A stretch of 64,000 nucleotides of DNA from Dehalogenimonas alkenigignens (GTDB lineage: Bacteria; Chloroflexota; Dehalococcoidia; Dehalococcoidales; Dehalococcoidaceae). This document shows, piece after piece, positions 1 to 64,000 of the stretch. Below the pieces are notes generated by a model that made no database searches, was not told where the DNA came from, and was given only the letters and a program-made list of their open reading frames with translations. The translations under genes were made by a program, and so were the position numbers. Where the stretch lies: the NCBI RefSeq assembly GCF_001466665.1, contig NZ_KQ758903.1, forward strand, positions 1,051,684 through 1,115,683, read 5' to 3'. Position 1 is the first letter of the stretch, and every line of letters starts with the position of its first letter.

Positions 1-2
1 TT

Positions 3-323
3 GCAGGTGAAGAGAAGATGCACGCGGCTTGGTTGCGCCAATTCGGTCAAATGCAAGGTGATGTCAAGGTAAGTAACAGGTTTTCGATAGCGGCGATATC
101 AACATATCGTGCTTATGTGCAAAAAGAGATTAAGTCTGCAATTTCAGGGGTGGTTAACGATAGACAAGCTCTGACGACTAGCTTGTACATCGAGGAGAGT
201 TTGATCGAAAAGAACTTCTTTGAGGCTTTTTCCGGTGAAGGGCAGTCGTTTAAAGCAGTTCTGAAACAGCTTATCGCCGAGACAAATATCCATATCTCGA
301 AAATCAAAGCACAGCTCAATTGA
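3..323 (+). CDS. C-terminal part of an unrecognised protein, cut by the window start
   Basis: The reading frame is open to the first bases of the window, so the ATG at 18 need not be the real start and the gene is treated as 5'-truncated. The visible part is about 106 residues and mostly helical by composition. Its last third (LYIEESLIEKNFFEAF, then a His/Lys-rich helix) faintly resembles the last helix pair of rubrerythrin/ferritin-like proteins (a Glu-rich helix, then E-x-x-x-H). That resemblance is weak and only an inference. A small membrane protein gene follows 24 bases later on the same strand, so the two may be co-transcribed. Function unknown. Confidence 0.45.
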   Translation, partial: AGEEKMHAAWLRQFGQMQGDVKVSNRFSIAAISTYRAYVQKEIKSAISGVVNDRQALTTSLYIEESLIEKNFFEAFSGEGQSFKAVLKQLIAETNIHISKIKAQLN

Positions 324-347
324 AAGAGCCATGAAAGGATAAATTAG

Positions 348-524
348 ATGAAGAACATCAAGCTTTGGACACTGATCTCGGCAGGCTTGGCAGTAGTGGC
401 GGTTGGCGGTGGTTTCATGGCCCAGGGAGAAGAGGGCACAATGGTACAGATCCACGCTTTGATAGGGGTAGTGACTCTTGCAGCAACAGTTATTGCCGCC
501 TATATTGGCGCAAAATCGACTTGA
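348..524 (+). CDS. Small two-helix membrane protein, 58 aa
   Basis: The ATG at 348 is preceded by a Shine-Dalgarno-like AAAGGA. The 58-residue product has two hydrophobic segments, at about residues 8-24 and 36-54, separated by a short acidic turn (QGEEG). This is a typical small membrane hairpin. It follows the truncated upstream gene closely and probably shares its transcript. No family was recognised. Composition and the ribosome-binding site support a real gene, but no function can be given. Confidence 0.5.
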   Translation: MKNIKLWTLISAGLAVVAVGGGFMAQGEEGTMVQIHALIGVVTLAATVIAAYIGAKST

Positions 525-703
525 AGTTGCCCCCATTACCCCAATAAGAAACAGGGTACCGAGAGGCCACTTACAGACAAGGAGAAAAATCTGTATCTGG
601 CGGATTGGCGGTATCGACTCCATCAACGGGACGTTGATGGGGAGCTTGCGGGACTACCTGAAACGCGGGGGGATTTCGGAGTAGTTGGATGCTCAATTCA
701 GGG

Positions 704-1162
704 CTATCTTAGAATAATGCTGCTTAACTGAGCCTCGCTATATGGCGCACTACCTGTTACTGCATTATTTTGGATAAGCAGGTAACAGACTATATCAATG
801 TGATTCTGCCGCGAAAGGCTACTTGCTGAACCCGGCGGCATCGCGCTCGAGGTGTAGTTAAGCAGTAGTTGAGCATTACCAAGATCAGATAAATGGGAGT
901 TCGGTCCCCAAAGCGCGGGAGCTCTTACACCTTGTCCATTATCACCGTGGCAACTGGCACATTTGGCGGCATAAATCACTTGCCCACTTTGAGCTAGTTG
1001 AGCAAAAGTGGCAGCTACCGTGGTCGTGGTGGGTTTGGTAGTAGTAGTCGTCGTCGTAGGTGGAGTTGAACCGCAGCCAGAAAATGCCATAAGGAGAGAT
1101 ACTACCGGAACAACTATTAATCCCCGATAAATAAGTGACGGTTGCATAGATGGTGTTCTCAT
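704..1162 (-). CDS. c-type cytochrome lipoprotein (monohaem)
   Basis: Probably a membrane-anchored electron-transfer protein outside the cytoplasm. The start at 1162 was chosen because GAGGAGAGGGG lies just upstream; an earlier in-frame start at 1204 lacks such a site. The N-terminus has a hydrophobic signal ending in a lipobox (FSGC), then a Thr-rich linker, then a cytochrome c fold with the haem-binding motif CASCH followed by GDNGQG. A later MPPG supplies a plausible axial methionine, and a C-terminal helix follows. Length (152 aa) fits a single-haem class I cytochrome on a lipoprotein tether. No cytochrome maturation genes are in the window. The family call is strong; the redox partner is unknown. 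Confidence 0.8.
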   Translation of the reverse strand: MRTPSMQPSLIYRGLIVVPVVSLLMAFSGCGSTPPTTTTTTTKPTTTTVAATFAQLAQSGQVIYAAKCASCHGDNGQGVRAPALWGPNSHLSDLGNAQLLLNYTSSAMPPGSASSLSRQNHIDIVCYLLIQNNAVTGSAPYSEAQLSSIILR

Positions 1163-1377
1163 TTCCCCTCTCCTCAATGATGCGCTATCTAATCCACCAT
1201 TCACATTATAATGGGATTTTTTATTCCGCCAAACTCAGCTTTACCTGGTCCCGCCCTGATCAAAAGATTCATCTTAATAGGAGAGTTGGATTCTACCTGA
1301 AACAATGGGCAGAGATTGATAAATGTTTGCGGGAAAAATCATCGAGTGCCCCACCCCCAAACCATAATACCTTATCC

Positions 1378-1749
1378 TTAATGAGTTCTGGTGGACGGAA
1401 AATTTTCCCTTGCTACGCCCAAGATTGCTGGCTGGCAATTGTGCTCGATTAAACGCGGCCGGATGCGAACGAGTTTGACCTCGCCATCCTTTCGGACAAT
1501 CCTGAATTCAGGTTCTTGCGGAAGGTTGTCAAGTTTGCCTGATAGAGCAAGTTTTGTCATCCTTATTACGTCGTCTTTATCCTCAGGATGGATTAAATCG
1601 ATAAATAGCATTTTAGAGATTTCATCACGGCTATACCCCGAAAAATCAACAAAAGCCTGGTTAATAAATTTCAGCTCACCATCCTGAAAAACATATAGGG
1701 GTAAGGGAATTTCATCGACAATCTGACGATAAAAGTACTTATCTTCCAT
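1378..1749 (-). CDS. Stand-alone PAS-domain protein, 123 aa
   Basis: One PAS fold fills nearly the whole protein: an early beta segment (LPLYVFQDGELKFINQAF), the typical FSGYSRDEI turn, HPEDKDDV and a C-terminal strand ending RIRPRL. The ATG at 1749 is preceded by AAGGTGA at good spacing; an earlier in-frame GTG lies inside that site and was rejected. No kinase, cyclase or DNA-binding domain follows. It could therefore be a ligand- or redox-sensing module acting in trans, or the remnant of a larger sensor. It lies on the minus strand, divergent from the TPR regulator at 1920. Confidence 0.7.
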   Translation of the reverse strand: MEDKYFYRQIVDEIPLPLYVFQDGELKFINQAFVDFSGYSRDEISKMLFIDLIHPEDKDDVIRMTKLALSGKLDNLPQEPEFRIVRKDGEVKLVRIRPRLIEHNCQPAILGVARENFPSTRTH

Positions 1750-1919
1750 TTCAATCACCTTGACAAGCAGAGTGAAATTATATCACGAGCTGGTTCTTGG
1801 GGAATATTCCTGGTACACAACAGCAGGCTAGTCCATAAAAACACAGAGATCAGTACCCATATTGCCCTTGTTGTCACTTTAGGTAACGCCTATAATGGTG
1901 CCAATTTTTCCAAGCAATT

Positions 1920-4049
1920 ATGTATTCCGAAAACACCACCATGGAAATTGAGTCGCTCCTGAATTCAGGGCAATTCGCTGAAGCCGCTACCCAGGTAAAA
2001 GCGATCGCTGGTGAGCTGTTGCGTAGGGGCGAATTCGCTCCTCTTGTTGATATTCTAAGCAGAATCCCATCTAGCTTGAAACAAGCTGATAATGACCTGG
2101 GTTTGATCTTGGCGCAGAGTCTAATCCACACCGGGGAGGTTCATCAGGCTGGCATCATTTTAACCCGGATTATCGACAATCACCCCGAAGACGGCCGAGT
2201 CAATGAAACGCTTATAAACGCCTATATTTGGCGGAGTGCGGCGCATCGGTTGGCTGGTAATTTGCGCAATGCCATCATTGACGCCGAATTAGCCTTATCG
2301 AGGCTAAGAAAAACAAAGAACTACCCATTCATCGCCAGCGCGCAGTTCAGGCTTGGGAATGCGCTGTTCTATTCTGGCAACCTTGAAAAAGCAATCAAAC
2401 ACTTTCAACTCGCATTAAAGTATTCTGCCGATGGCTTTGACCTAGACCTTATCGCCAGAATTCAGAATTCCCTTGGTGCGGCATATCTTAGACGCGGTGA
2501 TATGACTTCAGCAGCCGTCCATTTTGAACACGCCTGCGCTGGATGGGCAAAGACGAAAAACTTCGGAGCCTTGGCAGCCACACAAATCAATCTTGCCTAT
2601 TTTTGCCAACGTCAAGGGCAATCAGAACGGGCTTTAACGATCCTTGTAACGGCCTTAGGCCATGCCCGGGCTGCCGGTTCGAAGCGCATCGAGGCTAATA
2701 TACTCACTGCAATGGGGATTGCCCAGCGGGACCTCGGTGATTTCGTTAATTCCCTTTTATCACTTGATTCAGCTTTAGCGGTTGCACTTGATGCAATGGA
2801 ACAATACTTTATCTTATGGGCTAAGGCGGAAATGGGTGATACATATCGTCGGATGGGACAATACTCCAAAGCCGTCCAGATATTAACTGAAGCAGTGTCT
2901 CAGGCTAACGAGCAGTCTCAAACTTCTGATGCTGATATTTTCAGTGTCAGTCTGGGTATAGCAAAATTCCAGGAAGGTGACAATATCGGCGGAGTTGAGA
3001 TTTTGTCTAGCACCGCCTCGAGGCTGGAAAGTGGTGGCGACCAGGATGCCTTAGCTCGATGCTATCTCTTTTTAGCTCACTGTTCATTCGTCGGAAAGGA
3101 TTTCGACTCCGCGAAAACCTGGTTGGGGAAAACAGCTGTTTTGGCGGACAAACTGGAATATGATGGATTCTTATCAACCGATGGCGCGGATTTCCCATTA
3201 TTGCTCCATTTCGCCGCTTCTAAACAGATCGGTGGTGAGCATTTTGTTCGAGCTCAGCACCAACTTCGTAAAAGAATGGCTTCACAGATCAGCGTTATAA
3301 CGGATCCCGCCACCGATCCGAACCGGAGCAGTATCGAAGTATATGCCTTTGGGAGTACAAGAGTCTGGATTTGTTCTAATCCAGTTGGTGAGGCGGAATG
3401 GCGTAGTGTCCGGGCTAAAGAACTGTTCATCTACCTGTTATGCCATCCAATGCAAACGGCAGATCAGATTATGACTGCACTGTGGCCGGAACTCTCACCA
3501 AGCCGAGCTCTCGGTAACTTCCATACGGCTCTGTATCGAGCACGTAGGGCAACTTCCCCCGGCGTCATCACTACAAACGGCGGCCGCTACAGTGTATGTG
3601 AAGACCTCAATGTTTACTGTGATTTCATTGATTTCCTGAAACTCTCCACCCCAAAAGTATCGACTGAAACCGAGGCAATTTACCTGGAACGCCTGGCACA
3701 AGCGATCAATCTATATCGAGGACCGTTTATGGAAGGATTTCAGGCTGAATGGATTGAAGAGCTTCGTCGAGAGTACGAGGCAAAATACCTACAGTTGCTT
3801 AGCACTGTCGCTGGTCATTACCGCCTTCGTGGTGATCACCATAAGGCAATCCCTATGCTTGAAAAGGCAATCGCGATAGATAGTTACCAGGATGATCTAT
3901 ACTGCGAACTGGCCGAAAATCATATCGCTTTAGGTGACCGGCTATCAGCTCTAAAGGTATACCAGCAGTACAAATCGACGGTCGCCAACGAGATCGATTC
4001 TGACACTCCGTCTCGAATCTTAGAGATCATCAAACCAGTTTCTGTATAA
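1920..4049 (+). CDS. TPR-repeat transcriptional regulator with winged helix and BTAD domain
   Basis: A 709-residue probable transcription regulator. About residues 30-420 form tandem tetratricopeptide-like helical repeats (for example RLGNALFYSGNLEKAIKHF). About residues 465-550 form an OmpR/SARP-like winged helix (VRAKELFIYLLCHP, then ALGNFHTALYRAR). About residues 560-700 form a bacterial transcriptional activator domain (LYRGPFMEGF and a second helical repeat set). The usual order in SARP/AfsR relatives is winged helix first, so TPR-first is a MalT/AfsR-like variant without the NB-ARC ATPase. No strong ribosome site precedes the ATG at 1920; a second ATG at 1941 is possible. A terminator follows directly, and a 35-codon exported peptide gene lies 140 bases downstream. 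Confidence 0.8.
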   Translation: MYSENTTMEIESLLNSGQFAEAATQVKAIAGELLRRGEFAPLVDILSRIPSSLKQADNDLGLILAQSLIHTGEVHQAGIILTRIIDNHPEDGRVNETLINAYIWRSAAHRLAGNLRNAIIDAELALSRLRKTKNYPFIASAQFRLGNALFYSGNLEKAIKHFQLALKYSADGFDLDLIARIQNSLGAAYLRRGDMTSAAVHFEHACAGWAKTKNFGALAATQINLAYFCQRQGQSERALTILVTALGHARAAGSKRIEANILTAMGIAQRDLGDFVNSLLSLDSALAVALDAMEQYFILWAKAEMGDTYRRMGQYSKAVQILTEAVSQANEQSQTSDADIFSVSLGIAKFQEGDNIGGVEILSSTASRLESGGDQDALARCYLFLAHCSFVGKDFDSAKTWLGKTAVLADKLEYDGFLSTDGADFPLLLHFAASKQIGGEHFVRAQHQLRKRMASQISVITDPATDPNRSSIEVYAFGSTRVWICSNPVGEAEWRSVRAKELFIYLLCHPMQTADQIMTALWPELSPSRALGNFHTALYRARRATSPGVITTNGGRYSVCEDLNVYCDFIDFLKLSTPKVSTETEAIYLERLAQAINLYRGPFMEGFQAEWIEELRREYEAKYLQLLSTVAGHYRLRGDHHKAIPMLEKAIAIDSYQDDLYCELAENHIALGDRLSALKVYQQYKSTVANEIDSDTPSRILEIIKPVSV

Positions 4050-4072
4050 AGTTAGAAGGCTTCCCCTCTCGA

Positions 4073-4100
4073 AGAGAAGGCAAAACGCCTTCTCTTTTTT
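4073..4100 (+). terminator. Rho-independent terminator after the TPR/BTAD regulator
   Basis: A perfect 9-bp stem (4073-4081 with 4087-4095), a five-base loop and a T run at 4096-4100. It lies 24 bases after the regulator stop codon. Confidence 0.9.
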
Positions 4101-4186
4101 GTTGGTCAGAATTTGGTAAGAGACGGTGTTTTATGATGTTACCAAGCTAACGATTTGCCAAAATTGTTTATAAAGGGGGTGAAAAA

Positions 4187-4294
4187 ATGAAAAACTTCTC
4201 TGCGCGAGCCGTAATCGCAGTTGTCATTACTCTTATAGCCTCTTTTGCTTCAGCGACGATAGTTGCCGCCGGTCCTATTGCTACCCTGCCATGA
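4187..4294 (+). CDS. Short exported peptide, 35 aa
   Basis: The ATG at 4187 has a strong ribosome site (AAGGGGGTG) six to seven bases upstream. The 35-residue product has two early basic residues (K2, R7), a long hydrophobic core, a possible signal-peptidase site after ATIVAA, and a short tail (GPIATLP). It is flanked by the terminator of the preceding regulator and by a 14-bp hairpin just downstream, so it looks like its own small transcription unit. It may be a secreted signalling peptide or a small membrane peptide. No homologue was recognised. Confidence 0.55.
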   Translation: MKNFSARAVIAVVITLIASFASATIVAAGPIATLP

Positions 4295-4304
4295 AGACAA
4301 TTAG

Positions 4305-4345
4305 CAGGCAAGGCTGCGGTTTAACATTCAGCGCAGCCTTGCCTG
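4305..4345 (+). terminator. Strong hairpin after the short peptide gene
   Basis: A perfect 14-bp inverted repeat (4305-4318 with 4332-4345) with a 13-base loop, 10 bases after the peptide stop codon. No T run follows, so it may stabilise the 3' end or act as a weak terminator. Confidence 0.6.
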
Positions 4346-4386
4346 TAGCCCACTGGGACAGGTTTGAAAGGCTCTAACTAAATCAT

Positions 4387-4701
4387 ATGGCAAAATACAT
4401 TGAAATATCCGAACTAACCGAAGCGGATTTCAGCCAGTTTCAAGAAATCGAACTCCTGGAGTTACTGTTGGGGCTTTTTACTACGGATGAACGAAGCCAT
4501 GAGTTAGCTCGACTTTGCCAATGCCGCTTTGGATCTTTAGTGAATCTCGTTGGGACTTCGAGCAAGACCCTTCGTGAGGCGGGGCTTCCAATGAAAGCAA
4601 TACTGTCAATAAAAACAATCGGAGCCTTGAGTAGAAAAGTAACTGAAGAATCCATAGCTCCAATAATAAACCGGAGTAACTTATCCGCTAGCAACAATTA
4701 A
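4387..4701 (+). CDS. RadC-type N-terminal helix-hairpin-helix protein, no MPN domain
   Basis: This 104-residue protein matches the N-terminal region of RadC/UPF0758 proteins. It has an ELLELLLGLFTTDERS segment, then FGSLVNLVGTSSKTLREAGLP, then a helix ending LSRKV, which corresponds to the RadC helix-hairpin-helix. The C-terminal JAB/MPN metalloprotease-like domain (HxH...D) that defines RadC is absent, and the following gene does not supply it. The stop codon overlaps the first base of the next ATG, so the two genes are translationally coupled. It probably binds DNA or a partner protein. Whether it is a truncated RadC or an adaptor cannot be decided. Confidence 0.6.
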   Translation: MAKYIEISELTEADFSQFQEIELLELLLGLFTTDERSHELARLCQCRFGSLVNLVGTSSKTLREAGLPMKAILSIKTIGALSRKVTEESIAPIINRSNLSASNN

Positions 4702-5462
4702 TGATCGTTTATGAAAGGCTTGACATGATCACGTTCAACGAGTTGGCCTGGGCAGCTTTGTTCAACTATTATAAAACTAACGGTGACAAGCGATACATGA
4801 AATTGATGGCTGATAAGTCATTTGTTTCTCGTTTGCGTACCAATCCCTCAGAAATTGAACCTGAGGAACTTGAACAGAAGCTCATTTTGGACCATGTGAA
4901 CGTGATCAACTTCGATCTTCTAATGGGTTGCCGGTTAGCCGAAAATATCCTTGAGAAAGTCACCAAGCTGCAGCCAGAGATCAAAGCCATCCAACCATAT
5001 TCCATTATCGATATCGACCTTGACGACACTCGAATTATTGAATGCATCCAAACAATCTACCGGCAGCTGTCTTCAGTGAACGGATTGTGGCTTACTGGTG
5101 TATCTAAAATTGCACACGTGTTGAACGATCAATTGTTGCCGATCATGGGTTTAGATGTTATTGACCGATTCCCACAGATCAAAGAGGAAGGCTATAAAGG
5201 TGTTACTCCATGGTTAAAGCAGATTCATCTCGATGCGGAATCGGTAATCAGAAACTTCGAGGAACAAGGCCATTCAGGCTCGCCTAATGCATTTCTATCC
5301 GAGAGTTTAAATTACACTGCGAAGGGAGTTATCAAATCCCTGGTGAAATTCCTAGACGAATACTATTGGCTGTATTACGGCGAACAGCTCCCCATCCCGC
5401 CGAAATGGGTTCCTACATTCAAAGAGCTAGGATATGTTGTTCCTTGCCTAGAAGTAAACTGA
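4701..5462 (+). CDS. Unknown protein coupled to the RadC-like gene
   Basis: A 253-residue soluble, helix-rich protein with no firmly recognised family. The central segment LWLTGVSKIAHVLNDQLLPIMGLDVIDRF resembles the SK-x-LH-x-x-x-P-x-L-x-P-x-x-D pattern seen in assorted uncharacterised bacterial proteins. The C-terminus is rich in aromatic residues (YYWLYYGEQLPIPP). The ATG at 4701 overlaps the previous stop codon. A second ATG at 4725 has GAAAGG at good spacing and may be the real start. The coupling to a helix-hairpin-helix protein in an integrase-bounded region suggests a two-gene functional unit, possibly acting on nucleic acid. Confidence 0.6.
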   Translation: MIVYERLDMITFNELAWAALFNYYKTNGDKRYMKLMADKSFVSRLRTNPSEIEPEELEQKLILDHVNVINFDLLMGCRLAENILEKVTKLQPEIKAIQPYSIIDIDLDDTRIIECIQTIYRQLSSVNGLWLTGVSKIAHVLNDQLLPIMGLDVIDRFPQIKEEGYKGVTPWLKQIHLDAESVIRNFEEQGHSGSPNAFLSESLNYTAKGVIKSLVKFLDEYYWLYYGEQLPIPPKWVPTFKELGYVVPCLEVN

Positions 5463-5645
5463 TGTCTGTTTGTTGAACAGACATATCTGATTTTTGTTAG
5501 ATCAAGCCTGAATGAAAGGCAACGATCCCGGTGTTTGCATCGAAAAAACAAAACCTACAATGGCTAGGCTAGCTCTTATAGTCCACATACGCTTGGAACG
5601 CTTATAATCCCGATGAGTACCGGTAAATGAAGGAGGTGCTCCTGT

Positions 5646-5858
5646 ATGCGCTGGGAATGGGCTCCCATGGGTTGGTTCTTCGATAGCTGGTTTGGCATTA
5701 TAGTTTTTGTTATCAGTCTAGCAGTGTATGCTTTACCCACAATAATCGCTGTCGCCCAGCATCATCACAACGCCTTAGCAATTATTTTGGTTAACTTTTT
5801 CTTGGGTTGGACTTTCCTCGGCTGGGTGGCGGCTTTGATTTGGGCGGTAAAGAAATAG
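5646..5858 (+). CDS. Superinfection immunity-like membrane protein
   Basis: A 70-residue protein matching the small superinfection-immunity family (named after phage T4 Imm). It has one hydrophobic segment (IIVFVISLAVYALPTIIA), a short polar turn with several histidines, and a second with the typical LGWTFLGWVAALIWA ending. The ribosome site AAGGAGGTG precedes the ATG. In the phage prototype the protein blocks DNA entry by a second phage; cellular members of the family are common and mostly untested. It sits alone between the unknown coupled pair and a bidirectional terminator. Confidence 0.75.
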   Translation: MRWEWAPMGWFFDSWFGIIVFVISLAVYALPTIIAVAQHHHNALAIILVNFFLGWTFLGWVAALIWAVKK

Positions 5859-6021
5859 TCCTTTGTTTTTAGGAAGGGCAGCAATTACTTTTTTTGCACC
5901 GATGAAGAACGATCAGATGCTGCGAACTCACACATTTTTGACGGATTATGCATTTAGGTGGGGGACGGTGGAGAGTCGAACTATACCCGAAGTAAAGGAT
6001 GTCTTGGAGTGTATCTACCAA

Positions 6022-6067
6022 AAAAAAATAAACGAAGGGCTGATAAAGACCCTTCGTTTATTTTTTT
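6022..6067. terminator. Bidirectional terminator between convergent genes
   Basis: A perfect 18-bp inverted repeat (6022-6039 with 6050-6067) with A-run and T-run flanks built into the stem. It can serve both the membrane protein gene ending at 5858 and the minus-strand gene ending at 6101. Confidence 0.9.
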
Positions 6068-6100
6068 GGGTAAACCTTCGACCCAGTTTGGAATTCTTAT

Positions 6101-7102
6101 TTACTCGATAAACGTTGTAGTATCGACAGGGTAAAACCTGACCTGCAGCAATTTGGTGCCGTCATTAACAAGGCCTTGTTCAGTGATTACCAGATCTGCG
6201 ATGTTAAGTATCCATTCTGAATCGTAGTACCAGGACATCGGTGAATCGCCTAGAGAAAGGGCTGTCAACCAGGCTTCGACATCCAGTTCATCCTCGACAC
6301 CGTCGTTGTTGTAGTCCCTATTAGCCGCGGTGAGGTCATCGTTATCGTAGTCACCGATTGGTACATCGAAAAGGGAGATTATCCCATCCGGCACACCTTC
6401 AGGACCATTTGTATCGAGGCGGGCGTCCACGACCCATCCGGTGTAGGTGAACAGGTCTGTGATGTTGGTGGCTTTTGATTTGCCTTTACCGACAGTAGAA
6501 TCCGGATCAAACCTAACGAATGTTTCTTCCTCGGCAACATACAGGTTTGGGCCTACAATCAAGCCTAAAGCCAGCAGTGGGTCATCAATTGGATCAGTAT
6601 AGTTGGGGAATTCCGTATTTGCAGGATCGATATCGTTGTAGGCTGCGATTACCTGATTAGGGTAAAGAATAATGCTGCTGACAGGCTCGATGCTACCGTT
6701 ATTTGGCTTGCCTAAGATTCTTCCAAAAACGAAATAGCCTTCGGCTTCATAGGGAAGTTGAACCCGGGCAGCATCGCCATCGAAGGCTTCTGCAAGTGGA
6801 TCGAGGACGTAGAGTTCGGTTTGAGATGACTTTTTGTTAGTTACGTACTCGATCGTTGAAGCTCCAAATTCGAGAATGAAAACCGAATTGCCACCCGGAG
6901 TGGGATCGCCAATATAATCCGCCGTCTTCCCGAGTATGTTGAGATTGAAATGCTCACCACTGGGGAACCCATTGCTTCGTGCTATCACATCATTGGTGCC
7001 ATTTGAACCATCTGGCTTTGCCGCCGCAATCTGTGTTACACCCGTCATAATCAAGACTAGTGTAAGAGCAAGTGACAGCCTTACTGCTTTTCTGCCTTTC
7101 AT
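6101..7102 (-). CDS. Secreted protein with Asp/Asn-rich calcium-type motifs
   Basis: The start at 7102 is fixed by GAGGAGGAAGGT directly upstream; a longer reading frame to 7183 lacks this. The 333-residue product begins with a signal peptide (KGRKAVRLSLALTLVLIMTG...AAA). The mature part is acidic and beta-rich by composition. Near the C-terminus are two Asp/Asn loops (DYDNDD and DYNNDGVEDELD) like dockerin or EF-hand calcium-binding loops, followed by a helix-like WLTAL. No enzyme motif was seen. It probably acts at the cell surface or outside, like its neighbours. Confidence 0.65.
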   Translation of the reverse strand: MKGRKAVRLSLALTLVLIMTGVTQIAAAKPDGSNGTNDVIARSNGFPSGEHFNLNILGKTADYIGDPTPGGNSVFILEFGASTIEYVTNKKSSQTELYVLDPLAEAFDGDAARVQLPYEAEGYFVFGRILGKPNNGSIEPVSSIILYPNQVIAAYNDIDPANTEFPNYTDPIDDPLLALGLIVGPNLYVAEEETFVRFDPDSTVGKGKSKATNITDLFTYTGWVVDARLDTNGPEGVPDGIISLFDVPIGDYDNDDLTAANRDYNNDGVEDELDVEAWLTALSLGDSPMSWYYDSEWILNIADLVITEQGLVNDGTKLLQVRFYPVDTTTFIE

Positions 7103-7365
7103 ACCTTCCTCCTCTGATGCGCCTGGGTCTTCATTCGCATCAATCAGAAGATAAGCCTTGGCTTGTTGATTAACAATCACCAATTAGTACCTTATTAGGC
7201 TGGTAATAAAGTAATATTAACGTACTAAAATGAGAAACACGGTGGGTTGAAAAGGTGCTCGTTGAAAATCATCTTCCGAGTGGAGTCTTTTCTAGATAGA
7301 CTATTTCGAAAACAAGTGAGACTGGTGGGTAAAATACCTAACTCTAGACAGTTTAGGTTAGGAAA

Positions 7366-7632
7366 ATGCATCTTGTTTTAAGGGAGTTATCGGCCCAAAA
7401 TATGATCATGGTATTGAAGGGGACCTGCCTGAAGTGTGGTGTTGAAGTCTATGGCTGGGGTTTGTCGTTACCACGGCACCAGACATGTGCCACCTGTGGG
7501 GTAGGTTACATTATCACTGAGAATGGCAAGTTCGTTGCAAGAGGGTATTCTCCTTTCCAGGCCCCAGAAGAAGGTCGAATCAAAACCAGAATCAATCCAA
7601 ATTCTCCGACTCAGCGAAATAAAGCTAATTGA
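7366..7632 (+). CDS. Small zinc-ribbon protein
   Basis: An 88-residue protein with two CxxC knuckles (CLKCG and, about 22 residues later, CATCG), the usual spacing of a zinc ribbon. A charged tail rich in Lys, Arg, Asn and Gln follows. The ATG at 7366 has a weak AGGAA upstream; an internal ATG at 7402 would remove 12 residues without touching the ribbon. It lies 59 bases upstream of the secreted metalloprotease. A nucleic-acid or protein-binding role is possible; nothing more specific can be claimed. Confidence 0.55.
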   Translation: MHLVLRELSAQNMIMVLKGTCLKCGVEVYGWGLSLPRHQTCATCGVGYIITENGKFVARGYSPFQAPEEGRIKTRINPNSPTQRNKAN

Positions 7633-7691
7633 CATAGACCCAAATGGGTGTTAAATATGGATTGGGTTATCGAGATTTTAGGAGGTGTTAG

Positions 7692-8480
7692 ATGTTCCAT
7701 TCCTTGAGACGCGTGCTAATAGTCTTTAGTGTTCTGACCCTTATTATTTTGCCTTCCTCTGGTGTTGTGGCTGCAGCCGACAATGGCCAGGGGAAAGGTC
7801 CTCCAATTCTTGATCGAGTGGTCTTTGTTCATTATCCGAAAGACCTTCCTGCAAAAGGGGGTCTCCCGGGCAAACCGCCGACTGATGGTGGGGATGCCAC
7901 TAAAGAGTGGTACAAATATAGCGGAATCCACTGGAATATATCTGATATCCCCGTAACTTACAAAGTCAACATTCTTAATTACTCAACTGACTTTCTTGAT
8001 GGAATCCAGGCAGCATTTCAAGAATGGGAAGCTGATTCGCAATCGTCTATAGATTTTGAATATTATGGCGATTTCACTGGGTTTCCAAGTAGCTTTCAGA
8101 GCGGGGGAACCACAAACGGAACCAATGAGGTCGGCTGGGTTGATATCTCTAACCAGTACCCCAATGCAATAGCAGTTACTATGATTTGGTACAACTCATT
8201 GACCAAAGAGATAACCGAAGTTGATATGGCAATGAATAGCTATCTACCTTGGGCTCAATCGGTTATTTCAGGCGACCCAGATCAAGCAAGTGGGGTAACT
8301 GGGCACTACGACGTACAGAACATTGCGACTCATGAAGTAGGTCACTGGCTTATGCTTGGAGATCTGTATAATAAGCCGACCATGACACAAACGATGTACG
8401 GATATGGTTCTCTCGGAGAAGTAAGTAAACGCAGTCTTGAGAGCGGTGATTTGGCAGGTTTGCGGGCCATATACCCATAG
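7692..8480 (+). CDS. Secreted metzincin-type zinc metalloprotease
   Basis: A 262-residue exported peptidase. It has a signal peptide at residues 1-28 and a Gly/Pro-rich linker, then a matrixin-like fold. The zinc motif is H214-E-V-G-H218 with Asp224 at the third-ligand position (HExxHxxxxxD, as in snapalysin-type metzincins rather than the usual third His). A TMYGYG segment follows as a plausible Met-turn. The C-terminus SGDLAGLRAIYP is typical of matrixin-like bacterial proteins. GGAGGTG precedes the ATG. Likely substrates are extracellular proteins or peptides, perhaps feeding peptide uptake. No inhibitory prodomain was recognised. Confidence 0.8.
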   Translation: MFHSLRRVLIVFSVLTLIILPSSGVVAAADNGQGKGPPILDRVVFVHYPKDLPAKGGLPGKPPTDGGDATKEWYKYSGIHWNISDIPVTYKVNILNYSTDFLDGIQAAFQEWEADSQSSIDFEYYGDFTGFPSSFQSGGTTNGTNEVGWVDISNQYPNAIAVTMIWYNSLTKEITEVDMAMNSYLPWAQSVISGDPDQASGVTGHYDVQNIATHEVGHWLMLGDLYNKPTMTQTMYGYGSLGEVSKRSLESGDLAGLRAIYP

Positions 8481-8514
8481 ATCTTGATAACGGATTTAAG
8501 GGTCACAATGCGAT

Positions 8515-8541
8515 GAGCCAGGCAAGAATCTTGCCTGGCTC
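8515..8541 (+). terminator. Hairpin after the metalloprotease gene; rest of the gap to 8864
   Basis: A 12-bp perfect stem (8515-8526 with 8530-8541) with a three-base loop, followed by a mixed T-rich stretch. The remaining gap, 8542-8864, holds no convincing gene or repeat. It is AT-rich and probably contains the promoter of the sensor kinase operon, but no single promoter stands out. Confidence 0.7.
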
Positions 8542-8864
8542 TTGTATCGTCCTCCTCTGATATCCAACGCATATGTCAAGAATTTTTTAGATTGCTATTG
8601 AACTGAGCACGATCTACCGCTACACTTAACCATATTTGAATCAACAGTATAGGCATATTTCTTTGAATCTGATTATATTTGAGCTGAGCCTGCTGAAGAA
8701 AATTAAACTGTTCTATGCGAGATGATCTGGTCTTTTACCTGTAGCTCTGTTATCCTGACCACCTTGATTGAGAACGGCAACCTATCTGAGCAGCCGGTCC
8801 GTCAGATTTGGAAATTGGTATTAAACATGGATACCGCTGACCTGAACTCCGGAGATAAAACTTT

Positions 8865-10544
8865 ATGAGTGGGGCATATTCCTACAACCCGGAAGCTTGG
8901 CCTGCACTCGTTACGGTTATCCTGACAGGTATTCTCGGTTGGTATGGCTGGCAAAGACGCAAATATACTATTGCCAAACCCTTCATACTGTTGTGTTTGT
9001 TTTCTTTTTTATGGGCGGTAGGCTGCTTACTTGAAATATTAGCAATCGAATTTTCCGACAAAATATTCTGGATTAAATTCCAGGGAGTCTGGCAATTACC
9101 TGAAGCAACCACTTGGTTGTGGTTTGTTCTGGAATTTGCCGGCTTTAACCGATGGCTGACTCCCCGCACCTTGTGGCTCATGTTCTCGCCTAGCCTTTTC
9201 TTTTTCTTGGTGATAATCACGAATTCTAATCATCATCTTCTCTGGAAGGATTTCCTGATGGGAGATCACGTTGTACAGGTGTTTGGCATAGCCAATTGGA
9301 TTGTTATTGGTTATGCTTGTGTTTTAGTTCTGATTATAGTTGCAATCCTAATAGGGTTGGCGATCCGGTCTCCACAACTTCGCCTGGCGGCGACAGCTAT
9401 GTTGTCGGGTATGGTCATCGCCTTTGGAACCTATATATGGTTTAACATAAATACTGAGATTTTTGGCCCCGGGGAACGAATTTTGTCTACAATGGGGATC
9501 CTATCCTTGTCATTCTCCTTAGCTCTTTTTCAGTTCCATGCTTTGGATCCCGTCCCCTTGGCGCGTTCCACCGTTATTGAGCAAATGGACGACGGGATGC
9601 TTGTACTTGATGCCCAGGGAAGAATCGTCGACCTAAATGAATCGGCAGCTCGAATTTTCGATAACCCACCGCAAAATTTACTCTTAAGCCCGGTCGTCGA
9701 CTTTTTACCAGGTTATCCAACATTAACGGTCGCATCCAGCGGTGTTTCACCAACGGAAATTAGAACGAGAGATGGTACTTCTCATTATTTCAATGTTGGT
9801 CTGACACCTTTAAAAGATAAACGCGATAATATTGTGGGGCGATTGTTGCTGTTTCGCGATATCTCAGCACAAAAAGAAGCTGAAGACCAACTCCTGGATC
9901 AACAACGACTAGTGGCTACGCTTCAAGAGCGTGAACGCTTAGCTCGTGAACTGCACGATGGCGTTGCGCAGGTATTGGGATACATGGGTATCCAGGCGCA
10001 GACAGCGTTAAAATTGTTGAACGAGGGCAACACCGAAAAAGTAAGCCCGATATTAAGACGGTTAGTTGAAGTCGCCAAAGATGCCCACGCAGACATAAGA
10101 GAGTCCATTTTGAACCTGAGGCCGAATTCGGTGGGGGAATGGTCTTTCGTTTCTGCGCTAACCCAATATCTGCGCAACTTCGAGAATAATTATGAAATCC
10201 GCACTGAACTTATACTTCGGGAAACCGATAAACTTTCAATCAAGCCCCTTGTAGGAGCGCAAGTGTTAAGAGTGATACAGGAGGCGCTCAATAACTCTCG
10301 CAAGCACGGCGATGCCAAAAACATAAAAGTTACAATCCAAACAAACAGGGACGGCAAAATCGTTATTCATGTTACCGACGACGGAAATGGGTTTGATATT
10401 AATATGCTGAACCAACAGTCGGGTACCCACCTTGGCCTGGCTTTTATGGTAGAACGAATGCGATCGATCGGAGGATCAATGGCGATCGATTCTAAATCCG
10501 GATCAGGCACCTTCGTAAAGCTCGAAGTGCCGGTAACAGCTTAA
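8865..10544 (+). CDS. Membrane sensor histidine kinase, NarL-type (7TM-PAS-HisKA_3)
   Basis: A 559-residue sensor kinase. Residues about 8-225 hold seven to eight hydrophobic helices of the 7TM histidine-kinase N-terminal type. Residues about 235-350 form a PAS domain (DDGMLVLDAQGRIVDLN). Residues about 355-430 hold the HisKA_3 dimerisation helices with LARELHDGVAQ, where His364 is the expected phospho-acceptor. Residues 460-558 form the ATPase domain, with an N-box-like QEALNNSRKHG and DDGNGFD. GGAGAT lies upstream of the ATG. The cognate response regulator starts 14 bases after the stop. The signal is unknown. Confidence 0.9.
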   Translation: MSGAYSYNPEAWPALVTVILTGILGWYGWQRRKYTIAKPFILLCLFSFLWAVGCLLEILAIEFSDKIFWIKFQGVWQLPEATTWLWFVLEFAGFNRWLTPRTLWLMFSPSLFFFLVIITNSNHHLLWKDFLMGDHVVQVFGIANWIVIGYACVLVLIIVAILIGLAIRSPQLRLAATAMLSGMVIAFGTYIWFNINTEIFGPGERILSTMGILSLSFSLALFQFHALDPVPLARSTVIEQMDDGMLVLDAQGRIVDLNESAARIFDNPPQNLLLSPVVDFLPGYPTLTVASSGVSPTEIRTRDGTSHYFNVGLTPLKDKRDNIVGRLLLFRDISAQKEAEDQLLDQQRLVATLQERERLARELHDGVAQVLGYMGIQAQTALKLLNEGNTEKVSPILRRLVEVAKDAHADIRESILNLRPNSVGEWSFVSALTQYLRNFENNYEIRTELILRETDKLSIKPLVGAQVLRVIQEALNNSRKHGDAKNIKVTIQTNRDGKIVIHVTDDGNGFDINMLNQQSGTHLGLAFMVERMRSIGGSMAIDSKSGSGTFVKLEVPVTA

Positions 10545-10558
10545 CTGAGGTTTAGCAA

Positions 10559-11242
10559 ATGAAAGTGTTGCTGGTCGATGACAACCGGTTGATGATTGAA
10601 GGGCTGCAAAATATGCTCGACGCCCATGGCATCGAAGTTGCTGGTACAGCCACTGACGGACTTCAGTCACTGGAACTTGTCCGCCGGCTCAAACCGGACG
10701 TCGTTCTCATGGACATACGTATGCCTCTTTGCGACGGGCTTTGTGCCACCCGCCTGATCAAAGCAGAGATGCCCGAATCCAGGATAGTCATATTAACTAC
10801 CTCCACAGAAGAGACCGACCTGTTTGAGGCCATTAAAGCCGGGGCTTGTGGTTACCTGTTAAAAAGTATGGACGCATCGGAGTTGGTGGAAGCGCTGGAA
10901 CAAGCAAACCTTGGAGTGCCCCCTTTTTCTCCCAATATGGCCATGAAACTCCTAAATGAATTTGCTAGGCTTAGCAATAAAGCTCAACCAGAAATTCCAG
11001 CGAGCCAGATGCCTAAAGCACCGATACCTGAGTCGAAGTTGAATCCCAGGGAGATTGAAGTTTTAAAGTTCGTTGCGGCTGGATTGACATACAAAGAGGT
11101 CGGAGCAAGGCTTAACCTCAGCCCCCGTACCATTAAATACCATATGTCTGAGATTATGGCCCGTTTGCATTTGGAGAACCGGGCTCAAGTGCTGGCCTTT
11201 GCCGGGCAATCAAACCTGTGGAGTGCCCAGCCTAAGAAGTAA
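10559..11242 (+). CDS. NarL/LuxR-family response regulator
   Basis: A 227-residue response regulator, partner of the upstream kinase. The receiver domain (residues 1-120) has the acidic pair D7-D8, phospho-acceptor D52 (LMDIRMP), the conserved Thr region (ILTTSTEE) and a Lys in YLLKS. A Pro-rich linker follows. The DNA-binding LuxR/GerE helix-turn-helix is at about residues 160-220 (LNPREIEVLKFVAAGLTYKEV, then NLSPRTIKYHM). It probably controls nearby genes, of which the giant surface protein gene downstream is an obvious candidate, but that is inference. Confidence 0.92.
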   Translation: MKVLLVDDNRLMIEGLQNMLDAHGIEVAGTATDGLQSLELVRRLKPDVVLMDIRMPLCDGLCATRLIKAEMPESRIVILTTSTEETDLFEAIKAGACGYLLKSMDASELVEALEQANLGVPPFSPNMAMKLLNEFARLSNKAQPEIPASQMPKAPIPESKLNPREIEVLKFVAAGLTYKEVGARLNLSPRTIKYHMSEIMARLHLENRAQVLAFAGQSNLWSAQPKK

Positions 11243-11263
11243 AATGTACCGTATCTTCTGCCC

Positions 11264-11302
11264 AAGGGACAGCCTCCTTTGTACTAAGAGGCTGTCCCTT
11301 TT
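11264..11302 (+). terminator. Terminator after the NarL-type operon
   Basis: A perfect 13-bp stem (11264-11276 with 11288-11300), an 11-base loop and a short T run. It lies 21 bases after the regulator stop codon. Confidence 0.8.
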
Positions 11303-11363
11303 CTGTCCCTTGAGACATGTTCAACCAGTACTTCAGTCACTAAGATGATTGATTGAGGACAAC

Positions 11364-11696
11364 ATGTCTATTCGAAAAATCTGCCTGTGTGGAAATTCCG
11401 TCATCATGGGGACACTTAACTCGAGGCTTCGGCAGCAAGTCGATTATGAAGTCATTTCGTTGAAAACGTCACCGGCTTCAACGGAAATAAGCGCTGTAAG
11501 ACCCGATGTCATTTTCTTCGACCTAGATTCTCCCAGCCCCCGGGCAGCCTTCGATTTACTCGAGACCAGGCCTGAAGTGACCTTGGTTGGGGTAAGTCCT
11601 GATGCGAATGTCGTCAGAGTTTGGTCTGGTAAGCAACTGAAAGAGATATCGACTAAAGATTTGATAAGAGTAATAAATGAATCGTCGACCGTCTGA
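11364..11696 (+). CDS. Degenerate single-domain receiver-like protein
   Basis: The 110-residue product reads as a CheY/receiver fold. It begins with a beta strand (RKICLCGNS) and later has DVIFFDLDSPSP in the position of the phospho-acceptor strand and VTLVGVSP in the position of the Thr strand. The N-terminal acidic pair needed for magnesium is missing (CGN instead of DD) and no Lys of the usual type is clear. It may be a phosphorylation-independent receiver or an adaptor. The ATG at 11364 follows GAGGA; an upstream TTG at 11349 was rejected. The gene sits between the two-component operon and the giant surface protein gene. Confidence 0.55.
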   Translation: MSIRKICLCGNSVIMGTLNSRLRQQVDYEVISLKTSPASTEISAVRPDVIFFDLDSPSPRAAFDLLETRPEVTLVGVSPDANVVRVWSGKQLKEISTKDLIRVINESSTV

Positions 11697-11766
11697 TTAA
11701 AAAGACCAGAACGTTTATAAAACGTTAAAAAGATATTCCAGAACAGGAATACAGGAGGAGGAATTT

Positions 11767-14700
11767 GTGAAAACCGTGAAAGTCAACGGGCAAGGATGGT
11801 GGAAACGATATTACAGAGTAGTATATTCTGCAATATTTCTTCTTCTTTCAATTACTATGGCCATCGGGTTGGCAGTACCGTTAGCGGCTTCAACAACCGA
11901 CACCTACCGTCCCAATAGTGATGTTAGCATTAGCTCGTATATAAATGGTAACGGCGGTGGCACTCATTCTGCCCGAGTCAGTGATTTGGATAACAACACA
12001 TATGTTTTCACAACCAATGAAAATTGGCATTACGATCTATATGGCCTTCCAAACCATAGTTCTTCCTTGGACGGCATTACCACCATCAATTCGGTGACGT
12101 TGTGGGCAAAGGTTTGGAGTGAATATTGTGAGAACGACAATTCCAGACAATCAAGCGTAAGGACAAACCTCAAAATAAATGGTGTCAATTATTATGGGAC
12201 AGCTCTATCTCCTACCCCTGACACTCGGGTCGACATATCCACAACATATGATCATGTTCCCGGCACTACATCTACCGCTTGGACTTGGGCCAATATAGAT
12301 GCCTTGGAGGTTGGCATCGGGCTAAGATCACCCGGATATGATAGTTGGTGGACTCAGTATTGGAAGGAAGCCATGTGCCTCGAGGTCTGGGTGACTGTTA
12401 ATTACAGTTTCAATACTACTACCATGGTGACATCAAATCTCAATCCTTCAAATACTGGTGACTCAGTAACATTTACTGCAACCATAACCAGAGCGGGTGG
12501 GTCTAGCACCCCTACTGGCAGTGTCATATTTATGGACGGAGCAACTATTTTGGGCACTAGAACACTATCGGGAACGGGTGCTTCGGCAACAGCAGCTTAT
12601 ACCACATCCGCTCTTTCTGTCGGCAGTCATTCCATAACTGCGGCATACGGCGGTGATGGAAATTTAGTTGGGAGTATATCAGCGCCTCTGACGCAAGTGG
12701 TGAAACCTTACAATATAATCACTACAGGGAATGCCACCGGAGTGACTCTGACTGGCGCGACATTGAATGGTTCAATTAGTAACTCAAATGGTTCGTTGGT
12801 AACCTGCTCATTTCAGTATGGAACGAGCACTTCATATGGAAGCACCACTTCACCTTTGATATCGATGTATGACAATGGGAACTTTTCCGCGACAATCACT
12901 GGTCTGACCGATGGGGTTACGTATCATTACCGGGCGCGAGGATATGATTATTCAATACAAGGCTACGTTTACGGGGAAGATAAAACCTTTACTCCGCGGC
13001 ATAACTTTTTGACCACGGACAGCGCAACGTTAGTGTTTAATACTGGGGCAACGCTGAACGGTTCACTCAACAACGCTGACGGTAGTAACGTTGCCTGCTA
13101 CTTCCAGTATGGGACAACTACTACATACGGTAGCAGCACACAGTCATTTTCCCAAGGCCTATACGCCAATGGCAGCTTTTCTCGTGCCATCACCGGCCTG
13201 ATTGAAGGAACTACCTATCACTACAGAGCGGCTGCTTACATTTACGGAACAGGTGAATACGTTTATGGGCAGGATATGACATTCGTTGCGGAAGGGCCTC
13301 CAATTTATACAGTTACCTTTAATGGCAATGGCGGTGGCACTCCTGACCCGACAAGCAAGTACGTTACTTATGGTGCGGATTATGGCACCTTAGCCACGGT
13401 AAGCCGAACCGGTTATAGCTTTGCAGGCTGGTTTACAGACCCTAGTGCTGGCAGCCAGGTTACCACTACAACCACCGTAACGATCACGGTCAATCAAACT
13501 CTCTACGCTCACTGGACACCCAATACTTACACCGTTACCTTCAATAGCAACGGCGGCAGTACGCCATCTCCAACATTCAAGAACGTGACCTATGGTTCCA
13601 CCTACGGCACACTACCTACGGTAAGCCGCACCGGCTACACCTTTGCTGGCTGGTTTACTGATCCAAGCGGTAATGTCGAAATTACAGCGTCAACTAGCTT
13701 AACTATAGCGCTTAATCACACTCTTTACGCTCACTGGACAGCCAACAACTATACCGTTACTTTTAATGCCACCAGTGGCGGTACACCTTCTCCTGCTAGT
13801 AAAACCGTAACTTATGGCTCGCCCTACGGTACTCTAGCCACTGTCTCTCGCACTGGTTATACATTCAATGGTTGGTTTACCGATGCGACTACCGGTACAG
13901 AAGTTACTGCTGCGAGCACCGTAACTTCTGCGGCCAACCACACCCTTTACGCCCATTGGACGGCCAGCACCTATACGGTTACCTTCGACAGCAATGGTGG
14001 CGGCACACCTTCTCCTACTAGCAAGACCGTAACATACGGCTCGACTTATGGCACCCTAGCCACTGTCTCCCGCACTGGCTATACATTCAATGGTTGGTTT
14101 ACCGATGCGACCACCGGTACCCTGATCGAAAGCACCACCTCCGTTGCCATCACCAGCCCGCAGACCCTGTACGCCCATTGGACGGTTACCAACTATACCG
14201 TTACCATAATCTGTAGCCCCACTGCAGGCGGCAGTGTCAGCCCGGCGGGCGGGACCTATACAGCCGGGACTTTCATCTCCCTCACGCCTATCGCAAGTAC
14301 CGGTTGGAGCTTCAGCGGCTGGAGTGGGGACGTCGTCATCGCGTTTCCTATGTCTAGCCCCCTGACATTCACTATGCCGGCAAGGGATGTTACTCTCTAT
14401 GCCAGCTTTACTCAGAACGACTACGTGGTCTATACCTCTGTTGGCACCGGGAGTGGAAGTATCGTGCCGAATATGGCGGTCAAACACTACGGTGACTCGG
14501 TTTCTATGACGGCCGTGCCGAGTGTCGGTTACCATTTAGTAAACTGGAGTGGAGACTTCACCGGCACTGAAAACCCCATTAGCTTCAGCATGCCCGCAAG
14601 TGATGTCCATATCACCGCCAACTTTGCCATCGATACCTATACCGTAAGTTTCGACTCTACGGGCGGAAGTCCCGTCACCAGCCAGACACTTGATATCGGC

Positions 14701-17700
14701 TCGCTGGTAACTAGGCCGGCCAACCCCTCATGCAGCGGTTATGTCTTCGCTGGCTGGTATAAAGATGCTGATTGCACCGATGATTGGGACTTCGGCACAG
14801 ATACGGTGAGTGATAATATCACCCTTTACGCCCGCTGGGCGGTCTTCGACCAAGGGATCGATGCTACCGGTAACTCTTTTTACATGTGGGACGGCTCGCT
14901 TGCCCAGACCTTCACCGCGGGCAGGACCGGGGGGCTCTATATGGTTTCCTGTTTCTTGTCAAACGGTTCTGCTTTTACACTGAATGTTGAAATCCAAGGA
15001 GTGACCGGCAGCAAACCAAACGGTACGGTACTTACATCTAGCACGGCTAACGTATCAGCCAGTCCAACTACCCAGCGATGGGTGGAAGTGGTATTCGCAA
15101 CGCCATATCCGGTGACCGCCGGACAGCAATATGCCATCGTCTGGAAGAACCTTCCTTTCAGCGCGAACATCAATTTCTATTACTCAAAAACCGACGCATA
15201 TACTGGAGGCGAAGCACTTGTGCTGAATGGCTCAAGTTGGGAAAGCGCAACCGGTCCAGACTTCGTTTTCCGTACGTTCATCCTCTCAAGCCCGGGCATC
15301 AGCGTGAGCCCTACTTCTGGACTGGTGACTACTGAATCCGGCGGCACGGCTTTCTTCACTGTTCGTCTTGGCAGTGAGCCCACAACGGATGTGACTATTG
15401 CGCTATCCAGCAGCGATACTTCAGAGGGTGCGGTGTCCCCCGCGAGTCTGACCTTCACCCCAGCCAACTGGGATACGCCACAGGTGGTGACCGTGACAGG
15501 GGTGGATGATACGACAATAGATGGTGAGGTTGCCTACCAGATAATTACTGCCACGGCAGTTTCCACCGATCCTGCCTATAACGGGCTTAACCCAGCGAAT
15601 GTAAGCGTCACCAATACCGATAACGACCTCCCGAGCTACGATTTGACCATCAATACTACCGGCAGCGGCTCGGTGATCCGAAACCCGAACCAGGCAGCCT
15701 ATGAAGAAGATACATCCGTACAGCTTACGGCAGTTCCAGCTGTGGGCTGGCACTTCGTAGGCTGGACAGGTGACCTAACCGGCACCGATAACCCCAAGAG
15801 CGTCACTATGACCAGCAATAAAACCGTCACTGCTAGCTTTGCCATCGATACTTATACAGTGACCTTCGACAGCAACGGCGGAGGAACGCCTGACCCGACG
15901 AGTAAAACCGTAACCTACGGTTCCACCTACGGCGCACTGGCTACGGTAAGCCGGGGTGGCTACACCTTCGACGGTTGGTTCACCGCTGCTAGCGGCGGCA
16001 CCGAGGTTACCGCTGCAACCTCGGTTGCCATCACTAGCCCACAGACTCTATATGCCCATTGGACGGCAAACAATGTTGCACCTGAGGCGGTTAATGACAC
16101 CGCAATCGTCAACGAAGACAGCTCTGACAACATCATCAACGTCAAAGGCAACGATATCGACGTCGAGGGGAACACACTCACTGTAACAGCAGTTGGTGCC
16201 GCGGCTAATGGCACCGCCACCCTGGATACAGGAGTCGTAAAATATACTCCAACAACCAACTACTTTGGCGCTGACTCCTTTATTTATACTATCTCCGACG
16301 GCAACGGCGGCTTCGATACTGCTACCGTCAGCATCACGGTCAATTCGGTCAACGATCTGCCGACCATTTCAGATATCACCGACCAGACGATCAACGAGGA
16401 CGCCAACACTGGTGCGCTGGCTTTCACAGTCGGTGATGTCGAGACCGCCGCCGGCAGCCTCACGCTAGGTGGCAGCTCCTCCAATACCGGGCTGGTACCA
16501 AATGCCAATATCGTCTTTGGTGGCAGTGGTGCCAATCGCACTGTCACCGTGACCCCCGTCGCCAACGGCTTTGGTACGGCTACGATAACCGTGACTGTCA
16601 CCGATGCCAACAGTGGCACTGCCCAGGATACCTTTGTACTGACGGTCAATTCGGTCAACGATCTGCCAGCTTTATCTGGTACATTTGCCTCACAGACCGT
16701 AGACTACAGTGACCCCATCACAAGCGGCACTGTTATCGCCACTGATGTGGATTCTATGGAGCTTGAAATCAATGGCCTTCCCGCCAATGTAACTGCCTCA
16801 AGCCCGACAATCAGCGGTACTGGAACATGGACCGATCCAAGAGTCTACACATGGACCATAAGTGGACTAGCAGATGTGGCATCCGGATCGTGCCAAATCA
16901 AGGTAACTGATGGCTCAACACCTGTGAATGGCCCAACGATCACTGTGGACAAAGAGGACGCCACTATCTCATTCGATCCGAACAACATCGTTGCTAACTT
17001 GGTACACGAAGACGGTGGAGATAATTCAGCTTTTGTGTGGCATATAACTATTACTCAAGCCAATGATGGGCACCTCGGTGAGTTGAGTAAAATCGCGGCT
17101 GCAGACATCAGTCTGTCGTTTAAAGCTGTGGGAAGTGGAACTGGTTATACCATGACTGCAACTGACTTCAAACCATCAACTGGTATCGCAACATTCAATG
17201 TTCCAATCAGTGTGTTGAATGTTGAAACCTATACCGGTGAGGTGTCGCTTTCAAACAACTGGTTCAAAGCCATAACGGCTGAAAATGTTCTTGTCGTCTA
17301 CGATCCAAGTCTTGGCTTCGCATCTGGCGGTGGCTGGTTCTATTGGCCAGGTACAACCGATAAGACCAACTTCGGCTTTACCATGAAATACAATAATAAA
17401 GGTCAGCAGGTCCAAGGTAGCCTCCTGCTCATCCGCCACATGCCCGATGGCTCAATCTATCGCATTAAAAGCAACGCACTTTACGGGTTGGCTTTGAATA
17501 CAGTCACTGGAGTTGCGACCTTCAGTGGCAAGTGCACTTACTTATACCCCAATCCGATTCCTGGAGCTGACCCAATCAATGTCGGTGGTCAAGAGTTCAT
17601 GATCTATGTCGACGACAACAATGACCCCGGTGACGGTATCGATCGGATCTGGTTCACAGTGCTTGGACAATCCTTCTCCCTGGATAATGGGAATAATCTA

Positions 17701-18039
17701 GCTGATGTGAGCGAGATCCAACCAATCGTCAGCGGCAACATCGTTGTCCCGCACATCGCCGCTGGACAATCGACCAATCCAACGGTGACATCGATTACCC
17801 CCAATATCGGAGTTAAAGGCGCAACAATAACTGTAGTTATTACAGGTACGGGTTTTACTGAAAATGTTAAAGTGAGTTTTGGATCAGGCATAACCGTCAC
17901 TAATCTTGTGGTGAATAGCGATATTCAGATAACAGTCACTATCACCATCTCTTCTAAAGCTAAATCAGGCACTAGGGATGTGACAGTAACTACAGCTAGC
18001 GGCTCAGGTACTCTCGCTGAAACATTTACAGTTACCTAG
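11767..18039 (+). CDS. Giant secreted repeat-rich surface protein, 2090 aa
   Basis: The GTG start has AGGAGGAGGAA upstream. After a signal segment (residues 17-43) come, roughly: an unassigned beta domain (45-213); an Ig-like Big_3-type repeat (216-312); two related fibronectin-like repeats (317-510); four Listeria-Bacteroides/InlB B-type repeats (514-805, each with YTVTF-NGGG-GTL-TVSRTGY-AGWFTD-LYAHWT); divergent InlB-like repeats (808-1020); a carbohydrate-module-like stretch (1024-1170); a Calx-beta-like domain (1175-1290); more InlB-like repeats (1291-1435); cadherin-like Big_17-type repeats (1435-1730); and an IPT/TIG domain at the C-terminus (2003-2090). No LPXTG or membrane anchor is visible. 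Probably an adhesin or surface-layer component. Confidence 0.85.
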   Translation: MKTVKVNGQGWWKRYYRVVYSAIFLLLSITMAIGLAVPLAASTTDTYRPNSDVSISSYINGNGGGTHSARVSDLDNNTYVFTTNENWHYDLYGLPNHSSSLDGITTINSVTLWAKVWSEYCENDNSRQSSVRTNLKINGVNYYGTALSPTPDTRVDISTTYDHVPGTTSTAWTWANIDALEVGIGLRSPGYDSWWTQYWKEAMCLEVWVTVNYSFNTTTMVTSNLNPSNTGDSVTFTATITRAGGSSTPTGSVIFMDGATILGTRTLSGTGASATAAYTTSALSVGSHSITAAYGGDGNLVGSISAPLTQVVKPYNIITTGNATGVTLTGATLNGSISNSNGSLVTCSFQYGTSTSYGSTTSPLISMYDNGNFSATITGLTDGVTYHYRARGYDYSIQGYVYGEDKTFTPRHNFLTTDSATLVFNTGATLNGSLNNADGSNVACYFQYGTTTTYGSSTQSFSQGLYANGSFSRAITGLIEGTTYHYRAAAYIYGTGEYVYGQDMTFVAEGPPIYTVTFNGNGGGTPDPTSKYVTYGADYGTLATVSRTGYSFAGWFTDPSAGSQVTTTTTVTITVNQTLYAHWTPNTYTVTFNSNGGSTPSPTFKNVTYGSTYGTLPTVSRTGYTFAGWFTDPSGNVEITASTSLTIALNHTLYAHWTANNYTVTFNATSGGTPSPASKTVTYGSPYGTLATVSRTGYTFNGWFTDATTGTEVTAASTVTSAANHTLYAHWTASTYTVTFDSNGGGTPSPTSKTVTYGSTYGTLATVSRTGYTFNGWFTDATTGTLIESTTSVAITSPQTLYAHWTVTNYTVTIICSPTAGGSVSPAGGTYTAGTFISLTPIASTGWSFSGWSGDVVIAFPMSSPLTFTMPARDVTLYASFTQNDYVVYTSVGTGSGSIVPNMAVKHYGDSVSMTAVPSVGYHLVNWSGDFTGTENPISFSMPASDVHITANFAIDTYTVSFDSTGGSPVTSQTLDIGSLVTRPANPSCSGYVFAGWYKDADCTDDWDFGTDTVSDNITLYARWAVFDQGIDATGNSFYMWDGSLAQTFTAGRTGGLYMVSCFLSNGSAFTLNVEIQGVTGSKPNGTVLTSSTANVSASPTTQRWVEVVFATPYPVTAGQQYAIVWKNLPFSANINFYYSKTDAYTGGEALVLNGSSWESATGPDFVFRTFILSSPGISVSPTSGLVTTESGGTAFFTVRLGSEPTTDVTIALSSSDTSEGAVSPASLTFTPANWDTPQVVTVTGVDDTTIDGEVAYQIITATAVSTDPAYNGLNPANVSVTNTDNDLPSYDLTINTTGSGSVIRNPNQAAYEEDTSVQLTAVPAVGWHFVGWTGDLTGTDNPKSVTMTSNKTVTASFAIDTYTVTFDSNGGGTPDPTSKTVTYGSTYGALATVSRGGYTFDGWFTAASGGTEVTAATSVAITSPQTLYAHWTANNVAPEAVNDTAIVNEDSSDNIINVKGNDIDVEGNTLTVTAVGAAANGTATLDTGVVKYTPTTNYFGADSFIYTISDGNGGFDTATVSITVNSVNDLPTISDITDQTINEDANTGALAFTVGDVETAAGSLTLGGSSSNTGLVPNANIVFGGSGANRTVTVTPVANGFGTATITVTVTDANSGTAQDTFVLTVNSVNDLPALSGTFASQTVDYSDPITSGTVIATDVDSMELEINGLPANVTASSPTISGTGTWTDPRVYTWTISGLADVASGSCQIKVTDGSTPVNGPTITVDKEDATISFDPNNIVANLVHEDGGDNSAFVWHITITQANDGHLGELSKIAAADISLSFKAVGSGTGYTMTATDFKPSTGIATFNVPISVLNVETYTGEVSLSNNWFKAITAENVLVVYDPSLGFASGGGWFYWPGTTDKTNFGFTMKYNNKGQQVQGSLLLIRHMPDGSIYRIKSNALYGLALNTVTGVATFSGKCTYLYPNPIPGADPINVGGQEFMIYVDDNNDPGDGIDRIWFTVLGQSFSLDNGNNLADVSEIQPIVSGNIVVPHIAAGQSTNPTVTSITPNIGVKGATITVVITGTGFTENVKVSFGSGITVTNLVVNSDIQITVTITISSKAKSGTRDVTVTTASGSGTLAETFTVT
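13308..15960 (+). repeat. Near-identical InlB-type coding repeats
   Basis: Coding repeats of about 72 codons within the giant protein. Two units (around 13,790-13,910 and 13,988-14,120) are almost identical over roughly 100 bases, and a third relative lies at 15,860-15,960. Conservation at DNA level points to recent duplication or gene conversion. Confidence 0.75.
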
Positions 18040-18077
18040 TATCACAATTCCAAAAAGTCAACTAAACTGGCTTGCAA

Positions 18078-18107
18078 CAGAGGGCGGGGAGAAATCTCCG
18101 CCCTCTG
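18078..18107 (+). terminator. Terminator after the giant surface protein gene; rest of the gap to 18364
   Basis: A GC-rich 10-bp stem (18078-18087 with 18098-18107) enclosing a partly paired loop, 38 bases after the stop codon. The rest of the gap, 18108-18364, shows no supported gene. Confidence 0.75.
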
Positions 18108-18364
18108 TATTCGGATTGGAAGTCAGCGTCTCGCTATGAATATCCCAAACCCAGGGTGAGCAGAGGATGTTCTCATTGAAACGCGGTAAACTGCCAAAGA
18201 ACTACACTGATTGGGATGGGACATAACGGTCTCTTAATATGACGAATCAAGCCTTTTGTTACTTGACACTTTTTGTTAAATTGTGTGAACCAGCAACAAA
18301 TAGTATTTTCTTTCGATTAGAACGCCGTTCTTGAGTTGTTTTCAACCATTGAAATCACCGAGGC

Positions 18365-18598
18365 TTAGGGTGATTGAGCCCGCTTCCAATCTGTGTAATA
18401 ACGACCAATCGTGTGTGAAATATTCTTCATTTCACTACCGCTTGAGTCCCTCCAAGTATTAAGGAGATACCGTACTTCCCTAGGTGTGAATTTTGCGTCG
18501 AACAGAAGGAATACTTCACACTTCAGGGTGCCGGGTTTCAAATTGTACTTCCATGAAGTTTCTATAACTTTTCGTTCATGTTGCGATAGGTCTTCCAT
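18365..18598 (-). CDS. Small hypothetical protein near the integrase, 77 aa
   Basis: A 77-residue charged, probably helical protein with many Lys/Arg residues and a mid-segment FTPREVRYLL that could be part of a small DNA-binding helix pair; no family was recognised. A TATAAT box lies on the minus strand at 18605-18610, only six bases before the ATG, and there is no Shine-Dalgarno site. If the gene is real, its transcript is probably leaderless. It lies downstream of the integrase on the same strand and could be an accessory of the mobile element. Confidence 0.4.
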   Translation of the reverse strand: MEDLSQHERKVIETSWKYNLKPGTLKCEVFLLFDAKFTPREVRYLLNTWRDSSGSEMKNISHTIGRYYTDWKRAQSP

Positions 18599-18867
18599 TA
18601 CACAATTATATCACGTGGTCCCATTCAATTTGTCAGGGCATCTTAAGACTGGGTGGCTTTTGTATTAGAAATGCTCTTGTGGCATTACTTACTACATCAG
18701 AGCATTTGAGTAGCAATTAGCTTCATTTCACGGCACGAGATGAGGAGTAGTAGACAAGAAGGCTAGTTGAAGTAGGTACTAGGATTAAGTGGCGATTTAC
18801 TAACGATTAAGTAGGGATCGAGAAGAGACCATACTAGTCCCTTGCTTTTTTGAGAAGGACATGGCGC

Positions 18868-19815
18868 TCATTCATCCCGAACCGAAACATGTTCGACGCC
18901 CTTGTCACTGGCAACGGTGTATCGCCAACCTTTAATTGTTTCATCGCCATTCATGTTTGTCTTAGGCTTCTTTCCCAACAAAGCTATTGTATCTCTTAAT
19001 CCTTTGTCGGCGACCCCGAGATAAACCTGAGTTGTGTTCAGGTTTTCATGTCCTAGGAGTTGTTGAACATTGGTGACGTTAGCTCCCCGTTCTACTAGAT
19101 CAGTCGCAAACTTATGCCGCAGACTATGAGCATGAATTTCTTTGACCCCAGCCTTTTTAGCGAATTGGGCGACCTTGTCTCCTATTGCTGTTGCTTTTAA
19201 CCCAAACACCGTTTGCTCAGGAGTCATGTTTTTGGTGAAGTTCTGCAAACGCATGACCATTGTTGGTACCAGAGGAATGATTCTATCCTTGTGATTCTTG
19301 GCGTCTCGGACGACCAGGAAATCGGCATTGATATCTTTGACCTGCAGGTTGGCGAGTTCAGAGCGCCGCATCCCTGTATTTAAAGCGAGTTCGAGTAGCA
19401 GCAGGTCTCGAACTATCGTAGATTTATGAGTCTTCTTTTCTCTAATGGCTTTAACCAGCTTCTCGATCGCTTCTTGTTGAGTGTATGGCGGTAGAGTTTT
19501 GGGGATTTTGATCTTCACATCGAGAGGCTCACCATACCATTTGAAGAATTGACGCAACATCTGGGCATAGCGGTATAGAGTGCGTGGCTTTCGATCGGTG
19601 TATTTAGCGAGGAAGGCTTTAGCCAGATCTGGCGATGGAGGGAAATTGCCTAGTTCAGTCTGGAATTTGGTCAGAATTGCTCTAGTGTCGCTCAGGTTTT
19701 TAACATTCCGTAAACGTAAAATGATCTCGTTGTCGTAGAGCTTGAAAAGCTCCTCGTTGGTCATGTGCCTGAGCTTGAGTTTGCGCTTACCTTCTGGCCC
19801 CAAGAGCATCTCCAA
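18868..19815 (-). CDS. Tyrosine recombinase/integrase
   Basis: A 315-residue XerC/D-like site-specific recombinase. Residues about 25-105 form the SAM-like core-binding domain (DLAKAFLAKYTDRKPRTLYRY). The catalytic domain follows with R150 (TGMRRSEL), Lys in DAKNHKDR, H230-S-L-R233, H256 (LLGHENLN) and Tyr265 (TTQVYLG), so all active-site residues are present. The probable start is TTG at 19815 behind AAGGGAA; an ATG at 19809 is the alternative. It begins 57 bases from the 3' end of tRNA-Val on the same strand, the classic position of an island integrase that uses the tRNA 3' end as attachment site. Confidence 0.9.
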   Translation of the reverse strand: MEMLLGPEGKRKLKLRHMTNEELFKLYDNEIILRLRNVKNLSDTRAILTKFQTELGNFPPSPDLAKAFLAKYTDRKPRTLYRYAQMLRQFFKWYGEPLDVKIKIPKTLPPYTQQEAIEKLVKAIREKKTHKSTIVRDLLLLELALNTGMRRSELANLQVKDINADFLVVRDAKNHKDRIIPLVPTMVMRLQNFTKNMTPEQTVFGLKATAIGDKVAQFAKKAGVKEIHAHSLRHKFATDLVERGANVTNVQQLLGHENLNTTQVYLGVADKGLRDTIALLGKKPKTNMNGDETIKGWRYTVASDKGVEHVSVRDE

Positions 19816-19871
19816 GAGTTCCCTTAAGGGGAGTTCTTCAAAAGAACTATCACTATTAGAACTGACGTGGA

Positions 19872-19948
19872 TGGTGGGCGGTAGTGGTCTCGAACCACTG
19901 ACCTCTGCGATGTCAACGCAGTGCTCTAACCAACTGAGCTAACCGCCC
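19872..19948 (-). tRNA. tRNA-Val (anticodon GAC)
   Basis: A complete cloverleaf on the minus strand: acceptor GGGCGGT pairs with ACCGCCC, D arm AGCTCAGTTGGTTAGAGC, anticodon loop TTGACAT (GAC), T loop TTCGAGA. The CCA end is encoded (19872-19874). It is the presumed attachment site of the adjacent integrase. Confidence 0.97.
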
Positions 19949-19970
19949 GAGAAGCAGCTTGGATTGTAGC

Positions 19971-20603
19971 TTAAAAGGGGCGTGACGGCAAACTAGTTCC
20001 GTCTGGCGCATTTCTTTTCGGAGTGATAACCATGCCAATTAACGCGGCGATAAAGATTTTGATGATGTCCCCGGCAATGAAAGGCAGTACACCCATGGAT
20101 ATAATCGACGAGAGATTAACCTCCCGTCCCGATAGTCCAAGCCATGAACCAAGCCACAAGCAACCGGGGACATAAATGAGGAACAGGCAGGCGACCGCCA
20201 TTAAACCGAATATGCGAGAAAAAGAAAATCCCTGGCTGACCCTGTCGGTTAAGTAGCCGATCAAGGTTGCCGCAAGGATAAATCCGAATAGGTATCCAAA
20301 CGTGGCGCCAAATCCACTACCGCCGTTGGCAAACCACGGTATTCCAGCAATACCTAAACCTGCATATAGTGCCATTGACGCACCGCCCCACCACCGGCCT
20401 AGCGTGACGCCTGCAAGGAGCACAGCGAAAGTCTGCATCGTAACCGGCACCGGTGTGAACGGGAGATAAAATTTGATCTGGGCTAGTAGACCTGTCAGGA
20501 CCGCGAAACCTAAAGCTAAACTTAATTTAGCCGGAATGGACAATGCCGTTCGGCGTTGGAAAAGGTCATATTTGAAGCTTTCGAAGCGGGCTGACAGTTC
20601 CAT
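19971..20603 (-). CDS. bioY: BioY biotin transporter (ECF S component)
   Basis: A 210-residue membrane protein of the BioY family, the substrate-binding S component of energy-coupling-factor biotin transporters. About six hydrophobic helices are visible. The BioY signature FTPVPVTMQTFAVLLAG is at about residues 49-65, followed by GRWWGGASMALYAGLGIAG and a glycine-rich GGSGFGATFGYLFGF. CGGAGTG precedes the ATG. No ATPase or T component is adjacent, so it probably uses shared ECF components or works alone. It shares a strand and likely a transcript with the small gene upstream (promoter at 20880-20909). Confidence 0.93.
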   Translation of the reverse strand: MELSARFESFKYDLFQRRTALSIPAKLSLALGFAVLTGLLAQIKFYLPFTPVPVTMQTFAVLLAGVTLGRWWGGASMALYAGLGIAGIPWFANGGSGFGATFGYLFGFILAATLIGYLTDRVSQGFSFSRIFGLMAVACLFLIYVPGCLWLGSWLGLSGREVNLSSIISMGVLPFIAGDIIKIFIAALIGMVITPKRNAPDGTSLPSRPF

Positions 20604-20619
20604 GGCGCACTCCGGGGTG

Positions 20620-20853
20620 TTATTTTCTGATGGTTGGCTTTTCGCAGGCGAGAAGCGTGTAGGTACTGGTCTTGCCGCAGCCTGAGCAGGTTACCGATAA
20701 TGTTATCGGTTGGCTCATGACGCGCTCGGCCACGTTGGTGAGGATGGAATCCATATTATCCAACCGTTCATCCAGCACAGAAAGTTGCTGCGAAAGATTT
20801 TCCAGTGTCGGTTCGACGATTGCGTGGGTATGCTGTTTGGGTTTTTCTGCCAA
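20620..20853 (-). CDS. Small hypothetical protein with a CxxC pair, 77 aa
   Basis: A TTG start at 20853 follows a CGGAG site. The first half is a probable amphipathic coiled coil (LENLSQQLSVLDERLDNMD). The second half is a beta-like stretch with one CSGC pair and a later lone Cys. It lies 16 bases upstream of bioY in the same orientation and directly behind a good promoter, which supports a real gene. Function unknown; a metal-binding dimer is possible. Confidence 0.55.
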   Translation of the reverse strand: MAEKPKQHTHAIVEPTLENLSQQLSVLDERLDNMDSILTNVAERVMSQPITLSVTCSGCGKTSTYTLLACEKPTIRK

Positions 20854-20879
20854 AATACGCTCCGGGGAATTGATGCCGT

Positions 20880-20909
20880 ATTATAGGTATTCCAGCCTGC
20901 AAGTGTCAA
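20880..20909 (-). promoter_or_regulatory. Promoter for the small gene and bioY
   Basis: On the minus strand, TTGACA (20909-20904), an 18-base spacer, and TATAAT (20885-20880), 26 bases before the TTG start at 20853. Confidence 0.8.
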
Positions 20910-20973
20910 AAACCGTATAATAAAATGCAGCACACTCTCGCCGCTGGAGTGAAGCCAAATAGTTTGAGCCGGA

Positions 20974-21438
20974 CTAAATTAGGTTTTTGATCAGGTTGGC
21001 CATTTCGATCGCCTGAACAGCGGCATCGAAACCTTTATTGCCCATCTTGGACCCGGCTCGTTCGATAGCCTGTTCTAAGGTTTCGGCGGTAATAACCCCG
21101 AAAATTACCGGCAGACCCGTTTCCATATTTACCGCGGCAATTCCCTTGGCAACTTCGTTGGCTATGTATTCAAAATGCGGGGTGTTGCCTTTGATGACCG
21201 CTCCAAGACAAACTATGGCATTATATCGGCCTGAAACGGCAAGCTTCTTAGCTACCAGGGGAATTTCGAAAGCCCCTGGCACCCAGGCTAAATCGATATC
21301 GGATTCAGCGACACCGTGTCGGAGGAAGGCATCCTTGGCACCGGCAACCAGCTTGCCGGTCATGAATTCGTTGAAGCGTGACACTACCACGGCAAATTTG
21401 AGCCCCTGCCCCATCAATGAACCTTCGTAGCTAACCAC
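20974..21438 (-). CDS. ribH: 6,7-dimethyl-8-ribityllumazine synthase
   Basis: The penultimate enzyme of riboflavin synthesis. It condenses 5-amino-6-ribitylamino-uracil with dihydroxybutanone phosphate. At 154 residues it has family length, with substrate motifs [33 protein letters not shown] and [12 protein letters not shown]. The GTG start at 21438 follows AAGGAG and overlaps the ribBA stop by eight bases, so the two are coupled. Last gene of the rib operon. Confidence 0.96.
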
Positions 21439-22672
21439 CGCTTGCTCCTTCAGCCTTGACGGCTTCCTTAAATAATAGATGCCCCATCTTTCGGCGCTTG
21501 GTCTCGAGGTATTTTTCGTTATGCGGGTTGGGTGGCATTTCTATCGGTATAGTTTCTACCACTTTCAGCCCGTACCCTTCAAGACCAACAACTTTTTTGG
21601 GGTTATTGGTTAGTAACTTGATCTGGTGCAAGCCAAGATCAGCGAGGATCTGGGCGCCGATACCATAATCACGCAGGTCCGCTTCGAATCCGAGTTTTTC
21701 GTTAGCTTCAACCGTATCCAACCCTTGGTCCTGGAGTGCATAGGCGCAAATTTTATTGTGGAAACCAATACCCCGGCCTTCCTGGCGCATATAGAGGAGG
21801 ACACCAGCTCCCGCAGCGGCAATCTGCCGGAGCGCAAAATCAAGCTGCTCGCCGCAATCGCATCTCAAACTTCCTAGGACATCACCGGTCAGGCATTCGG
21901 AATGAACGCGGGTTAGAATCGGCTTGCTTTCGGTGGACAAGTTGATCTCGCCATAAACCAGGGCTAAGTGTTCCCCGGGATCGACTTCACTCCGGTAGCC
22001 GATGGCGGTGAACTCACCGTAGCGGGTGGGGAGCCTGGCCTCAGCTACTCTCTTAACGAGCTTTTCCGTACGCCGCCGATAGGCAATAAGGCCGGCGACG
22101 CTGCCTATCTTGAATCCCCATTCATCCGCCAGTTTTTCTAATTTGGGCAGTCGAGCCATGGTGCCGTCGTCATCCATGATTTCGCAGATAACTCCGGCAG
22201 GATAAAGGCCAGCAAGACGCGACAGGTCGACTGAAGCTTCGGTATGTCCGGCGCGCACCAGTACGCCGCCGTCGCGGGCTCTCAACGGAAATGTGTGTCC
22301 TGGTTTGAGCAGATCTCCCGGAGATGTTCGGGGGTCTATCAGCGTTCTTACCGTTTCGGCACGGTCCGCTGCAGAAATACCCGTTGAAACTCGGTGCCGG
22401 GCTTCCACCGAAATAGTGAAAGCGGTGCAGTGTTTGGATGAATTCTCCTGTACCATCAGCGGGATGCCGAGTGCGTCCAGTCTGTCGCCGGTCAGCGAGA
22501 CGCAAATAAGTCCGCGGGCGTTTTTGGCCATGAAATTGATCGCTTCCGGTGTTATCTTCTCGGCTGCGATGAACAAATCGCCCTCGTTTTCCCGATCGTC
22601 GTCATCGACGATAATCACGAATTTTCCCGATTGAATATCGGCGATGATCTCGGGTATTGTAGCTATGCCCAT
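21431..22672 (-). CDS. ribBA: Bifunctional DHBP synthase / GTP cyclohydrolase II
   Basis: A 413-residue fusion that supplies both branches of riboflavin synthesis. Residues 1-200 are 3,4-dihydroxy-2-butanone-4-phosphate synthase ([30 protein letters not shown]). Residues 205-400 are GTP cyclohydrolase II, with zinc cysteines in [20 protein letters not shown], then RQEGRGIG and [14 protein letters not shown] lies nine bases from the ATG. Normal length, with no sign of degeneration. It is between riboflavin synthase and lumazine synthase in the operon. Confidence 0.96.
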
Positions 22673-22684
22673 TGAGATATGCTC

Positions 22685-23308
22685 CTAGGCGAAACCGTGT
22701 TCGGTCAGGAAAGCCTCGTTTATCGAGGCCGTCTTTTTAGAAGTGAATTTTTCGACGTATTTGGCGATAATATCGGCTTCGAGGTTAAGGCGGTCGCCCT
22801 CTTGTTTCCCGCCGATCGTGGTATGACTCTGGCTGAAGGCGACTAGAGATACGGAAAAATGATGTTCCGCCAGATTTGTGACCGTGAGGCTGAGACCATC
22901 GACTGTAATGAATCCTTTTTCAACTATATAACGCATCACTTCCGGTGGAGCGCTGATGGTCATGAGTTTAGCGTCACCATCCTGGATGATTTTATTAACC
23001 GTGCCGGTGGCGTCGATATGCCCTTGTACCAGGTGACCTCCAATCCGTCCAGAGAGGGTGAGCGCACGTTCTAAGTTAACTTGATCGCCTGGACGGAGCT
23101 CGCCAAGATTGGTACGCCTCAGTGTTTCCGGCATAACGTTTGCTTTGAAGACCCCATCTATTATCTCAGTGGCAGTCAGGCATACTCCATTTACCGCTAT
23201 CGAATCGCCTGGTTTGAGATCGACCATTATAACGCGCGCTCGTACGATAAGACGGCTGTGCGAAAGGCTGACAACAACGCCGATTTCTTCGACGATACCA
23301 CTGAACAA
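22685..23308 (-). CDS. ribE: Riboflavin synthase, alpha subunit type
   Basis: The enzyme that dismutates two lumazines into riboflavin. The 207-residue protein has the two internally repeated lumazine-binding halves: MFSGIVEEIG at the N-terminus, SIAVNGVCLT in half one and FITVDGLSLTV in half two, plus GGHLVQGHIDATG. The TTG start at 23308 is behind GGGAG. The ribD stop lies only three bases upstream. The C-terminal 20 residues are divergent, as is common. Confidence 0.95.
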   Translation of the reverse strand: MFSGIVEEIGVVVSLSHSRLIVRARVIMVDLKPGDSIAVNGVCLTATEIIDGVFKANVMPETLRRTNLGELRPGDQVNLERALTLSGRIGGHLVQGHIDATGTVNKIIQDGDAKLMTISAPPEVMRYIVEKGFITVDGLSLTVTNLAEHHFSVSLVAFSQSHTTIGGKQEGDRLNLEADIIAKYVEKFTSKKTASINEAFLTEHGFA

Positions 23309-23311
23309 AGG

Positions 23312-24409
23312 CTACTCCCTAATGAAATATCCGGATATCACGGTGTCCGGTCCATACTGGGCGACTTTAACATTCTCCAGGCGGACGGCATCGGCGATCT
23401 TTTCCACTCCGGAACCACCCACCGGCGTTCCGGCTTGAGACCCTCCGATTATCATCGGAGCGATTATTGCGACCACTTTATCAATCAATCCAAGATCGAA
23501 CAAGGTGCCGAGTAGCGTGCCGCCGCCCTCAACCAGGAGGCTGGTCACCTGGCGTTCGCCCAGATGCCTCATGAGCGCCTTGAGGTCCACTCGACCATCG
23601 GCATCCGGCAACCGCAGCGTATCAGCGCCGGCTTTAAGGTAAGCTTGCTCCCGATCTCGGGATGCTTGTTTTCCGAGAACGATCAATGTCTTCCCCGGCT
23701 CGCTGAACATACAGGAATCCAGCGGCGTACGCCCGCTTGAATCCACAATAACCCGGAGGGGTTGCTTGTGGGAGGTGCCGCCCCGGCCGGCGCAGCCCCG
23801 AGCGGTAAGGTGCGGGTTGTCCGCCAACACAGTGCCAATACCTACCATTATGGCGTCGGAAGCGTGGCGCAGGGTATGAGCGTAATTGCGGGAGTCCTCA
23901 CCTGATATCCATTTAGAGTCCATCATCCGGGTAGAGATCTTGCCGTCAAGACTCATGGCGTACTTGGCAGTGACCAGCGGCAGACCGGTGTTGATATATT
24001 TGAAGTAGGCTTCGTTGAGTTCCCGTGCCGCTTCCCGCCGATTGCCCACATGGACTTTGATACCTGCGGCTTCCAGTTCCGCTTTCCCTTTACCGAAGAC
24101 GACCGGATTATCATCCAGTGTCGCGATATGGACCTCCCGGATGCCCGCAGTGATGATGGCATGAGTACAGGGTGGGGTTCGACCGAAATGGCAGCATGGC
24201 TCCAGAGTAACGTACATCGTGGCGCCGCGGCTCTTGTCCCCGGCCTGTTTCAAGGCGCCGATTTCAGCGTGGTCGCCGCCGGGCGGTTGGGTAAATCCCT
24301 CGCCGACAATCTCATCGCCCCGCGCGATGACGGCACCCACAGCCGGGTTAGGCGAGACTTCGCCTAGGGCGAGACGCGCCAGCTTTAAAGCCTGCTCCAT
24401 GAAGTCCAT
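23312..24409 (-). CDS. ribD: Bifunctional riboflavin deaminase/reductase
   Basis: A 365-residue fusion. Residues 1-145 are the zinc deaminase (HAEIGAL, then PCCHFGRTPPCTHAI). Residues 150-365 are the NADPH reductase (TAKYAMSLDGKI, GIGTVLADNPHLT, EGGGTLLGTLFD). It is the first gene of the rib operon. The ATG at 24409 lacks a clear ribosome site; a second ATG at 24400 is equally likely. No FMN riboswitch was recognised in the 98 bases upstream. Confidence 0.95.
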   Translation of the reverse strand: MDFMEQALKLARLALGEVSPNPAVGAVIARGDEIVGEGFTQPPGGDHAEIGALKQAGDKSRGATMYVTLEPCCHFGRTPPCTHAIITAGIREVHIATLDDNPVVFGKGKAELEAAGIKVHVGNRREAARELNEAYFKYINTGLPLVTAKYAMSLDGKISTRMMDSKWISGEDSRNYAHTLRHASDAIMVGIGTVLADNPHLTARGCAGRGGTSHKQPLRVIVDSSGRTPLDSCMFSEPGKTLIVLGKQASRDREQAYLKAGADTLRLPDADGRVDLKALMRHLGERQVTSLLVEGGGTLLGTLFDLGLIDKVVAIIAPMIIGGSQAGTPVGGSGVEKIADAVRLENVKVAQYGPDTVISGYFIRE

Positions 24410-24507
24410 CGTAACGGCAATTCTAACACCCGCTACTGAAGAGGCGCAAACGGAGCAGACTTCTTACCTTGAAACCCACCGGCTTGTAAATGAGAAAGTT
24501 TGACGGA

Positions 24508-25587
24508 TTAATAAACGGTTCCGCGTTCGGACTGGAGCAGTTGCTGCAATCGTGCCGATGAGGTGCAGTGTAGTAATGCTTCGTCACGGGTAATGACTTT
24601 ACGTTTTATAAGATCGGCTAGCGCCTGGTCCATTGTCTGCATGCCTTCTTTGTGAGACACTTCAATGTTGCTCTGCAGATCGAAGACCTGCTGCTCCCTG
24701 ATAAGCCTCGAAATGACCGGGTTGTTGAGCATGATCTCAAATGCGGCGATCCGCCCGCCCCTGGCGCGGTGCGGCAATCGCTGTGACAATACCGCCAGCA
24801 GGACCTGAGACAACTGGTATCTGATCTGGCGCTGTTGCTCCGGCGGGAAAATATCTACGATGCGATCGATTGTCTGCGCGGCATCGACGGTATGCAGCGT
24901 GCTGATCACCAGGTGCCCTGTCTCCGCGGCGGTCAATGCTGTCTTCATCGTGTCCAGATCCCGCATTTCCCCAATCACCAGTACATCGGGGTCGTGGCGC
25001 AGGCAGTGTACCAGGGCGGATTCGAAGGATCGGGTGTCGTCTGCCATATCACGTTGTCGAATAAGGCACTGTTTGTTGGAAAATAAAAACTCGATTGGAT
25101 CCTCAATTGTCACCACATTGCGCTTGGCTGTCTCATTCAAGTGATTGATCATGGCTGCCAGGGTAGTGGATTTGCCGGTACCGGCGGCGCCGGTGATCAG
25201 GATCAAGCCTCTGGGTTTTAAGATAAGTTCTTTACAAATCTGGGGCAGTTCAAGCTGATCGATGGTAGGCACCTTGAACGGTACCGGACGTATGGCTAAG
25301 GAGATCGAACCCCGCTGGCGAATTGCGCTGACGCGGAAGCGCGACAGGCCGCTCATCGAATAAGTGAAATCGAGCTCGCGGTTGACCTTAAAAGCTGCCC
25401 TTTGGTCCTCGGTGGTGATCTTATTGAACATGTTTTCAACTTCTTGAGGGGTGAATGGAGGTACTTCGGGAAGAGGAATCAATTCTCCATCGATCCGTAG
25501 CACGGGCACGCTGGGTACGGTGATATGCAGGTCGGTGGCATTCCGTGCCACGATGAACTCCAGGAATTTTTCGATAGGTATGCTCAT
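24508..25587 (-). CDS. pilT: PilT-like type IV pilus retraction ATPase
   Basis: A 359-residue secretion ATPase of the PilT type. The N-terminal PAS-like domain (DLHITVPSVPVLRIDGEL) is followed by Walker A GAAGTGKST at about residue 130, an Asp box (TIEDPIEFLF), Walker B with VLVIGEMRD and the His box ETGHLVISTLHT. The C-terminus carries an AFEIMLNNP segment, the PilT counterpart of the usual AxEIM motif. The start at 25587 was chosen for GGGAGTG upstream. No other pilus genes are nearby. A retraction motor is the best call; a PilB role is unlikely as the N-terminal extension is absent. Confidence 0.88.
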   Translation of the reverse strand: MSIPIEKFLEFIVARNATDLHITVPSVPVLRIDGELIPLPEVPPFTPQEVENMFNKITTEDQRAAFKVNRELDFTYSMSGLSRFRVSAIRQRGSISLAIRPVPFKVPTIDQLELPQICKELILKPRGLILITGAAGTGKSTTLAAMINHLNETAKRNVVTIEDPIEFLFSNKQCLIRQRDMADDTRSFESALVHCLRHDPDVLVIGEMRDLDTMKTALTAAETGHLVISTLHTVDAAQTIDRIVDIFPPEQQRQIRYQLSQVLLAVLSQRLPHRARGGRIAAFEIMLNNPVISRLIREQQVFDLQSNIEVSHKEGMQTMDQALADLIKRKVITRDEALLHCTSSARLQQLLQSERGTVY

Positions 25588-25815
25588 AGTTACACTCCCG
25601 CTACTAGAAATTAACATTCTGCGGGGTGATTAGCAATGGTACTTAAGTATATTTAAGCCATACCAATTAGTACTACAGGAATTCTTGGTCCGTCAAGGAC
25701 AATATTATGGATATTTAGATAAAATATTGGTAAACCTATTGAAAACACCATCTGTCGGAGGTACAATCCTAGCACTTCCCCAGCTTGTTCCAATTCGGAA
25801 AAAAGGAGAACCGCG

Positions 25816-26364
25816 ATGAGCAAGGTGTTTTCGGGAGTCTTCGCTGTTTTATTTATTATTTCGATGCTAATGGCCGGAGGCTGCTCCGGTGAGGAAAAAG
25901 CGCTGCTCGCGCAGGAGCGGGACGCCGCGAATTCACAACTGCAGCAGACCCAGGCTGAATTAAACATAGCCTGCGCCGATCTTTCTGCCGTCGAAAACGA
26001 ACTCGCGGCGCTAAAGGCTTCTTTTGAAGCCGCCCAAAAAACAATAGCCGAGTTGCAGGCCAAATCAAGCCCAAGGTATTTTTCGTCACCAATCGAACTA
26101 GCAAACTGGCTGGCCAAGGATCCAGTTTCCGAAGAGCCGGATGCCGTGACATACGGTGCGTGGTATGCCAAAGCGCTCAGGGTGCAGCAGAACGCCGCTG
26201 CTGACGGATTCCTTGTTTCGGTGCAATATCATTATTGCGACGAACGCCATATTATTGAATACATCGCTTGCTTGACCGTGGTTAATGGATATATGTTCAT
26301 GTGGAACCCTGAGACCGATGATGTCGAATTGGATCCGCTCTGGGGCACCAGTAAAGTAATTTAA
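25816..26364 (+). CDS. Lipoprotein with coiled-coil segment
   Basis: A 182-residue probable lipoprotein. A hydrophobic signal ends in the lipobox MAGGC (Cys23). Residues 25-85 form a heptad-rich coiled coil (LLAQERDAANSQLQQTQAEL). A small globular domain of about 95 residues follows with several Trp/Tyr residues and two cysteines (YHYCDE, IACLTV). AAAAGGAG lies upstream of the ATG. No family was recognised for the globular part. It converges with the ferredoxin-domain gene, stop codons five bases apart. Confidence 0.65.
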   Translation: MSKVFSGVFAVLFIISMLMAGGCSGEEKALLAQERDAANSQLQQTQAELNIACADLSAVENELAALKASFEAAQKTIAELQAKSSPRYFSSPIELANWLAKDPVSEEPDAVTYGAWYAKALRVQQNAAADGFLVSVQYHYCDERHIIEYIACLTVVNGYMFMWNPETDDVELDPLWGTSKVI

Positions 26365-26368
26365 ATGC

Positions 26369-27220
26369 TCACCACAGCCCCGCCGCCGCGGGTATTGCCG
26401 CGCGGCTGACCAGTTTGATGGCGCCGGACGGGCAGGCTGCCCTGCAGACACCGCAGCCGTAGCAATTGCGTGTATTTACTTTCGTCATCGCTGAAGTGCG
26501 GCTGTATTCAAGCGCGCCGAAGTGGCAGACGCTGAAGCAGTCACGGCACCCGGTACAGGATTCCTCATCAATGGTCGCGGAGTATTCAGCCCGGAACATC
26601 ACCTTCGTGCTTAGATTCAGGCTGATGTTGAGCGCCTGGCAATCGGCGCGGTCGCAGTTGCAGATGCCGCCGATAAACGGCGTCTGGAAAGTCCAGATGG
26701 TATGACACAAGCCTTCGTCATCGTGCCGGGTTATCGCGGCTAGCGCCTCTTTCGGAGACAGGACTTCAAATCCGGAGGTATCCGGCCCGTTAAGGAAAGT
26801 TCCATCGAGTTCCGACAGGATCTCAAGGATCCTGCCCCCGCCGGGGGCCATTGATAAACCGTAACAGTACCGGGCTTCGGTTTTAAGCTTCGAATAGCGG
26901 CAGATGCAGGCTAATCGAACCACCGATGTTGTCATGTTCAACACTTCGGCTACATCTTCTATCGGCAGCACCTGACCAAAATGACTCGATTTTTGGCGTC
27001 CGGAAAGAACCGGCCGGATGATGTTTTTAACCAGTGCCGGTGTTTTGTCGAGAGCAGCCAGCCGCTCGGCGCCGGAAGCAATGCCTTCGGGGTGCCGGAA
27101 AAATTCTTCTATATAACGGCGCCGCTTGAGATCGGCCAGCAGCTCTTCGGAATAGTTTTCAGCCCTGAGATACCACTTTTTCCCTTCACCGTGCTGATGG
27201 CAGAACTGGCACATAGGCAA
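26369..27220 (-). CDS. 4Fe-4S ferredoxin-domain protein with extra cysteine clusters
   Basis: A 283-residue predicted iron-sulfur protein. The C-terminal 70 residues hold two 4Fe-4S motifs (CTGCRDCFSVC and CYGCGVCRAAC, each followed by a Pro or hydrophobic residue). The N-terminus starts MCQFCHQHG. Two more cysteine groups lie in the middle (ACICRYSKLKTEARYC, GICNCDRADC). The middle also has a helical DVAEVLNMTTSVVRLA stretch resembling a small helix-turn-helix. No transmembrane helix or signal is visible, so it is probably cytoplasmic. It may link electron transfer to sensing; the exact role is unknown. It is divergent from the peptide ABC operon. Confidence 0.75.
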   Translation of the reverse strand: MPMCQFCHQHGEGKKWYLRAENYSEELLADLKRRRYIEEFFRHPEGIASGAERLAALDKTPALVKNIIRPVLSGRQKSSHFGQVLPIEDVAEVLNMTTSVVRLACICRYSKLKTEARYCYGLSMAPGGGRILEILSELDGTFLNGPDTSGFEVLSPKEALAAITRHDDEGLCHTIWTFQTPFIGGICNCDRADCQALNISLNLSTKVMFRAEYSATIDEESCTGCRDCFSVCHFGALEYSRTSAMTKVNTRNCYGCGVCRAACPSGAIKLVSRAAIPAAAGLW

Positions 27221-27274
27221 ACTGTAGAGTAATGGCCAGGTTTGGTCAAGGCCGATCCAATTACTTCAGCTATA

Positions 27275-27302
27275 TTGACATATCAGAAAAGAAAGATATA
27301 AT
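27275..27302 (+). promoter_or_regulatory. Promoter of the peptide ABC operon
   Basis: TTGACA (27275-27280), a 16-base spacer, and TATAAT (27297-27302), 65 bases before the start of the binding-protein gene. Confidence 0.85.
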
Positions 27303-27367
27303 AGTTCTTATTCTTATTGGACAGTGAGCCACCTGTCCGAATTCTAAAAATTGTGAAGGAGGTAGTC

Positions 27368-29038
27368 ATGGATCCAACCCGTATCTCGAGGCGTGATTTC
27401 ACCAAACGGATGGCAGTCGTTGGCAGCGGCATCATGGTGTTCGGGGTAATGAGCGCCTGCGACAACGACGAACCAGCTCAGACCACAACTCCAACGGCAA
27501 CCCTCCAACCGCTACCTGCATTGAAATTCCAATTCTCGGACACTGCGGGCAACCGGACCATAGCCCAATACCTTCAAGGCCAGATGTCTCAGAATATGGG
27601 GATCAATATCACTCTGGAGCCAATGGAGTCGGCCGCTTTCCAGAAATTTGTTAACGAGGAGAACCATACCTGGGCATGGTTTGGCTGGGGAGCCGATTAT
27701 CCCGATCCTGAGAACTTCCTGGATTCCGTGTTCATGACCAAGGCCGGTAACAATCACACCCTTTATTCCAATCCTCAATTTGATACCCTTATGACCAACG
27801 CGTTGAAAGAACTGAACAACACCACTCGCCTCCAGATGATTGACCAGGCTCATCGTATGGTGGTCGAAGACATGCCGATGGTTTTCATGTTCAACCGCGA
27901 GCGCTTCAACCTGGTCAAACCAGCCCTCAGACCCACCCTCAAGCCCACCGGCCAGGATGGCCAGATAATGGGCGACCGCTTCTTCCGGCAGGTCAGCATG
28001 CCCAATAACATTCTGCGGGTCAACAGCAGCGGCGATCCCCCTACCCTCGATACCAACGCCGCCTCATGGGCAAGCAGCCTTTCCTGCCTGTATCAGATCT
28101 ATGACGGCCTGTTTACCTTCGACCAGAACCTCAACGTTCAGGCGATGGTAGCCAGTGAGATCCCGACCACGGCCAACGGCGGCATTTCCGCTGACGGTAA
28201 AACCTACACCTTCAAATTGAAGTCAAACGTTACTTGGAGCGACGGCAAACCTGTTACTGCTCAGGACTTCGAGTACAGTATCAAACGCATGCTGGCACCT
28301 GCCACCGCTGCGGAATACTCGTTCCTCTATCTCGCTATCGCTGGCGCCGAGGCATATAACGCCGGTACTGGTCAGGAGAGCGCTGTTGGTGTGAAAGCCC
28401 TCAACGCGACTACTCTGGAGATTAAGTTGGCTCAACCGCAGCCGACCTTCATTTCCAGGATGGCGTTGTGGCCGTGTTACCCGGTGCGCAAAGACATTGT
28501 TGATGCCAAGGGCGCCGACGCCTTCCTGCCGCCCAACTTGATCGGCAACGGTCCTTTCATGTTGACAGAATGGGTACCGTTGGACCACATGACCTTCAAA
28601 GTTAACCCGAACTACTGGGGCACTAAGCCTACTTTAACCGAGATTCGATTCCGCAATATTCCGGATCCCCAGGCGTCGCTGGCGGCATACCAGAATAATG
28701 AACTGGATATGTCCGGTGTTCCGGTCGGCACCGAAAAAGCCACCATGGCCGACGCTACTCTGGGAGCTCAGGTCTTCCGCAACGCTGATCTGGTGACCTT
28801 CGGCTTCCAGTTCAACGTCAAGAAAGCCCCGTTTGACAACAAGAAGGTACGCCAGGCTATCTCCTGCGCCATTGACCGCGACACCTTTATCAACAACGTC
28901 AGAGGCGGGGTCGGTCGCGCTACCACTTCGTGGATACCTCCGGGAATGCCGGGCTTCGACGCCAATATCGGCGCCGACTACAAGTTCAACGTTGCCAAGG
29001 CTAAGCAGTTGCTGGCCGAGGGCGGTTATAAAGTCTAG
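27368..29038 (+). CDS. Peptide ABC transporter binding lipoprotein, apparently circularly permuted
   Basis: A family 5 (DppA/OppA) solute-binding protein, 556 residues. The ATG at 27368 follows AAGGAGGTAG. A Tat signal (SRRDFTKR) with lipobox ending at Cys31 is followed by a Thr/Pro linker. Residues about 48-215 then read like the usual C-terminal third of this family (FGWGADYPDPENFLDSVF, VVEDMPMVFMFNRE). Residues about 218-556 read like the usual N-terminal two thirds (ILRVNSSGDPPTLDTN, YTFKLKSNVTWSDGKPVTAQDF) and end at AKQLLAEGGYKV, exactly where the C-terminal third normally begins. The total length is that of a complete protein in permuted order. It heads the ABC operon; substrates are probably peptides. 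Confidence 0.85.
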   Translation: MDPTRISRRDFTKRMAVVGSGIMVFGVMSACDNDEPAQTTTPTATLQPLPALKFQFSDTAGNRTIAQYLQGQMSQNMGINITLEPMESAAFQKFVNEENHTWAWFGWGADYPDPENFLDSVFMTKAGNNHTLYSNPQFDTLMTNALKELNNTTRLQMIDQAHRMVVEDMPMVFMFNRERFNLVKPALRPTLKPTGQDGQIMGDRFFRQVSMPNNILRVNSSGDPPTLDTNAASWASSLSCLYQIYDGLFTFDQNLNVQAMVASEIPTTANGGISADGKTYTFKLKSNVTWSDGKPVTAQDFEYSIKRMLAPATAAEYSFLYLAIAGAEAYNAGTGQESAVGVKALNATTLEIKLAQPQPTFISRMALWPCYPVRKDIVDAKGADAFLPPNLIGNGPFMLTEWVPLDHMTFKVNPNYWGTKPTLTEIRFRNIPDPQASLAAYQNNELDMSGVPVGTEKATMADATLGAQVFRNADLVTFGFQFNVKKAPFDNKKVRQAISCAIDRDTFINNVRGGVGRATTSWIPPGMPGFDANIGADYKFNVAKAKQLLAEGGYKV

Positions 29039-29077
29039 AATAAGTCGCTATTGTTGGAAAAATTCTGGCAGTGACGG

Positions 29078-29114
29078 GAGCAAGGGATTGGGGACTTCCA
29101 ATCCCTTGCTCTTT
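29078..29114 (+). terminator. Intra-operon terminator or attenuator after the binding-protein gene
   Basis: A perfect 14-bp stem (29078-29091 with 29098-29111) with a six-base loop and a short T run. It separates the binding-protein gene from the permeases and probably keeps the binding protein in excess. Confidence 0.8.
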
Positions 29115-29128
29115 ATGAATTGAGGTAA

Positions 29129-30046
29129 ATGGGAAAATATATCCTCCGCCGGCTGTTGTGGATGATGCTCACCCTCTTCGTGGTGGCTTTCATAACTTTT
29201 GTCCTGATGCACCTGGTGCCCGGCGGCCCCTGGGACCGCGAGAAAGAACTGCCTGCGCAGGTTATCGAAAACCTGAACCAAAAATACGGTCTTGATAAAC
29301 CGCTTTTCGTTCAATTCGGCAGTTATATTTGGAATGCCTTGAACGGCGATCTGGGAATCTCATATATTTACCAGGATCGGGGTGTGACAGAAATTATCCT
29401 TGGCGGATTGCCGGTAACCGCCACTCTTGGCCTGGTGGCATTTGCGCTGGCGATTGTGCTTGGCGTATCGCTGGGAGTTGCCGCGGCGTTAAAACAGAAT
29501 TCGGTTATAGACTATTTTTCAGTAGCTTATGCCACAGTTTTTGCCAGCGTGCCCGCTTTTGTGCTAGGTATTTTCTTAATGTACACCCTGGCGGTCCAGT
29601 TCCACTGGTTCCCAACGGGTGGGTGGGGTACTTTACAACATATAGTTATGCCTGCGATCGCCCTGGCGGCACTACCTGCCGCTTATACCGCCCGCATCAC
29701 CCGGGCTTCTATGCTTGAAGTTATCAGGCAAGATTACGTTCGCACAGCAAGAGCTAAAGGTTTATCTGAGCGAGTTGTATTATGGCGGCACATCAGCCGC
29801 AACGCTCTTATCCCGGTGGTCACTGTAGCTGGACCCGAGTTGGCGGCCCTCGTTTCAGGATCATTCATCATTGAGACTCTGTTCTCGGTACCAGGCATCG
29901 GCCGGCTGTTTGTTCAGGGTGTTTTCCAGCGAGACTACGGACTTATCATGGGCGCCATCTTGTTTTATGCTTTCATTATCGCTATCGTCAACCTGGTAGT
30001 TGATATTGTTTATGCCATGATCGACCCGAGGATACGCTATGACTGA
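29129..30046 (+). CDS. Peptide ABC transporter permease, DppB type
   Basis: A 305-residue inner-membrane permease. The N-terminus YILRRLLWMMLTLFVVAFITF is typical of DppB/OppB. Six hydrophobic helices are visible, and the EAA-loop region reads DYVRTARAKGLSERVVLWRH before the C-terminal helices. GAGGT precedes the ATG. The stop overlaps the start of the second permease gene by eight bases. It should pair with the DppC-type subunit, whose gene here carries a stop codon. Confidence 0.93.
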   Translation: MGKYILRRLLWMMLTLFVVAFITFVLMHLVPGGPWDREKELPAQVIENLNQKYGLDKPLFVQFGSYIWNALNGDLGISYIYQDRGVTEIILGGLPVTATLGLVAFALAIVLGVSLGVAAALKQNSVIDYFSVAYATVFASVPAFVLGIFLMYTLAVQFHWFPTGGWGTLQHIVMPAIALAALPAAYTARITRASMLEVIRQDYVRTARAKGLSERVVLWRHISRNALIPVVTVAGPELAALVSGSFIIETLFSVPGIGRLFVQGVFQRDYGLIMGAILFYAFIIAIVNLVVDIVYAMIDPRIRYD

Positions 30047-30968
30047 AGCGGCTGCCGAATTCATACCTGCCTCAACCAAAACGAACGTGTCGGCTCGTCC
30101 GCACCACACCTTGTGGGGTGACGCCTGGATACGGCTTCGGCGCAATAAGCTCGCCGTTGTCGGCGGCATCATTATTATCATCATTGCTCTGGCGGCGGTG
30201 CTCGCCCCCTGGATTACCGAATATGATTTTGCCTTCCAGGATTATAGCGCAATACTCTAGCCTCCAAGCGCTGAGCACTGGTTCGGCACTGACGAACTGG
30301 GACGCGATGTCTTCGCCAGGATGATCTACGGCGCGAGAACTTCCCTGGCCGTGGGTTTGTTTACTCAGTTCATTGTTATTTTTGTTGGCTTGCCAATCGG
30401 CGCTTTCGCCGGTTTTATCGGCGGGAGGGTGGACAACCTTCTGATGCGGTTCGTCGATGTGATGTACGCCTTCCCTGACATACTCCTCATCATCCTGCTC
30501 TCCGCCGTCATGCGGGAAACAGACTTCGCTCGTTTTGGCGGCGGCATATTCGTTATCTTCCTCGCCATCGGATTGGTAAACTGGGTGGGGATTTCTCGAC
30601 TGATTCGCGGACAGATACTCTCGTTGAAACAGCGTGATTTCGTCACCGCCGCCCGCGCTATGGGAGGAGGTAGCCGCTACATCACCTTCCGGCACTTACT
30701 GCCCAATGCCTTGGGGCCGATAATTGTCGCTGTGACTTTCGGTGTGCCAAGAGCCATTTTCGCCGAGGCAGCGTTGTCGTATATCGGAATCGGTATTCGA
30801 CCACCAACCCCGAGCTGGGGCGCTATGATACGTGACGGATTCAACGTGATGAACGCTTATCCTCACTTAGTCATTATTCCTGCCATCGCTATTGCCGTAC
30901 TTATGCTAGCTTTCACCTTCCTCGGTGATGGTCTACGCGACGCGCTGGACCCGAGGCTGAGACGTTAA
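30039..30968 (+). pseudogene. Peptide ABC permease, DppC type, interrupted by in-frame TAG
   Basis: Bases 30039-30968 are one continuous reading frame for a DppC/OppC permease except for TAG at 30258-30260 (codon 74). Before it are the N-terminal cytoplasmic tail and first membrane helix, ending at YSAIL. After it the frame continues with PPSAEHWFGTDELGRDVFAR, the highly conserved DppC signature, then the remaining helices and the EAA loop (AARAMGGGSRYITFRHLLPNA). The lost codon was probably CAG (Gln). A start at ATG 30321 would skip the GTDELGRDV motif and has no clear ribosome site. Either a recent nonsense mutation, read-through, or a sequencing error. Confidence 0.85.
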
Positions 30969-30969
30969 A

Positions 30970-31971
30970 ATGTCCCTATTGAACGTTCAGCACCTGACCA
31001 CGGAGTTTCACACTCAGGACGGCATTGTACATGCCGTAAATGATGTGTCTTTTTCGGTCAACCGGGGCGAACTCGTGGCGCTCGTTGGTGAAAGCGGCTG
31101 TGGCAAAACCGTTAGTTCGCTGTCCATCATGCGCCTGATTCCAGAACCGCCGGGTAAAATTACCAGCGGCAGCATTCTTTTTGAAGGCAAAGATCTTCTA
31201 AAGCTGACCAAGGATGAAATGCGCCGGGTGCGCGGCTCCAAGATTTCAATGATTTTCCAGGAGCCGATGACTTCATTGAACCCCGTTTTAACCATAGGAC
31301 GGCAGCTCACCGAGGCGTTGATACTGCACAAAGGCATGGATAAAAAAGCCGCCGAAGCTGAAGCGGTCGACCTGCTGAACAAAGTAGGCATTCCGCAGGC
31401 GGAGAAGCGAATCAAGAGTTACCCGCACCATTTTTCCGGCGGTATGCGCCAGCGGGTAATGATAGCCATGGCTATTTCATGCCAGCCGAAACTGGTGATT
31501 GCCGACGAGCCAACCACCGCGGTGGACGTTACTATCCAGGCGCAGCTTCTTGAATTACTGAAAAGTATTATCCGCGATCTCAACAGTTCGCTTATCCTGA
31601 TCACTCACAACCTTGGGGTAGTCGCCCGCTATGCCCATCGTGTATATGTAATGTATGCCGGACGGGTTGTAGAACATGGCACCGCTGCCGAAATCTTTCA
31701 CAATCCTCTCCATCCTTACACCGCAGGTTTGTTGGGTTCAGTACCCAGGTTGGATGAACCCCGGAAACTCCGCCTGCGTTCCATCGAAGGGCAGCCGCCC
31801 GACCTAATTAGTCCGCCGAAAGGTTGTGCCTTTGCCGCCCGATGCGCTTACCGGCGCGAAGGCCGCTGTGAAACCCTTGAGTTCGAGATGGTGGAAGCAA
31901 TCCCAGGGCATTTCACCAGTTGTCTGGTAGCTTTTGAGGGAGAAACGCCTTGGCGCAAGACAATGTCCTAG
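30970..31971 (+). CDS. Peptide ABC transporter ATP-binding protein, DppD type
   Basis: A 333-residue ATPase. Walker [10 protein letters not shown]-loop [11 protein letters not shown], signature FSGGMRQR, Walker [13 protein letters not shown] and the His switch ITHNLG are all intact. The C-terminal oligopeptide-transporter extension has cysteines in [13 protein letters not shown]...GRCE and a later SCLV, as in family members that bind an iron-sulfur cluster. It starts one base after the DppC frame ends and overlaps the next gene by 22 bases. Confidence 0.93.
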
Positions 31972-32942
31972 TCGAAGTAACCGGACTGACTAAGTATTTT
32001 CCGATCGCCTCAGGTGGGCTGTTCCGCAAAAAGGTGACCGAGCTGAAGGCTGTTGATGGGGTGACCTTCGCTGTACACCAGGGAGAGACGCTGGGACTTG
32101 TCGGCGAATCCGGCTCCGGCAAGACTACGGTCGGCAAATGTGTCCTGCAACTTCATCGGCCAACCTCCGGCGAGGTCATCTTCAAAGGACATGATTTGGC
32201 CTCTTTATCAGAAAAGCAGCTGCGGGCGTATCGTCCCAAGCTTCAGGTCATTTTTCAGGACCCTTACGAATCGTTGAACCCCCGTTTCACCGCCTACGAT
32301 ATCATCTCCGAACCGATGAAACTTCACGGGGCTACCCGTACCGAATGCCGGGAGAGGGTGGCGGAACTGTTGAACATCGTCGGTCTGGCGCCTTATATGG
32401 CCGAACGCTATCCTCACGAGTTCTCCGGCGGCCAGCGGCAAAGGTTAGGAGTGGCTAGGGCTCTGGCGCTGCAACCGGAATTTATCGTATGTGACGAACC
32501 TTTGTCAGCTCTCGATGTTTCCATTCAGGCTCAGGTACTTAATTTGCTGGATGACTTGCAGCGGCAGTTCGGCGTGGCCTACCTTTTCATTTCACATGAC
32601 CTGTCGGTGGTGCGCCACATCTCCCATCGGGTGGCGGTGATGTACCTGGGTAAAATTATGGAGATTGCCCCGCGCGATACCTTATATGAAAAACCTCTAC
32701 ACCCTTATACTCAAGCGCTTTTATCAGCAGTGCCGGTCCCAGACCCCAGGGTGGAAGCTAAACGGCAAGTCATCCTGCTGCCTGGAGAGCCGCCGTCCCC
32801 GTTGAATCCTCCATCCGGCTGCGTTTTTCATCCCCGATGTCCCAAAGCCTTCGAGGCTTGTTCATCGGTCGTGCCGCTTTTGAACGATGATAGAGATGCG
32901 CATTTTGTAGCCTGCCTTTTGTATAAGTCCTCCTGGCCGTAG
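31950..32942 (+). CDS. Peptide ABC transporter ATP-binding protein, DppF type
   Basis: A 330-residue second ATPase of the transporter. Walker [11 protein letters not shown]-loop [11 protein letters not shown], signature FSGGQRQR, Walker [13 protein letters not shown] and His switch ISHDLS are present. The C-terminal extension has [18 protein letters not shown]. The probable TTG start at 31950 lies behind GGGAG inside the preceding gene. Last gene of the operon. Confidence 0.93.
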
Positions 32943-32974
32943 CGCCGTCATTAACAGAAAGATCCAAGTCGGGG

Positions 32975-33163
32975 TTAGAGCTTATTCTTTATCTTGGCGA
33001 TGAGGCTGGACATTCCCGGCACTTTTCCCGAGAAGACCACCTTCTCGTCGGTTTCAATGGCCAGGGTCATTAGTACCGGGTAGGTCATAATCTCGTTTAC
33101 GAACTTGACCCTCTTCAATTTGGCTGGAATCTGTGGTCGTGTTATTCTTTGGCTATATGCCAA
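32975..33163 (-). pseudogene. Fragment of a small thioredoxin-like protein
   Basis: The last 40 residues of this frame (VNEIMTYPVLMT, then KVVFSGKVPG) match the C-terminal half of small redox-active disulfide (TIGR00412-type) thioredoxins. The N-terminal half with the CxxC active site is missing; the upstream sequence instead runs into the start of the divergent acyltransferase gene. The cis-Pro of TPAL is also changed (TLAI). Best read as a decayed remnant. Confidence 0.45.
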
Positions 33164-34134
33164 TCTCCGTCACGCCGCTCACTATCGAAGACCTCAAGGC
33201 CAAATGGCCTAGCTACCAACAGTCTCTCCAGTCTCCATTTCCTTTTGTCATGCCGCAATGGCTGGAAGCCTGGTGGGCAAACTTCGGCAGGAATGACGGA
33301 CTCCGGTTATTTTCAGTCGAAAGCGACGGACAGCCAATCGGGATTGCTCCTCTCAGGGTCCGCGAGGGAGTCGCCCGCTTCATCGGCAGCGCCGATGTCT
33401 GTGACTATCTTGACTTCATCGTAAAACCCGGCGCTGAATCCAGTTTCTTCGCCGCCGTCATCAACGACCTGAAGGCTGGGGAAGTCAAAATGCTGGAACT
33501 GGAATCGCTGCGTCCGGACTCGATGGTAATAAGACATTTACTGCCAGCGGTCCGATCCATTGGCTTCGCGATCGAAACGACGGATACCGACGTAACCCTG
33601 GAAATGCCGCTGCCCAAAACTTGGGATGAGTACCTGGCAGGACTGTCCACCCATCAGCGACACGAGATCGGACGTAAAGGGAGACGATTGGTCGAGGCCG
33701 GCGACATAACATTTGACATAAAGCCACCTGAAAACGTGGAATCTGAACTTTCGACGCTCGTTCAACTGCTACGCATAAGCCGGGCTGATAAAGCCGAGTT
33801 CATGACCACGCAGATGGAACTGTTTTTTAGGCAATTAGCGGCAGCCATGCATGAGGCAGGATTGTTGCGCTTCGGCCGCCTTAGCCTCAACGGAGTAGCG
33901 GTAGCCAGCATTATGTGTTTCGACTATAATGGAACACGATACCTTTATAACAGCGGTTACCAACCGCAATACTCATCTCTTTCGGTAGGGCTGTTGTCCA
34001 AGGTGTATTCAATAAAAGATGCTATCGAGCAAGAATTGACTATATACGATTACCTGAAGGGTGCCGAGGTCTACAAGTACCATCTGGGCGGTGTCGAGTT
34101 GCCCATTACTAGCGCCATAATCAGGATTGTATGA
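33157..34134 (+). CDS. FemAB/CelD-like GNAT-fold acyltransferase
   Basis: A 325-residue protein of the CelD/FemAB-like acetyltransferase group. The N-terminal half starts with substrate-recognition features (FVMPQWLEAWWANFG, then SVESDGQPIGIAPLRV). The second half carries the GNAT-like core (HRHEIGRKGRR-like stretch STHQRHEIGRKGRRLV, FFRQLAAAMHEAGLLRFGRL, YLYNSGYQPQYSSLSVGLLS). ATG 33157 was chosen; no ribosome site is visible and an upstream GTG also exists. The stop overlaps the ATG of the MshA-like gene (ATGA), so the two are coupled. It probably transfers an acyl or aminoacyl group onto the sugar product of its neighbours. Confidence 0.75.
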   Translation: MPISVTPLTIEDLKAKWPSYQQSLQSPFPFVMPQWLEAWWANFGRNDGLRLFSVESDGQPIGIAPLRVREGVARFIGSADVCDYLDFIVKPGAESSFFAAVINDLKAGEVKMLELESLRPDSMVIRHLLPAVRSIGFAIETTDTDVTLEMPLPKTWDEYLAGLSTHQRHEIGRKGRRLVEAGDITFDIKPPENVESELSTLVQLLRISRADKAEFMTTQMELFFRQLAAAMHEAGLLRFGRLSLNGVAVASIMCFDYNGTRYLYNSGYQPQYSSLSVGLLSKVYSIKDAIEQELTIYDYLKGAEVYKYHLGGVELPITSAIIRIV

Positions 34135-35342
34135 ATAATAATTTACGTATTGCTATGCTGTCTGTCCATTCCTGTCCTATTGGGCAGCCCGGCGGCCGGG
34201 ACACCGGCGGGATGAACGTTTACATCAGGGAACTGGCCGCCGCTTTGGGCCTCCGCGGTCACAACGTTGACATTTACACCCGGGCTCATGACCCCCGGGA
34301 TGCCCAGAGTGAGATCTTATCGACTGGAGCCCGACTTATCCATATCAGAGCCGGCGCCGTCGAGGAGATGGGCAAGTTGACCCAGTATAACCATCTGCGG
34401 GAGTTCTATGACAACCTCGAGGCTTTTCGCGCTGCCGAAGGCGTCCGGTATGATCTTCTGCACAGCCACTACTGGTTGTCCGGCGAGGTCGGATTGCGGC
34501 TGTCTACAGAATGGAGAGTTCCCCAGGTTTTTGGTTTCCATACTATCGGCGCCGCCAAAGATGAACTGGGCTTAGGTGATGGAGAGCCGGCCATCAGGCT
34601 GTTGACCGAGCGCGATATCGCCCAAAACTGCCACCAAATCACCGCTGGTACCGAGGGCGAAAAGGTATCCCTCCTCAAACACCACGGCTGCGCCGGAAAC
34701 AAGATCACCGTTGTGCCTTGCGGGGTCGACCTGAAACTATTCCGGCCGCTAGACCGGGGTGAGGCCCGCCGCGACTTAGGGCTGGACGGCTCGCCGACAG
34801 TGCTCTTCGTGGGCAGGTTGGACAAGCTTAAAGGCATTGACCGGCTGGTGCAGGCTATGGTCATGATCGATATCCCGGAAAGCCGCCTCATCGTCGTTGG
34901 TGGTGACGAATATTCGAAAGCTACCCTCGAACGGCTTAAAAATCTGGCCGCTGGTCTTGGGATCGCCGACCGGGTGAAATTTATCGGCGCGGTACCTCAG
35001 CGGGAGCTGCCGCGTTATTACAGTGCTGCCAATGTTGTAGCCGTGCCGTCATATTCGGAGACCTTTGGCATGGTGGCTTTGGAGGCAGTCGCCTGCGGCA
35101 CGCCGGTGGTGTCTGCCGATGTCGGCGCCGCCCGGCAGATTATCAAAGACGGATTCTCCGGCGCTGTTGTCTGTGGGAACGAACCCCAGACGCTGGCCTG
35201 GGCGATAGAAAGTTGGCTCCAGCGGACGGTTGCCAACCGGATGCAGCTACATGATAGCGTCTCAAGCTATGGCTGGAGCGCCGTGGCCGAACAGGTGGAG
35301 AAAGTTTATTTTAATGTACTGTCCAAAGTTCCGGCCGGGTGA
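34131..35342 (+). CDS. MshA-like GT4 glycosyltransferase
   Basis: A 403-residue GT-B family 4 glycosyltransferase. The N-terminal GGRDTGGMNVYIRELAAALG closely resembles MshA (D-inositol-3-phosphate N-acetylglucosaminyltransferase) and sucrose-phosphate synthases. HSHYWLSGEVG follows. The C-terminal nucleotide-sugar site has FVGRLDKLKGIDRL and the E-x7-E motif in SETFGMVALE. MshA adds GlcNAc to inositol-1-phosphate in mycothiol synthesis. A PIG-L deacetylase gene follows seven bases later, as expected for an MshA/MshB pair, although they are not adjacent in actinobacteria. Confidence 0.82.
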   Translation: MNNNLRIAMLSVHSCPIGQPGGRDTGGMNVYIRELAAALGLRGHNVDIYTRAHDPRDAQSEILSTGARLIHIRAGAVEEMGKLTQYNHLREFYDNLEAFRAAEGVRYDLLHSHYWLSGEVGLRLSTEWRVPQVFGFHTIGAAKDELGLGDGEPAIRLLTERDIAQNCHQITAGTEGEKVSLLKHHGCAGNKITVVPCGVDLKLFRPLDRGEARRDLGLDGSPTVLFVGRLDKLKGIDRLVQAMVMIDIPESRLIVVGGDEYSKATLERLKNLAAGLGIADRVKFIGAVPQRELPRYYSAANVVAVPSYSETFGMVALEAVACGTPVVSADVGAARQIIKDGFSGAVVCGNEPQTLAWAIESWLQRTVANRMQLHDSVSSYGWSAVAEQVEKVYFNVLSKVPAG

Positions 35343-35349
35343 GTCGCCG

Positions 35350-36042
35350 ATGCCTAAGGCCGACGTCCTGGTCATTATGGCCCATCCCGACGACCCGGAG
35401 TTTTCCTCCGGGGCTACGATTGCTCGATTGGCGCGCGATGGCAAGAAGGTAGTCTATGTTATCTGCACTGCGGGTGACAAAGGTTCCTCTGACCGGGAGA
35501 TGACGCCGGCGAAACTCGTCCAGATCCGGATGGGGGAGCAGCGGGCGGCGGCGGCTGTTCTTGGAGTAGAAGACGTGATCTTTCTGGGTCATCCAGACCA
35601 GTCGCTTGAAGCTGACGATGTATTGCGCAAAGAGCTTGTGGCGCTGATTCGGGAGTACCGCCCCGATCTGGTGATCACCCATTCACCCTATCAGCGCTAT
35701 ATATGGTGGCACCGCGACCACCGGAAGTGCGGTGAAGCGGCTATGGACGCCGTTTTCCCTTATGCCCGGGATCACATGGCTTATCCGGACCTCCTCGCCC
35801 GCGGCCTGGAGCCTCACAAGGTGTCCGAGATATGGCTGGCTGGTGCCGACGACGCCAACTACAAGTCCGACATCACCGGCACCTTTGGCGTGAAGATCGA
35901 AGCCATCAAGTGCCACAAGAGCCAGGTCGAAGAAGACTTCTTGATCCGGCTCGACCGCATAAAAGCCAGGGCTTCGGCGGCGGCCGAGGGTGAGGAGTTT
36001 TTACTGGCAGAAGCCTTTCGGCGGGTAGAGATACCCTGGTAG
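35350..36042 (+). CDS. MshB-like PIG-L family N-deacetylase
   Basis: A 230-residue zinc amidohydrolase of the PIG-L/LmbE family. The N-terminal MAHPDDPEFSSGATIA holds the AHPDD motif (His, Asp and Asp of the zinc site). WWHRDHRKCGEAA supplies the third zinc His. The C-terminus KCHKSQVEEDF is also family-typical. The start at 35350 follows GGGTGAG at good spacing. In mycothiol synthesis the homologue MshB removes the acetyl from GlcNAc-inositol. Substrate is inferred from the neighbour; related enzymes also act on mycothiol conjugates (Mca) and other GlcNAc compounds. Confidence 0.82.
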   Translation: MPKADVLVIMAHPDDPEFSSGATIARLARDGKKVVYVICTAGDKGSSDREMTPAKLVQIRMGEQRAAAAVLGVEDVIFLGHPDQSLEADDVLRKELVALIREYRPDLVITHSPYQRYIWWHRDHRKCGEAAMDAVFPYARDHMAYPDLLARGLEPHKVSEIWLAGADDANYKSDITGTFGVKIEAIKCHKSQVEEDFLIRLDRIKARASAAAEGEEFLLAEAFRRVEIPW

Positions 36043-36139
36043 TCCCTGAGAGGGAATCTTCAATCTATTCACGTTCTCCATTTAAGCTTGGTAGTGTATC
36101 AGTTTGAAAAACTGGCATACTACTTTAGGCTCAGCGTTC

Positions 36140-36169
36140 TTGACTTAAATGTTGGCGATTACATATAAT
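36140..36169 (+). promoter_or_regulatory. Promoter of the tRNA-tuf operon
   Basis: TTGACT (36140-36145), an 18-base spacer, and TATAAT (36164-36169), 51 bases before tRNA-Thr. Confidence 0.85.
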
Positions 36170-36220
36170 ATCTCTCTGTTTGAAAGCAGGACTGGGAATT
36201 CACCAGAGTTACCAGCTTCT

Positions 36221-36293
36221 GCCCGAGTGGCGCAATGGCAGCGCAACCGACTTGTAATCGGTAGGTTAGCGGGTTCGAATCCCCTCTCGGGCT
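36221..36293 (+). tRNA. tRNA-Thr (anticodon TGT)
   Basis: Acceptor GCCCGAG pairs with CTCGGGC; anticodon loop CTTGTAA gives TGT (reads ACA); T loop TTCGAAT. No encoded CCA. Confidence 0.97.
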
Positions 36294-36305
36294 TGGTCAC
36301 CGCGT

Positions 36306-36390
36306 GGAGAGGTGCCGGAGTGGCTAATCGGAGCAGTCTGTAAAACTGCCGCTCGAAAGGGCTTCACTGGTTCGAATCCAGTCCTCTCCA
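36306..36390 (+). tRNA. tRNA-Tyr (anticodon GTA)
   Basis: Acceptor GGAGAGG pairs with CCTCTCC; anticodon loop CTGTAAA gives GTA; a long variable arm (class II) and T loop TTCGAAT are present. Confidence 0.97.
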
Positions 36391-36404
36391 GATTTATAAA
36401 CTGC

Positions 36405-36433
36405 TGGACAATGCATGATGGAAAACCTATAAT
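36405..36433 (+). promoter_or_regulatory. Internal promoter before tRNA-Thr(GGT)-tuf
   Basis: TGGACA (36405-36410), a 17-base spacer, and TATAAT (36428-36433), ten bases before the tRNA. It lies where many bacteria carry tRNA-Gly. Confidence 0.8.
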
Positions 36434-36442
36434 AGCAGGGTT

Positions 36443-36518
36443 GCCCACATAGCTCAGCAGGTAGAGCACGTTCTTGGTAAGAACGGGGTCATCGGTTCGA
36501 ATCCGATTGTGGGCTCCA
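36443..36518 (+). tRNA. tRNA-Thr (anticodon GGT)
   Basis: Acceptor GCCCACA pairs with TGTGGGC; anticodon loop TTGGTAA gives GGT (reads ACC); T loop TTCGAAT. CCA is encoded at 36516-36518. Confidence 0.97.
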
Positions 36519-36551
36519 GAGTGAATTTAAAAAAGGGAGATATAAGTTCAA

Positions 36552-37754
36552 ATGGCTAAGCAGAAGTTCGACCGCAGCAAGCCGCACGTAAACGTCGGCA
36601 CCATCGGGCACGTTGACCACGGCAAAACTACTTTGACCGCCGCCATCACCACGGTGCTGGCATCTGCTGGTCTGGCTGAGAAGCGCAGTTTCGATTCCAT
36701 CGATAATGCGCCGGAAGAAAAAGCCCGCGGCATGACCATCTCCATTTCTCATGTGGAGTATCAGACGGCTACCCGTCATTATGCCCATATCGACTGCCCC
36801 GGTCACGCTGACTTCGTTAAGAACATGATCACCGGCGCCGCCCAGATGGATGGCGCCATTCTGGTCGTGTCCGCCCCGGACGGACCCATGCCCCAAACTC
36901 GCGAGCACGTACTTCTGGCTCGCCAGGTTAGGGTGCCGGCCATAGTTGTCGCCCTGAATAAGGTCGATGTAATGGAAGATGAAGAACTGCTGGAACTTGT
37001 CGAAATGGAAGTCCGCGAACTGCTGAATAAGTACAAGTTCCCTGGCGATGATACCCCGGTTGTTCGCGTCGCCGCCGTCAAAGCCCTGGAGTGCGCCTGC
37101 GGCAAGAGAGAGTGCCCTTGGTGCGGTAAGATCATGAAACTCATGGATGCCGTCGACACTTTCATTCCGCTGCCGGAACGCCCCAAGGACAAACCGTTCT
37201 TGATGCAGGTTGAAGATGTATTCTCGATCAAAGGCCGCGGCACGGTAGCCACCGGCCGCGTAGAGCGCGGCACCGTTAAGGTCGGCGAAGAAGTCGAGAT
37301 TGTTGGTTTGCATCACGATATTCGTAAGGTCGTGGTCACCGGCGTTGAAATGTTCCATAAGTTGTTAGATTACGCTGAACCCGGTGATGCCGTCGGCCTG
37401 CTGTTGCGAGGCGTTGAACGCGAGGATATTGAACGCGGTCAGGTTTTGGCCAAACCCGGTTCCATCAAACCCCACACCAAAGCTGAGGCTGAGGTCTATG
37501 TTCTGTCCAAAGAAGAAGGTGGCCGCCATACGCCGTTCTTCAACGGCTACAAACCGCAGTTTTATATTGGCACAACCGATGTTACCGGCAATATCGAACT
37601 TCCGGCCGGTGTTGAAATGGTTATGCCCGGCGACAACATCAAGATGAAGATCAGCCTGATCTATCCCGTGGCCATGGAAGCCGGTCTTCGCTTCGCTATC
37701 CGGGAAGGCGGCCGAACTGTGGGCGCCGGCGCTATCTCGAGCATTCTGGAGTAA
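36552..37754 (+). CDS. tuf: Elongation factor Tu
   Basis: The GTPase that carries aminoacyl-tRNA to the ribosome; 400 residues. P-loop GHVDHGKT, switch [14 protein letters not shown] and the domain II/III sequences are intact. Odd: at residues 181-191, in the linker region before domain II, a four-cysteine group C-x-C-x4-C-x2-C ([11 protein letters not shown]) replaces the acidic loop usual in other EF-Tu proteins. It looks like a small metal-binding knuckle. The gene follows the tRNA cluster, as in the E. coli tufB operon, and precedes rpmG-secE-nusG. Confidence 0.98.
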
Positions 37755-37757
37755 TTA

Positions 37758-37922
37758 ATGCCAAAAACGGAAAACCGGATTGTCATCACCTTCGCTTGCC
37801 CGGAGTGCAGTGAAAGGGTATATACTTCATCTAAAAACAAGCGAAACGACGCTAGGCGTTTAGAAATTAAGAAGTATTGCCCGCGCTGCCGTACTCACCG
37901 TTTGTTTAAAGAGACGAAGTAA
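37758..37922 (+). CDS. rpmG: 50S ribosomal protein L33
   Basis: A 54-residue L33, starting three bases after the tuf stop. It has the two zinc-type cysteine pairs (CPECSE and CPRCRTH) and a typical basic centre (SSKNKRNDARRLEIKKYC). Placement between tuf and secE is the standard order. Confidence 0.95.
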   Translation: MPKTENRIVITFACPECSERVYTSSKNKRNDARRLEIKKYCPRCRTHRLFKETK

Positions 37923-37939
37923 CGGGCTAAGGATATATA

Positions 37940-38191
37940 ATGCCAACGGAAAAAGCAGCGAACAAGCCGCCGGCCGCAAAGCCGGCGGCACCATCGAAGC
38001 CAGCAGCGGCTCCTAAGCCTAGCTTCTTCGGTAATATCATTGCCGAACTCAAGAAGGTTAATTGGCCAACCCGCGACGAAGTCCGAAAACTGACCGTGAT
38101 GGTGTTGGTAGTGGCGTTTACTGTGGGCTTGGTTTTAGGCGCTTTGGACTACGGACTTTCTTTCCTTGTCGATCAGTTCTTGCTTGACTGA
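37940..38191 (+). CDS. secE: Preprotein translocase subunit SecE
   Basis: An 83-residue translocase subunit. An Ala/Pro/Lys-rich N-terminal extension of about 30 residues is followed by the SecE signature IAELKKVNWPTRDEV and one membrane helix (VMVLVVAFTVGLVLGAL). AAGGATA lies upstream. Confidence 0.96.
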   Translation: MPTEKAANKPPAAKPAAPSKPAAAPKPSFFGNIIAELKKVNWPTRDEVRKLTVMVLVVAFTVGLVLGALDYGLSFLVDQFLLD

Positions 38192-38220
38192 CGGACTCAG
38201 CGTTTTAGAGGATCAGAGTT

Positions 38221-38754
38221 TTGCCAGAGAACAACAGCAAATGGTACGTGGTGCACACTTACTCAGGGCATGAAGAGCGGGTGAAAAAGAACCTGGGTGA
38301 ACGCATTCAGACTCTGGATCTCGGCGCGGAGATACCAAGGGTTGAGGTACCTACTGAGGAAGAGGTTGAAGTCAAAAACGGCCAGCGCCGGAGCATCCGG
38401 CGCAAGATACTTCCAGGGTATGTCATCGTTCAGATGGTTATGAATGACCGTAACTGGCAGATTGTCCGCAATACCCCTGGGGTAACCGGCTTCGTCGGCA
38501 CGGCGGGCAAACCGACGCCGCTTCACCAGCAGGAAGTTGACCGTATCATCACCCAGATGGAAGCCGAAGCGCCGCGGGTTAAGGTGGGCTTCAAAAAGGG
38601 TACCAGCGTTCGAGTCATCGACGGTCCTTTCATTGATTTTATAGGTGTTATCGACGAAGTTAATACAGAAAAAGGCAAGGTCAAAGTGTTGCTTTCGCTT
38701 TTCGGGCGAGAGACCCCGGTTGAGCTTGACTTTTTACAGGTAGAGAAACTTTAA
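38221..38754 (+). CDS. nusG: Transcription antitermination factor NusG
   Basis: A 177-residue NusG with an N-terminal NGN domain (WYVVHTYSGHEERVKKNL, PGYVIVQM, GVTGFVGT) and a C-terminal KOW domain (VRVIDGPFIDFIGVIDEV). TTG start behind GAGGAT. It couples RNA polymerase to the ribosome or to Rho and stands before rplK as usual. Confidence 0.97.
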   Translation: MPENNSKWYVVHTYSGHEERVKKNLGERIQTLDLGAEIPRVEVPTEEEVEVKNGQRRSIRRKILPGYVIVQMVMNDRNWQIVRNTPGVTGFVGTAGKPTPLHQQEVDRIITQMEAEAPRVKVGFKKGTSVRVIDGPFIDFIGVIDEVNTEKGKVKVLLSLFGRETPVELDFLQVEKL

Positions 38755-38776
38755 CAGGCATCCGAGGAGATAGGAT

Positions 38777-39199
38777 TTGGCTAAAAAGATTAAGGCAATT
38801 GTCAAACTGCAGATTCCGGCCGGCAAAGCCAACCCGGCGCCCCCCATCGGGCCGGCGCTTGGTCAGCACGGCGTCAATATCATGGGTTTCTGCAAAGAGT
38901 ATAATGAACGAACCGCTTCGATGGCGGGCACCGTCGTTCCGGTGGAAATCACAATCTTTGACGACCGGTCATTTACCTTCGTTACCAAGACCCCGCCCGC
39001 AACAGACCTGCTGAAAAAAGCAATGGGCATCGACAAGGGCGCTGGTAACGCCGGTCATAACGCTCCCGTCGTGCTGACTCGCAGTAAGTTAAAGGAAATC
39101 GCCGCACTTAAATTGAAGGATCTTAATGCTGTTGACCTGGCTGGTGCTGAACGCATTATTGAAGGCTCGGCTCGAAGTATGGGGATAAAGGTAGAATAA
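38777..39199 (+). CDS. rplK: 50S ribosomal protein L11
   Basis: A 140-residue L11. Pro-rich N-terminal [22 protein letters not shown] and the C-terminal RNA-binding domain (ARSMGIKVE) are intact. TTG start behind GGAGATAGGA. Confidence 0.97.
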
Positions 39200-39200
39200 C

Positions 39201-39914
39201 ATGGTTGACCATGGCAAACGTTACATCGAAATTAAAAAGTTAGCTGAACCCGGCAAGGTCTATACACCGGCGGAGGCAGTTGGTCTGGCAAAAAAAGCGG
39301 CAACCTGCAAGTTTGACGAGACCGTTGAGTTGCATCTCCGCATGGGATTAGATCCGCGGAATTCCGCCCAGGTGGTGCGCGGTGTAGCCCTCATGCCAGC
39401 AGGTCTGGGTAAAAAGGTCCGTGTTTTAGTCTTCGCCCAGGCCGATGCCGAAAGGATTGCGCGCGAAGCCGGGGCAGATTTTGTTGGTGCTGATGACCTT
39501 ATCGCCAAGATTAATGAAGGCTGGACGGAATTCGACATCGCCATCGCCACCCCAGATATGATGGGTAAAGTGGGTAAACTGGGTAAGGCGCTGGGCCGTA
39601 AAGGTCTCATGCCCAATCCCAAGGCCGGCACGGTGGTTGCCGCTGGCGATCTGCCGCAAACTATCAAAGAAGCGCGCATGGGCCGCGTCGAGTTCAAGCT
39701 GGACCGTACGGCGATTATTCATGTTACACTTGGGAAAGCCAGCTTTGAGGAAAACGCGCTGATGGAGAATCTGACCTCCCTTATGGAAGCGGTAGTGCGC
39801 GCCAAGCCGGCCGGCGCCAAGGGTCAATATATTAAGAGCGCTTGTCTGACCACCACTATGGGTCCTGGTTTCATGCTGGACCTGAGACCGACCATGGCTT
39901 TAGCCGGTGCCTAA
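39201..39914 (+). CDS. rplA: 50S ribosomal protein L1
   Basis: A 237-residue L1 with MGKVGKLGKALGRKGLMPNPKAGTV and ARMGRVEFKLDRT. It begins one base after rplK stops. In many bacteria L1 represses its own operon through an mRNA mimic of its rRNA site; no such mimic was sought in detail here. Confidence 0.97.
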   Translation: MVDHGKRYIEIKKLAEPGKVYTPAEAVGLAKKAATCKFDETVELHLRMGLDPRNSAQVVRGVALMPAGLGKKVRVLVFAQADAERIAREAGADFVGADDLIAKINEGWTEFDIAIATPDMMGKVGKLGKALGRKGLMPNPKAGTVVAAGDLPQTIKEARMGRVEFKLDRTAIIHVTLGKASFEENALMENLTSLMEAVVRAKPAGAKGQYIKSACLTTTMGPGFMLDLRPTMALAGA

Positions 39915-39959
39915 CGGACCAGTTTGTGTTGAATGGCGCGCCGTGGTAGTATAGCCAGC

Positions 39960-40094
39960 GAAAAAAGAATATCCGAAGACAGCCGGCGTCCCGATGATCT
40001 TGGGACTTAATAAATGCCAGCCGAGGAAACACTGAGACCCTTAAGAAGAGTCGCTTTGAGTCCTTGCGTCTGGCGCGAGGACTCAAGTATTTTT
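39960..40094 (+). promoter_or_regulatory. L10 leader (autoregulatory RNA of rplJL)
   Basis: The region upstream of rplJ has the L10-leader signature: CCGAAGACAGCCGGCG at 39973-39988 pairing with a later AATGCCAGCCGAGG around 40012-40025. It ends in an attenuator-type stem at 40058-40068 with 40074-40084 (11 bp, one G-U pair) followed by a T run. Ribosomal protein L10 in complex with L7/L12 is known to bind such leaders. Confidence 0.85.
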
Positions 40095-40115
40095 AAGGAA
40101 AGGAGTTGAGATCAC

Positions 40116-40655
40116 ATGGTAAACGCTAAAATTAGGCTTAAAAAGCGGCAGACTATCGACGAACTCGAAAAGATAATTGCCGAATCCAGTGTCGCCATCA
40201 TTGCCAATTACCGCGGCATTAAAACCGAAGAACTTACCGGTTTGCGCGTCAAGCTGCGTCAGAAGCAGATGGGCTTTAAAGTTGTTAAGAACACGCTGGC
40301 GCGAAAGGCTGCCGGTGGGGCCAGGAAAGACAAGCTGGTGTCGGTGTTTGACGGCCCAATCGCTATGGCTTACGGCTACGGTGATGACGTAGCCGCTCCG
40401 GCCAAACTTCTTCTGGAGCATATTGTCGCAACTAAGTCCGCCATGACTGTCGCCGGCGGCTTCCTGGGCGATCGGCCGTTAACCTCGGACCAGGTAACCG
40501 AATTATCAAAGTTGCCTCCCAAGAATGTGATGGTTGCCAAAATGCTGGGTAGCATTCAATCCCCACTGTACCGTTTAGTCGGTACCCTGAACGCCCCCCT
40601 CCAGGGGCTAGTGACCGTACTGAATGGACAATTGGAAAAACTGCAAGCCAAATAA
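40116..40655 (+). CDS. rplJ: 50S ribosomal protein L10
   Basis: A 179-residue L10. N-terminal KRQTIDELEKIIAESSVAII and GLRVKLRQKQMGFKVVKNTLA are typical; the C-terminal helix that binds L7/L12 dimers is present. GAAAGGAG lies upstream, directly after the L10 leader. Confidence 0.97.
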   Translation: MVNAKIRLKKRQTIDELEKIIAESSVAIIANYRGIKTEELTGLRVKLRQKQMGFKVVKNTLARKAAGGARKDKLVSVFDGPIAMAYGYGDDVAAPAKLLLEHIVATKSAMTVAGGFLGDRPLTSDQVTELSKLPPKNVMVAKMLGSIQSPLYRLVGTLNAPLQGLVTVLNGQLEKLQAK

Positions 40656-40685
40656 AACTGAAAATAAAAACGGAGGGATATCTAA

Positions 40686-41066
40686 GTGACCACTACTGAG
40701 ATCATTGCTGCGATCAAAGGCTTGAATGTCATGGAACTGGCGGAACTTGTCAAAGCTCTGGAAGCTGAATTCGGCGTGAGTGCCGCGGTGCCCATGGCCG
40801 CGGCGGCCCCGGCTGCCGGCGGAGCTTCCGCTCCGGCAGCTCCTGTCGAAGAGAAGACCGAATTTGACGTCATCCTCAAAGACATCGGCGCCAACAAGAT
40901 CAACGTTATCCGCGTCGTTCGAGAACTGACCAACCTGGGACTGAAGGAGTCCAAGGACTTGGTTGAAGCTGCGCCAAAAGCCGTAAAAGAAGCCGTCAGC
41001 AAGGAAGAGGCGGCAACCGTTAAATCCAAACTGGAAGCTGTCGGCGCTACTGTCGAAGTAAAATAA
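40686..41066 (+). CDS. rplL: 50S ribosomal protein L7/L12
   Basis: A 126-residue stalk protein with an N-terminal dimerisation helix, an Ala/Pro hinge and the conserved C-terminal domain ([39 protein letters not shown]). GTG start behind ACGGAGGG. A terminator follows. Confidence 0.97.
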
Positions 41067-41087
41067 CTGTTAATTAAATATTTCGGC

Positions 41088-41122
41088 AAGGACTCCCCTC
41101 GCAAGAGGGGAGTCCTTATTTA
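41088..41122 (+). terminator. Terminator of the rplJL operon
   Basis: A perfect 13-bp stem (41088-41100 with 41105-41117), a GCAA tetraloop and an AT-rich tail. Confidence 0.92.
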
Positions 41123-41239
41123 TATCTGATGCTTCTGCCGTATCCAGGTCCAATTGGGACACGTCTTGATAACATCGGGGCAACAAACTATAATTTCGCC
41201 AGGATAAACCAGACCGCTGGCTCAGGAGGAGTCTCCTTC

Positions 41240-41488
41240 ATGGGTGAAAACGTGATCATCCTTGGCCTGGGGCTCCTTTTCATGATTATTGGTGTCATTC
41301 TGCTTTTTTCCGGTCACGGTGAAGAGCGATGGTATTATGACAGGCTGGCGCGAAAACGTGATCTCAGGGAGTTTGTGACTCATGACCCGGAACGTCCCGA
41401 ACCCGGCTCGCTCAGAACCGGCGGCTGGATAGCTTTAGCGGTTGGTTTGGTGATTATCGGCGTTTGGGTTTTTTTCGGCGCCGGATAA
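41240..41488 (+). CDS. Small two-helix membrane protein
   Basis: The start at 41240 is behind CAGGAGGAG; a longer frame from 41129 is not supported. The 82-residue product has hydrophobic helices at about residues 5-22 and 60-78, separated by a charged loop (EERWYYDRLARKRDLREF). No family recognised. The stop lies two bases from the stop of the convergent DUF502 gene. Confidence 0.65.
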   Translation: MGENVIILGLGLLFMIIGVILLFSGHGEERWYYDRLARKRDLREFVTHDPERPEPGSLRTGGWIALAVGLVIIGVWVFFGAG

Positions 41489-41490
41489 TC

Positions 41491-42159
41491 TCACCGGCTA
41501 TCCGGAATAGTTATATCGAGATCATGCGGCGCGGCGATGCCTCCGGAAATCACCATTTTCATCGCCGTATCAACCGGCATATTGATGCGGGTTATCTCCG
41601 ACTCCGGCACCACTATCAACCATCCGGAGGTGGGCACTGGCGTGGTCGGCAAATAAACCGCCACAAGTTGCTTCCCTGCTGCATCGGAAAGCTCACCGGT
41701 GACAAACCCGATTGTGCGCAGTCCTTTACGCGGATATTCCACTAGCACGACTTCCCTGAACGCCGCCCTGCTTCGGGACATGCCGGAAAGGCTGGTAATT
41801 GCCTGTTTGGAGGCATTATAAAGCTGGCCGAGCACCGGCATTCGGCCGACTAACCACTCGCCGAATTGGATGATGCGGGCGCCGACGATGTTGCTGGCCA
41901 GAATTCCTGCCAAATAAATCAAAACCACTGTAATCCCGAACCCCAGCCCAATAATCTCCCGCCCGAAGACAATAGCGATTATCGGCTGAAGTATGCTGTC
42001 GATCGTATTGAAAAACCATATAAGTGCCAGGGTGACCAGAGCGGCCGGCACAATCACCAGCAGCCCGGTGATGAAATTGCGACGCATATTCCGGATCAGC
42101 CAGTGCTGGTTTTCTTTACCGCCTGGTGTTTGCTGGCGGTTCTCCATCGGATATTTCAT
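41491..42159 (-). CDS. DUF502-family membrane protein
   Basis: A 222-residue protein of the DUF502 family. Two long hydrophobic segments (GLLVIVPAALVTLALIWFF and FGITVVLIYLAGILASNIVG) are followed by the typical PVLGQLYNASKQ and PRKGLRTIGFVTG and a cytoplasmic beta-rich tail (PTTPVPTSGWLIVVP). Function is unknown in the family. Its ATG overlaps the stop of the yifB-like gene by four bases. Confidence 0.88.
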   Translation of the reverse strand: MKYPMENRQQTPGGKENQHWLIRNMRRNFITGLLVIVPAALVTLALIWFFNTIDSILQPIIAIVFGREIIGLGFGITVVLIYLAGILASNIVGARIIQFGEWLVGRMPVLGQLYNASKQAITSLSGMSRSRAAFREVVLVEYPRKGLRTIGFVTGELSDAAGKQLVAVYLPTTPVPTSGWLIVVPESEITRINMPVDTAMKMVISGGIAAPHDLDITIPDSR

Positions 42160-43682
42160 CCTCCCTCGACGACCAACCGCGGTCTGTATTGCAGGGCTTC
42201 AGCCATGTGATGAGCCAGAATTGATTCGGCTCCTTCCAGATCAGCAATCGTCCGAGCCAGGCGCTGGGTCCTGTGGAAAGCTCTGGCTGAGAGGGAAAGT
42301 TGGCGCATGGCAGTGCGCAACAGGCTTTCCGCCGCCGGATCCAGTTTGCAATAACGCTTGATTTCGGGCGCCGTCATATCGTTATTGGCTACCAGGTGGG
42401 TACCGCTGAACCGCCTGGTTTGTATCTGCCGTGCCGCGGTTACCCTGGAGCTTATCGATTCCGAAGTCTCGCCCTGATGCTCGCCTGACAATTTATCGTA
42501 ATTAACCCGGGGCACATCAATAAAGATGTCCACTCTATCCAGGAACGGGCCTGAAAGCCTTGCCTGGTATTTTGTAATTGCAGAAGGCGGGCACCGGCAC
42601 TCTTTCAGGTTATCTCCGAAATAACCGCACGGGCAGGGATTCATAGCGCCGACCATCATGAAATTAGCCGGGAAAGTTACCGAACCCTGGGACCTGGAAA
42701 TGGTGACCAATCGATCTTCAAGGGGTTGTCGGAGCACTTCGAGCATGTTGTGGCCAAATTCCGGGAGTTCATCGAGGAACAGCACCCCGCGGTGGGAAAG
42801 TGTGATCTCTCCAGGCCGTGGCCAATGGCCCCCGCCGACCAACCCGGCGGCGGAAGTAGTATAATGCGGCGATCTAAAAGGCCGTTCCCGAACTAAAGCC
42901 GTACCGGGCCGGAGGCAGCCGGCGACGCTCATAATTTTGGTCACTTCCAGTGCTTCAGCGTTAGTCAACGGCGGCATAATGGTGGTCAAGGCCCGAGCCA
43001 GCATGGTTTTGCCGGAACCGGGTGGACCGGACATAACAACATTGTGAGCCCCGGCAGCCGCCACCTCAAGGGCGCGTTTTACATGTTCCTGACCTTTAAT
43101 GAAAGACATGTCAACCCCTTTAGCCGGCAGGTCCGCAGCCTCAGCCGGCCGGGGCGGGCATTTCGGAGCCGGGATATTCCCAGCCAGGAATTCCGCCAGT
43201 TGTAACAGGCTTTCAACCGGAATAATTTCTGCGCCTTCAACCAAAGATGCTTCGAACGCATCTTCAGCTGGAACCACGACGCGCCGGTATCCTTTCTGAA
43301 GGGCGAGCGCTACCATTGGTAAAATTCCCGTGGTGTGTCTGAGCCTGCCTTCAAGAGATAATTCTCCAAGGACGATCAGGCCGCTGACATCAACGTTTAG
43401 CTGTCCGGAACTCATGATTATGCCCAGAGCGATAGGCAGGTCGTAAGCAGGGCCGGACTTTTTAAAATCTGCCGGGGCCAAACTGGCCACGATGCGTTTT
43501 GTTGGAAATACGAAACCAGAATTCCGCACCGCATAACGCACCCGTTCGCGGGCTTCCTGAATAGCGGTATCAGGAAGCCCGACGATAAAAAAATTGGGTA
43601 ATCCGGGGGCAATATCAACCTCGACCTCGACAATGGTGCCTTCGAGGCCGAGCAGGGCGCAGGTCATGACGCGCGCTAACAT
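42156..43682 (-). CDS. YifB/ComM-family Mg-chelatase-like AAA+ ATPase
   Basis: A 508-residue AAA+ protein. The N-terminal Lon-like domain (LLGLEGTIVEVEVDIAPGLPNFFIVGLPD) is followed by Walker A GPPGSGKTM, Walker B VLFLDELPEF and a C-terminal Mg-chelatase-like domain with a cysteine cluster NPCPCGYFGDNLKECRCPP. Relatives (ComM) help branch migration during natural transformation. ATG at 43682, no strong ribosome site. Confidence 0.93.
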   Translation of the reverse strand: MLARVMTCALLGLEGTIVEVEVDIAPGLPNFFIVGLPDTAIQEARERVRYAVRNSGFVFPTKRIVASLAPADFKKSGPAYDLPIALGIIMSSGQLNVDVSGLIVLGELSLEGRLRHTTGILPMVALALQKGYRRVVVPAEDAFEASLVEGAEIIPVESLLQLAEFLAGNIPAPKCPPRPAEAADLPAKGVDMSFIKGQEHVKRALEVAAAGAHNVVMSGPPGSGKTMLARALTTIMPPLTNAEALEVTKIMSVAGCLRPGTALVRERPFRSPHYTTSAAGLVGGGHWPRPGEITLSHRGVLFLDELPEFGHNMLEVLRQPLEDRLVTISRSQGSVTFPANFMMVGAMNPCPCGYFGDNLKECRCPPSAITKYQARLSGPFLDRVDIFIDVPRVNYDKLSGEHQGETSESISSRVTAARQIQTRRFSGTHLVANNDMTAPEIKRYCKLDPAAESLLRTAMRQLSLSARAFHRTQRLARTIADLEGAESILAHHMAEALQYRPRLVVEGG

Positions 43683-43810
43683 AGAGCCGCTCTATGTTAA
43701 CCACACGATGGGACGGTGTCAAACGGAAATTCACTAATTCAACGATATCTTGCCGAGTCCGATACAATTGTTTAAGAATACGATTTGACCGTTATCAGGT
43801 ATAACATCTG

Positions 43811-43839
43811 TTGCATTCTTTTGCTTGCCGTGTTATACT
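43811..43839 (+). promoter_or_regulatory. Promoter upstream of nusA
   Basis: TTGCAT (43811-43816), a 17-base spacer, and TATACT (43834-43839). It lies ahead of the leader hairpin and about 90 bases before the nusA start. Confidence 0.75.
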
Positions 43840-43864
43840 CGTCAGCAGTCGAAGAGAACCTGCG

Positions 43865-43888
43865 AAGTGGGTTAAATCCCACTTTTTT
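43865..43888 (+). terminator. Attenuator-like hairpin in the nusA leader
   Basis: A 7-bp stem (43865-43871 with 43878-43884), a six-base loop and a T run, between the promoter and nusA. It could give premature termination under NusA feedback; that role is inferred. Confidence 0.65.
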
Positions 43889-43925
43889 ATTGCCGCGATT
43901 TTATAAAGGAGGGTGCAAAACCGGG

Positions 43926-45407
43926 ATGAAGAGCGATTTCCTGCTCGCCATCACACAGCTCTCCGCCGAAAAAAACCTCTCCAAAGAGGTAGTTCTGGCG
44001 GCTGTTGAAGCAGCTCTGGTTTCCGCCTATCGCAAGGAGAGTTTTGCCCCCAACCAGAATATTCAAGCCAAGATAGATCCGCAGACAGGCCGAGTCAGGG
44101 TCTGGGCTGAGAAGACGGTTGTCGAAGCCGTTGAAGATCCCCGCAAGGAAATCACCCTGGCTGAAGCCCGAAAAGTCCAACCTGGCATTCAGATGGGGGA
44201 GCCCGTTATCGTCGAAGCGACGCCCCATGATGCCGGCCGCATCGCCGCTCAGACCGCCAAGCAGGTTATTTTACAACGGCTTCACGAAGCTGAGAACACT
44301 GCCATCGTCGATGAGTATGCCGGCAAGGCCGGGGATATAGTCTCCGGCTTAGTTCAGCGTATCGAGCCGAAACAGACCATAGTTGACCTCGGCCGGGCTG
44401 AAGCGGTGATGCCGTCCTCAGAGCAAGTATATTCGGAACGACACCGTCCCGGGCAGCGCATACGGGCTTACCTTGTTGAAGTAGCCAAGGGAATTAAGGG
44501 ACCGCTGGTGATACTGTCCCGTTCCCACCCCGGGCTACTGCGGCGTCTGTTCGAGATGGAAATCCCGGAGATATTTTCGGGCATGGTCGAAATTAAAGCA
44601 GTTGCCCGTGAAGCCGGCGCCAGAAGCAAAGTGGCGGTTTCAGCCCGTCAGTCGGGCATTGATCCAGTCGGTTGCTGCGTCGGTCTGCGCGGCATTCGCA
44701 TCCAAAATATTGTTTCTGAATTAAACGGGGAAAAAATTGATGTGGTGCCCTGGAGCGGGGATTCTGCGACGTTTATTGCCAATGCGCTGTCTCCGGCTCA
44801 GGTAGTGCGAGTTATCTTAAATGAGAGTGAAAAATCCGCGACAGCTATTATTCCTGACCGGCAGCAGAGCCTGGCTATCGGCAAAGAAGGGCAAAACGTC
44901 CGTCTGGCAGTAAAACTAACCGGCTGGCGGATTGATATTAAGAGCGTTACAGAATACGAAGCCACACACCCGGCAGTTCCCGAAGCGCCTCCGGTCAAGA
45001 CGCCGGAACCGCTTGTCATAGCACAACCGAAAACCCCGGAAAAACCGCCGGAAAAAGCGGTGGAAAAAGCTCATGAAAAGCCCGCCGCTAAACCGGTGGA
45101 AAAAATTGAAAAACATGTTGAGACTCCGGTTCCGGTGGTTATCGAACCTGTGGTCTTCACTGCGCCGGAAACAACCCCTGCTGCCGCTCCGGAAGAGGTC
45201 GGCGTGGCATTATCGCTTAATGTTCCTGAAAAGACGCCGGCTGCCGCCGGAAGCAAGTCAGGAGTACGTTTCGCTGAAGATATCCTCGGGCGGTCGGCCG
45301 ACCGTGTGGACCGGAAGAAGAAAAAGAGCCGGGATGATGACGGCGGCAAGGGCAAGAAAAAGCGTCACGGCGGCGCCGGTGAATTCGATACCGATGAATA
45401 CGACTAA
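43926..45407 (+). CDS. nusA: Transcription termination/antitermination factor NusA
   Basis: A 493-residue NusA. The start at 43926 lies behind AAAGGAGGG. An N-terminal polymerase-binding domain, an S1 domain ([21 protein letters not shown]) and two KH domains ([34 protein letters not shown]) are followed by a Pro/Lys/Glu-rich tail of about 150 residues that is low in complexity. The stop overlaps the start of the YlxR gene. First gene of the nusA-infB operon; rimP is not seen upstream. Confidence 0.96.
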
Positions 45408-45684
45408 AAAGCAGCCTCAGCGGACTTGTGTTGCCTGCCGTTCGGTCGGCGGCAAGCGCGGTCTGCTCCGCGTCGTGCGTACTCCGGAGGGGAGAGTATT
45501 ACTTGATCCTTCGGGGCGTTTGCCGGGCCGCGGCGCTTATTTCTGCCGCGAAAACGCTTGTCTAGCAGCGGCGGTTAAAGGCGTTCAGTTGGAACATATT
45601 TTGAAAGTAAAAATGATTTCGGAAGATCGTGAAACCTTGAAAACCGCGCTGGGCGAAATACTTAAGGAGCAGGCCGTTGTCTGA
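45394..45684 (+). CDS. rnpM: YlxR/RnpM-family RNA-binding protein
   Basis: A 96-residue protein of the YlxR (DUF448) family with the QRTCVACR signature, [11 protein letters not shown] and a C-terminal helix. It sits between nusA and infB as usual and overlaps nusA by 14 bases. Family members bind RNA and RNase P RNA in Firmicutes. Confidence 0.92.
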
Positions 45685-47455
45685 GGAACGAAAAGAAGCG
45701 CCGGTTCGGGCAAGCCTACCGCAGGGCGGCAAGATCGTCGAACTGCCGGCCGCTGTCAGCGTGCGCCAACTGTCTCAGGCTATCCGCCAGAATCCCATCG
45801 AAGTCATCAAGCAATTGATGCGGAATGGCTTGATGGCAAATATTAACGAAGTCATTGACTATGAAGCCGCCGCCAAAATAGCCGCGGATTTCGGCATTGA
45901 AGTCAGGCCGCAGGCTATCCGTTCGGCGGCCTCTCGGCGCAAAAAGCCGGAACATGAGGAAACCAAGCACCTCCCGCTGCGCCCGCCCGTCGTCACCATA
46001 ATGGGTCACGTCGACCATGGAAAAACCCGCTTGCTTGATGCGATTCGACAGACCCATGTTATGGAATCAGAAGCCGGCGGCATCACCCAGCACATCGGAG
46101 CTTATCAGGTAGAAGTCAAAGGCCAAAAAATTACTTTTTTGGATACTCCGGGTCATGAGGCTTTTACCGCCATGCGCGCCCGCGGCGCCCGAGCTACCGA
46201 CATCACTGTACTCGTGGTTGCTGCGGATGACGGCATCATGCCTCAGACGCTTGAGGCAATAGATCACGCCCGTGCGGCCGGTGTACCGATTATCGTAGCC
46301 ATCAATAAAATTGATAAGCCCGGAGCCAATGCAGACCGGGTCAAGCAGCAGCTGGCTGACCATGGTTTGGTGGTCGAGGATTGGGGCGGTGACACCATCG
46401 CCGTTGGAACCTCAGCCAAGGAACGCCTGGGTATTGACGACCTGCTGGAGAACATCCTTCTGGTTGCTGAGATGGAAGACCTGCATGCCGATCCGACCCT
46501 CCCCGGTACCGGAGTCGTTATCGAGGCCGAGATGGACAAAAGCCGTGGAGCGATGGCCACGGTCCTGGTGCAGAACGGTTCGCTTAAGGTAGGCGACATC
46601 GTCGTCGTCGGCGAAACCTTCGGCAAGGTCAAAGCCATGTTCAATGATCAAGGCAAACACCTCAGAAAGGCCGAGCCAGCCACACCGGTAGTGATCATGG
46701 GCCTCCCGGTCGTTCCCGGCGTCGGCGATACCCTGGCATCGGTAGACTCTGAACGGCAGGCGCGCCAGATACTGTCGGAGAAGAAGGCAGTCAAAAAACC
46801 GGTTTCGGTCAGCTTGGCCAGCCTGCATGAGCAGATCGCTTCGGGTAAGGTCAAAGAACTCAATATTATTCTTAAAACCGACGTTCAGGGTTCCATTGAG
46901 CCAATTCGTACCTCACTGGAGAAACTGGCAACCGATAAATTAACCGTTCACATCATTCACTCGGGTACCGGTAACGTTACCGAAAATGATGTTATGCTTG
47001 CTATCGCTTCCCACGGCCTGGTCATCGGCTTTTCAACGGGAGTCGAGTCCGGCGCCACCCGCCTGGCTGACCAGGAAAAAATTGACATCCGCCGGTATGA
47101 CATCATCTACAACCTCATCGAAGATGTCGATAAGGCGCTTAAAGGCTTGATTGAACCGGAGATCGTTGAAGTAATAGAAGGCCGTGCCGAGGTGCGTGCC
47201 GTTTTCCCGGCCGGCAAAAAGGCTAAGGTCGCCGGGGTTTATGTCACCGAAGGCAAAGCCGCCCGTGGAGCCCGGGTTCGGGTACAGCGCGGCAAAGACA
47301 CGCTGGCTGAAAGCCCCATCGTTTCCCTCCGGCGCTTCAAGGATGATGTCCGTGAGATCGCTGCTGGTTTTGAAGGCGGAGTAGGTTTAGAGACATTCAA
47401 CGAATTTCAACCCGGCGATGTGCTTGAGTTCCTGCGCAAGGAAAAGAGTGCTTGA
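45677..47455 (+). CDS. infB: Translation initiation factor IF-2
   Basis: A 592-residue IF-2 with an IF2-N domain ([24 protein letters not shown]), G domain ([21 protein letters not shown]) and the C-terminal domains II-IV. It lacks the long disordered N-terminal extension found in enteric IF-2, so it is short but complete. TTG start behind AAGGAG. Confidence 0.97.
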
Positions 47456-47814
47456 GCCACCGCATAGAACGCATCAATCAGTTGATCCGCAAGGAAATCA
47501 GCGAGCTTTTACAGCGCGAAGTCCGCGACCCTCGCCTGTCAGGTTTGATTTCAGTCACCGCCGTTGAGACTGCGGCGGATCTGCGTTTTACTAAAGTATT
47601 TGTTAGCCATCTGGCAGGCAGTGAACATAAAGAAGAGTTACTCAGAACTTTGAATGCCGCCGCCCGCTTTTTCCGGGGCGAATTAGGCAAGGTCCTCGAA
47701 CTGCGCTACGTGCCTGAAATCGCCTTTTATTGGGATGATTCCATTGAACGCGGTGACCAGTTGTCCCGTTTGATAGATCAGGCCAACAAATCCGACGCCA
47801 ATATCGCGGGCTAA
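47452..47814 (+). CDS. rbfA: Ribosome-binding factor A
   Basis: A 120-residue RbfA with the KH-like fold: [35 protein letters not shown] and the C-terminal [16 protein letters not shown] start overlapping the infB stop by four bases. It acts in 30S maturation. Confidence 0.95.
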
Positions 47815-47816
47815 CG

Positions 47817-48776
47817 GTGGCGGTGCAGCCCATGCGACAGGTCTCAGGTGCCAAACAACTGCCTATAAGCAAGCTTGACGGGTGGCTAAACATCGACAAG
47901 CCATCTGGCATGACTTCCTATCAGGTGGTAGCCAGGCTTAAATACTTGACCGGTCAACGGCACGTCGGCCACGCCGGAACCCTTGATCCCGCGGCAACCG
48001 GGGTCCTGCCAATCGCCTTCGGTAAAGCCGCACGCACCATAGAATTCCTCCATCGGGTCTCCAAGACCTACCGGGCCGTCATAGAACTTGGGGTAGAGAC
48101 CGATACCCTTGATGCCGAAGGTAAAATTATTTTTCGCCACGATCCATCTGGAGTCAGCCGTTCTGATATGCAAGCAACACTCGGACAATTTATCGGCGAT
48201 ATCCAGCAGGTGCCGCCGCTATTCTCGGCTCTCAAGAAGAATGGCCGGCCGCTGTACGAACTGGCCCGCCGCGGCGAACCAGTCGAGGTGGTTCCGCGGA
48301 AAGTGACTATTTACGGCATTGAACTGATAGAATTCACCGCACCGCTGGCCACTATTGAAGTCGAATGCGGTTCGGGGACTTACATCAGGTCTCTGGCCCG
48401 CGACCTGGGGCAGACCTTAGGAGTGGGTGGCCATCTAAAATCTCTGTGTCGTACCCGCTACGGGCCGTTTGACATAAAGAACTCTATCGCCTTTAACGGT
48501 CTGCAGTCCGCTTCCGATGTCGAGGCGTTTCTGCTACCCGTTACCGCTGGCATTGGATATCTCCCTGCGTTGACACTTAATGAGGATATCGCAAGGAAAG
48601 TTGCCAACGGCATTCTGCCGCCGGAAGTTCTTTCCCAGCTGAACTGTGAAACAGCCTACAGCCTGTGCTGGCCGAACGGTGGTTTACTGGGGCTTATCGA
48701 TATAAGTATAGCCGGAAAGTATCGTTTAAAAGTGCTTGAAAGCTTTAATAACCTACCTGGCCGGGCGGATTCTTGA
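47817..48776 (+). CDS. truB: tRNA pseudouridine-55 synthase
   Basis: A 319-residue TruB with the N-terminal LNIDKPSGMTSYQVV and catalytic GHAGTLDPAATGVLP (Asp), plus the CGSGTYIRSLARDLG segment. GTG start three bases after rbfA. The C-terminal extension of about 70 residues is divergent from the PUA domain but of usual length. Confidence 0.95.
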   Translation: MAVQPMRQVSGAKQLPISKLDGWLNIDKPSGMTSYQVVARLKYLTGQRHVGHAGTLDPAATGVLPIAFGKAARTIEFLHRVSKTYRAVIELGVETDTLDAEGKIIFRHDPSGVSRSDMQATLGQFIGDIQQVPPLFSALKKNGRPLYELARRGEPVEVVPRKVTIYGIELIEFTAPLATIEVECGSGTYIRSLARDLGQTLGVGGHLKSLCRTRYGPFDIKNSIAFNGLQSASDVEAFLLPVTAGIGYLPALTLNEDIARKVANGILPPEVLSQLNCETAYSLCWPNGGLLGLIDISIAGKYRLKVLESFNNLPGRADS

Positions 48777-48936
48777 CATTATCCTGCCAATGAATAATGA
48801 TATGGGGCTGAAATTACGAACTATTTTTCCGGTATCGGATGGAATATCGAGGCCTGCTATCTCTTTTAACACGGGGACAAAATTTCCCCATCCAACCAGC
48901 GCGTAAAACGGAATCTGAAAAAGGAGTTCTCAAAAC

Positions 48937-50055
48937 TTGGGTAAAATTAACGTAGCCATTATCGGAGTCGGCAATTGTGCCTCATCATTCGTTCAGGGTG
49001 TTTATTACTACCGCAAAGCTAAAGAAACCGAATTCGTCCCCGGTCTCATGCACGTCAACCTGGGCGGCTACCATGTTTCCGATATTGAATTCGTAGCGGC
49101 TTTCGACATCGACAAAAATAAAGTCGGCAAAGATCTGTCAGAAGCCATTTTCACCGCCCCCAACAATACCTTCAAATTCACCGATGTACCCCTGTCGGGT
49201 GTTAAAGTTGAACGCGGCATGACCCACGACGGCCTGGGCAAGTACCTGTCTCAGGTCATCGAAAAAGCCCCTGGGCCTACAGCCGATATCGCCGGCATCC
49301 TGAAAGCCAAAAAGGTTGATGTCGTTATCAACTATCTGCCGGTTGGATCCGAAGAAGCTACTAAATGGTATGTCGAGCAGGTTTTAGAAGCCGGCTGTGC
49401 TTTCATAAACTGTATTCCGGTATTCATCGCCCGGGAAAAGTATTGGCAGGACAGGTTTATAAATAAAGGGCTGCCGATCATCGGGGACGACATTAAAAGC
49501 CAGGTAGGAGCTACCATCGTTCACCGTGTGCTGACCCACCTTTTCCGAGAACGCGGAGTCAAACTCGAGCGCACCTATCAGCTTAACTTCGGCGGCAACA
49601 CCGATTTTCTAAACATGCTGGAAAGGGAGCGCCTGGAGAGTAAAAAGATCTCCAAGACTAACGCTGTTTCTTCTCAACTCGATTACAAGATGAGTCCCAA
49701 TGACATTCATGTCGGTCCCTCCGACTACGTTCCCTGGCTGCAGGACCGGAAATTCTGCCATATACGCATGGAAGGCCGCACCTTCGGCGACGTTCCATTG
49801 CTTGTTGAATGTAAACTCGAAGTCTGGGACAGCCCCAACTCCGCTGGCGTGGTTATCGACGCGGTGCGCTGTGCTAAACTGGCGCTGGATCGCGGTCTCA
49901 AAGGGGCGCTTTTTGCGCCTTCGTCTTACTTTATGAAATCGCCGCCGGAGCAGTATACCGACGCACAGGCTCACGAAGCCACTGAAGCTTTTATTTCTGA
50001 AAGCGTCGCCGAACTTCAGTCCGCCAAGAAAACGCCTTCCAAAGAGGCTAAATAG
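48937..50055 (+). CDS. Inositol-1-phosphate synthase
   Basis: A 372-residue enzyme that isomerises glucose-6-phosphate to myo-inositol-1-phosphate with NAD. The actinobacterial/archaeal short form has the N-terminal Rossmann motif [14 protein letters not shown] and the signature segments [38 protein letters not shown] and [15 protein letters not shown] start behind AAGGAG. It feeds inositol phospholipid or inositol-glycan synthesis, and two lipid-type genes follow directly. Confidence 0.94.
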
Positions 50056-50096
50056 GCATTCGCCGGCCTTATAATGAGTGATAGGGGCAGGGGTCG

Positions 50097-51248
50097 GTGA
50101 AGATAGCCCTGGTGGCGCCTTATGATTTCGCTTATCCAGGCGGGGTGGCTAATCATGTTGCCGCGCTGGCAAATCAACTCACCGCACTGGGGCATGAAGT
50201 ACGCATCATCGCCCCGGCTTCCGGTCCGGTGACGCTTTTCGGCGACCGCTTTATCCGGATCGGCACGCCCCGTCCGCTGCCGATGTCCGGTTCTGTGGCG
50301 AGGGTGACTCTTTCAGTCAGTCTGGCTAATACCATCAAAGCCACCCTGGCCAAAGAGCGATTCGACATCATTCATCTCCACGAACCCTTCATGATCATGT
50401 TGTGCTCGGCCATGCTCCGTTTTTCTAATTCGACGAACATCGGGACCTTCCATGCTGCTGAAGCCAAGCCGGGTTACAATTTCGCCTGGCCTATAAGCCG
50501 GCTGATGCTCAACCGCCGTGCACGTAAACTTCACGGACATATCGCTGTATCTCCTGCGGCACAGAATTACCATTCGAGATTCGTCAAAGCTGAATATACC
50601 ATCATCCCAAACGGCATCGACCTTGAGCATTTCAACCCTGCCGTTAAGCCGATGGAGCAGTATTGTGACGGCAAGATAAATATCGTTTTCGTCGGACGTC
50701 TTGAAAAAAGGAAAGGCGTCAAATATCTGCTTGACGCCTTTAAAACTGTGCATAAACACTTCCCTGCCACCCGTCTGTTGATCGTGGGTCCGGGTACGCG
50801 TCTTCGGCCGAAATTCGAAAAAGTCGTTCGCCGAGCGCACCTGGAGGATGATGTCAGCTTCACCGGCGGGGTATCTTTTGCCGATCTCCCGCGATATTAC
50901 CAGACTGCCGATATCTGCTGTGCCCCGGCCACCGGGCAAGAGAGTTTCGGGATTGTCTTGCTCGAGGCGATGGCTTTGGGCAAGCCGATCGTAGCTTCCA
51001 ATATTCCGGGGTACGCCGGGGTTCTGACCCATGAAGGCGAAGGACTGCTGGTTAAGCCAAAAAATGCCCGCGACCTGGCCTCCGGCATCTCCCGTCTGGT
51101 CGAAGATAAGGCATTGCGGGAAAAACTGGGACGTCAGGGATTGGTGACGGTACAGAATTATACTTGGGATAAGGTTGCCCGCCGCGTTGAGTCCTACTAC
51201 CGTCAGGTGCTGAATAAATGCGGTAAACCGGAGGCTGGCGGCTCATGA
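50097..51248 (+). CDS. PimA-like GT4 glycosyltransferase
   Basis: A 383-residue GT-B glycosyltransferase. The N-terminal LVAPYDFAYPGGVANHV and HLHEPFM resemble PimA (phosphatidylinositol mannosyltransferase). The C-terminal FVGRLEKRKGVKYLLDAF and ESFGIVLLEAMALGKPIVAS form the donor site. GTG start. It overlaps the CDP-alcohol phosphatidyltransferase by four bases, and the pimA-pgsA1 pairing is well known in actinobacteria, though in reverse order there. Confidence 0.82.
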   Translation: MKIALVAPYDFAYPGGVANHVAALANQLTALGHEVRIIAPASGPVTLFGDRFIRIGTPRPLPMSGSVARVTLSVSLANTIKATLAKERFDIIHLHEPFMIMLCSAMLRFSNSTNIGTFHAAEAKPGYNFAWPISRLMLNRRARKLHGHIAVSPAAQNYHSRFVKAEYTIIPNGIDLEHFNPAVKPMEQYCDGKINIVFVGRLEKRKGVKYLLDAFKTVHKHFPATRLLIVGPGTRLRPKFEKVVRRAHLEDDVSFTGGVSFADLPRYYQTADICCAPATGQESFGIVLLEAMALGKPIVASNIPGYAGVLTHEGEGLLVKPKNARDLASGISRLVEDKALREKLGRQGLVTVQNYTWDKVARRVESYYRQVLNKCGKPEAGGS

Positions 51249-51829
51249 CGCTCAACGATGCCCGCCGCAGCCTCGGCGCCAGGTTGACCGGTAGAATTTC
51301 CCGAATACTGGTGAAAGGACGCATCAGCCCAAACTTTATTACCTGGGCTGGATTTCTCGTTACCGTCGGAGCCGCCGCGCTAATCGCCTCGGGACAGTTA
51401 CTTACCGGCGGTTTGGTATTCTTGTTTGCCAGTTTTTTTGATATGCTTGACGGTGCGGTAGCCAGAGCATCAAGCAGGATCACCCGTTTTGGCGGCATCC
51501 TTGATGCCACACTTGACCGCCTTTCTGAAGCAACTGTATTCGTTGGAATCATGGCTTACTTCGCCCTCGCCGGCGACGTTTTTCCGGTGGTGCTTACCGG
51601 GGCCACTCTGGCCGGCTCGCAAGTTGTCAGCTACCTGCGAGCACGCTCCGAGGCCAGCGGCCTGGAGGGGAAGGATGGCATATTTACCCGGCCGGAGCGC
51701 GTCATTGTCTTGAGCCTGGGATTGCTCACCAACTGGCTGGTGCCGGCTCTAGGCGTTATCTGTATCTTCTCCTTCATCACCGTAGCTCAGCGTTTGACCA
51801 GTGCTTACCGCCAACTCGGCGGTCAGTGA
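51245..51829 (+). CDS. CDP-alcohol phosphatidyltransferase (phosphatidylinositol-phosphate synthase-like)
   Basis: A 194-residue membrane enzyme with the family motif D-x2-DG-x2-AR-x8-G-x3-D-x3-D (DMLDGAVARASSRITRFGGILDATLD). About five hydrophobic helices are visible. The neighbours (inositol phosphate synthase, PimA-like transferase) make phosphatidylinositol-phosphate synthase likelier than phosphatidylglycerophosphate synthase; this is inference. Confidence 0.82.
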   Translation: MTLNDARRSLGARLTGRISRILVKGRISPNFITWAGFLVTVGAAALIASGQLLTGGLVFLFASFFDMLDGAVARASSRITRFGGILDATLDRLSEATVFVGIMAYFALAGDVFPVVLTGATLAGSQVVSYLRARSEASGLEGKDGIFTRPERVIVLSLGLLTNWLVPALGVICIFSFITVAQRLTSAYRQLGGQ

Positions 51830-51924
51830 CTTGACCGGTCAATTCTGCTAAAATGCTTTTTCGGCTTCCCCCCATGTCTTGAATGGGGAAGACGTGCCGA
51901 AACAGTTCTTGGGAGGGGACCACC

Positions 51925-53211
<1,287 letters not shown>

Positions 53212-53232
53212 TTTATCCCGTCAGGCAACTTC

Positions 53233-53266
53233 AGAGGGGCGCGAATAAAGCGCCCCTCTTGTTTTT
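53233..53266 (+). terminator. Terminator after purA
   Basis: A perfect 10-bp GC-rich stem (53233-53242 with 53250-53259), a seven-base loop and a T run. Confidence 0.92.
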
Positions 53267-53323
53267 CGTTTTTCAAACCATTGTTGAGTGTTACAATGTG
53301 ATGGAGGCGTGAAACGGAAACGT

Positions 53324-54682
53324 ATGAAAGAATACGATGTCATTATCGTTGGATCAGGGGCAGGCCTGGATATCCTTGAGGCCGCTGTAGAACACGGCTT
53401 GAAAACCGCGCTGATCGATGACGGACCGGCAGGCGGCACCTGCCTCAATGTCGGCTGCATTCCATCAAAGATGCTCATCTTCCCCGCGGATCGCGTTTTG
53501 GAGGTCCGGGAGGCGGCTCGTCTTGGCATCGCCACAGAAATCACCCAAATTGATTTTGCATCGATAATGGACCGGTCGGCCCACCTGGTAGAAGCTGAAC
53601 ACCTAAATGTTGAAGAACAATTGAGAAAATCCAGGGCGCTGGATTTTTACCAGGATACCGCTGAGTTTGTCGACCGCAATACTTTTAAAGTCGGCAACCG
53701 CATGATCAAGGCCAATCTGATTTATTTGGCTTCAGGCTCCAGACCGCTGATTCCTTCTATTCCCGGACTGGATCAAGTAGATTACCTGACCAATGAATCT
53801 CTGCTGCAACTGCGCGAACTTCCAAAAAGTCTTATCATCATCGGCGGCGGATACGTCGGAGTTGAATACGCGCACTTTTTCCAGGCAATGGGCTCTGAAG
53901 TCACCCTGTTGGAAATGGGACCCCGCATCGTTCCATCGGAAGAACCGGAAATATCAGAGTTGCTGCTCTTCTCGATGTCGCGGAGGCTTACGGTGCGGAC
54001 CGAGAGCGTCGCTGTGTCGGTCAGACCGGCTGCCACCGGCGGCGTTACTGTTGAAATTAAGCATAAAGGGAAAAACGAAACATTAGTTGCTGAAAAACTC
54101 CTTATCGCAGCCGGGCGGCGTTCCAACGCTGACCGGCTTAAAGTAGAAAAGGCTGGCATCAAAACAGATTCTAAAGGTTATATCAAAGTCAATGCCCATC
54201 TAGAAACTAATGCCAAAGGGATTTATGCCATCGGCGATGCCAACGGCAGGGAGATGTTCACCCACACCTCCCACGCCGAAGCGGCAGTAGCCGCGGCCAA
54301 CGGCATACACGGTCAGAAAAAAACCATGAACTACTGGGCGGCGCCACATGCTGTCTTCACCCACCCACAGATAGCTTCGGTAGGGCTGACCGAACACGTG
54401 GCGAGGCAGAAATACAATGTCTCTGTCGGACGGACGGATTACGCTGACATCGCGCTGGGCGGCGCTATGATGCAGCAGGAGGGGTTTGCCAAGATCATCC
54501 TGGAGCAGGAAACCGGCAAAATCCTCGGCGGGCATGTCATTGGCCCGTGGGCGTCGGTTGTCATCCAGGAGGTGGTCAACGTAATGGCCCGCCGCGGCGG
54601 GGTAGAAGATATCGGGCGGGGAATTCATATTCACCCGGCTCTATCGGAATTGATCATCAAGGCTGTCTATAATGCCGCATGA
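53324..54682 (+). CDS. Flavin disulfide reductase resembling mycothione reductase
   Basis: A 452-residue pyridine-nucleotide disulfide oxidoreductase. FAD site IIVGSGAGLDILEAA (the GSG form seen in mycothione reductases rather than GxGPGG), redox disulfide GGTCLNVGCIPSK, NADPH/NADH site IIIGGGYVGVEYA, second FAD motif YAIGDANG, and a C-terminal dimer segment HIHPALSEL with the catalytic His. The alignment of the KMLIFPAD stretch after the disulfide also favours mycothione reductase over dihydrolipoamide dehydrogenase, but archaeal dihydrolipoyl dehydrogenases share some of this. No 2-oxoacid dehydrogenase genes are near. The start at 53324 was chosen by alignment; ribosome site weak. Confidence 0.75.
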   Translation: MKEYDVIIVGSGAGLDILEAAVEHGLKTALIDDGPAGGTCLNVGCIPSKMLIFPADRVLEVREAARLGIATEITQIDFASIMDRSAHLVEAEHLNVEEQLRKSRALDFYQDTAEFVDRNTFKVGNRMIKANLIYLASGSRPLIPSIPGLDQVDYLTNESLLQLRELPKSLIIIGGGYVGVEYAHFFQAMGSEVTLLEMGPRIVPSEEPEISELLLFSMSRRLTVRTESVAVSVRPAATGGVTVEIKHKGKNETLVAEKLLIAAGRRSNADRLKVEKAGIKTDSKGYIKVNAHLETNAKGIYAIGDANGREMFTHTSHAEAAVAAANGIHGQKKTMNYWAAPHAVFTHPQIASVGLTEHVARQKYNVSVGRTDYADIALGGAMMQQEGFAKIILEQETGKILGGHVIGPWASVVIQEVVNVMARRGGVEDIGRGIHIHPALSELIIKAVYNAA

Positions 54683-54719
54683 AGCGCTCGCTTATTCGAG
54701 GTGATCAGCGCTGGTGGTA

Positions 54720-54748
54720 TTCACAACGACCAGACTAACGATTATAAT
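54720..54748 (+). promoter_or_regulatory. Promoter for a leaderless two-component operon
   Basis: TTCACA (54720-54725), a 17-base spacer, and TATAAT (54743-54748). The ATG at 54757 is only eight bases downstream, so transcription probably starts at or next to the start codon. Confidence 0.75.
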
Positions 54749-54756
54749 CAAACTAT

Positions 54757-55545
54757 ATGAAAACCTCTGCAGTCAAAAGGCTTGAAAGGCAATCGGAAAG
54801 TGACGGAAACACCGACATTGGCGGTGGTATTATGGATTCGGAACTCTCGAGTCCGGAAGATCAGTTAAGAAGGTTACGGCAGTTCATTCCGGTTCTGGTT
54901 CATGAATTGAGGACACCGCTAACGCCTTTACTGGGAGCATCGGAGATGCTTTCGAGCGGAATAACAGAGCAGCCGTGGGCAAACCTCGCCCGGAGCATAC
55001 AGTTAAGTGCCGAAAAAATGGTGCGGATGATTAATGACCTGGCTGATTTGGGGAAGTGTGAGTGCGGCGAGCTGATTTTGGAAGTTTCCGACATTGACCT
55101 GTCCATGATGTTTGGCGAGGTGGTTGAAAGCCGGAGAGTTCGCGCTGTACCGTTGGGGCTAGAACTGGTCATTGATATTCCACAATCGTTGCCGCGAATT
55201 CGAGGCGATGCCACTCGGTTGCGACAGGTTGCTTTAACCTTGCTGGAAAGCACTTTGCGACAGGTTCCCGAAGGGGGTTCCGTCCGGGTTAGCGCTCGAT
55301 CAATAGATCAGAGCGTTATGGTCACCGTAACGGGTGAAGACTCGAGTCCCCGACCTCCTGACGACCTTTCCAGTCACTTCAGTGAGGATAATACGCTTGG
55401 GAAAGCTCCCAGCCTGGGCCTGTTACTTGCCAGTTATCTGGTCCGGCTTCATGAAGGGCGGGCAGGCGTTGTTATTCAAGCTGGTATGAATAGCATGTAT
55501 TGGTTTAGCGTTCCGGTTAATGGACCTCAGAGGAGGGCGGCATGA
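54757..55545 (+). CDS. Histidine kinase-like protein with degenerate ATP site
   Basis: A 262-residue cytoplasmic protein without a sensor or membrane segment. Residues 40-105 are a HisKA domain with the H-box VHELRTPL (His49). Residues 150-255 have the outline of a HATPase_c domain, but the N-box Asn is replaced (TLLESTLRQVPEGG) and the G1 box DxGxG is replaced by TGEDSSP. The C-terminal G2-like SLGLLLASYLVRLHEG remains. It may be a pseudo-kinase or phosphotransfer scaffold. The stop overlaps the regulator ATG by four bases. Confidence 0.8.
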   Translation: MKTSAVKRLERQSESDGNTDIGGGIMDSELSSPEDQLRRLRQFIPVLVHELRTPLTPLLGASEMLSSGITEQPWANLARSIQLSAEKMVRMINDLADLGKCECGELILEVSDIDLSMMFGEVVESRRVRAVPLGLELVIDIPQSLPRIRGDATRLRQVALTLLESTLRQVPEGGSVRVSARSIDQSVMVTVTGEDSSPRPPDDLSSHFSEDNTLGKAPSLGLLLASYLVRLHEGRAGVVIQAGMNSMYWFSVPVNGPQRRAA

Positions 55546-56240
55546 TTAAAATCCTTATCATTGAAGATGATGCAGAAATCGTCGAATACCTGCGGCTGGC
55601 TTTTCAGGTCAACATACCGGAAGTTGAGTTTATTTCAGCCCGCCTCGGCGCGACAGGGTTACAAAAAGCCTCCGAAGAAATGCCGGATCTAGTCATTCTG
55701 GACCTGGGACTGCCGGACATCGATGGCTTCGAAGTGCTTAAAGCGTTACGTAAGTTTCAGCGTATGCTGATTGTTGTGCTTACCGCCCGCGGCGATGAGA
55801 GGGACATTGTAAAAGGGCTGGAACTGGGCGCCGATGACTATGTTGTCAAACCATTCCGTCAAATGGAACTGATCGCCAGAGTAAGAACGCTGTTGCGGCG
55901 CCAGCCCGGCATTCCTGAACGAGAGATTTTACATTGCGGTCGGCTGGTACTCGATACGGCCCGAAACGATGTCTCCATGCCTGACGGGCGCCAGGTTGAA
56001 CTTACCCGAACAGAAAGCCTGATACTTGCTCGACTGATTCGGGACTGCGGCCGGGTCGTTGAACATTCCAGGCTGGCTGAGATAATCTGGGGGGAAGATT
56101 ACCCCGGATCGGTAAACGCTCTCAGGGTGTACATCGGGCGGCTGCGCCGTAAACTTGAAGCTGATGCCGCTTCGCCGTCCCTCATCGTGTCTAAACCGGG
56201 CCATGGCTACTATATTCCAGCCGGGGGTTTGACGGGATAA
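55542..56240 (+). CDS. OmpR/PhoB-family response regulator
   Basis: A 232-residue regulator. The receiver has acidic E8-D9-D10, phospho-acceptor D54 (LVILDLGLPD), VLTAR and a Lys in YVVKPF. The C-terminal winged helix (ELTRTESLILARLIRD, NALRVYIGRLRRKLE, KPGHGYYI) is complete. It is coupled to the upstream kinase-like gene. All phosphorylation residues are intact although the kinase looks defective, so another kinase may drive it. Confidence 0.92.
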   Translation: MIKILIIEDDAEIVEYLRLAFQVNIPEVEFISARLGATGLQKASEEMPDLVILDLGLPDIDGFEVLKALRKFQRMLIVVLTARGDERDIVKGLELGADDYVVKPFRQMELIARVRTLLRRQPGIPEREILHCGRLVLDTARNDVSMPDGRQVELTRTESLILARLIRDCGRVVEHSRLAEIIWGEDYPGSVNALRVYIGRLRRKLEADAASPSLIVSKPGHGYYIPAGGLTG

Positions 56241-56326
56241 TTTCATCGTGTCGCCGAGCGTTTCTAACTTGACGTAAACGTAAAAATAAGTTACCCTTCA
56301 TTAGGTTTTCGTTCCGTGGAGAACAA

Positions 56327-57535
56327 ATGGACATTCCCTTCGGCCGCGCCGCCGTCGCTGAGATAGAAGAAATCCTGAAATGGCACCGTCCGCCGCCGCT
56401 GCGCATCGGCCAGCATACAGCACGCCTGCCGATCGTCCAGGGAGGAATGGCGGTCGGTATATCACTTTCGGGTTTAGCTTCTGCGGTTGCTAATGCCGGC
56501 GGTATTGGGGTGATTGCCGCGCCGGGTGTCGGCTTATTCGAGCCGGATTTTTTCCAGAACTTCTTCCAAGCCAATATCCGCGGATTACGCCGTGAAATTC
56601 AAAAGGCCCGGTCAAAAACCCGCGGCATCCTAGGTGTCAACATCATGGTGGCCTTGACCGATTTTGCCGATTTAGCCCGAGCAGCCATCGAAGAGGGCAT
56701 AGACATCATTTTCGCTGGCGCCGGCCTGCCGCTTAAACTTCCGGAACTGCTTGGCGAAAACCGTCACACCAAGTTGGTCCCCATTGTGTCATCAGCTCGG
56801 GCTGCCCGTATTCTATGCAAGAAATGGCAGGACGATTTTAACTACACGCCCGATGCCTTCGTCGTCGAAGGCCCCATGGCTGGCGGGCACCTGGGTTTTA
56901 AAGCTGAAGAATTAGATTCGTCTGAGAACCGGCTGGAGAACCTGGTGCCGGAAGTCATAGCGGCGGTCCAGCCGTTTGCCCAGGCAGCCGGGAGGCCTAT
57001 TCCGGTCATTGCCGGCGGCGGTATTTTTACCGGGGAAGATATCTACAATATGCTTCAAACCGGTGCCGCCGGTGTCCAGATGGCCACCCGTTTTGTGGCT
57101 ACCGATGAATGCGACGCTTCACCGGCATTCAAGCAGGCTTACATTGAATCAAAAGAGGGCGACGCCGTCATTATTAAAAGCCCGGTTGGCATGCCGGGGC
57201 GCGCGCTTCGTAACGAGTTTATAGATAGCGTCAATGCTGGTGCCAAAAAGCCGTTTAAATGCCCTCAGCACTGCGTCAAGACCTGCAATTACCTTGAAAG
57301 TCCTTACTGTATTTTCGTCGCATTGCTAAATGCCCAGAGGGGGCACCTGTCTGGCGGTTTCGCTTTCTGTGGAGCTAACGTGCACCGGGTGAACGAAATT
57401 GTTCCGGTCAAGAAGCTTGTCGACACCCTTGTCAAAGAGTACAAGACCCGGGCTGTCCAGGCACTGATTGACGCTATGACCCGCTATATGAATGGGCTAA
57501 TGGCTTCTCCGGCACTGGGTCGCGGTCTGGCTTGA
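56327..57535 (+). CDS. Nitronate monooxygenase-like FMN oxidoreductase
   Basis: A 402-residue TIM-barrel FMN enzyme of the nitronate monooxygenase (2-nitropropane dioxygenase) family. LPIVQGGMAVGISLSGLASAVANAGGIG, VEGPMAGGHLG and the phosphate-binding IAGGGIFTGEDI, then GAAGVQMATRFVAT, are typical. A C-terminal insert carries four cysteines (CPQHCVKTCNYLESPYC). Real substrates in anaerobes are uncertain. The ATG follows GGAG; its stop overlaps the next ATG by one base. Confidence 0.88.
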   Translation: MDIPFGRAAVAEIEEILKWHRPPPLRIGQHTARLPIVQGGMAVGISLSGLASAVANAGGIGVIAAPGVGLFEPDFFQNFFQANIRGLRREIQKARSKTRGILGVNIMVALTDFADLARAAIEEGIDIIFAGAGLPLKLPELLGENRHTKLVPIVSSARAARILCKKWQDDFNYTPDAFVVEGPMAGGHLGFKAEELDSSENRLENLVPEVIAAVQPFAQAAGRPIPVIAGGGIFTGEDIYNMLQTGAAGVQMATRFVATDECDASPAFKQAYIESKEGDAVIIKSPVGMPGRALRNEFIDSVNAGAKKPFKCPQHCVKTCNYLESPYCIFVALLNAQRGHLSGGFAFCGANVHRVNEIVPVKKLVDTLVKEYKTRAVQALIDAMTRYMNGLMASPALGRGLA

Positions 57536-58254
57536 TGAAGGTCGCTGTCTACCAGATGGCCGATTCCGGGGACCCGGTTCAGAATATTGCCCGAGCATAC
57601 CAGGCCATCGTTAATACAGATGCCGATTTTTTTGCTTTGCCGGAGTTTTTCACAATTCCCGGCGGTGACTTTCGCCGGCCTTATACCCTCCAGACTTGCC
57701 TTGAAGAAACCGCCTTGCCTGCCCTGGAGATGTTCCGTCAGGCCAGCCGGCAGTTCCGAGGTTATATTATCGGCGGCAGCATCGTCGAACGCGATGCTGA
57801 CTGCTATTACAACACCTGTTATGTATTTAAAGAAGGGGAAGAAATAACCAGGTACCGCAAGATCAACATAACCCACGAAGAAGTCGAGCTGAATATCTGT
57901 CGCGGTACGCAACCGGTGACTTTCGAGACGGAATTCGGTAAAGTCGGCTTGATGATCTGCGCTGACTGTATTTCGTGGGAAGTGGTCGAGGCTACCTGCG
58001 CCGGCGCCAAGCTGGTTTTTTTGCCGGTATCTTTAACCGATCCTAACCATCCCCCTTTTACCGGCCATCCGGTATCGGATATTATTGCCAGAAAATATGG
58101 CTCAACTGTGATTAAAATAACCCGGGTCGGCACCTTTGGCGGCAAGACGCTTTCATCCAGGAGTGCTATTACCACCCCGAGGGGCACCTATTGGGAGGCC
58201 CCGGACGCCCGGGAGCATTTCGAAGTCATTGAAATCTCGGAAACAGCCGCTTAG
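57535..58254 (+). CDS. Carbon-nitrogen hydrolase (nitrilase superfamily)
   Basis: A 239-residue amidase-type enzyme with the catalytic triad Glu (LPEFF), Lys (YRKINI) and Cys (MICADCISWE), plus the structural Glu in THEEVEL. It is translationally coupled to the FMN enzyme, which suggests a shared pathway for a nitrogen compound. Exact substrate unknown. The stop codon overlaps the stop of the convergent lysyl-transferase gene. Confidence 0.88.
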   Translation: MKVAVYQMADSGDPVQNIARAYQAIVNTDADFFALPEFFTIPGGDFRRPYTLQTCLEETALPALEMFRQASRQFRGYIIGGSIVERDADCYYNTCYVFKEGEEITRYRKINITHEEVELNICRGTQPVTFETEFGKVGLMICADCISWEVVEATCAGAKLVFLPVSLTDPNHPPFTGHPVSDIIARKYGSTVIKITRVGTFGGKTLSSRSAITTPRGTYWEAPDAREHFEVIEISETAA

Positions 58255-59150
58255 AACGCCACGACCTCATCAATCGAGGCGGCGTCACAGAACAGCATCA
58301 CCAGGCGGTCAATTCCCAATGCCCCTCCCGCCGCCTCCGGCAGGCTTTTCAATGACTCCAGAAACTCCTCGGGCAACGCCGCTGACCGGTTCTGTTTCTC
58401 TGCGCTTTTGATCTCGATCTCGAATCTTTTACGCTGCTCCCCCGGGTCGGTAAGCTCGGAAAAAATGTTAGCTATCTCCAGCCCGCCGATGAAGATTTCG
58501 GTACGTTCTGCCAGTGACGGATCCTCAGGTTTAAGGCGGGCCAGCGAGGCCATTCCGGCAGGGAAATCATAAAGGATTAACGGCCGCTCACGGCTCAAGC
58601 CAGCCACGCCTGTTGCCAGGTCCAAGTCAAACCGCTCCAGGTCGTCGACTGTGATCGGGTTCCAGCCGCAGGCCGACATATATGCCTCGGCGACGGACAG
58701 CCGCCGCCAGGGTGGCGAAAGGTCAATGGACATGCCCTGGTAGTTTATCCGGCTTGAATTTCGAGTCGCTTCAGACAGACCGATGACCAGGGCTTCGGTC
58801 TCGGCGGCCAGCTGGAGATAGTTTCCCCCGACGCGGTAATACTCCAGCAGGGTGAATTCTTCTCGGTGTTGGCGTCCCTTTTCATTTTTTCTGAAGCTGT
58901 GACAGATTTGATATATATCTCCGCTGCCGGCTGCCAGCAGTTGCTTCATATAAAGTTCCGGAGAGGGCAGCAGCCTGCCGCGCGTAGTTTCAATTGGCTC
59001 GATGCAGGCTTCAGGAATAGGGCATTCCGCCAGCGCCGGAGTTTCAATTTCAAGATAGCCGCGTGAATATAAAAAACTCCGGGTGAGACGCAGTATCTCA
59101 GCCCGGAGTTTCAGATTGTCGAATTTTTCGGAAAGTCGCCAGATGTCCAT
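58251..59150 (-). CDS. epmA: EF-P lysyl-transferase (EpmA/GenX-like, LysRS paralogue)
   Basis: A 299-residue class II lysyl-tRNA synthetase catalytic domain without the anticodon-binding domain, as in EpmA (PoxA/GenX). Motif 2 FRKNEKGRQHREEFTLLEYYRVG and motif 3 GGALGIDRLVMLF are intact. In enteric bacteria EpmA attaches beta-lysine to EF-P. The efp gene is five bases upstream on the same strand, which strongly supports the role. No lysine aminomutase (EpmB) is in the window. Confidence 0.93.
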   Translation of the reverse strand: MDIWRLSEKFDNLKLRAEILRLTRSFLYSRGYLEIETPALAECPIPEACIEPIETTRGRLLPSPELYMKQLLAAGSGDIYQICHSFRKNEKGRQHREEFTLLEYYRVGGNYLQLAAETEALVIGLSEATRNSSRINYQGMSIDLSPPWRRLSVAEAYMSACGWNPITVDDLERFDLDLATGVAGLSRERPLILYDFPAGMASLARLKPEDPSLAERTEIFIGGLEIANIFSELTDPGEQRKRFEIEIKSAEKQNRSAALPEEFLESLKSLPEAAGGALGIDRLVMLFCDAASIDEVVAF

Positions 59151-59155
59151 CGGCT

Positions 59156-59713
59156 CTAGCCGACGCGCTCCACGTACGCCCCGGTGATGGTGCTGATCCG
59201 CACCGTATCGCCTTCTTTGATGAAGGCCGGCACGCCGATTTCCAGGCCGGTTTCCAATCTGGCCAACTTTTGCTGGGCGGTTACCGTGGCGCCTTTCATC
59301 GCCGATTCTGTTTCGATGATTTTAAGTTCAACCGCTTTGGGCAGGATAAGGTCAATGGGGCGGTCCTCCCACATCATAACCTGCACCCCCAGCGAATCCT
59401 TCAGGTAGAGCTTCTTGTCGCCGACGTTCTCCTCGTTCATGATGTGCTGCTCGAAAGATTCGGTATCCATGAAATGGTAATGGCCGTGCTCTTCGTAAAG
59501 GTATTGCATGTCCCGGACGGTAATGGTAGCCTCGTCGAACTTATCTCCTGAATGATAGGTAGGTTCGGAAAGGATTCCGTTCAGCAGGTTGCGCAGCTTT
59601 AAGTGATAAATCGCCCGGCCTTTGCCCGGCTTGACGAAATCCACGCTTTCGACGTTAAAGGGCACCCCATCAATAAGCAGTTTTTTATTCTTTGAGACTT
59701 CAGAGACTTCCAC
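59156..59713 (-). CDS. efp: Translation elongation factor P
   Basis: A 185-residue EF-P with the modification loop VKPGKGRA (Lys31 the expected target) and C-terminal GLEIGVPAFIKEGDTVRI. It relieves ribosome stalling at polyproline. GTG start at 59713; the nearest GGAGG is rather far, so the start is less certain. Confidence 0.95.
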   Translation of the reverse strand: MEVSEVSKNKKLLIDGVPFNVESVDFVKPGKGRAIYHLKLRNLLNGILSEPTYHSGDKFDEATITVRDMQYLYEEHGHYHFMDTESFEQHIMNEENVGDKKLYLKDSLGVQVMMWEDRPIDLILPKAVELKIIETESAMKGATVTAQQKLARLETGLEIGVPAFIKEGDTVRISTITGAYVERVG

Positions 59714-59850
59714 AGGTTTTCGGATATTCCTCCGTTAAACTATATATTACAAACCAAGTGAACATTATAGGCGCTTCAAATAGGCGGCGCAAATACTATT
59801 CCGACCCTGAATTCCGTGACTCAAAAGCCCAAGAGTGTTAAAATGCCGGG

Positions 59851-60615
59851 ATGAAAATCGTCAGATTTGCTGCTCCTGATTGCCCAGAACGGTATGGTGT
59901 GCTCGAAGGCGATATCATCAAAGCCCTGGCCGGCACTCCGTTCAAAACTATGGATTACTCCGGCGAAACCCTCCCCCTGGCCTCGGTCAAACTTCTGGCG
60001 CCTTGCGCCCCTTCAAAGATAGTTTGCTTGGGGGTTAACTATCACGGGCATGCCCGCGAGATGGGTCATAATATTCCTAATGTGCCATTGATCTTCTTGA
60101 AACCTTCGACCGCTGTCATTGGTACCGGGGCTGATATTGTCTATCCGCCATCGTCTTCAAGGGTAGACTACGAGGCGGAGCTGGCGGTGGTTATCAGGAA
60201 ATCCGGCTGGCGCATTTCCCAGAAAGCCGCCCGTGACCACGTGCTTGGTTATACCTGTTTCAACGATGTCACCGCCCGGGACTTGCAAAGAATAGACGGC
60301 CAGTGGACCCGGGCGAAAAGCTTCGATACCTTTGCCGCTGTCGGCCCGTGGGTCGAAACCGATGTCGATCCCTCCAGGTTGGAAGTGGAGACTTTTCTAA
60401 ATGGTGAGCGCAAGCAGCACGGCAGCACCTCGGATTTGATCTATCACATCGATTTTCTGATCCACTTCATCTCCCATGTGATGACCCTGCTGCCAGGAGA
60501 CGTCATCGCCACCGGCACTCCATCGGGCATCGGCCCTATGAAAATCGGTGATACCGTTGAAGTGCGCATCGAAGGAATCGGTACTCTGCGGAACAAAGTC
60601 GTCAGGCAGGATTAA
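59851..60615 (+). CDS. Fumarylacetoacetate hydrolase-family protein
   Basis: A 254-residue FAH-family enzyme. KIVCLGVNYHGHAREMG, FLKPSTAVIG, VDYEAELAVVI (metal Glu residues), CFNDVTARDLQ, and GDVIATGTPSGIGPM are all present. Members include 2-hydroxyhepta-dienedioate isomerases and oxaloacetate or acylpyruvate decarboxylases/hydrolases; the substrate here is not known. A TAAAAT box six bases before the ATG suggests a leaderless transcript. Confidence 0.9.
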   Translation: MKIVRFAAPDCPERYGVLEGDIIKALAGTPFKTMDYSGETLPLASVKLLAPCAPSKIVCLGVNYHGHAREMGHNIPNVPLIFLKPSTAVIGTGADIVYPPSSSRVDYEAELAVVIRKSGWRISQKAARDHVLGYTCFNDVTARDLQRIDGQWTRAKSFDTFAAVGPWVETDVDPSRLEVETFLNGERKQHGSTSDLIYHIDFLIHFISHVMTLLPGDVIATGTPSGIGPMKIGDTVEVRIEGIGTLRNKVVRQD

Positions 60616-60657
60616 GCATACCGTCCGGTCTAAATGGTTGAACACGTCTGTTTATGA

Positions 60658-61032
60658 TTAATTCTTAAAGAAATCCCTGACATCAGCTCTCGTCAGGTAC
60701 ACGATCTGCAGCACCCCGATAACGGTTCCGATAGGGAAAAACAGCAGGCTGATGACCCCGTGTGCCAGGCTGGTAACCCGCCCGAAATCACGGTTGGCCA
60801 GTAAGCCCGCCGCTCCCGTAACGGAGACAATCAGATACGCCAGCAGTGTCAGAGCCCCAACCGCCAGCCCGAAATAAAAAAATGGACCGGAAAAATTGAA
60901 TTCGAGATCCTGGAGGAACAGCGCCTCAACCTGAAAACCGATCATCACCAGCACAGCAAGACCAATGAGTGTGAAAAAAGCGGTCACCAGTTCCCACACA
61001 GCGATAAGCACTAGCAGATCTGGTTTTTTCAT
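60658..61032 (-). CDS. Small polytopic membrane protein
   Basis: A 124-residue protein with about four hydrophobic segments (LLVLIAVWELVTAFFTLIG, FYFGLAVGALTLLAYLIVS, and two nearer the C-terminus). A charged end reads TRADVRDFFKN. AAGGAT precedes the ATG. Family unrecognised; convergent with the FAH-family gene. Confidence 0.7.
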   Translation of the reverse strand: MKKPDLLVLIAVWELVTAFFTLIGLAVLVMIGFQVEALFLQDLEFNFSGPFFYFGLAVGALTLLAYLIVSVTGAAGLLANRDFGRVTSLAHGVISLLFFPIGTVIGVLQIVYLTRADVRDFFKN

Positions 61033-61200
61033 TATGATCCTTCAATACGCTATTTTCATTCTATTTACGCAGCGGTCTGCCGTCAAGACAACAGGCTTTC
61101 CTCCGGCTTTAGAATGCCTTGACACTACTTTCCGGCCTTGTTAAACTTGGCTGTTGTCCTCTTATTTTGACCCCGCATCGGCGCTCGCGTCCCGGAGGGA

Positions 61201-61767
61201 TTGTTGATCCAAACTGAACCGCTTAGCCAACGCTGCAGGCTGGAAAAAGGGCTGGTGTCCATCTTCACCGGCCACGGCAAGGGTAAGACCTCCGCCGCCA
61301 TCGGCATCGCCGTCAGGGCGGCAGGGCACGGACTCAGGGTATATATGGTCTTCATGATGAAAGCCAACGAGTTTTTTGAGCACGGCGAATTTACCGTATT
61401 GAAAAGCCTGCCCAATGTCCACGTGGAAGCATTCGGCTACCGCGGCTGGTCAAGAAAAGGCAATATAACCCCGGCGCACAAGGCTGAGGCTGAAAAGGCG
61501 CTTGAAGACGCGGCAACAGCCATGTCCAGCGGCGAATACGACGTTATCGTTCTGGATGAGATCAACCACGCCGTCTCCGGAGGTTTAATTGACCTTGAAA
61601 AGGTCATCGGTATGATTGATAAAAAGCCGGAGTGTGTCGAACTAATTCTCACCGGCAGAAACGCCGATCCCCGGCTGGTCGCCATGGCCGACCTGGTTTC
61701 AGAGATACTTATGATTAAACATCCGTTTAACGAGGGCATCCGCGCTCGTAAAGGTATTGATTATTAA
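61201..61767 (+). CDS. cobO: Corrinoid adenosyltransferase (CobA/CobO type)
   Basis: A 188-residue P-loop enzyme that adenosylates cob(I)alamin or cobyrinic acid diamide. Inverted-type P-loop FTGHGKGKTSAAIG, DVIVLDEINHAV and ILTGRNADPRL are family-specific. TTG start behind GGAGGG. Corrinoid handling is expected in Dehalococcoidia. No cobalamin riboswitch was seen upstream. Confidence 0.93.
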   Translation: MLIQTEPLSQRCRLEKGLVSIFTGHGKGKTSAAIGIAVRAAGHGLRVYMVFMMKANEFFEHGEFTVLKSLPNVHVEAFGYRGWSRKGNITPAHKAEAEKALEDAATAMSSGEYDVIVLDEINHAVSGGLIDLEKVIGMIDKKPECVELILTGRNADPRLVAMADLVSEILMIKHPFNEGIRARKGIDY

Positions 61768-61785
61768 ATTCAGAAGGAGTTATTT

Positions 61786-62877
61786 ATGAAAATCACCCTG
61801 AGCGTCATTAAAGCCGATATCGGCGGTTTCGTCGGACATTCAGATTCCCATCCGGAATGTCTTTGCGAGGCTGACAACAAGCTGGCTAAAGCTAAGCAAA
61901 ACGACCTGATAATAGATTACCATGTCACCAAATGCGGCGACGACCTGCAGCTGATCATGACCCACCAGAAGGGTGAGAACAACACCGACATCCACGAGAT
62001 GGCCTGGAATACCTTTGTCTCCTGCACCGAAGTGGCTAAAAGACTGAAGCTCTATGGCGCCGGCCAGGACCTGCTGGCCGATGCTTTCTCCGGCAATATC
62101 AAGGGTATGGGACCCGGTGCCGCGGAGATGGAATTTGAAGAACGCATTTCAGAGCCGGTCGTCATCTTCATGGCCGATAAGACCTCGTCCGGTGCCTGGA
62201 ATATGCCTCTGTACAAGATGTTCGCCGATCCCTTCAACACCATCGGTCTGGTTATCGCCGAGAATATGCATCAGGGTTTTAAGTTCGAGGTGCATGACGT
62301 CAAAGATTCAAAGAAGATCATTTTCTCCACCCCGGAGGAGATCTATGACATGCTGGTTTTCATTGGCGCTCCCAACCGGTACCCAGTTAAAGCGGTCTAC
62401 ACCAGGAACGGCGAGATCGCTGCCTCCTCATCCACCCAGAAGTTGGCTTTCATAGCCGGTCGCTACGTCGGCAAGGATGATCCGGTGTGCATCGTTCGCT
62501 GCCAGGGTGCCTTCCCGGCCGTCGGTGAGGTGCTGGAACCGTTTGCCACGCCGTATCTTGTCGAGGGCTGGATGCGCGGTTCCCACTGGGGACCGATTAT
62601 GCCTACCGGCGTCGCCGACAGCCTGCCGACCCGCTTCGACGGCCCGCCGCGGGTTATCGCTCAGGGTTTCCAGCTGTCGCAAGGCAAGCTTGTTGGACCG
62701 AGGGATTTCTTCGCTGATGTATCTTATGATCAAGCCCGGGAGATGGCTAACAAGATGGCTTACATGATGCGCCAGCACGGTCCCTTCGAACCGCATCGCC
62801 TGCCGCTGGACGAGATGGAATACACCACCATGCCGCAGGTTTCCCGAAAACTGGCCGAACGTTTCAAGCCGCTCTAA
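61786..62877 (+). CDS. Archaeal-type fructose-1,6-bisphosphate aldolase/phosphatase
   Basis: A 363-residue class V FBPase, bifunctional in characterised archaeal and deep-branching bacterial members (aldolase plus phosphatase for gluconeogenesis). N-terminal SVIKADIGGFVGHSDSHPE, GDDLQLIMTH, MADKTSSGAWNMPLYKMFADPFNTIGLV and the C-terminal GPFEPHRLP are diagnostic. AAGGAG precedes the ATG, 18 bases after cobO. Confidence 0.95.
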   Translation: MKITLSVIKADIGGFVGHSDSHPECLCEADNKLAKAKQNDLIIDYHVTKCGDDLQLIMTHQKGENNTDIHEMAWNTFVSCTEVAKRLKLYGAGQDLLADAFSGNIKGMGPGAAEMEFEERISEPVVIFMADKTSSGAWNMPLYKMFADPFNTIGLVIAENMHQGFKFEVHDVKDSKKIIFSTPEEIYDMLVFIGAPNRYPVKAVYTRNGEIAASSSTQKLAFIAGRYVGKDDPVCIVRCQGAFPAVGEVLEPFATPYLVEGWMRGSHWGPIMPTGVADSLPTRFDGPPRVIAQGFQLSQGKLVGPRDFFADVSYDQAREMANKMAYMMRQHGPFEPHRLPLDEMEYTTMPQVSRKLAERFKPL

Positions 62878-62895
62878 TAGTGCGATGGATATGAT

Positions 62896-62932
62896 AAGCA
62901 GGGACACGGCCGCACGCCGTGTCCCTGCTTAT
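62896..62932 (+). terminator. Terminator after the fructose-bisphosphatase gene
   Basis: A perfect 15-bp stem (62896-62910 with 62916-62930) with a five-base loop. A short AT-rich tail follows. Confidence 0.88.
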
Positions 62933-62968
62933 TTCTGCTGGTATTGAAAGAGAGCAATGTGAGTGACT

Positions 62969-63583
62969 ATGGCTGAACTGTTGCTCGCGACCAACAACCA
63001 GGGTAAGATCCGGGAGTACCGGGAACTACTATCTGGTTGCGGGTTTGAACTGGTCACTCCCGCCGGGAGAGGCATCGATATCGCAATTGCCGAGACCGGC
63101 GACACTTTCGCCGAGAATGCGGCCATCAAAGCTCGGGCATTCGCTGCCGCCTCCGGACTGGTGACTCTGGCCGATGATTCCGGCCTGGAGGTTGATGCCC
63201 TTTGCGGCGCGCCGGGGGTACGCTCAGCCCGTTATGCCGGCGAGGGCGCTTCGGACATCGAACGGAATGCCCTTCTGCTTGAAAACCTGCGGCACGTACC
63301 GTTGCCGCTGCGGACCGCCCGGTTCCGCTGTGTTATTGCTATCGCTGAACCATCTGGCGGCATGCACCTTGCTGACGGCGTCATTGAAGGCCTGATTGCT
63401 GTTACGCCGCGGGGAACTTCTGGTTTCGGTTATGATCCGATCTTTTATTTGCCTGAGCGCCATCTGACAATCGCAGAGTTGGAGCCAGTTGAAAAAAATC
63501 GGATCAGCCACCGCGCCGCCGCCGCGGCGAAGGCCTGTGCCATACTCCGCTGCTTATTCCCAGAGAGTAATAAAGTTAGTTAG
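62969..63583 (+). CDS. rdgB: XTP/dITP diphosphatase (RdgB/HAM1)
   Basis: A 204-residue house-cleaning nucleotidase. LLATNNQGKIREYRELL, TFAENAAIKARAFA, LADDSGLEVDAL, ARYAG and GFGYDPIFYLP are all present. The start is ATG 62969 or GTG 62963, two codons earlier; neither is decisive. Confidence 0.94.
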   Translation: MAELLLATNNQGKIREYRELLSGCGFELVTPAGRGIDIAIAETGDTFAENAAIKARAFAAASGLVTLADDSGLEVDALCGAPGVRSARYAGEGASDIERNALLLENLRHVPLPLRTARFRCVIAIAEPSGGMHLADGVIEGLIAVTPRGTSGFGYDPIFYLPERHLTIAELEPVEKNRISHRAAAAAKACAILRCLFPESNKVS

Positions 63584-63723
63584 AATACCAGAATGGATTG
63601 TATTGACCAGGTCTTAGCCTGGACTTGATTTAGTGGTACTAGTTCCGTTAAGATTAACATCACTCCTGCAGGTTTGATCAATCCCGCCCAACCGACATTG
63701 AAAGCGAGTGCCGGTATTTTTTT

Positions 63724-64000
63724 ATGAAAGCCCTGATTCTCGTAGGCGGCCTCGGCACCCGGCTGAGGCCTTTGACAATCAACACCCCCAAAGCGATGTT
63801 ACCGGTACTGAACCGTCCCTTCATGGCGCATGTTGTTGAAAATCTGACGCAGCATGGCATCACTGAAATCATATTCACCCGCGGTCATTTAGCCGGGCAG
63901 ATGGAATCGTATTTCAATGAGAGTTATTCTTCCGGCATAGAATTCGCTTTTGTTGATGAGGCGCAACCACTGGGAACCGCCGGTGGCATTAAGAATTGCC
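63724..64000 (+). CDS. Sugar-1-phosphate nucleotidyltransferase, cut by the window end
   Basis: The first 92 residues of a nucleotidyltransferase. The N-terminal ALILVGGLGTRLRPLT, PKAMLPVLNRP and later DEAQPLGTAGGI are the substrate and metal sites of mannose-1-phosphate guanylyl- or glucose-1-phosphate thymidylyl-type enzymes; GDP-mannose type is somewhat likelier. No ribosome site precedes the ATG (T run), so initiation may be leaderless or the start uncertain. The gene continues beyond the window. Confidence 0.9.
   Translation, partial: MKALILVGGLGTRLRPLTINTPKAMLPVLNRPFMAHVVENLTQHGITEIIFTRGHLAGQMESYFNESYSSGIEFAFVDEAQPLGTAGGIKNC

Follow-up and report, generated by a model that had tools for sequence, protein, structure and literature searches.

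A circularly permuted family 5 peptide-binding lipoprotein in Dehalogenimonas alkenigignens

The gene, its operon and the order of its parts

The window analysed here—the whole stretch of 64,000 nucleotides from Dehalogenimonas alkenigignens—contains an importer operon in which the gene for a substrate-binding protein (SBP) is followed by two permease and two ATPase genes (Table 1). Upstream of the SBP gene lie a promoter sequence that matches the consensus and a well-formed ribosome-binding site. In its gene content, with two permeases and two ATPases, the operon fits a DppABCDF/Opp system, with orthologues of DppB, DppC, DppD and DppF at 29129–32942 and in the six relatives compared. The SBP is encoded by a single forward-strand open reading frame (ORF), which runs from an ATG at 27368 to a stop codon at 29036–29038. 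Pfam assigned the 556-residue product to SBP_bac_5 and to no other family (score 296.8 bits; cut-off 32.4), which places it within that family.

Table 1. Features of the SBP locus and its operon, in window coordinates
Feature	Position	Strand	Basis
Sigma-70-type promoter TTGACA-16-TATAAT, 12/12 consensus bases	27275..27302	+	Consensus scan; a match, not proof of function
Ribosome-binding site AAGGAGG	27356..27362	+	Seen directly in sequence
Permuted family 5 substrate-binding lipoprotein, 556 aa	27368..29038	+	ORF, Pfam, phmmer, HMM
Twin-arginine (SRRDF) lipoprotein signal peptide to Cys31, MDPTRISRRDFTKRMAVVGSGIMVFGVMSAC	27368..27460	+	Sequence inspection, no predictor
Linker, residues 32–48, DNDEPAQTTTPTATLQP; replaces old N-terminal linker	27461..27511	+	Sequence
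C-terminal third, residues 49–212, HMM 355–517, with GWGADYPDPENF	27512..28003	+	phmmer, HMM
N-terminal two thirds, residues 213–556, HMM 2–351, ending AKQLLAEGGYKV	28004..29035	+	phmmer, HMM
Intergenic hairpin GAGCAAGGGATTGGGGACTTCCAATCCCTTGCTC between SBP and permease	29078..29111	+	Position shared by orthologues of either order
DppB-type permease, orthologous across operons of either SBP order	29129..30046	+	
DppC-type permease, in-frame TAG at 30258–30260	30039..30968	+	
DppD-type ATPase	30970..31971	+	
DppF-type ATPase	31950..32942	+	

The two Pfam matches are inverted along the chain: profile positions 291–366 come first (45.1 bits) and 11–284 second (261.1 bits). The same inversion was found with phmmer against Bacillus subtilis OppA (8are), where query residues 47–174 matched 366–493 (2e-13) and residues 213–552 matched 19–356 (2e-46), and with a 520-position profile HMM trained on 23 conventional Chloroflexota relatives, on which the protein matched positions 355–517 (206 bits) and then 2–351 (486 bits). 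A conventional orthologue from the same genus (G010) gave one unbroken match to this HMM, from position 3 to 519. Each part of the family is present once, in an order that departs from the usual N-to-C succession of SBP_bac_5; because the C-terminal third precedes the N-terminal part, we filed the protein as a circularly permuted SBP_bac_5 variant. Chance is ruled out as the source of the swapped profile matches.

The chain consists of signal and linker (residues 1–48), the C-terminal third (49–212) and the N-terminal part (from 213 to about 554–556). Compared with conventional orthologues, it lacks only the short loop at the cut site (PNGVG-like) and the old signal and linker. The chain has been opened in a surface loop that links the helix AKQLLAxxGY to the strand LPxLKFQ, while the old C-terminus (ending in NVSM or NVSI in relatives and QVSM here) joins the old first strand (LRVN) without a spacer.

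The protein is a circular permutation of a family 5 peptide-binding lipoprotein, arranged as signal, C-terminal third and N-terminal two thirds. We regard this as a clean permutation rather than a fusion or truncation because its parts occur in single copy, its length is that of one protein, conventional orthologues occupy the same operon position and its halves are about equally close to those orthologues. The initial annotation, made from sequence alone, had proposed a permuted order behind a Tat lipoprotein signal and a clean rearrangement of one-protein length: the order held by Pfam, phmmer and HMM (with the signal judged by sequence inspection), and the reading as a clean permutation is supported.

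Distribution and history in the Dehalococcoidia

Our family sample comprised 11 genomes, four with the permuted order, three with the conventional order and four without a close orthologue. The permuted order occurs in four species of the genus (G000, which is the window genome, G009, G005 and G004), and the ORFs of G004 and G005 are intact. The conventional order is found in G010, of the same genus, and in G002 and G003, of a sister genus that we take to be Dehalococcoides. All seven carriers share the SBP-DppB-DppC-DppD-DppF operon as orthologous genes, and the upstream neighbours are also the same in those that have them; the conventional orthologues occupied the same operon position where this was checked (G010, G002 and G003). 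Orthologues from elsewhere in the order (G011, G049, G054, G024 and G088) are conventional, and these Dehalococcoidales versions of the gene in its usual order, including those of G010, G002 and G003, are 51–65% identical to the window protein in each half.

A wider look at the Dehalococcoidia, covering 393 genomes of the class, found matches running through the junction only in the same four species, all of a single genus; every other match ended at the junction. A scan of contigs with patterns from the N-terminal segment produced no match. A second contig pattern scan returned 80 loci, where the gene nearest to the query was conventional wherever both halves were detected; two of the 80 carry a permuted second SBP gene.

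A hairpin-like inverted repeat after the SBP stop codon was also seen, with varying sequence, in the orthologous operons at loci L036–L041 and L123–L127. It is possible that the hairpin between the SBP and DppB genes holds permease expression below the level of the SBP.

Separate trees of the N-terminal part and the C-terminal third each recovered the four permuted proteins as a single clade (100/100 and 100/99), nested among conventional Dehalococcoidia orthologues. In an rpoB tree the four permuted species likewise formed one clade (81/83), sister to a clade that includes conventional G010. Identities to the conventional Dehalococcoidales orthologues are alike in both halves (60/62 to G002, 64/62 to G054), so both halves most likely come from one gene. 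The half-trees put the permuted clade at slightly different places, with no alternative rejected (AU p 0.13–0.33). Since conventional orthologues fill the same operon position in the sister clade, the sister genus and the order, we infer a single in-place origin; one event at the base of the permuted clade is the simplest reading. On this view the gene was rearranged in place, and only once, in the common ancestor of the permuted species. The simplest inferred routes would be a tandem duplication whose outer parts were then lost, or an exchange of position between two adjacent segments, and no scar remains to distinguish the two.

The Tat signal of the window protein sets it apart from its nearest conventional OppA/DppA relatives, most of which have a Sec-type lipoprotein signal. 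However, conventional G049 and G011 also carry twin-arginine signals, so the permutation need not have brought the Tat signal with it. A search for its origin in a named gene of the genome found generic Tat leaders as the sole matches (best E 0.003); leaders similar to that of the SBP are present elsewhere in the genome. At L126 (G011) and L127 (G049), conventional orthologues from another family that bear Tat lipoprotein signals, we observed a longer, altered loop (ATALTELKLADASK) exactly at the position where the permuted protein is cut.

Permuted order elsewhere in family 5

OppA and DppA belong to SBP_bac_5 (PF00496), cluster C, and the window protein has in common with them the full-length sequence family, the GWxADYxDP motif, an aspartate aligned with OppA Asp419, its lipoprotein nature and its place at the head of a DppBCDF operon. 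It differs from them in having the C-terminal third first, with new termini in the loop at about 355–365 of OppA.

In the open-access literature searched, the only natural permutation found among binding proteins was that of TpMglB-2 (Tp0684) from Treponema pallidum, a glucose-binding protein proposed to represent a 'Type Ic / Cluster Bc' (PMC4990184). Like the window protein, TpMglB-2 is a tethered lipoprotein that serves an ABC importer as its binding protein and has undergone circular permutation in nature, and it still binds its ligand (PMC4990184). However, it has a type I, cluster B fold, in which the first strands of the N-lobe have moved to the C-terminus, and shows poor sequence similarity (PMC4990184), whereas the window protein belongs to cluster C, is cut elsewhere and has halves that are still 51–65% identical to conventional orthologues. 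Membership of Type Ic / Cluster Bc was considered and rejected, the window protein being of family 5 (cluster C) by sequence and by model. A search of the open-access literature for permutation together with OppA, peptide-binding protein or SBP_bac_5 returned nothing relevant. A permuted importer binding protein was already known in TpMglB-2; what appears new, on the literature searched, is permutation in family 5 and its recurrence there.

Junction-spanning searches recovered further permuted groups, which we label P2 to P5, the group in the window's genus being P1. P2 has the same order as the window protein, with a cut at about HMM position 355, and occurs in haloarchaea (Haladaptatus, Natrinema, Halostagnicola, Halalkalicoccus and more; for example, WP_266081825.1) and in alphaproteobacteria (Roseomonas, Ketogulonicigenium, Neorhizobium, Nitratireductor and Maritalea; for example, WP_237182973.1 and WP_113156578.1). 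Its genes adjoin ABC importer permease and ATPase genes, where annotated, and its proteins bear no annotation more specific than ABC transporter substrate-binding protein. Against solved AppA, residues 64–182 of the Ketogulonicigenium protein correspond to 384–497 and residues 214–545 to 22–349. P2 differs from the window protein in showing only about 25% identity to it, in its separate origin and in an extra tail of about 15 residues at the end.

P3 comprises three genomes of one Chloroflexota family, which also has conventional relatives, and is cut at about 402. P4, cut at about 121, rests on a single Subdoligranulum record, while P5 consists of two Anaerolineales metagenome-assembled genomes, cut at about 121, with positions 138–507 preceding 2–92. 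All of these permuted cuts sit in loops or at loop edges of the conventional model.

On a tree of 112 proteins, aligned in profile register, the 'permuted' label required five changes. One origin for P4 and P5 was not rejected (AU p 0.07), so we claim at least four independent origins of the permuted order in family 5, not five. Shared ancestry of P1 and P3 was also considered, and a single clade for the two was rejected (AU p about 1e-4). The initial annotation knew of no described permutation in this family, which held for the open-access literature searched; the window protein is nonetheless not unique in the family, four other permuted groups having been found.

These other permuted genes lie at L148 (3954–5756), L152 (minus-strand ORF, 4913–6628), L069 (9614–11503), L085 (4460–6211), L149–L151 and L153–L158. 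The permuted SBPs at L148–L158, L069 and L085 are labelled simply as ABC transporter substrate-binding protein or lack any annotation. At L069 and L085, both Anaerolineales contigs, a second SBP gene, of conventional order, lies a few kilobases upstream of the permuted one.

On a bolder reading, which we consider likely, circular permutation is a recurrent and so far undescribed way for family 5 proteins to evolve. It would have happened independently at least four times, probably five, with the chain opened at one of three loops (about 121, 354 and 402 of 520). One event would be old, spanning haloarchaea and alphaproteobacteria, and one young—that in the window—with sister species keeping conventional orthologues in that operon. 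Opening of the fold at several loops would be tolerated since its old N- and C-termini are close neighbours.

Function, alternative explanations and significance

The permuted SBP is under strong purifying selection, with dN/dS values of 0.02 (G000/G009), 0.03 (G004/G005) and 0.12 (G000/G005), although synonymous sites were saturated in the latter two comparisons. The GWxADYxDP motif is kept, and Asp110 aligns with OppA Asp419 in a phmmer alignment to 1b05, as expected of a peptide importer; Asp419 of OppA binds the peptide amino group. We conclude that the gene product is very probably the substrate-binding lipoprotein, with a circularly permuted chain, of a peptide importer of the DppABCDF/Opp type; its folding, binding and delivery are inferred.

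AlphaFold2 modelled the permuted protein confidently, with a pLDDT of 82.1 and a pTM of 0.78 (the conventional control reached a pLDDT of 95), and in the moved third strands and helices followed one another as they do in the control. Against solved OppA/DppA structures, only residues 177–526 of the permuted model were aligned (Z about 20–23), compared with residues 1–518 of the control (Z 43); no rotated superposition was made. A partial alignment of this kind is predicted for a changed chain order when the aligner is sequential. No full-length alignment of the permuted model appeared among the listed PDB matches, which does not disprove that one exists, and for the moved third the structure-alignment rows were unpaired half-sequences. 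The proposal that this third occupies the position of the C-terminal lobe was tested only indirectly, by the model, and its place in space remains an inference.

The protein would fold to the normal three-domain OppA/DppA shape, which is inferred in the absence of direct evidence for the position of the C-terminal third, and may bind peptides in the usual cleft and deliver them to DppBCDF, for which there are no ligand or transport data. The old N- and C-termini both lie in domain I of OppA and are joined in the permuted protein. The export and lipidation signal, here of the twin-arginine type, precedes the C-terminal third, so the lipid anchor has probably moved to the other lobe: the tether to the membrane would start from the lobe bearing the new N-terminus (the loop at about 355–365 of OppA) and not from that bearing the old one.

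Two interrupted reading frames were seen in the group. In the window genome, dppC read from the ATG at 30039 stops at a TAG (30258–30260) that is CAG in G009, G005 and G004; the shorter ORF listed from 30321 is merely the downstream part of dppC. In G009 (L036), the nearest relative, a single-base deletion at about codons 79–81 of the SBP gene (ATCAATATC to ATCATATC) causes a frameshift, while the remainder of that gene is under strong purifying selection. Neither change occurs in G004 or G005. Both may be sequencing errors or recent lesions, and the importer is possibly damaged in G000 and G009. Differences between G000 and G009 cluster at window positions 27717–27916, in the C-terminal third (34 of 200 bases, against 3–16 per 200 elsewhere in the gene), perhaps marking a recombined patch.

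Inheritance of the permuted order from the old and widespread P2 subfamily, instead of its creation anew in the genus, would account for the same order and the nearly identical cut. It is practically excluded: identity to haloarchaeal P2 is about 25%, against 51–65% to the conventional Dehalococcoidales orthologues of the same operon, and a single clade of P1 and P2 was rejected (delta lnL 85, AU p 1e-4). A chimera, joining the C-terminal third of one SBP to a truncated SBP from another source, draws some support from the C-half tree, where the permuted clade groups with Tat-signal family f2 (87/75), as it does not in the N-half tree. However, the placement seen in the C-half tree is compatible with the N-half data (AU p 0.19, not rejected), both halves fall in the same orthologous group with similar identities, and each part is present exactly once around a cut in one loop, with neither overlap nor gap; we consider a chimera highly improbable. 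The window holds the sequence of just one strain, which might suggest an artefact of assembly or sequencing, but the same order in four separately assembled species, the distant ones 64–68% identical, together with purifying selection, leaves almost no room for this.

A rearranged gene fallen out of use, decaying as its operon is lost, could explain the TAG in dppC of the window genome, the frameshift in the G009 SBP gene and the lack of a close orthologue in three sister-clade species. Against this stand the dN/dS values of 0.02 (G000/G009) and 0.03 (G004/G005), the presence of all operon genes in G004 and G005 and the retention of the order through about 32–36% protein divergence, and we judge a remnant very unlikely. 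The permuted protein might instead have been kept for another role, as a receptor or for a non-peptide ligand, with anchoring by the other lobe chosen for that purpose. A Tat signal and an anchor on the other lobe would suit a changed use, and family 5 proteins bind many ligands; yet the gene is still the first of a DppBCDF-type operon and its product keeps the equivalent of OppA Asp419, which makes this explanation unlikely, if less so than a remnant. The reading that we prefer remains the SBP of a peptide importer, permuted in place.

Natural circular permutations are usually old, with their origin lost. Here, both orders occur in the same operon of sister clades, so that the event itself, and what it does to folding, anchoring and docking, is open to direct test with orthologues that are still 51–65% identical. 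With at least four permutations at different loops, profile searches may long have returned two hits for such proteins without their order being noticed, and permuted SBPs offer natural templates for permuted peptide biosensors.

Follow-up and report, generated by a model that had tools for sequence, protein, structure and literature searches.

Importers of the Dpp/Opp class cannot form a pore without the permease DppC. Young bacterial nonsense pseudogenes typically carry a single premature stop, have intact counterparts in relatives, and retain constraint in the remaining frame. Another described system bears on the binding protein of the locus presented here, namely TpMglB-2, a circularly permuted glucose-binding protein and cluster B sugar binder whose permuted form is reported to occur in treponemes and many Gram-positive bacteria (PMC4990184).

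The locus is a five-gene operon in the 1.85-Mb single-contig genome of Dehalogenimonas alkenigignens, and it lies within the 64-kb window, by which we mean the whole stretch of DNA analysed. It shares with Dpp/Opp-type importers the gene order A-B-C-D-F, both permease domains and both ATPases with oligo_HPY tails, and it departs from them in that an in-frame TAG separates the two domains of dppC and in that the binding protein is permuted. The dppC gene also displays the pattern of young nonsense pseudogenes, from which it differs in that additional young lesions affect this operon in congeners. Like TpMglB-2 (PMC4990184), DppA represents a natural circular permutation in the binding lipoprotein of an ABC importer; it differs in being a peptide-type binder of family 5 and in that, within our sample, only four congeners have the permuted form. 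The features of the locus are collected in the table, in which relatives are numbered, G000 being the source genome and G003 its nearest relative at 97% identity.

Table. Positions in the window of the operon genes, the in-frame stop and flanking elements.
Feature	Position	Strand	Remarks
Perfect sigma-70-type promoter match (TTGACA, 16 nt, TATAAT)	27275..27302	+	upstream of dppA; consensus match only
dppA, family 5 solute-binding lipoprotein	27368..29038	+	open; circular permutation; terminator TAG
Inverted repeat between dppA and dppB	29078..29111	+	spotted by eye
dppB, partner permease, intact	29129..30046	+	Pfam and comparison with relatives
dppC 5' part, 73 aa	30039..30257	+	first transmembrane segment and OppC_N domain
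In-frame TAG	30258..30260	+	codon 74/309 of dppC; CAG in G003, G004, G005
dppC 3' part, 235 aa	30261..30968	+	conserved FGTDELGRDV loop and BPD_transp_1 permease domain
dppD, ATPase with oligo_HPY tail, intact	30970..31971	+	
dppF, ATPase with oligo_HPY tail, intact in source genome	31950..32942	+	G004 ortholog with in-frame TAG

A sequence-only reading of this DNA had proposed that an amber codon breaks an otherwise open dppC frame, and translation bears this out, as the 310 positions of 30039-30968 include one internal stop and end in TAA. The identity of the gene as a DppC/OppC-type permease is evident from the order of its domains, with OppC_N (PF12911, E 2.4e-19) upstream of the stop and BPD_transp_1 (PF00528, E 1.2e-32) downstream, and from its position beside a DppB-type partner and two ATPases. 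The conserved signature was likewise correctly placed after the stop, where the codons read PPSAEHWFGTDELGRDV. If the TAG terminates translation, this entire 3' part is untranslated. The first in-frame ATG after the stop, at 30321, lies past the FGTDELGRDV signature and has no Shine-Dalgarno match. The remaining operon genes of the source genome are intact, as had been stated, with full-length open frames for the partner permease and both ATPases; the earlier reading missed that dppA, although open, is circularly permuted. Hairpins similar to that between dppA and dppB were seen by eye at the same place in G004, G005 and G007. Searches found no Rfam families in 26300-33200 and no plasmid records near the operon, and a paralogous permease pair elsewhere in the genome (positions 1592349-1593763) is open.

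The comparison with relatives that had been suggested as a check shows that the aligned codon is CAG in G003, G004 and G005, in agreement with the proposal that a CAG to TAG change is the simplest cause of the stop. In a wider search, 37 of 61 genomes have a dppC match at E <= 1e-30, and an internal stop is present only in the copy of the source genome. Three congeners are without a close dppC ortholog, in that G001 and G006 yield only distant matches (36-39% identity) and G002 yields none. No relative among the genomes compared was found to divide dppC into two genes.

We also surveyed stops in a larger sample, in which 163 G003 ORFs were matched in 204 kb of G000 and 159 showed third-position bias; short ORFs and those whose third-position bias was low, a feature expected of antisense frames, were left out, and a 104-aa ORF with three stops was excluded as spurious from the corresponding comparison of G004 with G005. 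Among the 159 biased ORFs, 151 are free of stops and eight carry one, dppC being alone in having it between 12% and 97% of the alignment. The other seven stops lie either within the initial 12% of the alignment or within its final 1% (for example, at 70 of 628 and 41 of 398), where a wrong start or end of the mechanically called ORF could explain them. Because the dppC stop is the sole mid-gene stop among approximately 159 orthologs, we do not consider it a product of chance.

The sequence behind the stop has hardly changed at the protein level. Between G000 and G003, the 235 codons 3' of the stop differ by 78 synonymous changes and one non-synonymous change (dN/dS 0.003), and the 73 codons on the 5' side differ by 15 and 8, respectively (dN/dS 0.143), with the non-synonymous differences sitting in the variable N-terminal tail of DppC. 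When polarised with the outgroups G004 and G005, the sequence downstream of the stop shows no non-synonymous change assignable to the G000 branch, with one change ambiguous. By a simple Poisson bound, neutral evolution since the stop arose could occupy at most 1.7-2.8% of that branch, and no relaxation of constraint is yet apparent downstream. Since the change in this region is almost purely synonymous, the stop must be very young, or be an error, or be read through.

Additional lesions are evident when the same operon is inspected in congeners. The nearest relative, G003, has an intact dppC codon, but a one-base deletion is present near codon 78 of its dppA, in flanks that are otherwise 98.7-100% identical. 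This deletion lies at about position 14900 of the compared stretch L164 and breaks the frame of the permuted gene. In G004, an in-frame TAG occupies codon 269 of 330 of dppF, a codon that is GAG in both G005 and the source genome, and the sequence behind it is constrained. The G004 gene is located at 3229-4218 on the minus strand of stretch L168. All five operon genes of G005 are open. Thus, three of the four genomes with this operon form carry a different young lesion, and only G005 is intact. Of the 166 ORFs matched in G003, 2 show lesion-like events, as do 2 of the 101 matched in G004, with one of each in the five-gene operon, a clustering whose chance of arising at random is roughly 0.006 by a post hoc hand estimate. 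Splits do occur elsewhere, including a 204-aa G000 ORF that is divided by about 1.8 kb in G003, a 272-aa G005 ORF divided in G004, and two G004 ORFs divided in G005, and they are therefore evidence against lesions being confined to the dpp operon. Any of these congener lesions or splits could be sequence errors.

With these caveats in mind, we judge at a probability of about 0.75 that a recent nonsense mutation has disabled the DppC-type permease, very probably shutting off the importer, and that the cell can now do without the operon. A C to T change would have converted a glutamine codon, CAG, to TAG in the dppC gene of a peptide/nickel-class ABC importer, and translation would then end after the first transmembrane segment. 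No working DppC would be made, and because of this the importer is very probably off. The other operon genes remain open and have not decayed so far. The operon may be dispensable, possibly in defined, peptide-free culture; we infer both the loss of function and this dispensability, the latter because in related genomes the operon is missing or bears further young lesions. According to their isolation reports, Dehalogenimonas strains W and GP were obtained using a defined mineral medium that contained acetate and antibiotics (PMC11737167, PMC7729418). Under such conditions, an importer of peptides may be of no use or may carry a cost. Strain GP (G005), though isolated in such a medium, keeps the operon intact. 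The event itself would be an ordinary loss of function. A point that counts against this explanation is that dppC and dppB rank 25th and 7th of 152 genes when ordered in conservation by non-synonymous share, and three young lesions among better-conserved genes are odd for simple neglect.

The alternative that base calling or assembly wrongly introduced the TAG, and that the living strain has an intact dppC, is one we consider unlikely, though it deserves more weight than the other rivals. The downstream sequence does look fully constrained, as in an intact gene, and a single substitution is the type of error that leaves no other trace. However, an assembly with no other mid-gene stop among approximately 159 orthologs is not error-rich, and biology accounts better than random error for the different lesions that two other genomes carry in the same operon, to the extent that the post hoc estimate given above can be relied on.

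Extreme constraint on the 235 codons after the stop would also be expected if UAG were read through, whether by a near-cognate tRNA or by a suppressor tRNA that escaped the search, such that full-length DppC is still made, and the second in-frame TAG in G004 dppF, with its constrained sequence behind, points the same way. The sequence-only reading had listed read-through among its alternatives, and the search for an amber suppressor tRNA that it recommended gave no support. No tRNA with a CTA anticodon is present among the 46 tRNA genes of G000 (45 from Rfam and one tRNA-Ile, typed by ARAGORN); this tRNA-Ile was missed by Rfam and recovered by a pattern search, and therefore coverage is good rather than perfect. 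A CTA anticodon-arm pattern has four matches in G000, two in tRNA-Asp and tRNA-Arg genes and two that are not tRNAs, and of its 27 matches in G003, G004 and G005, the 20 that became loci include no CTA tRNA. PylS matches in G000 (18 bits), G003 and G005 score 18-21 bits, below the cut-off of 178, and G004 has none; RF1 is present in G000. Recoding by pyrrolysine or a suppressor was rejected, as these searches found neither a cognate CUA tRNA nor a PylS above the cut-off. An altered genetic code was rejected as well, as there is no excess of internal TAG codons and TAG serves as a normal terminator, closing 49 of 184 sampled ORFs in G000 and 58 of 199 in G003, together with dppA in this very operon. 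Moreover, the G003 lesion is a deletion, which read-through leaves unexplained. We thus regard read-through of the dppC stop as very improbable, and hold an equally low opinion of the broader proposal that UAG is leaky or decoded within the operon, yielding full-length G000 DppC and G004 DppF from their TAG-bearing genes. Least probable of all is the earlier suggestion of a split functional permease, which would be assembled from two separately made DppC halves. Each half retains its Pfam match, but no relative has two genes at the locus, and the first in-frame start after the stop follows the signature and lacks a Shine-Dalgarno match, as described above. A recent nonsense mutation that silences the permease therefore remains our preferred reading.

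The permutation of DppA is apparent from alignment. The 556-aa protein begins with a signal and lipobox, followed by residues 49-211, which correspond to the canonical C-terminal part, and then by residues 215-554, which correspond to the canonical N-terminal part; thus two blocks are swapped in order while the signal is still N-terminal. Residues 215-554 align to 44-390 and residues 49-211 to 396-557 of the canonical G054 protein, and the same swap is seen against OppA (8are), where 47-174 align to 366-493 and 213-552 to 19-356. The swapped order is present in G000, G003, G004 and G005, and the canonical order in G007, which belongs to the same genus, and in G008, G009, G011, G024, G049 and G054. 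In a class-wide sample, 36 of 294 genomes match the protein, and the match spans the swap in these four genomes alone, with G003 DppA matched as 76-556 because of its one-base deletion. The permuted gene is under purifying selection, judging from dN/dS values of 0.022 for G000-G003, calculated downstream of the deletion, and 0.037 for G004-G005, a pair whose synonymous sites approach saturation. A structure model of moderate confidence (pLDDT 65.5, pTM 0.54) has DppE and OppA as its best Foldseek matches, with TM-scores of only about 0.3-0.5. No duplication remnants that might underlie the permutation were found in the 64-kb window, nor in the 160 kb searched in G004 and the 160 kb searched in G005. 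Our literature search found no example of a permuted family 5 binding protein, which does not prove that none is in print.

The window also includes a distinct stretch, 1-19871, with a G+C content of 0.44-0.51 compared with 0.53-0.56, that is not colinear with the compared G003 stretch. Colinearity breaks at tRNA-Val (19872-19948), next to an ORF (18868-19815) that by eye is integrase-like. Because of the low G+C content, the lost colinearity and the location of this break, the stretch is probably an island in a tRNA gene. No second copy of the tRNA-Val end was found in the window. Within the low-G+C stretch, a 2090-aa ORF (11767-18039) carries many repeated segments resembling those of surface proteins.

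We consider the parallel lesions and the permuted binding protein, beyond the amber codon itself, to be the parts of most interest. The permuted DppA, a recent case for which a congener supplies the canonical form, allows study of how binding proteins survive permutation. Should the parallel lesions prove real, they would suggest repeated and recent switching off of a conserved importer in related species. This switch-off, if true, would perhaps have come about through peptide-free culture, and it would advise caution in inferring physiology from the genomes of cultured strains.
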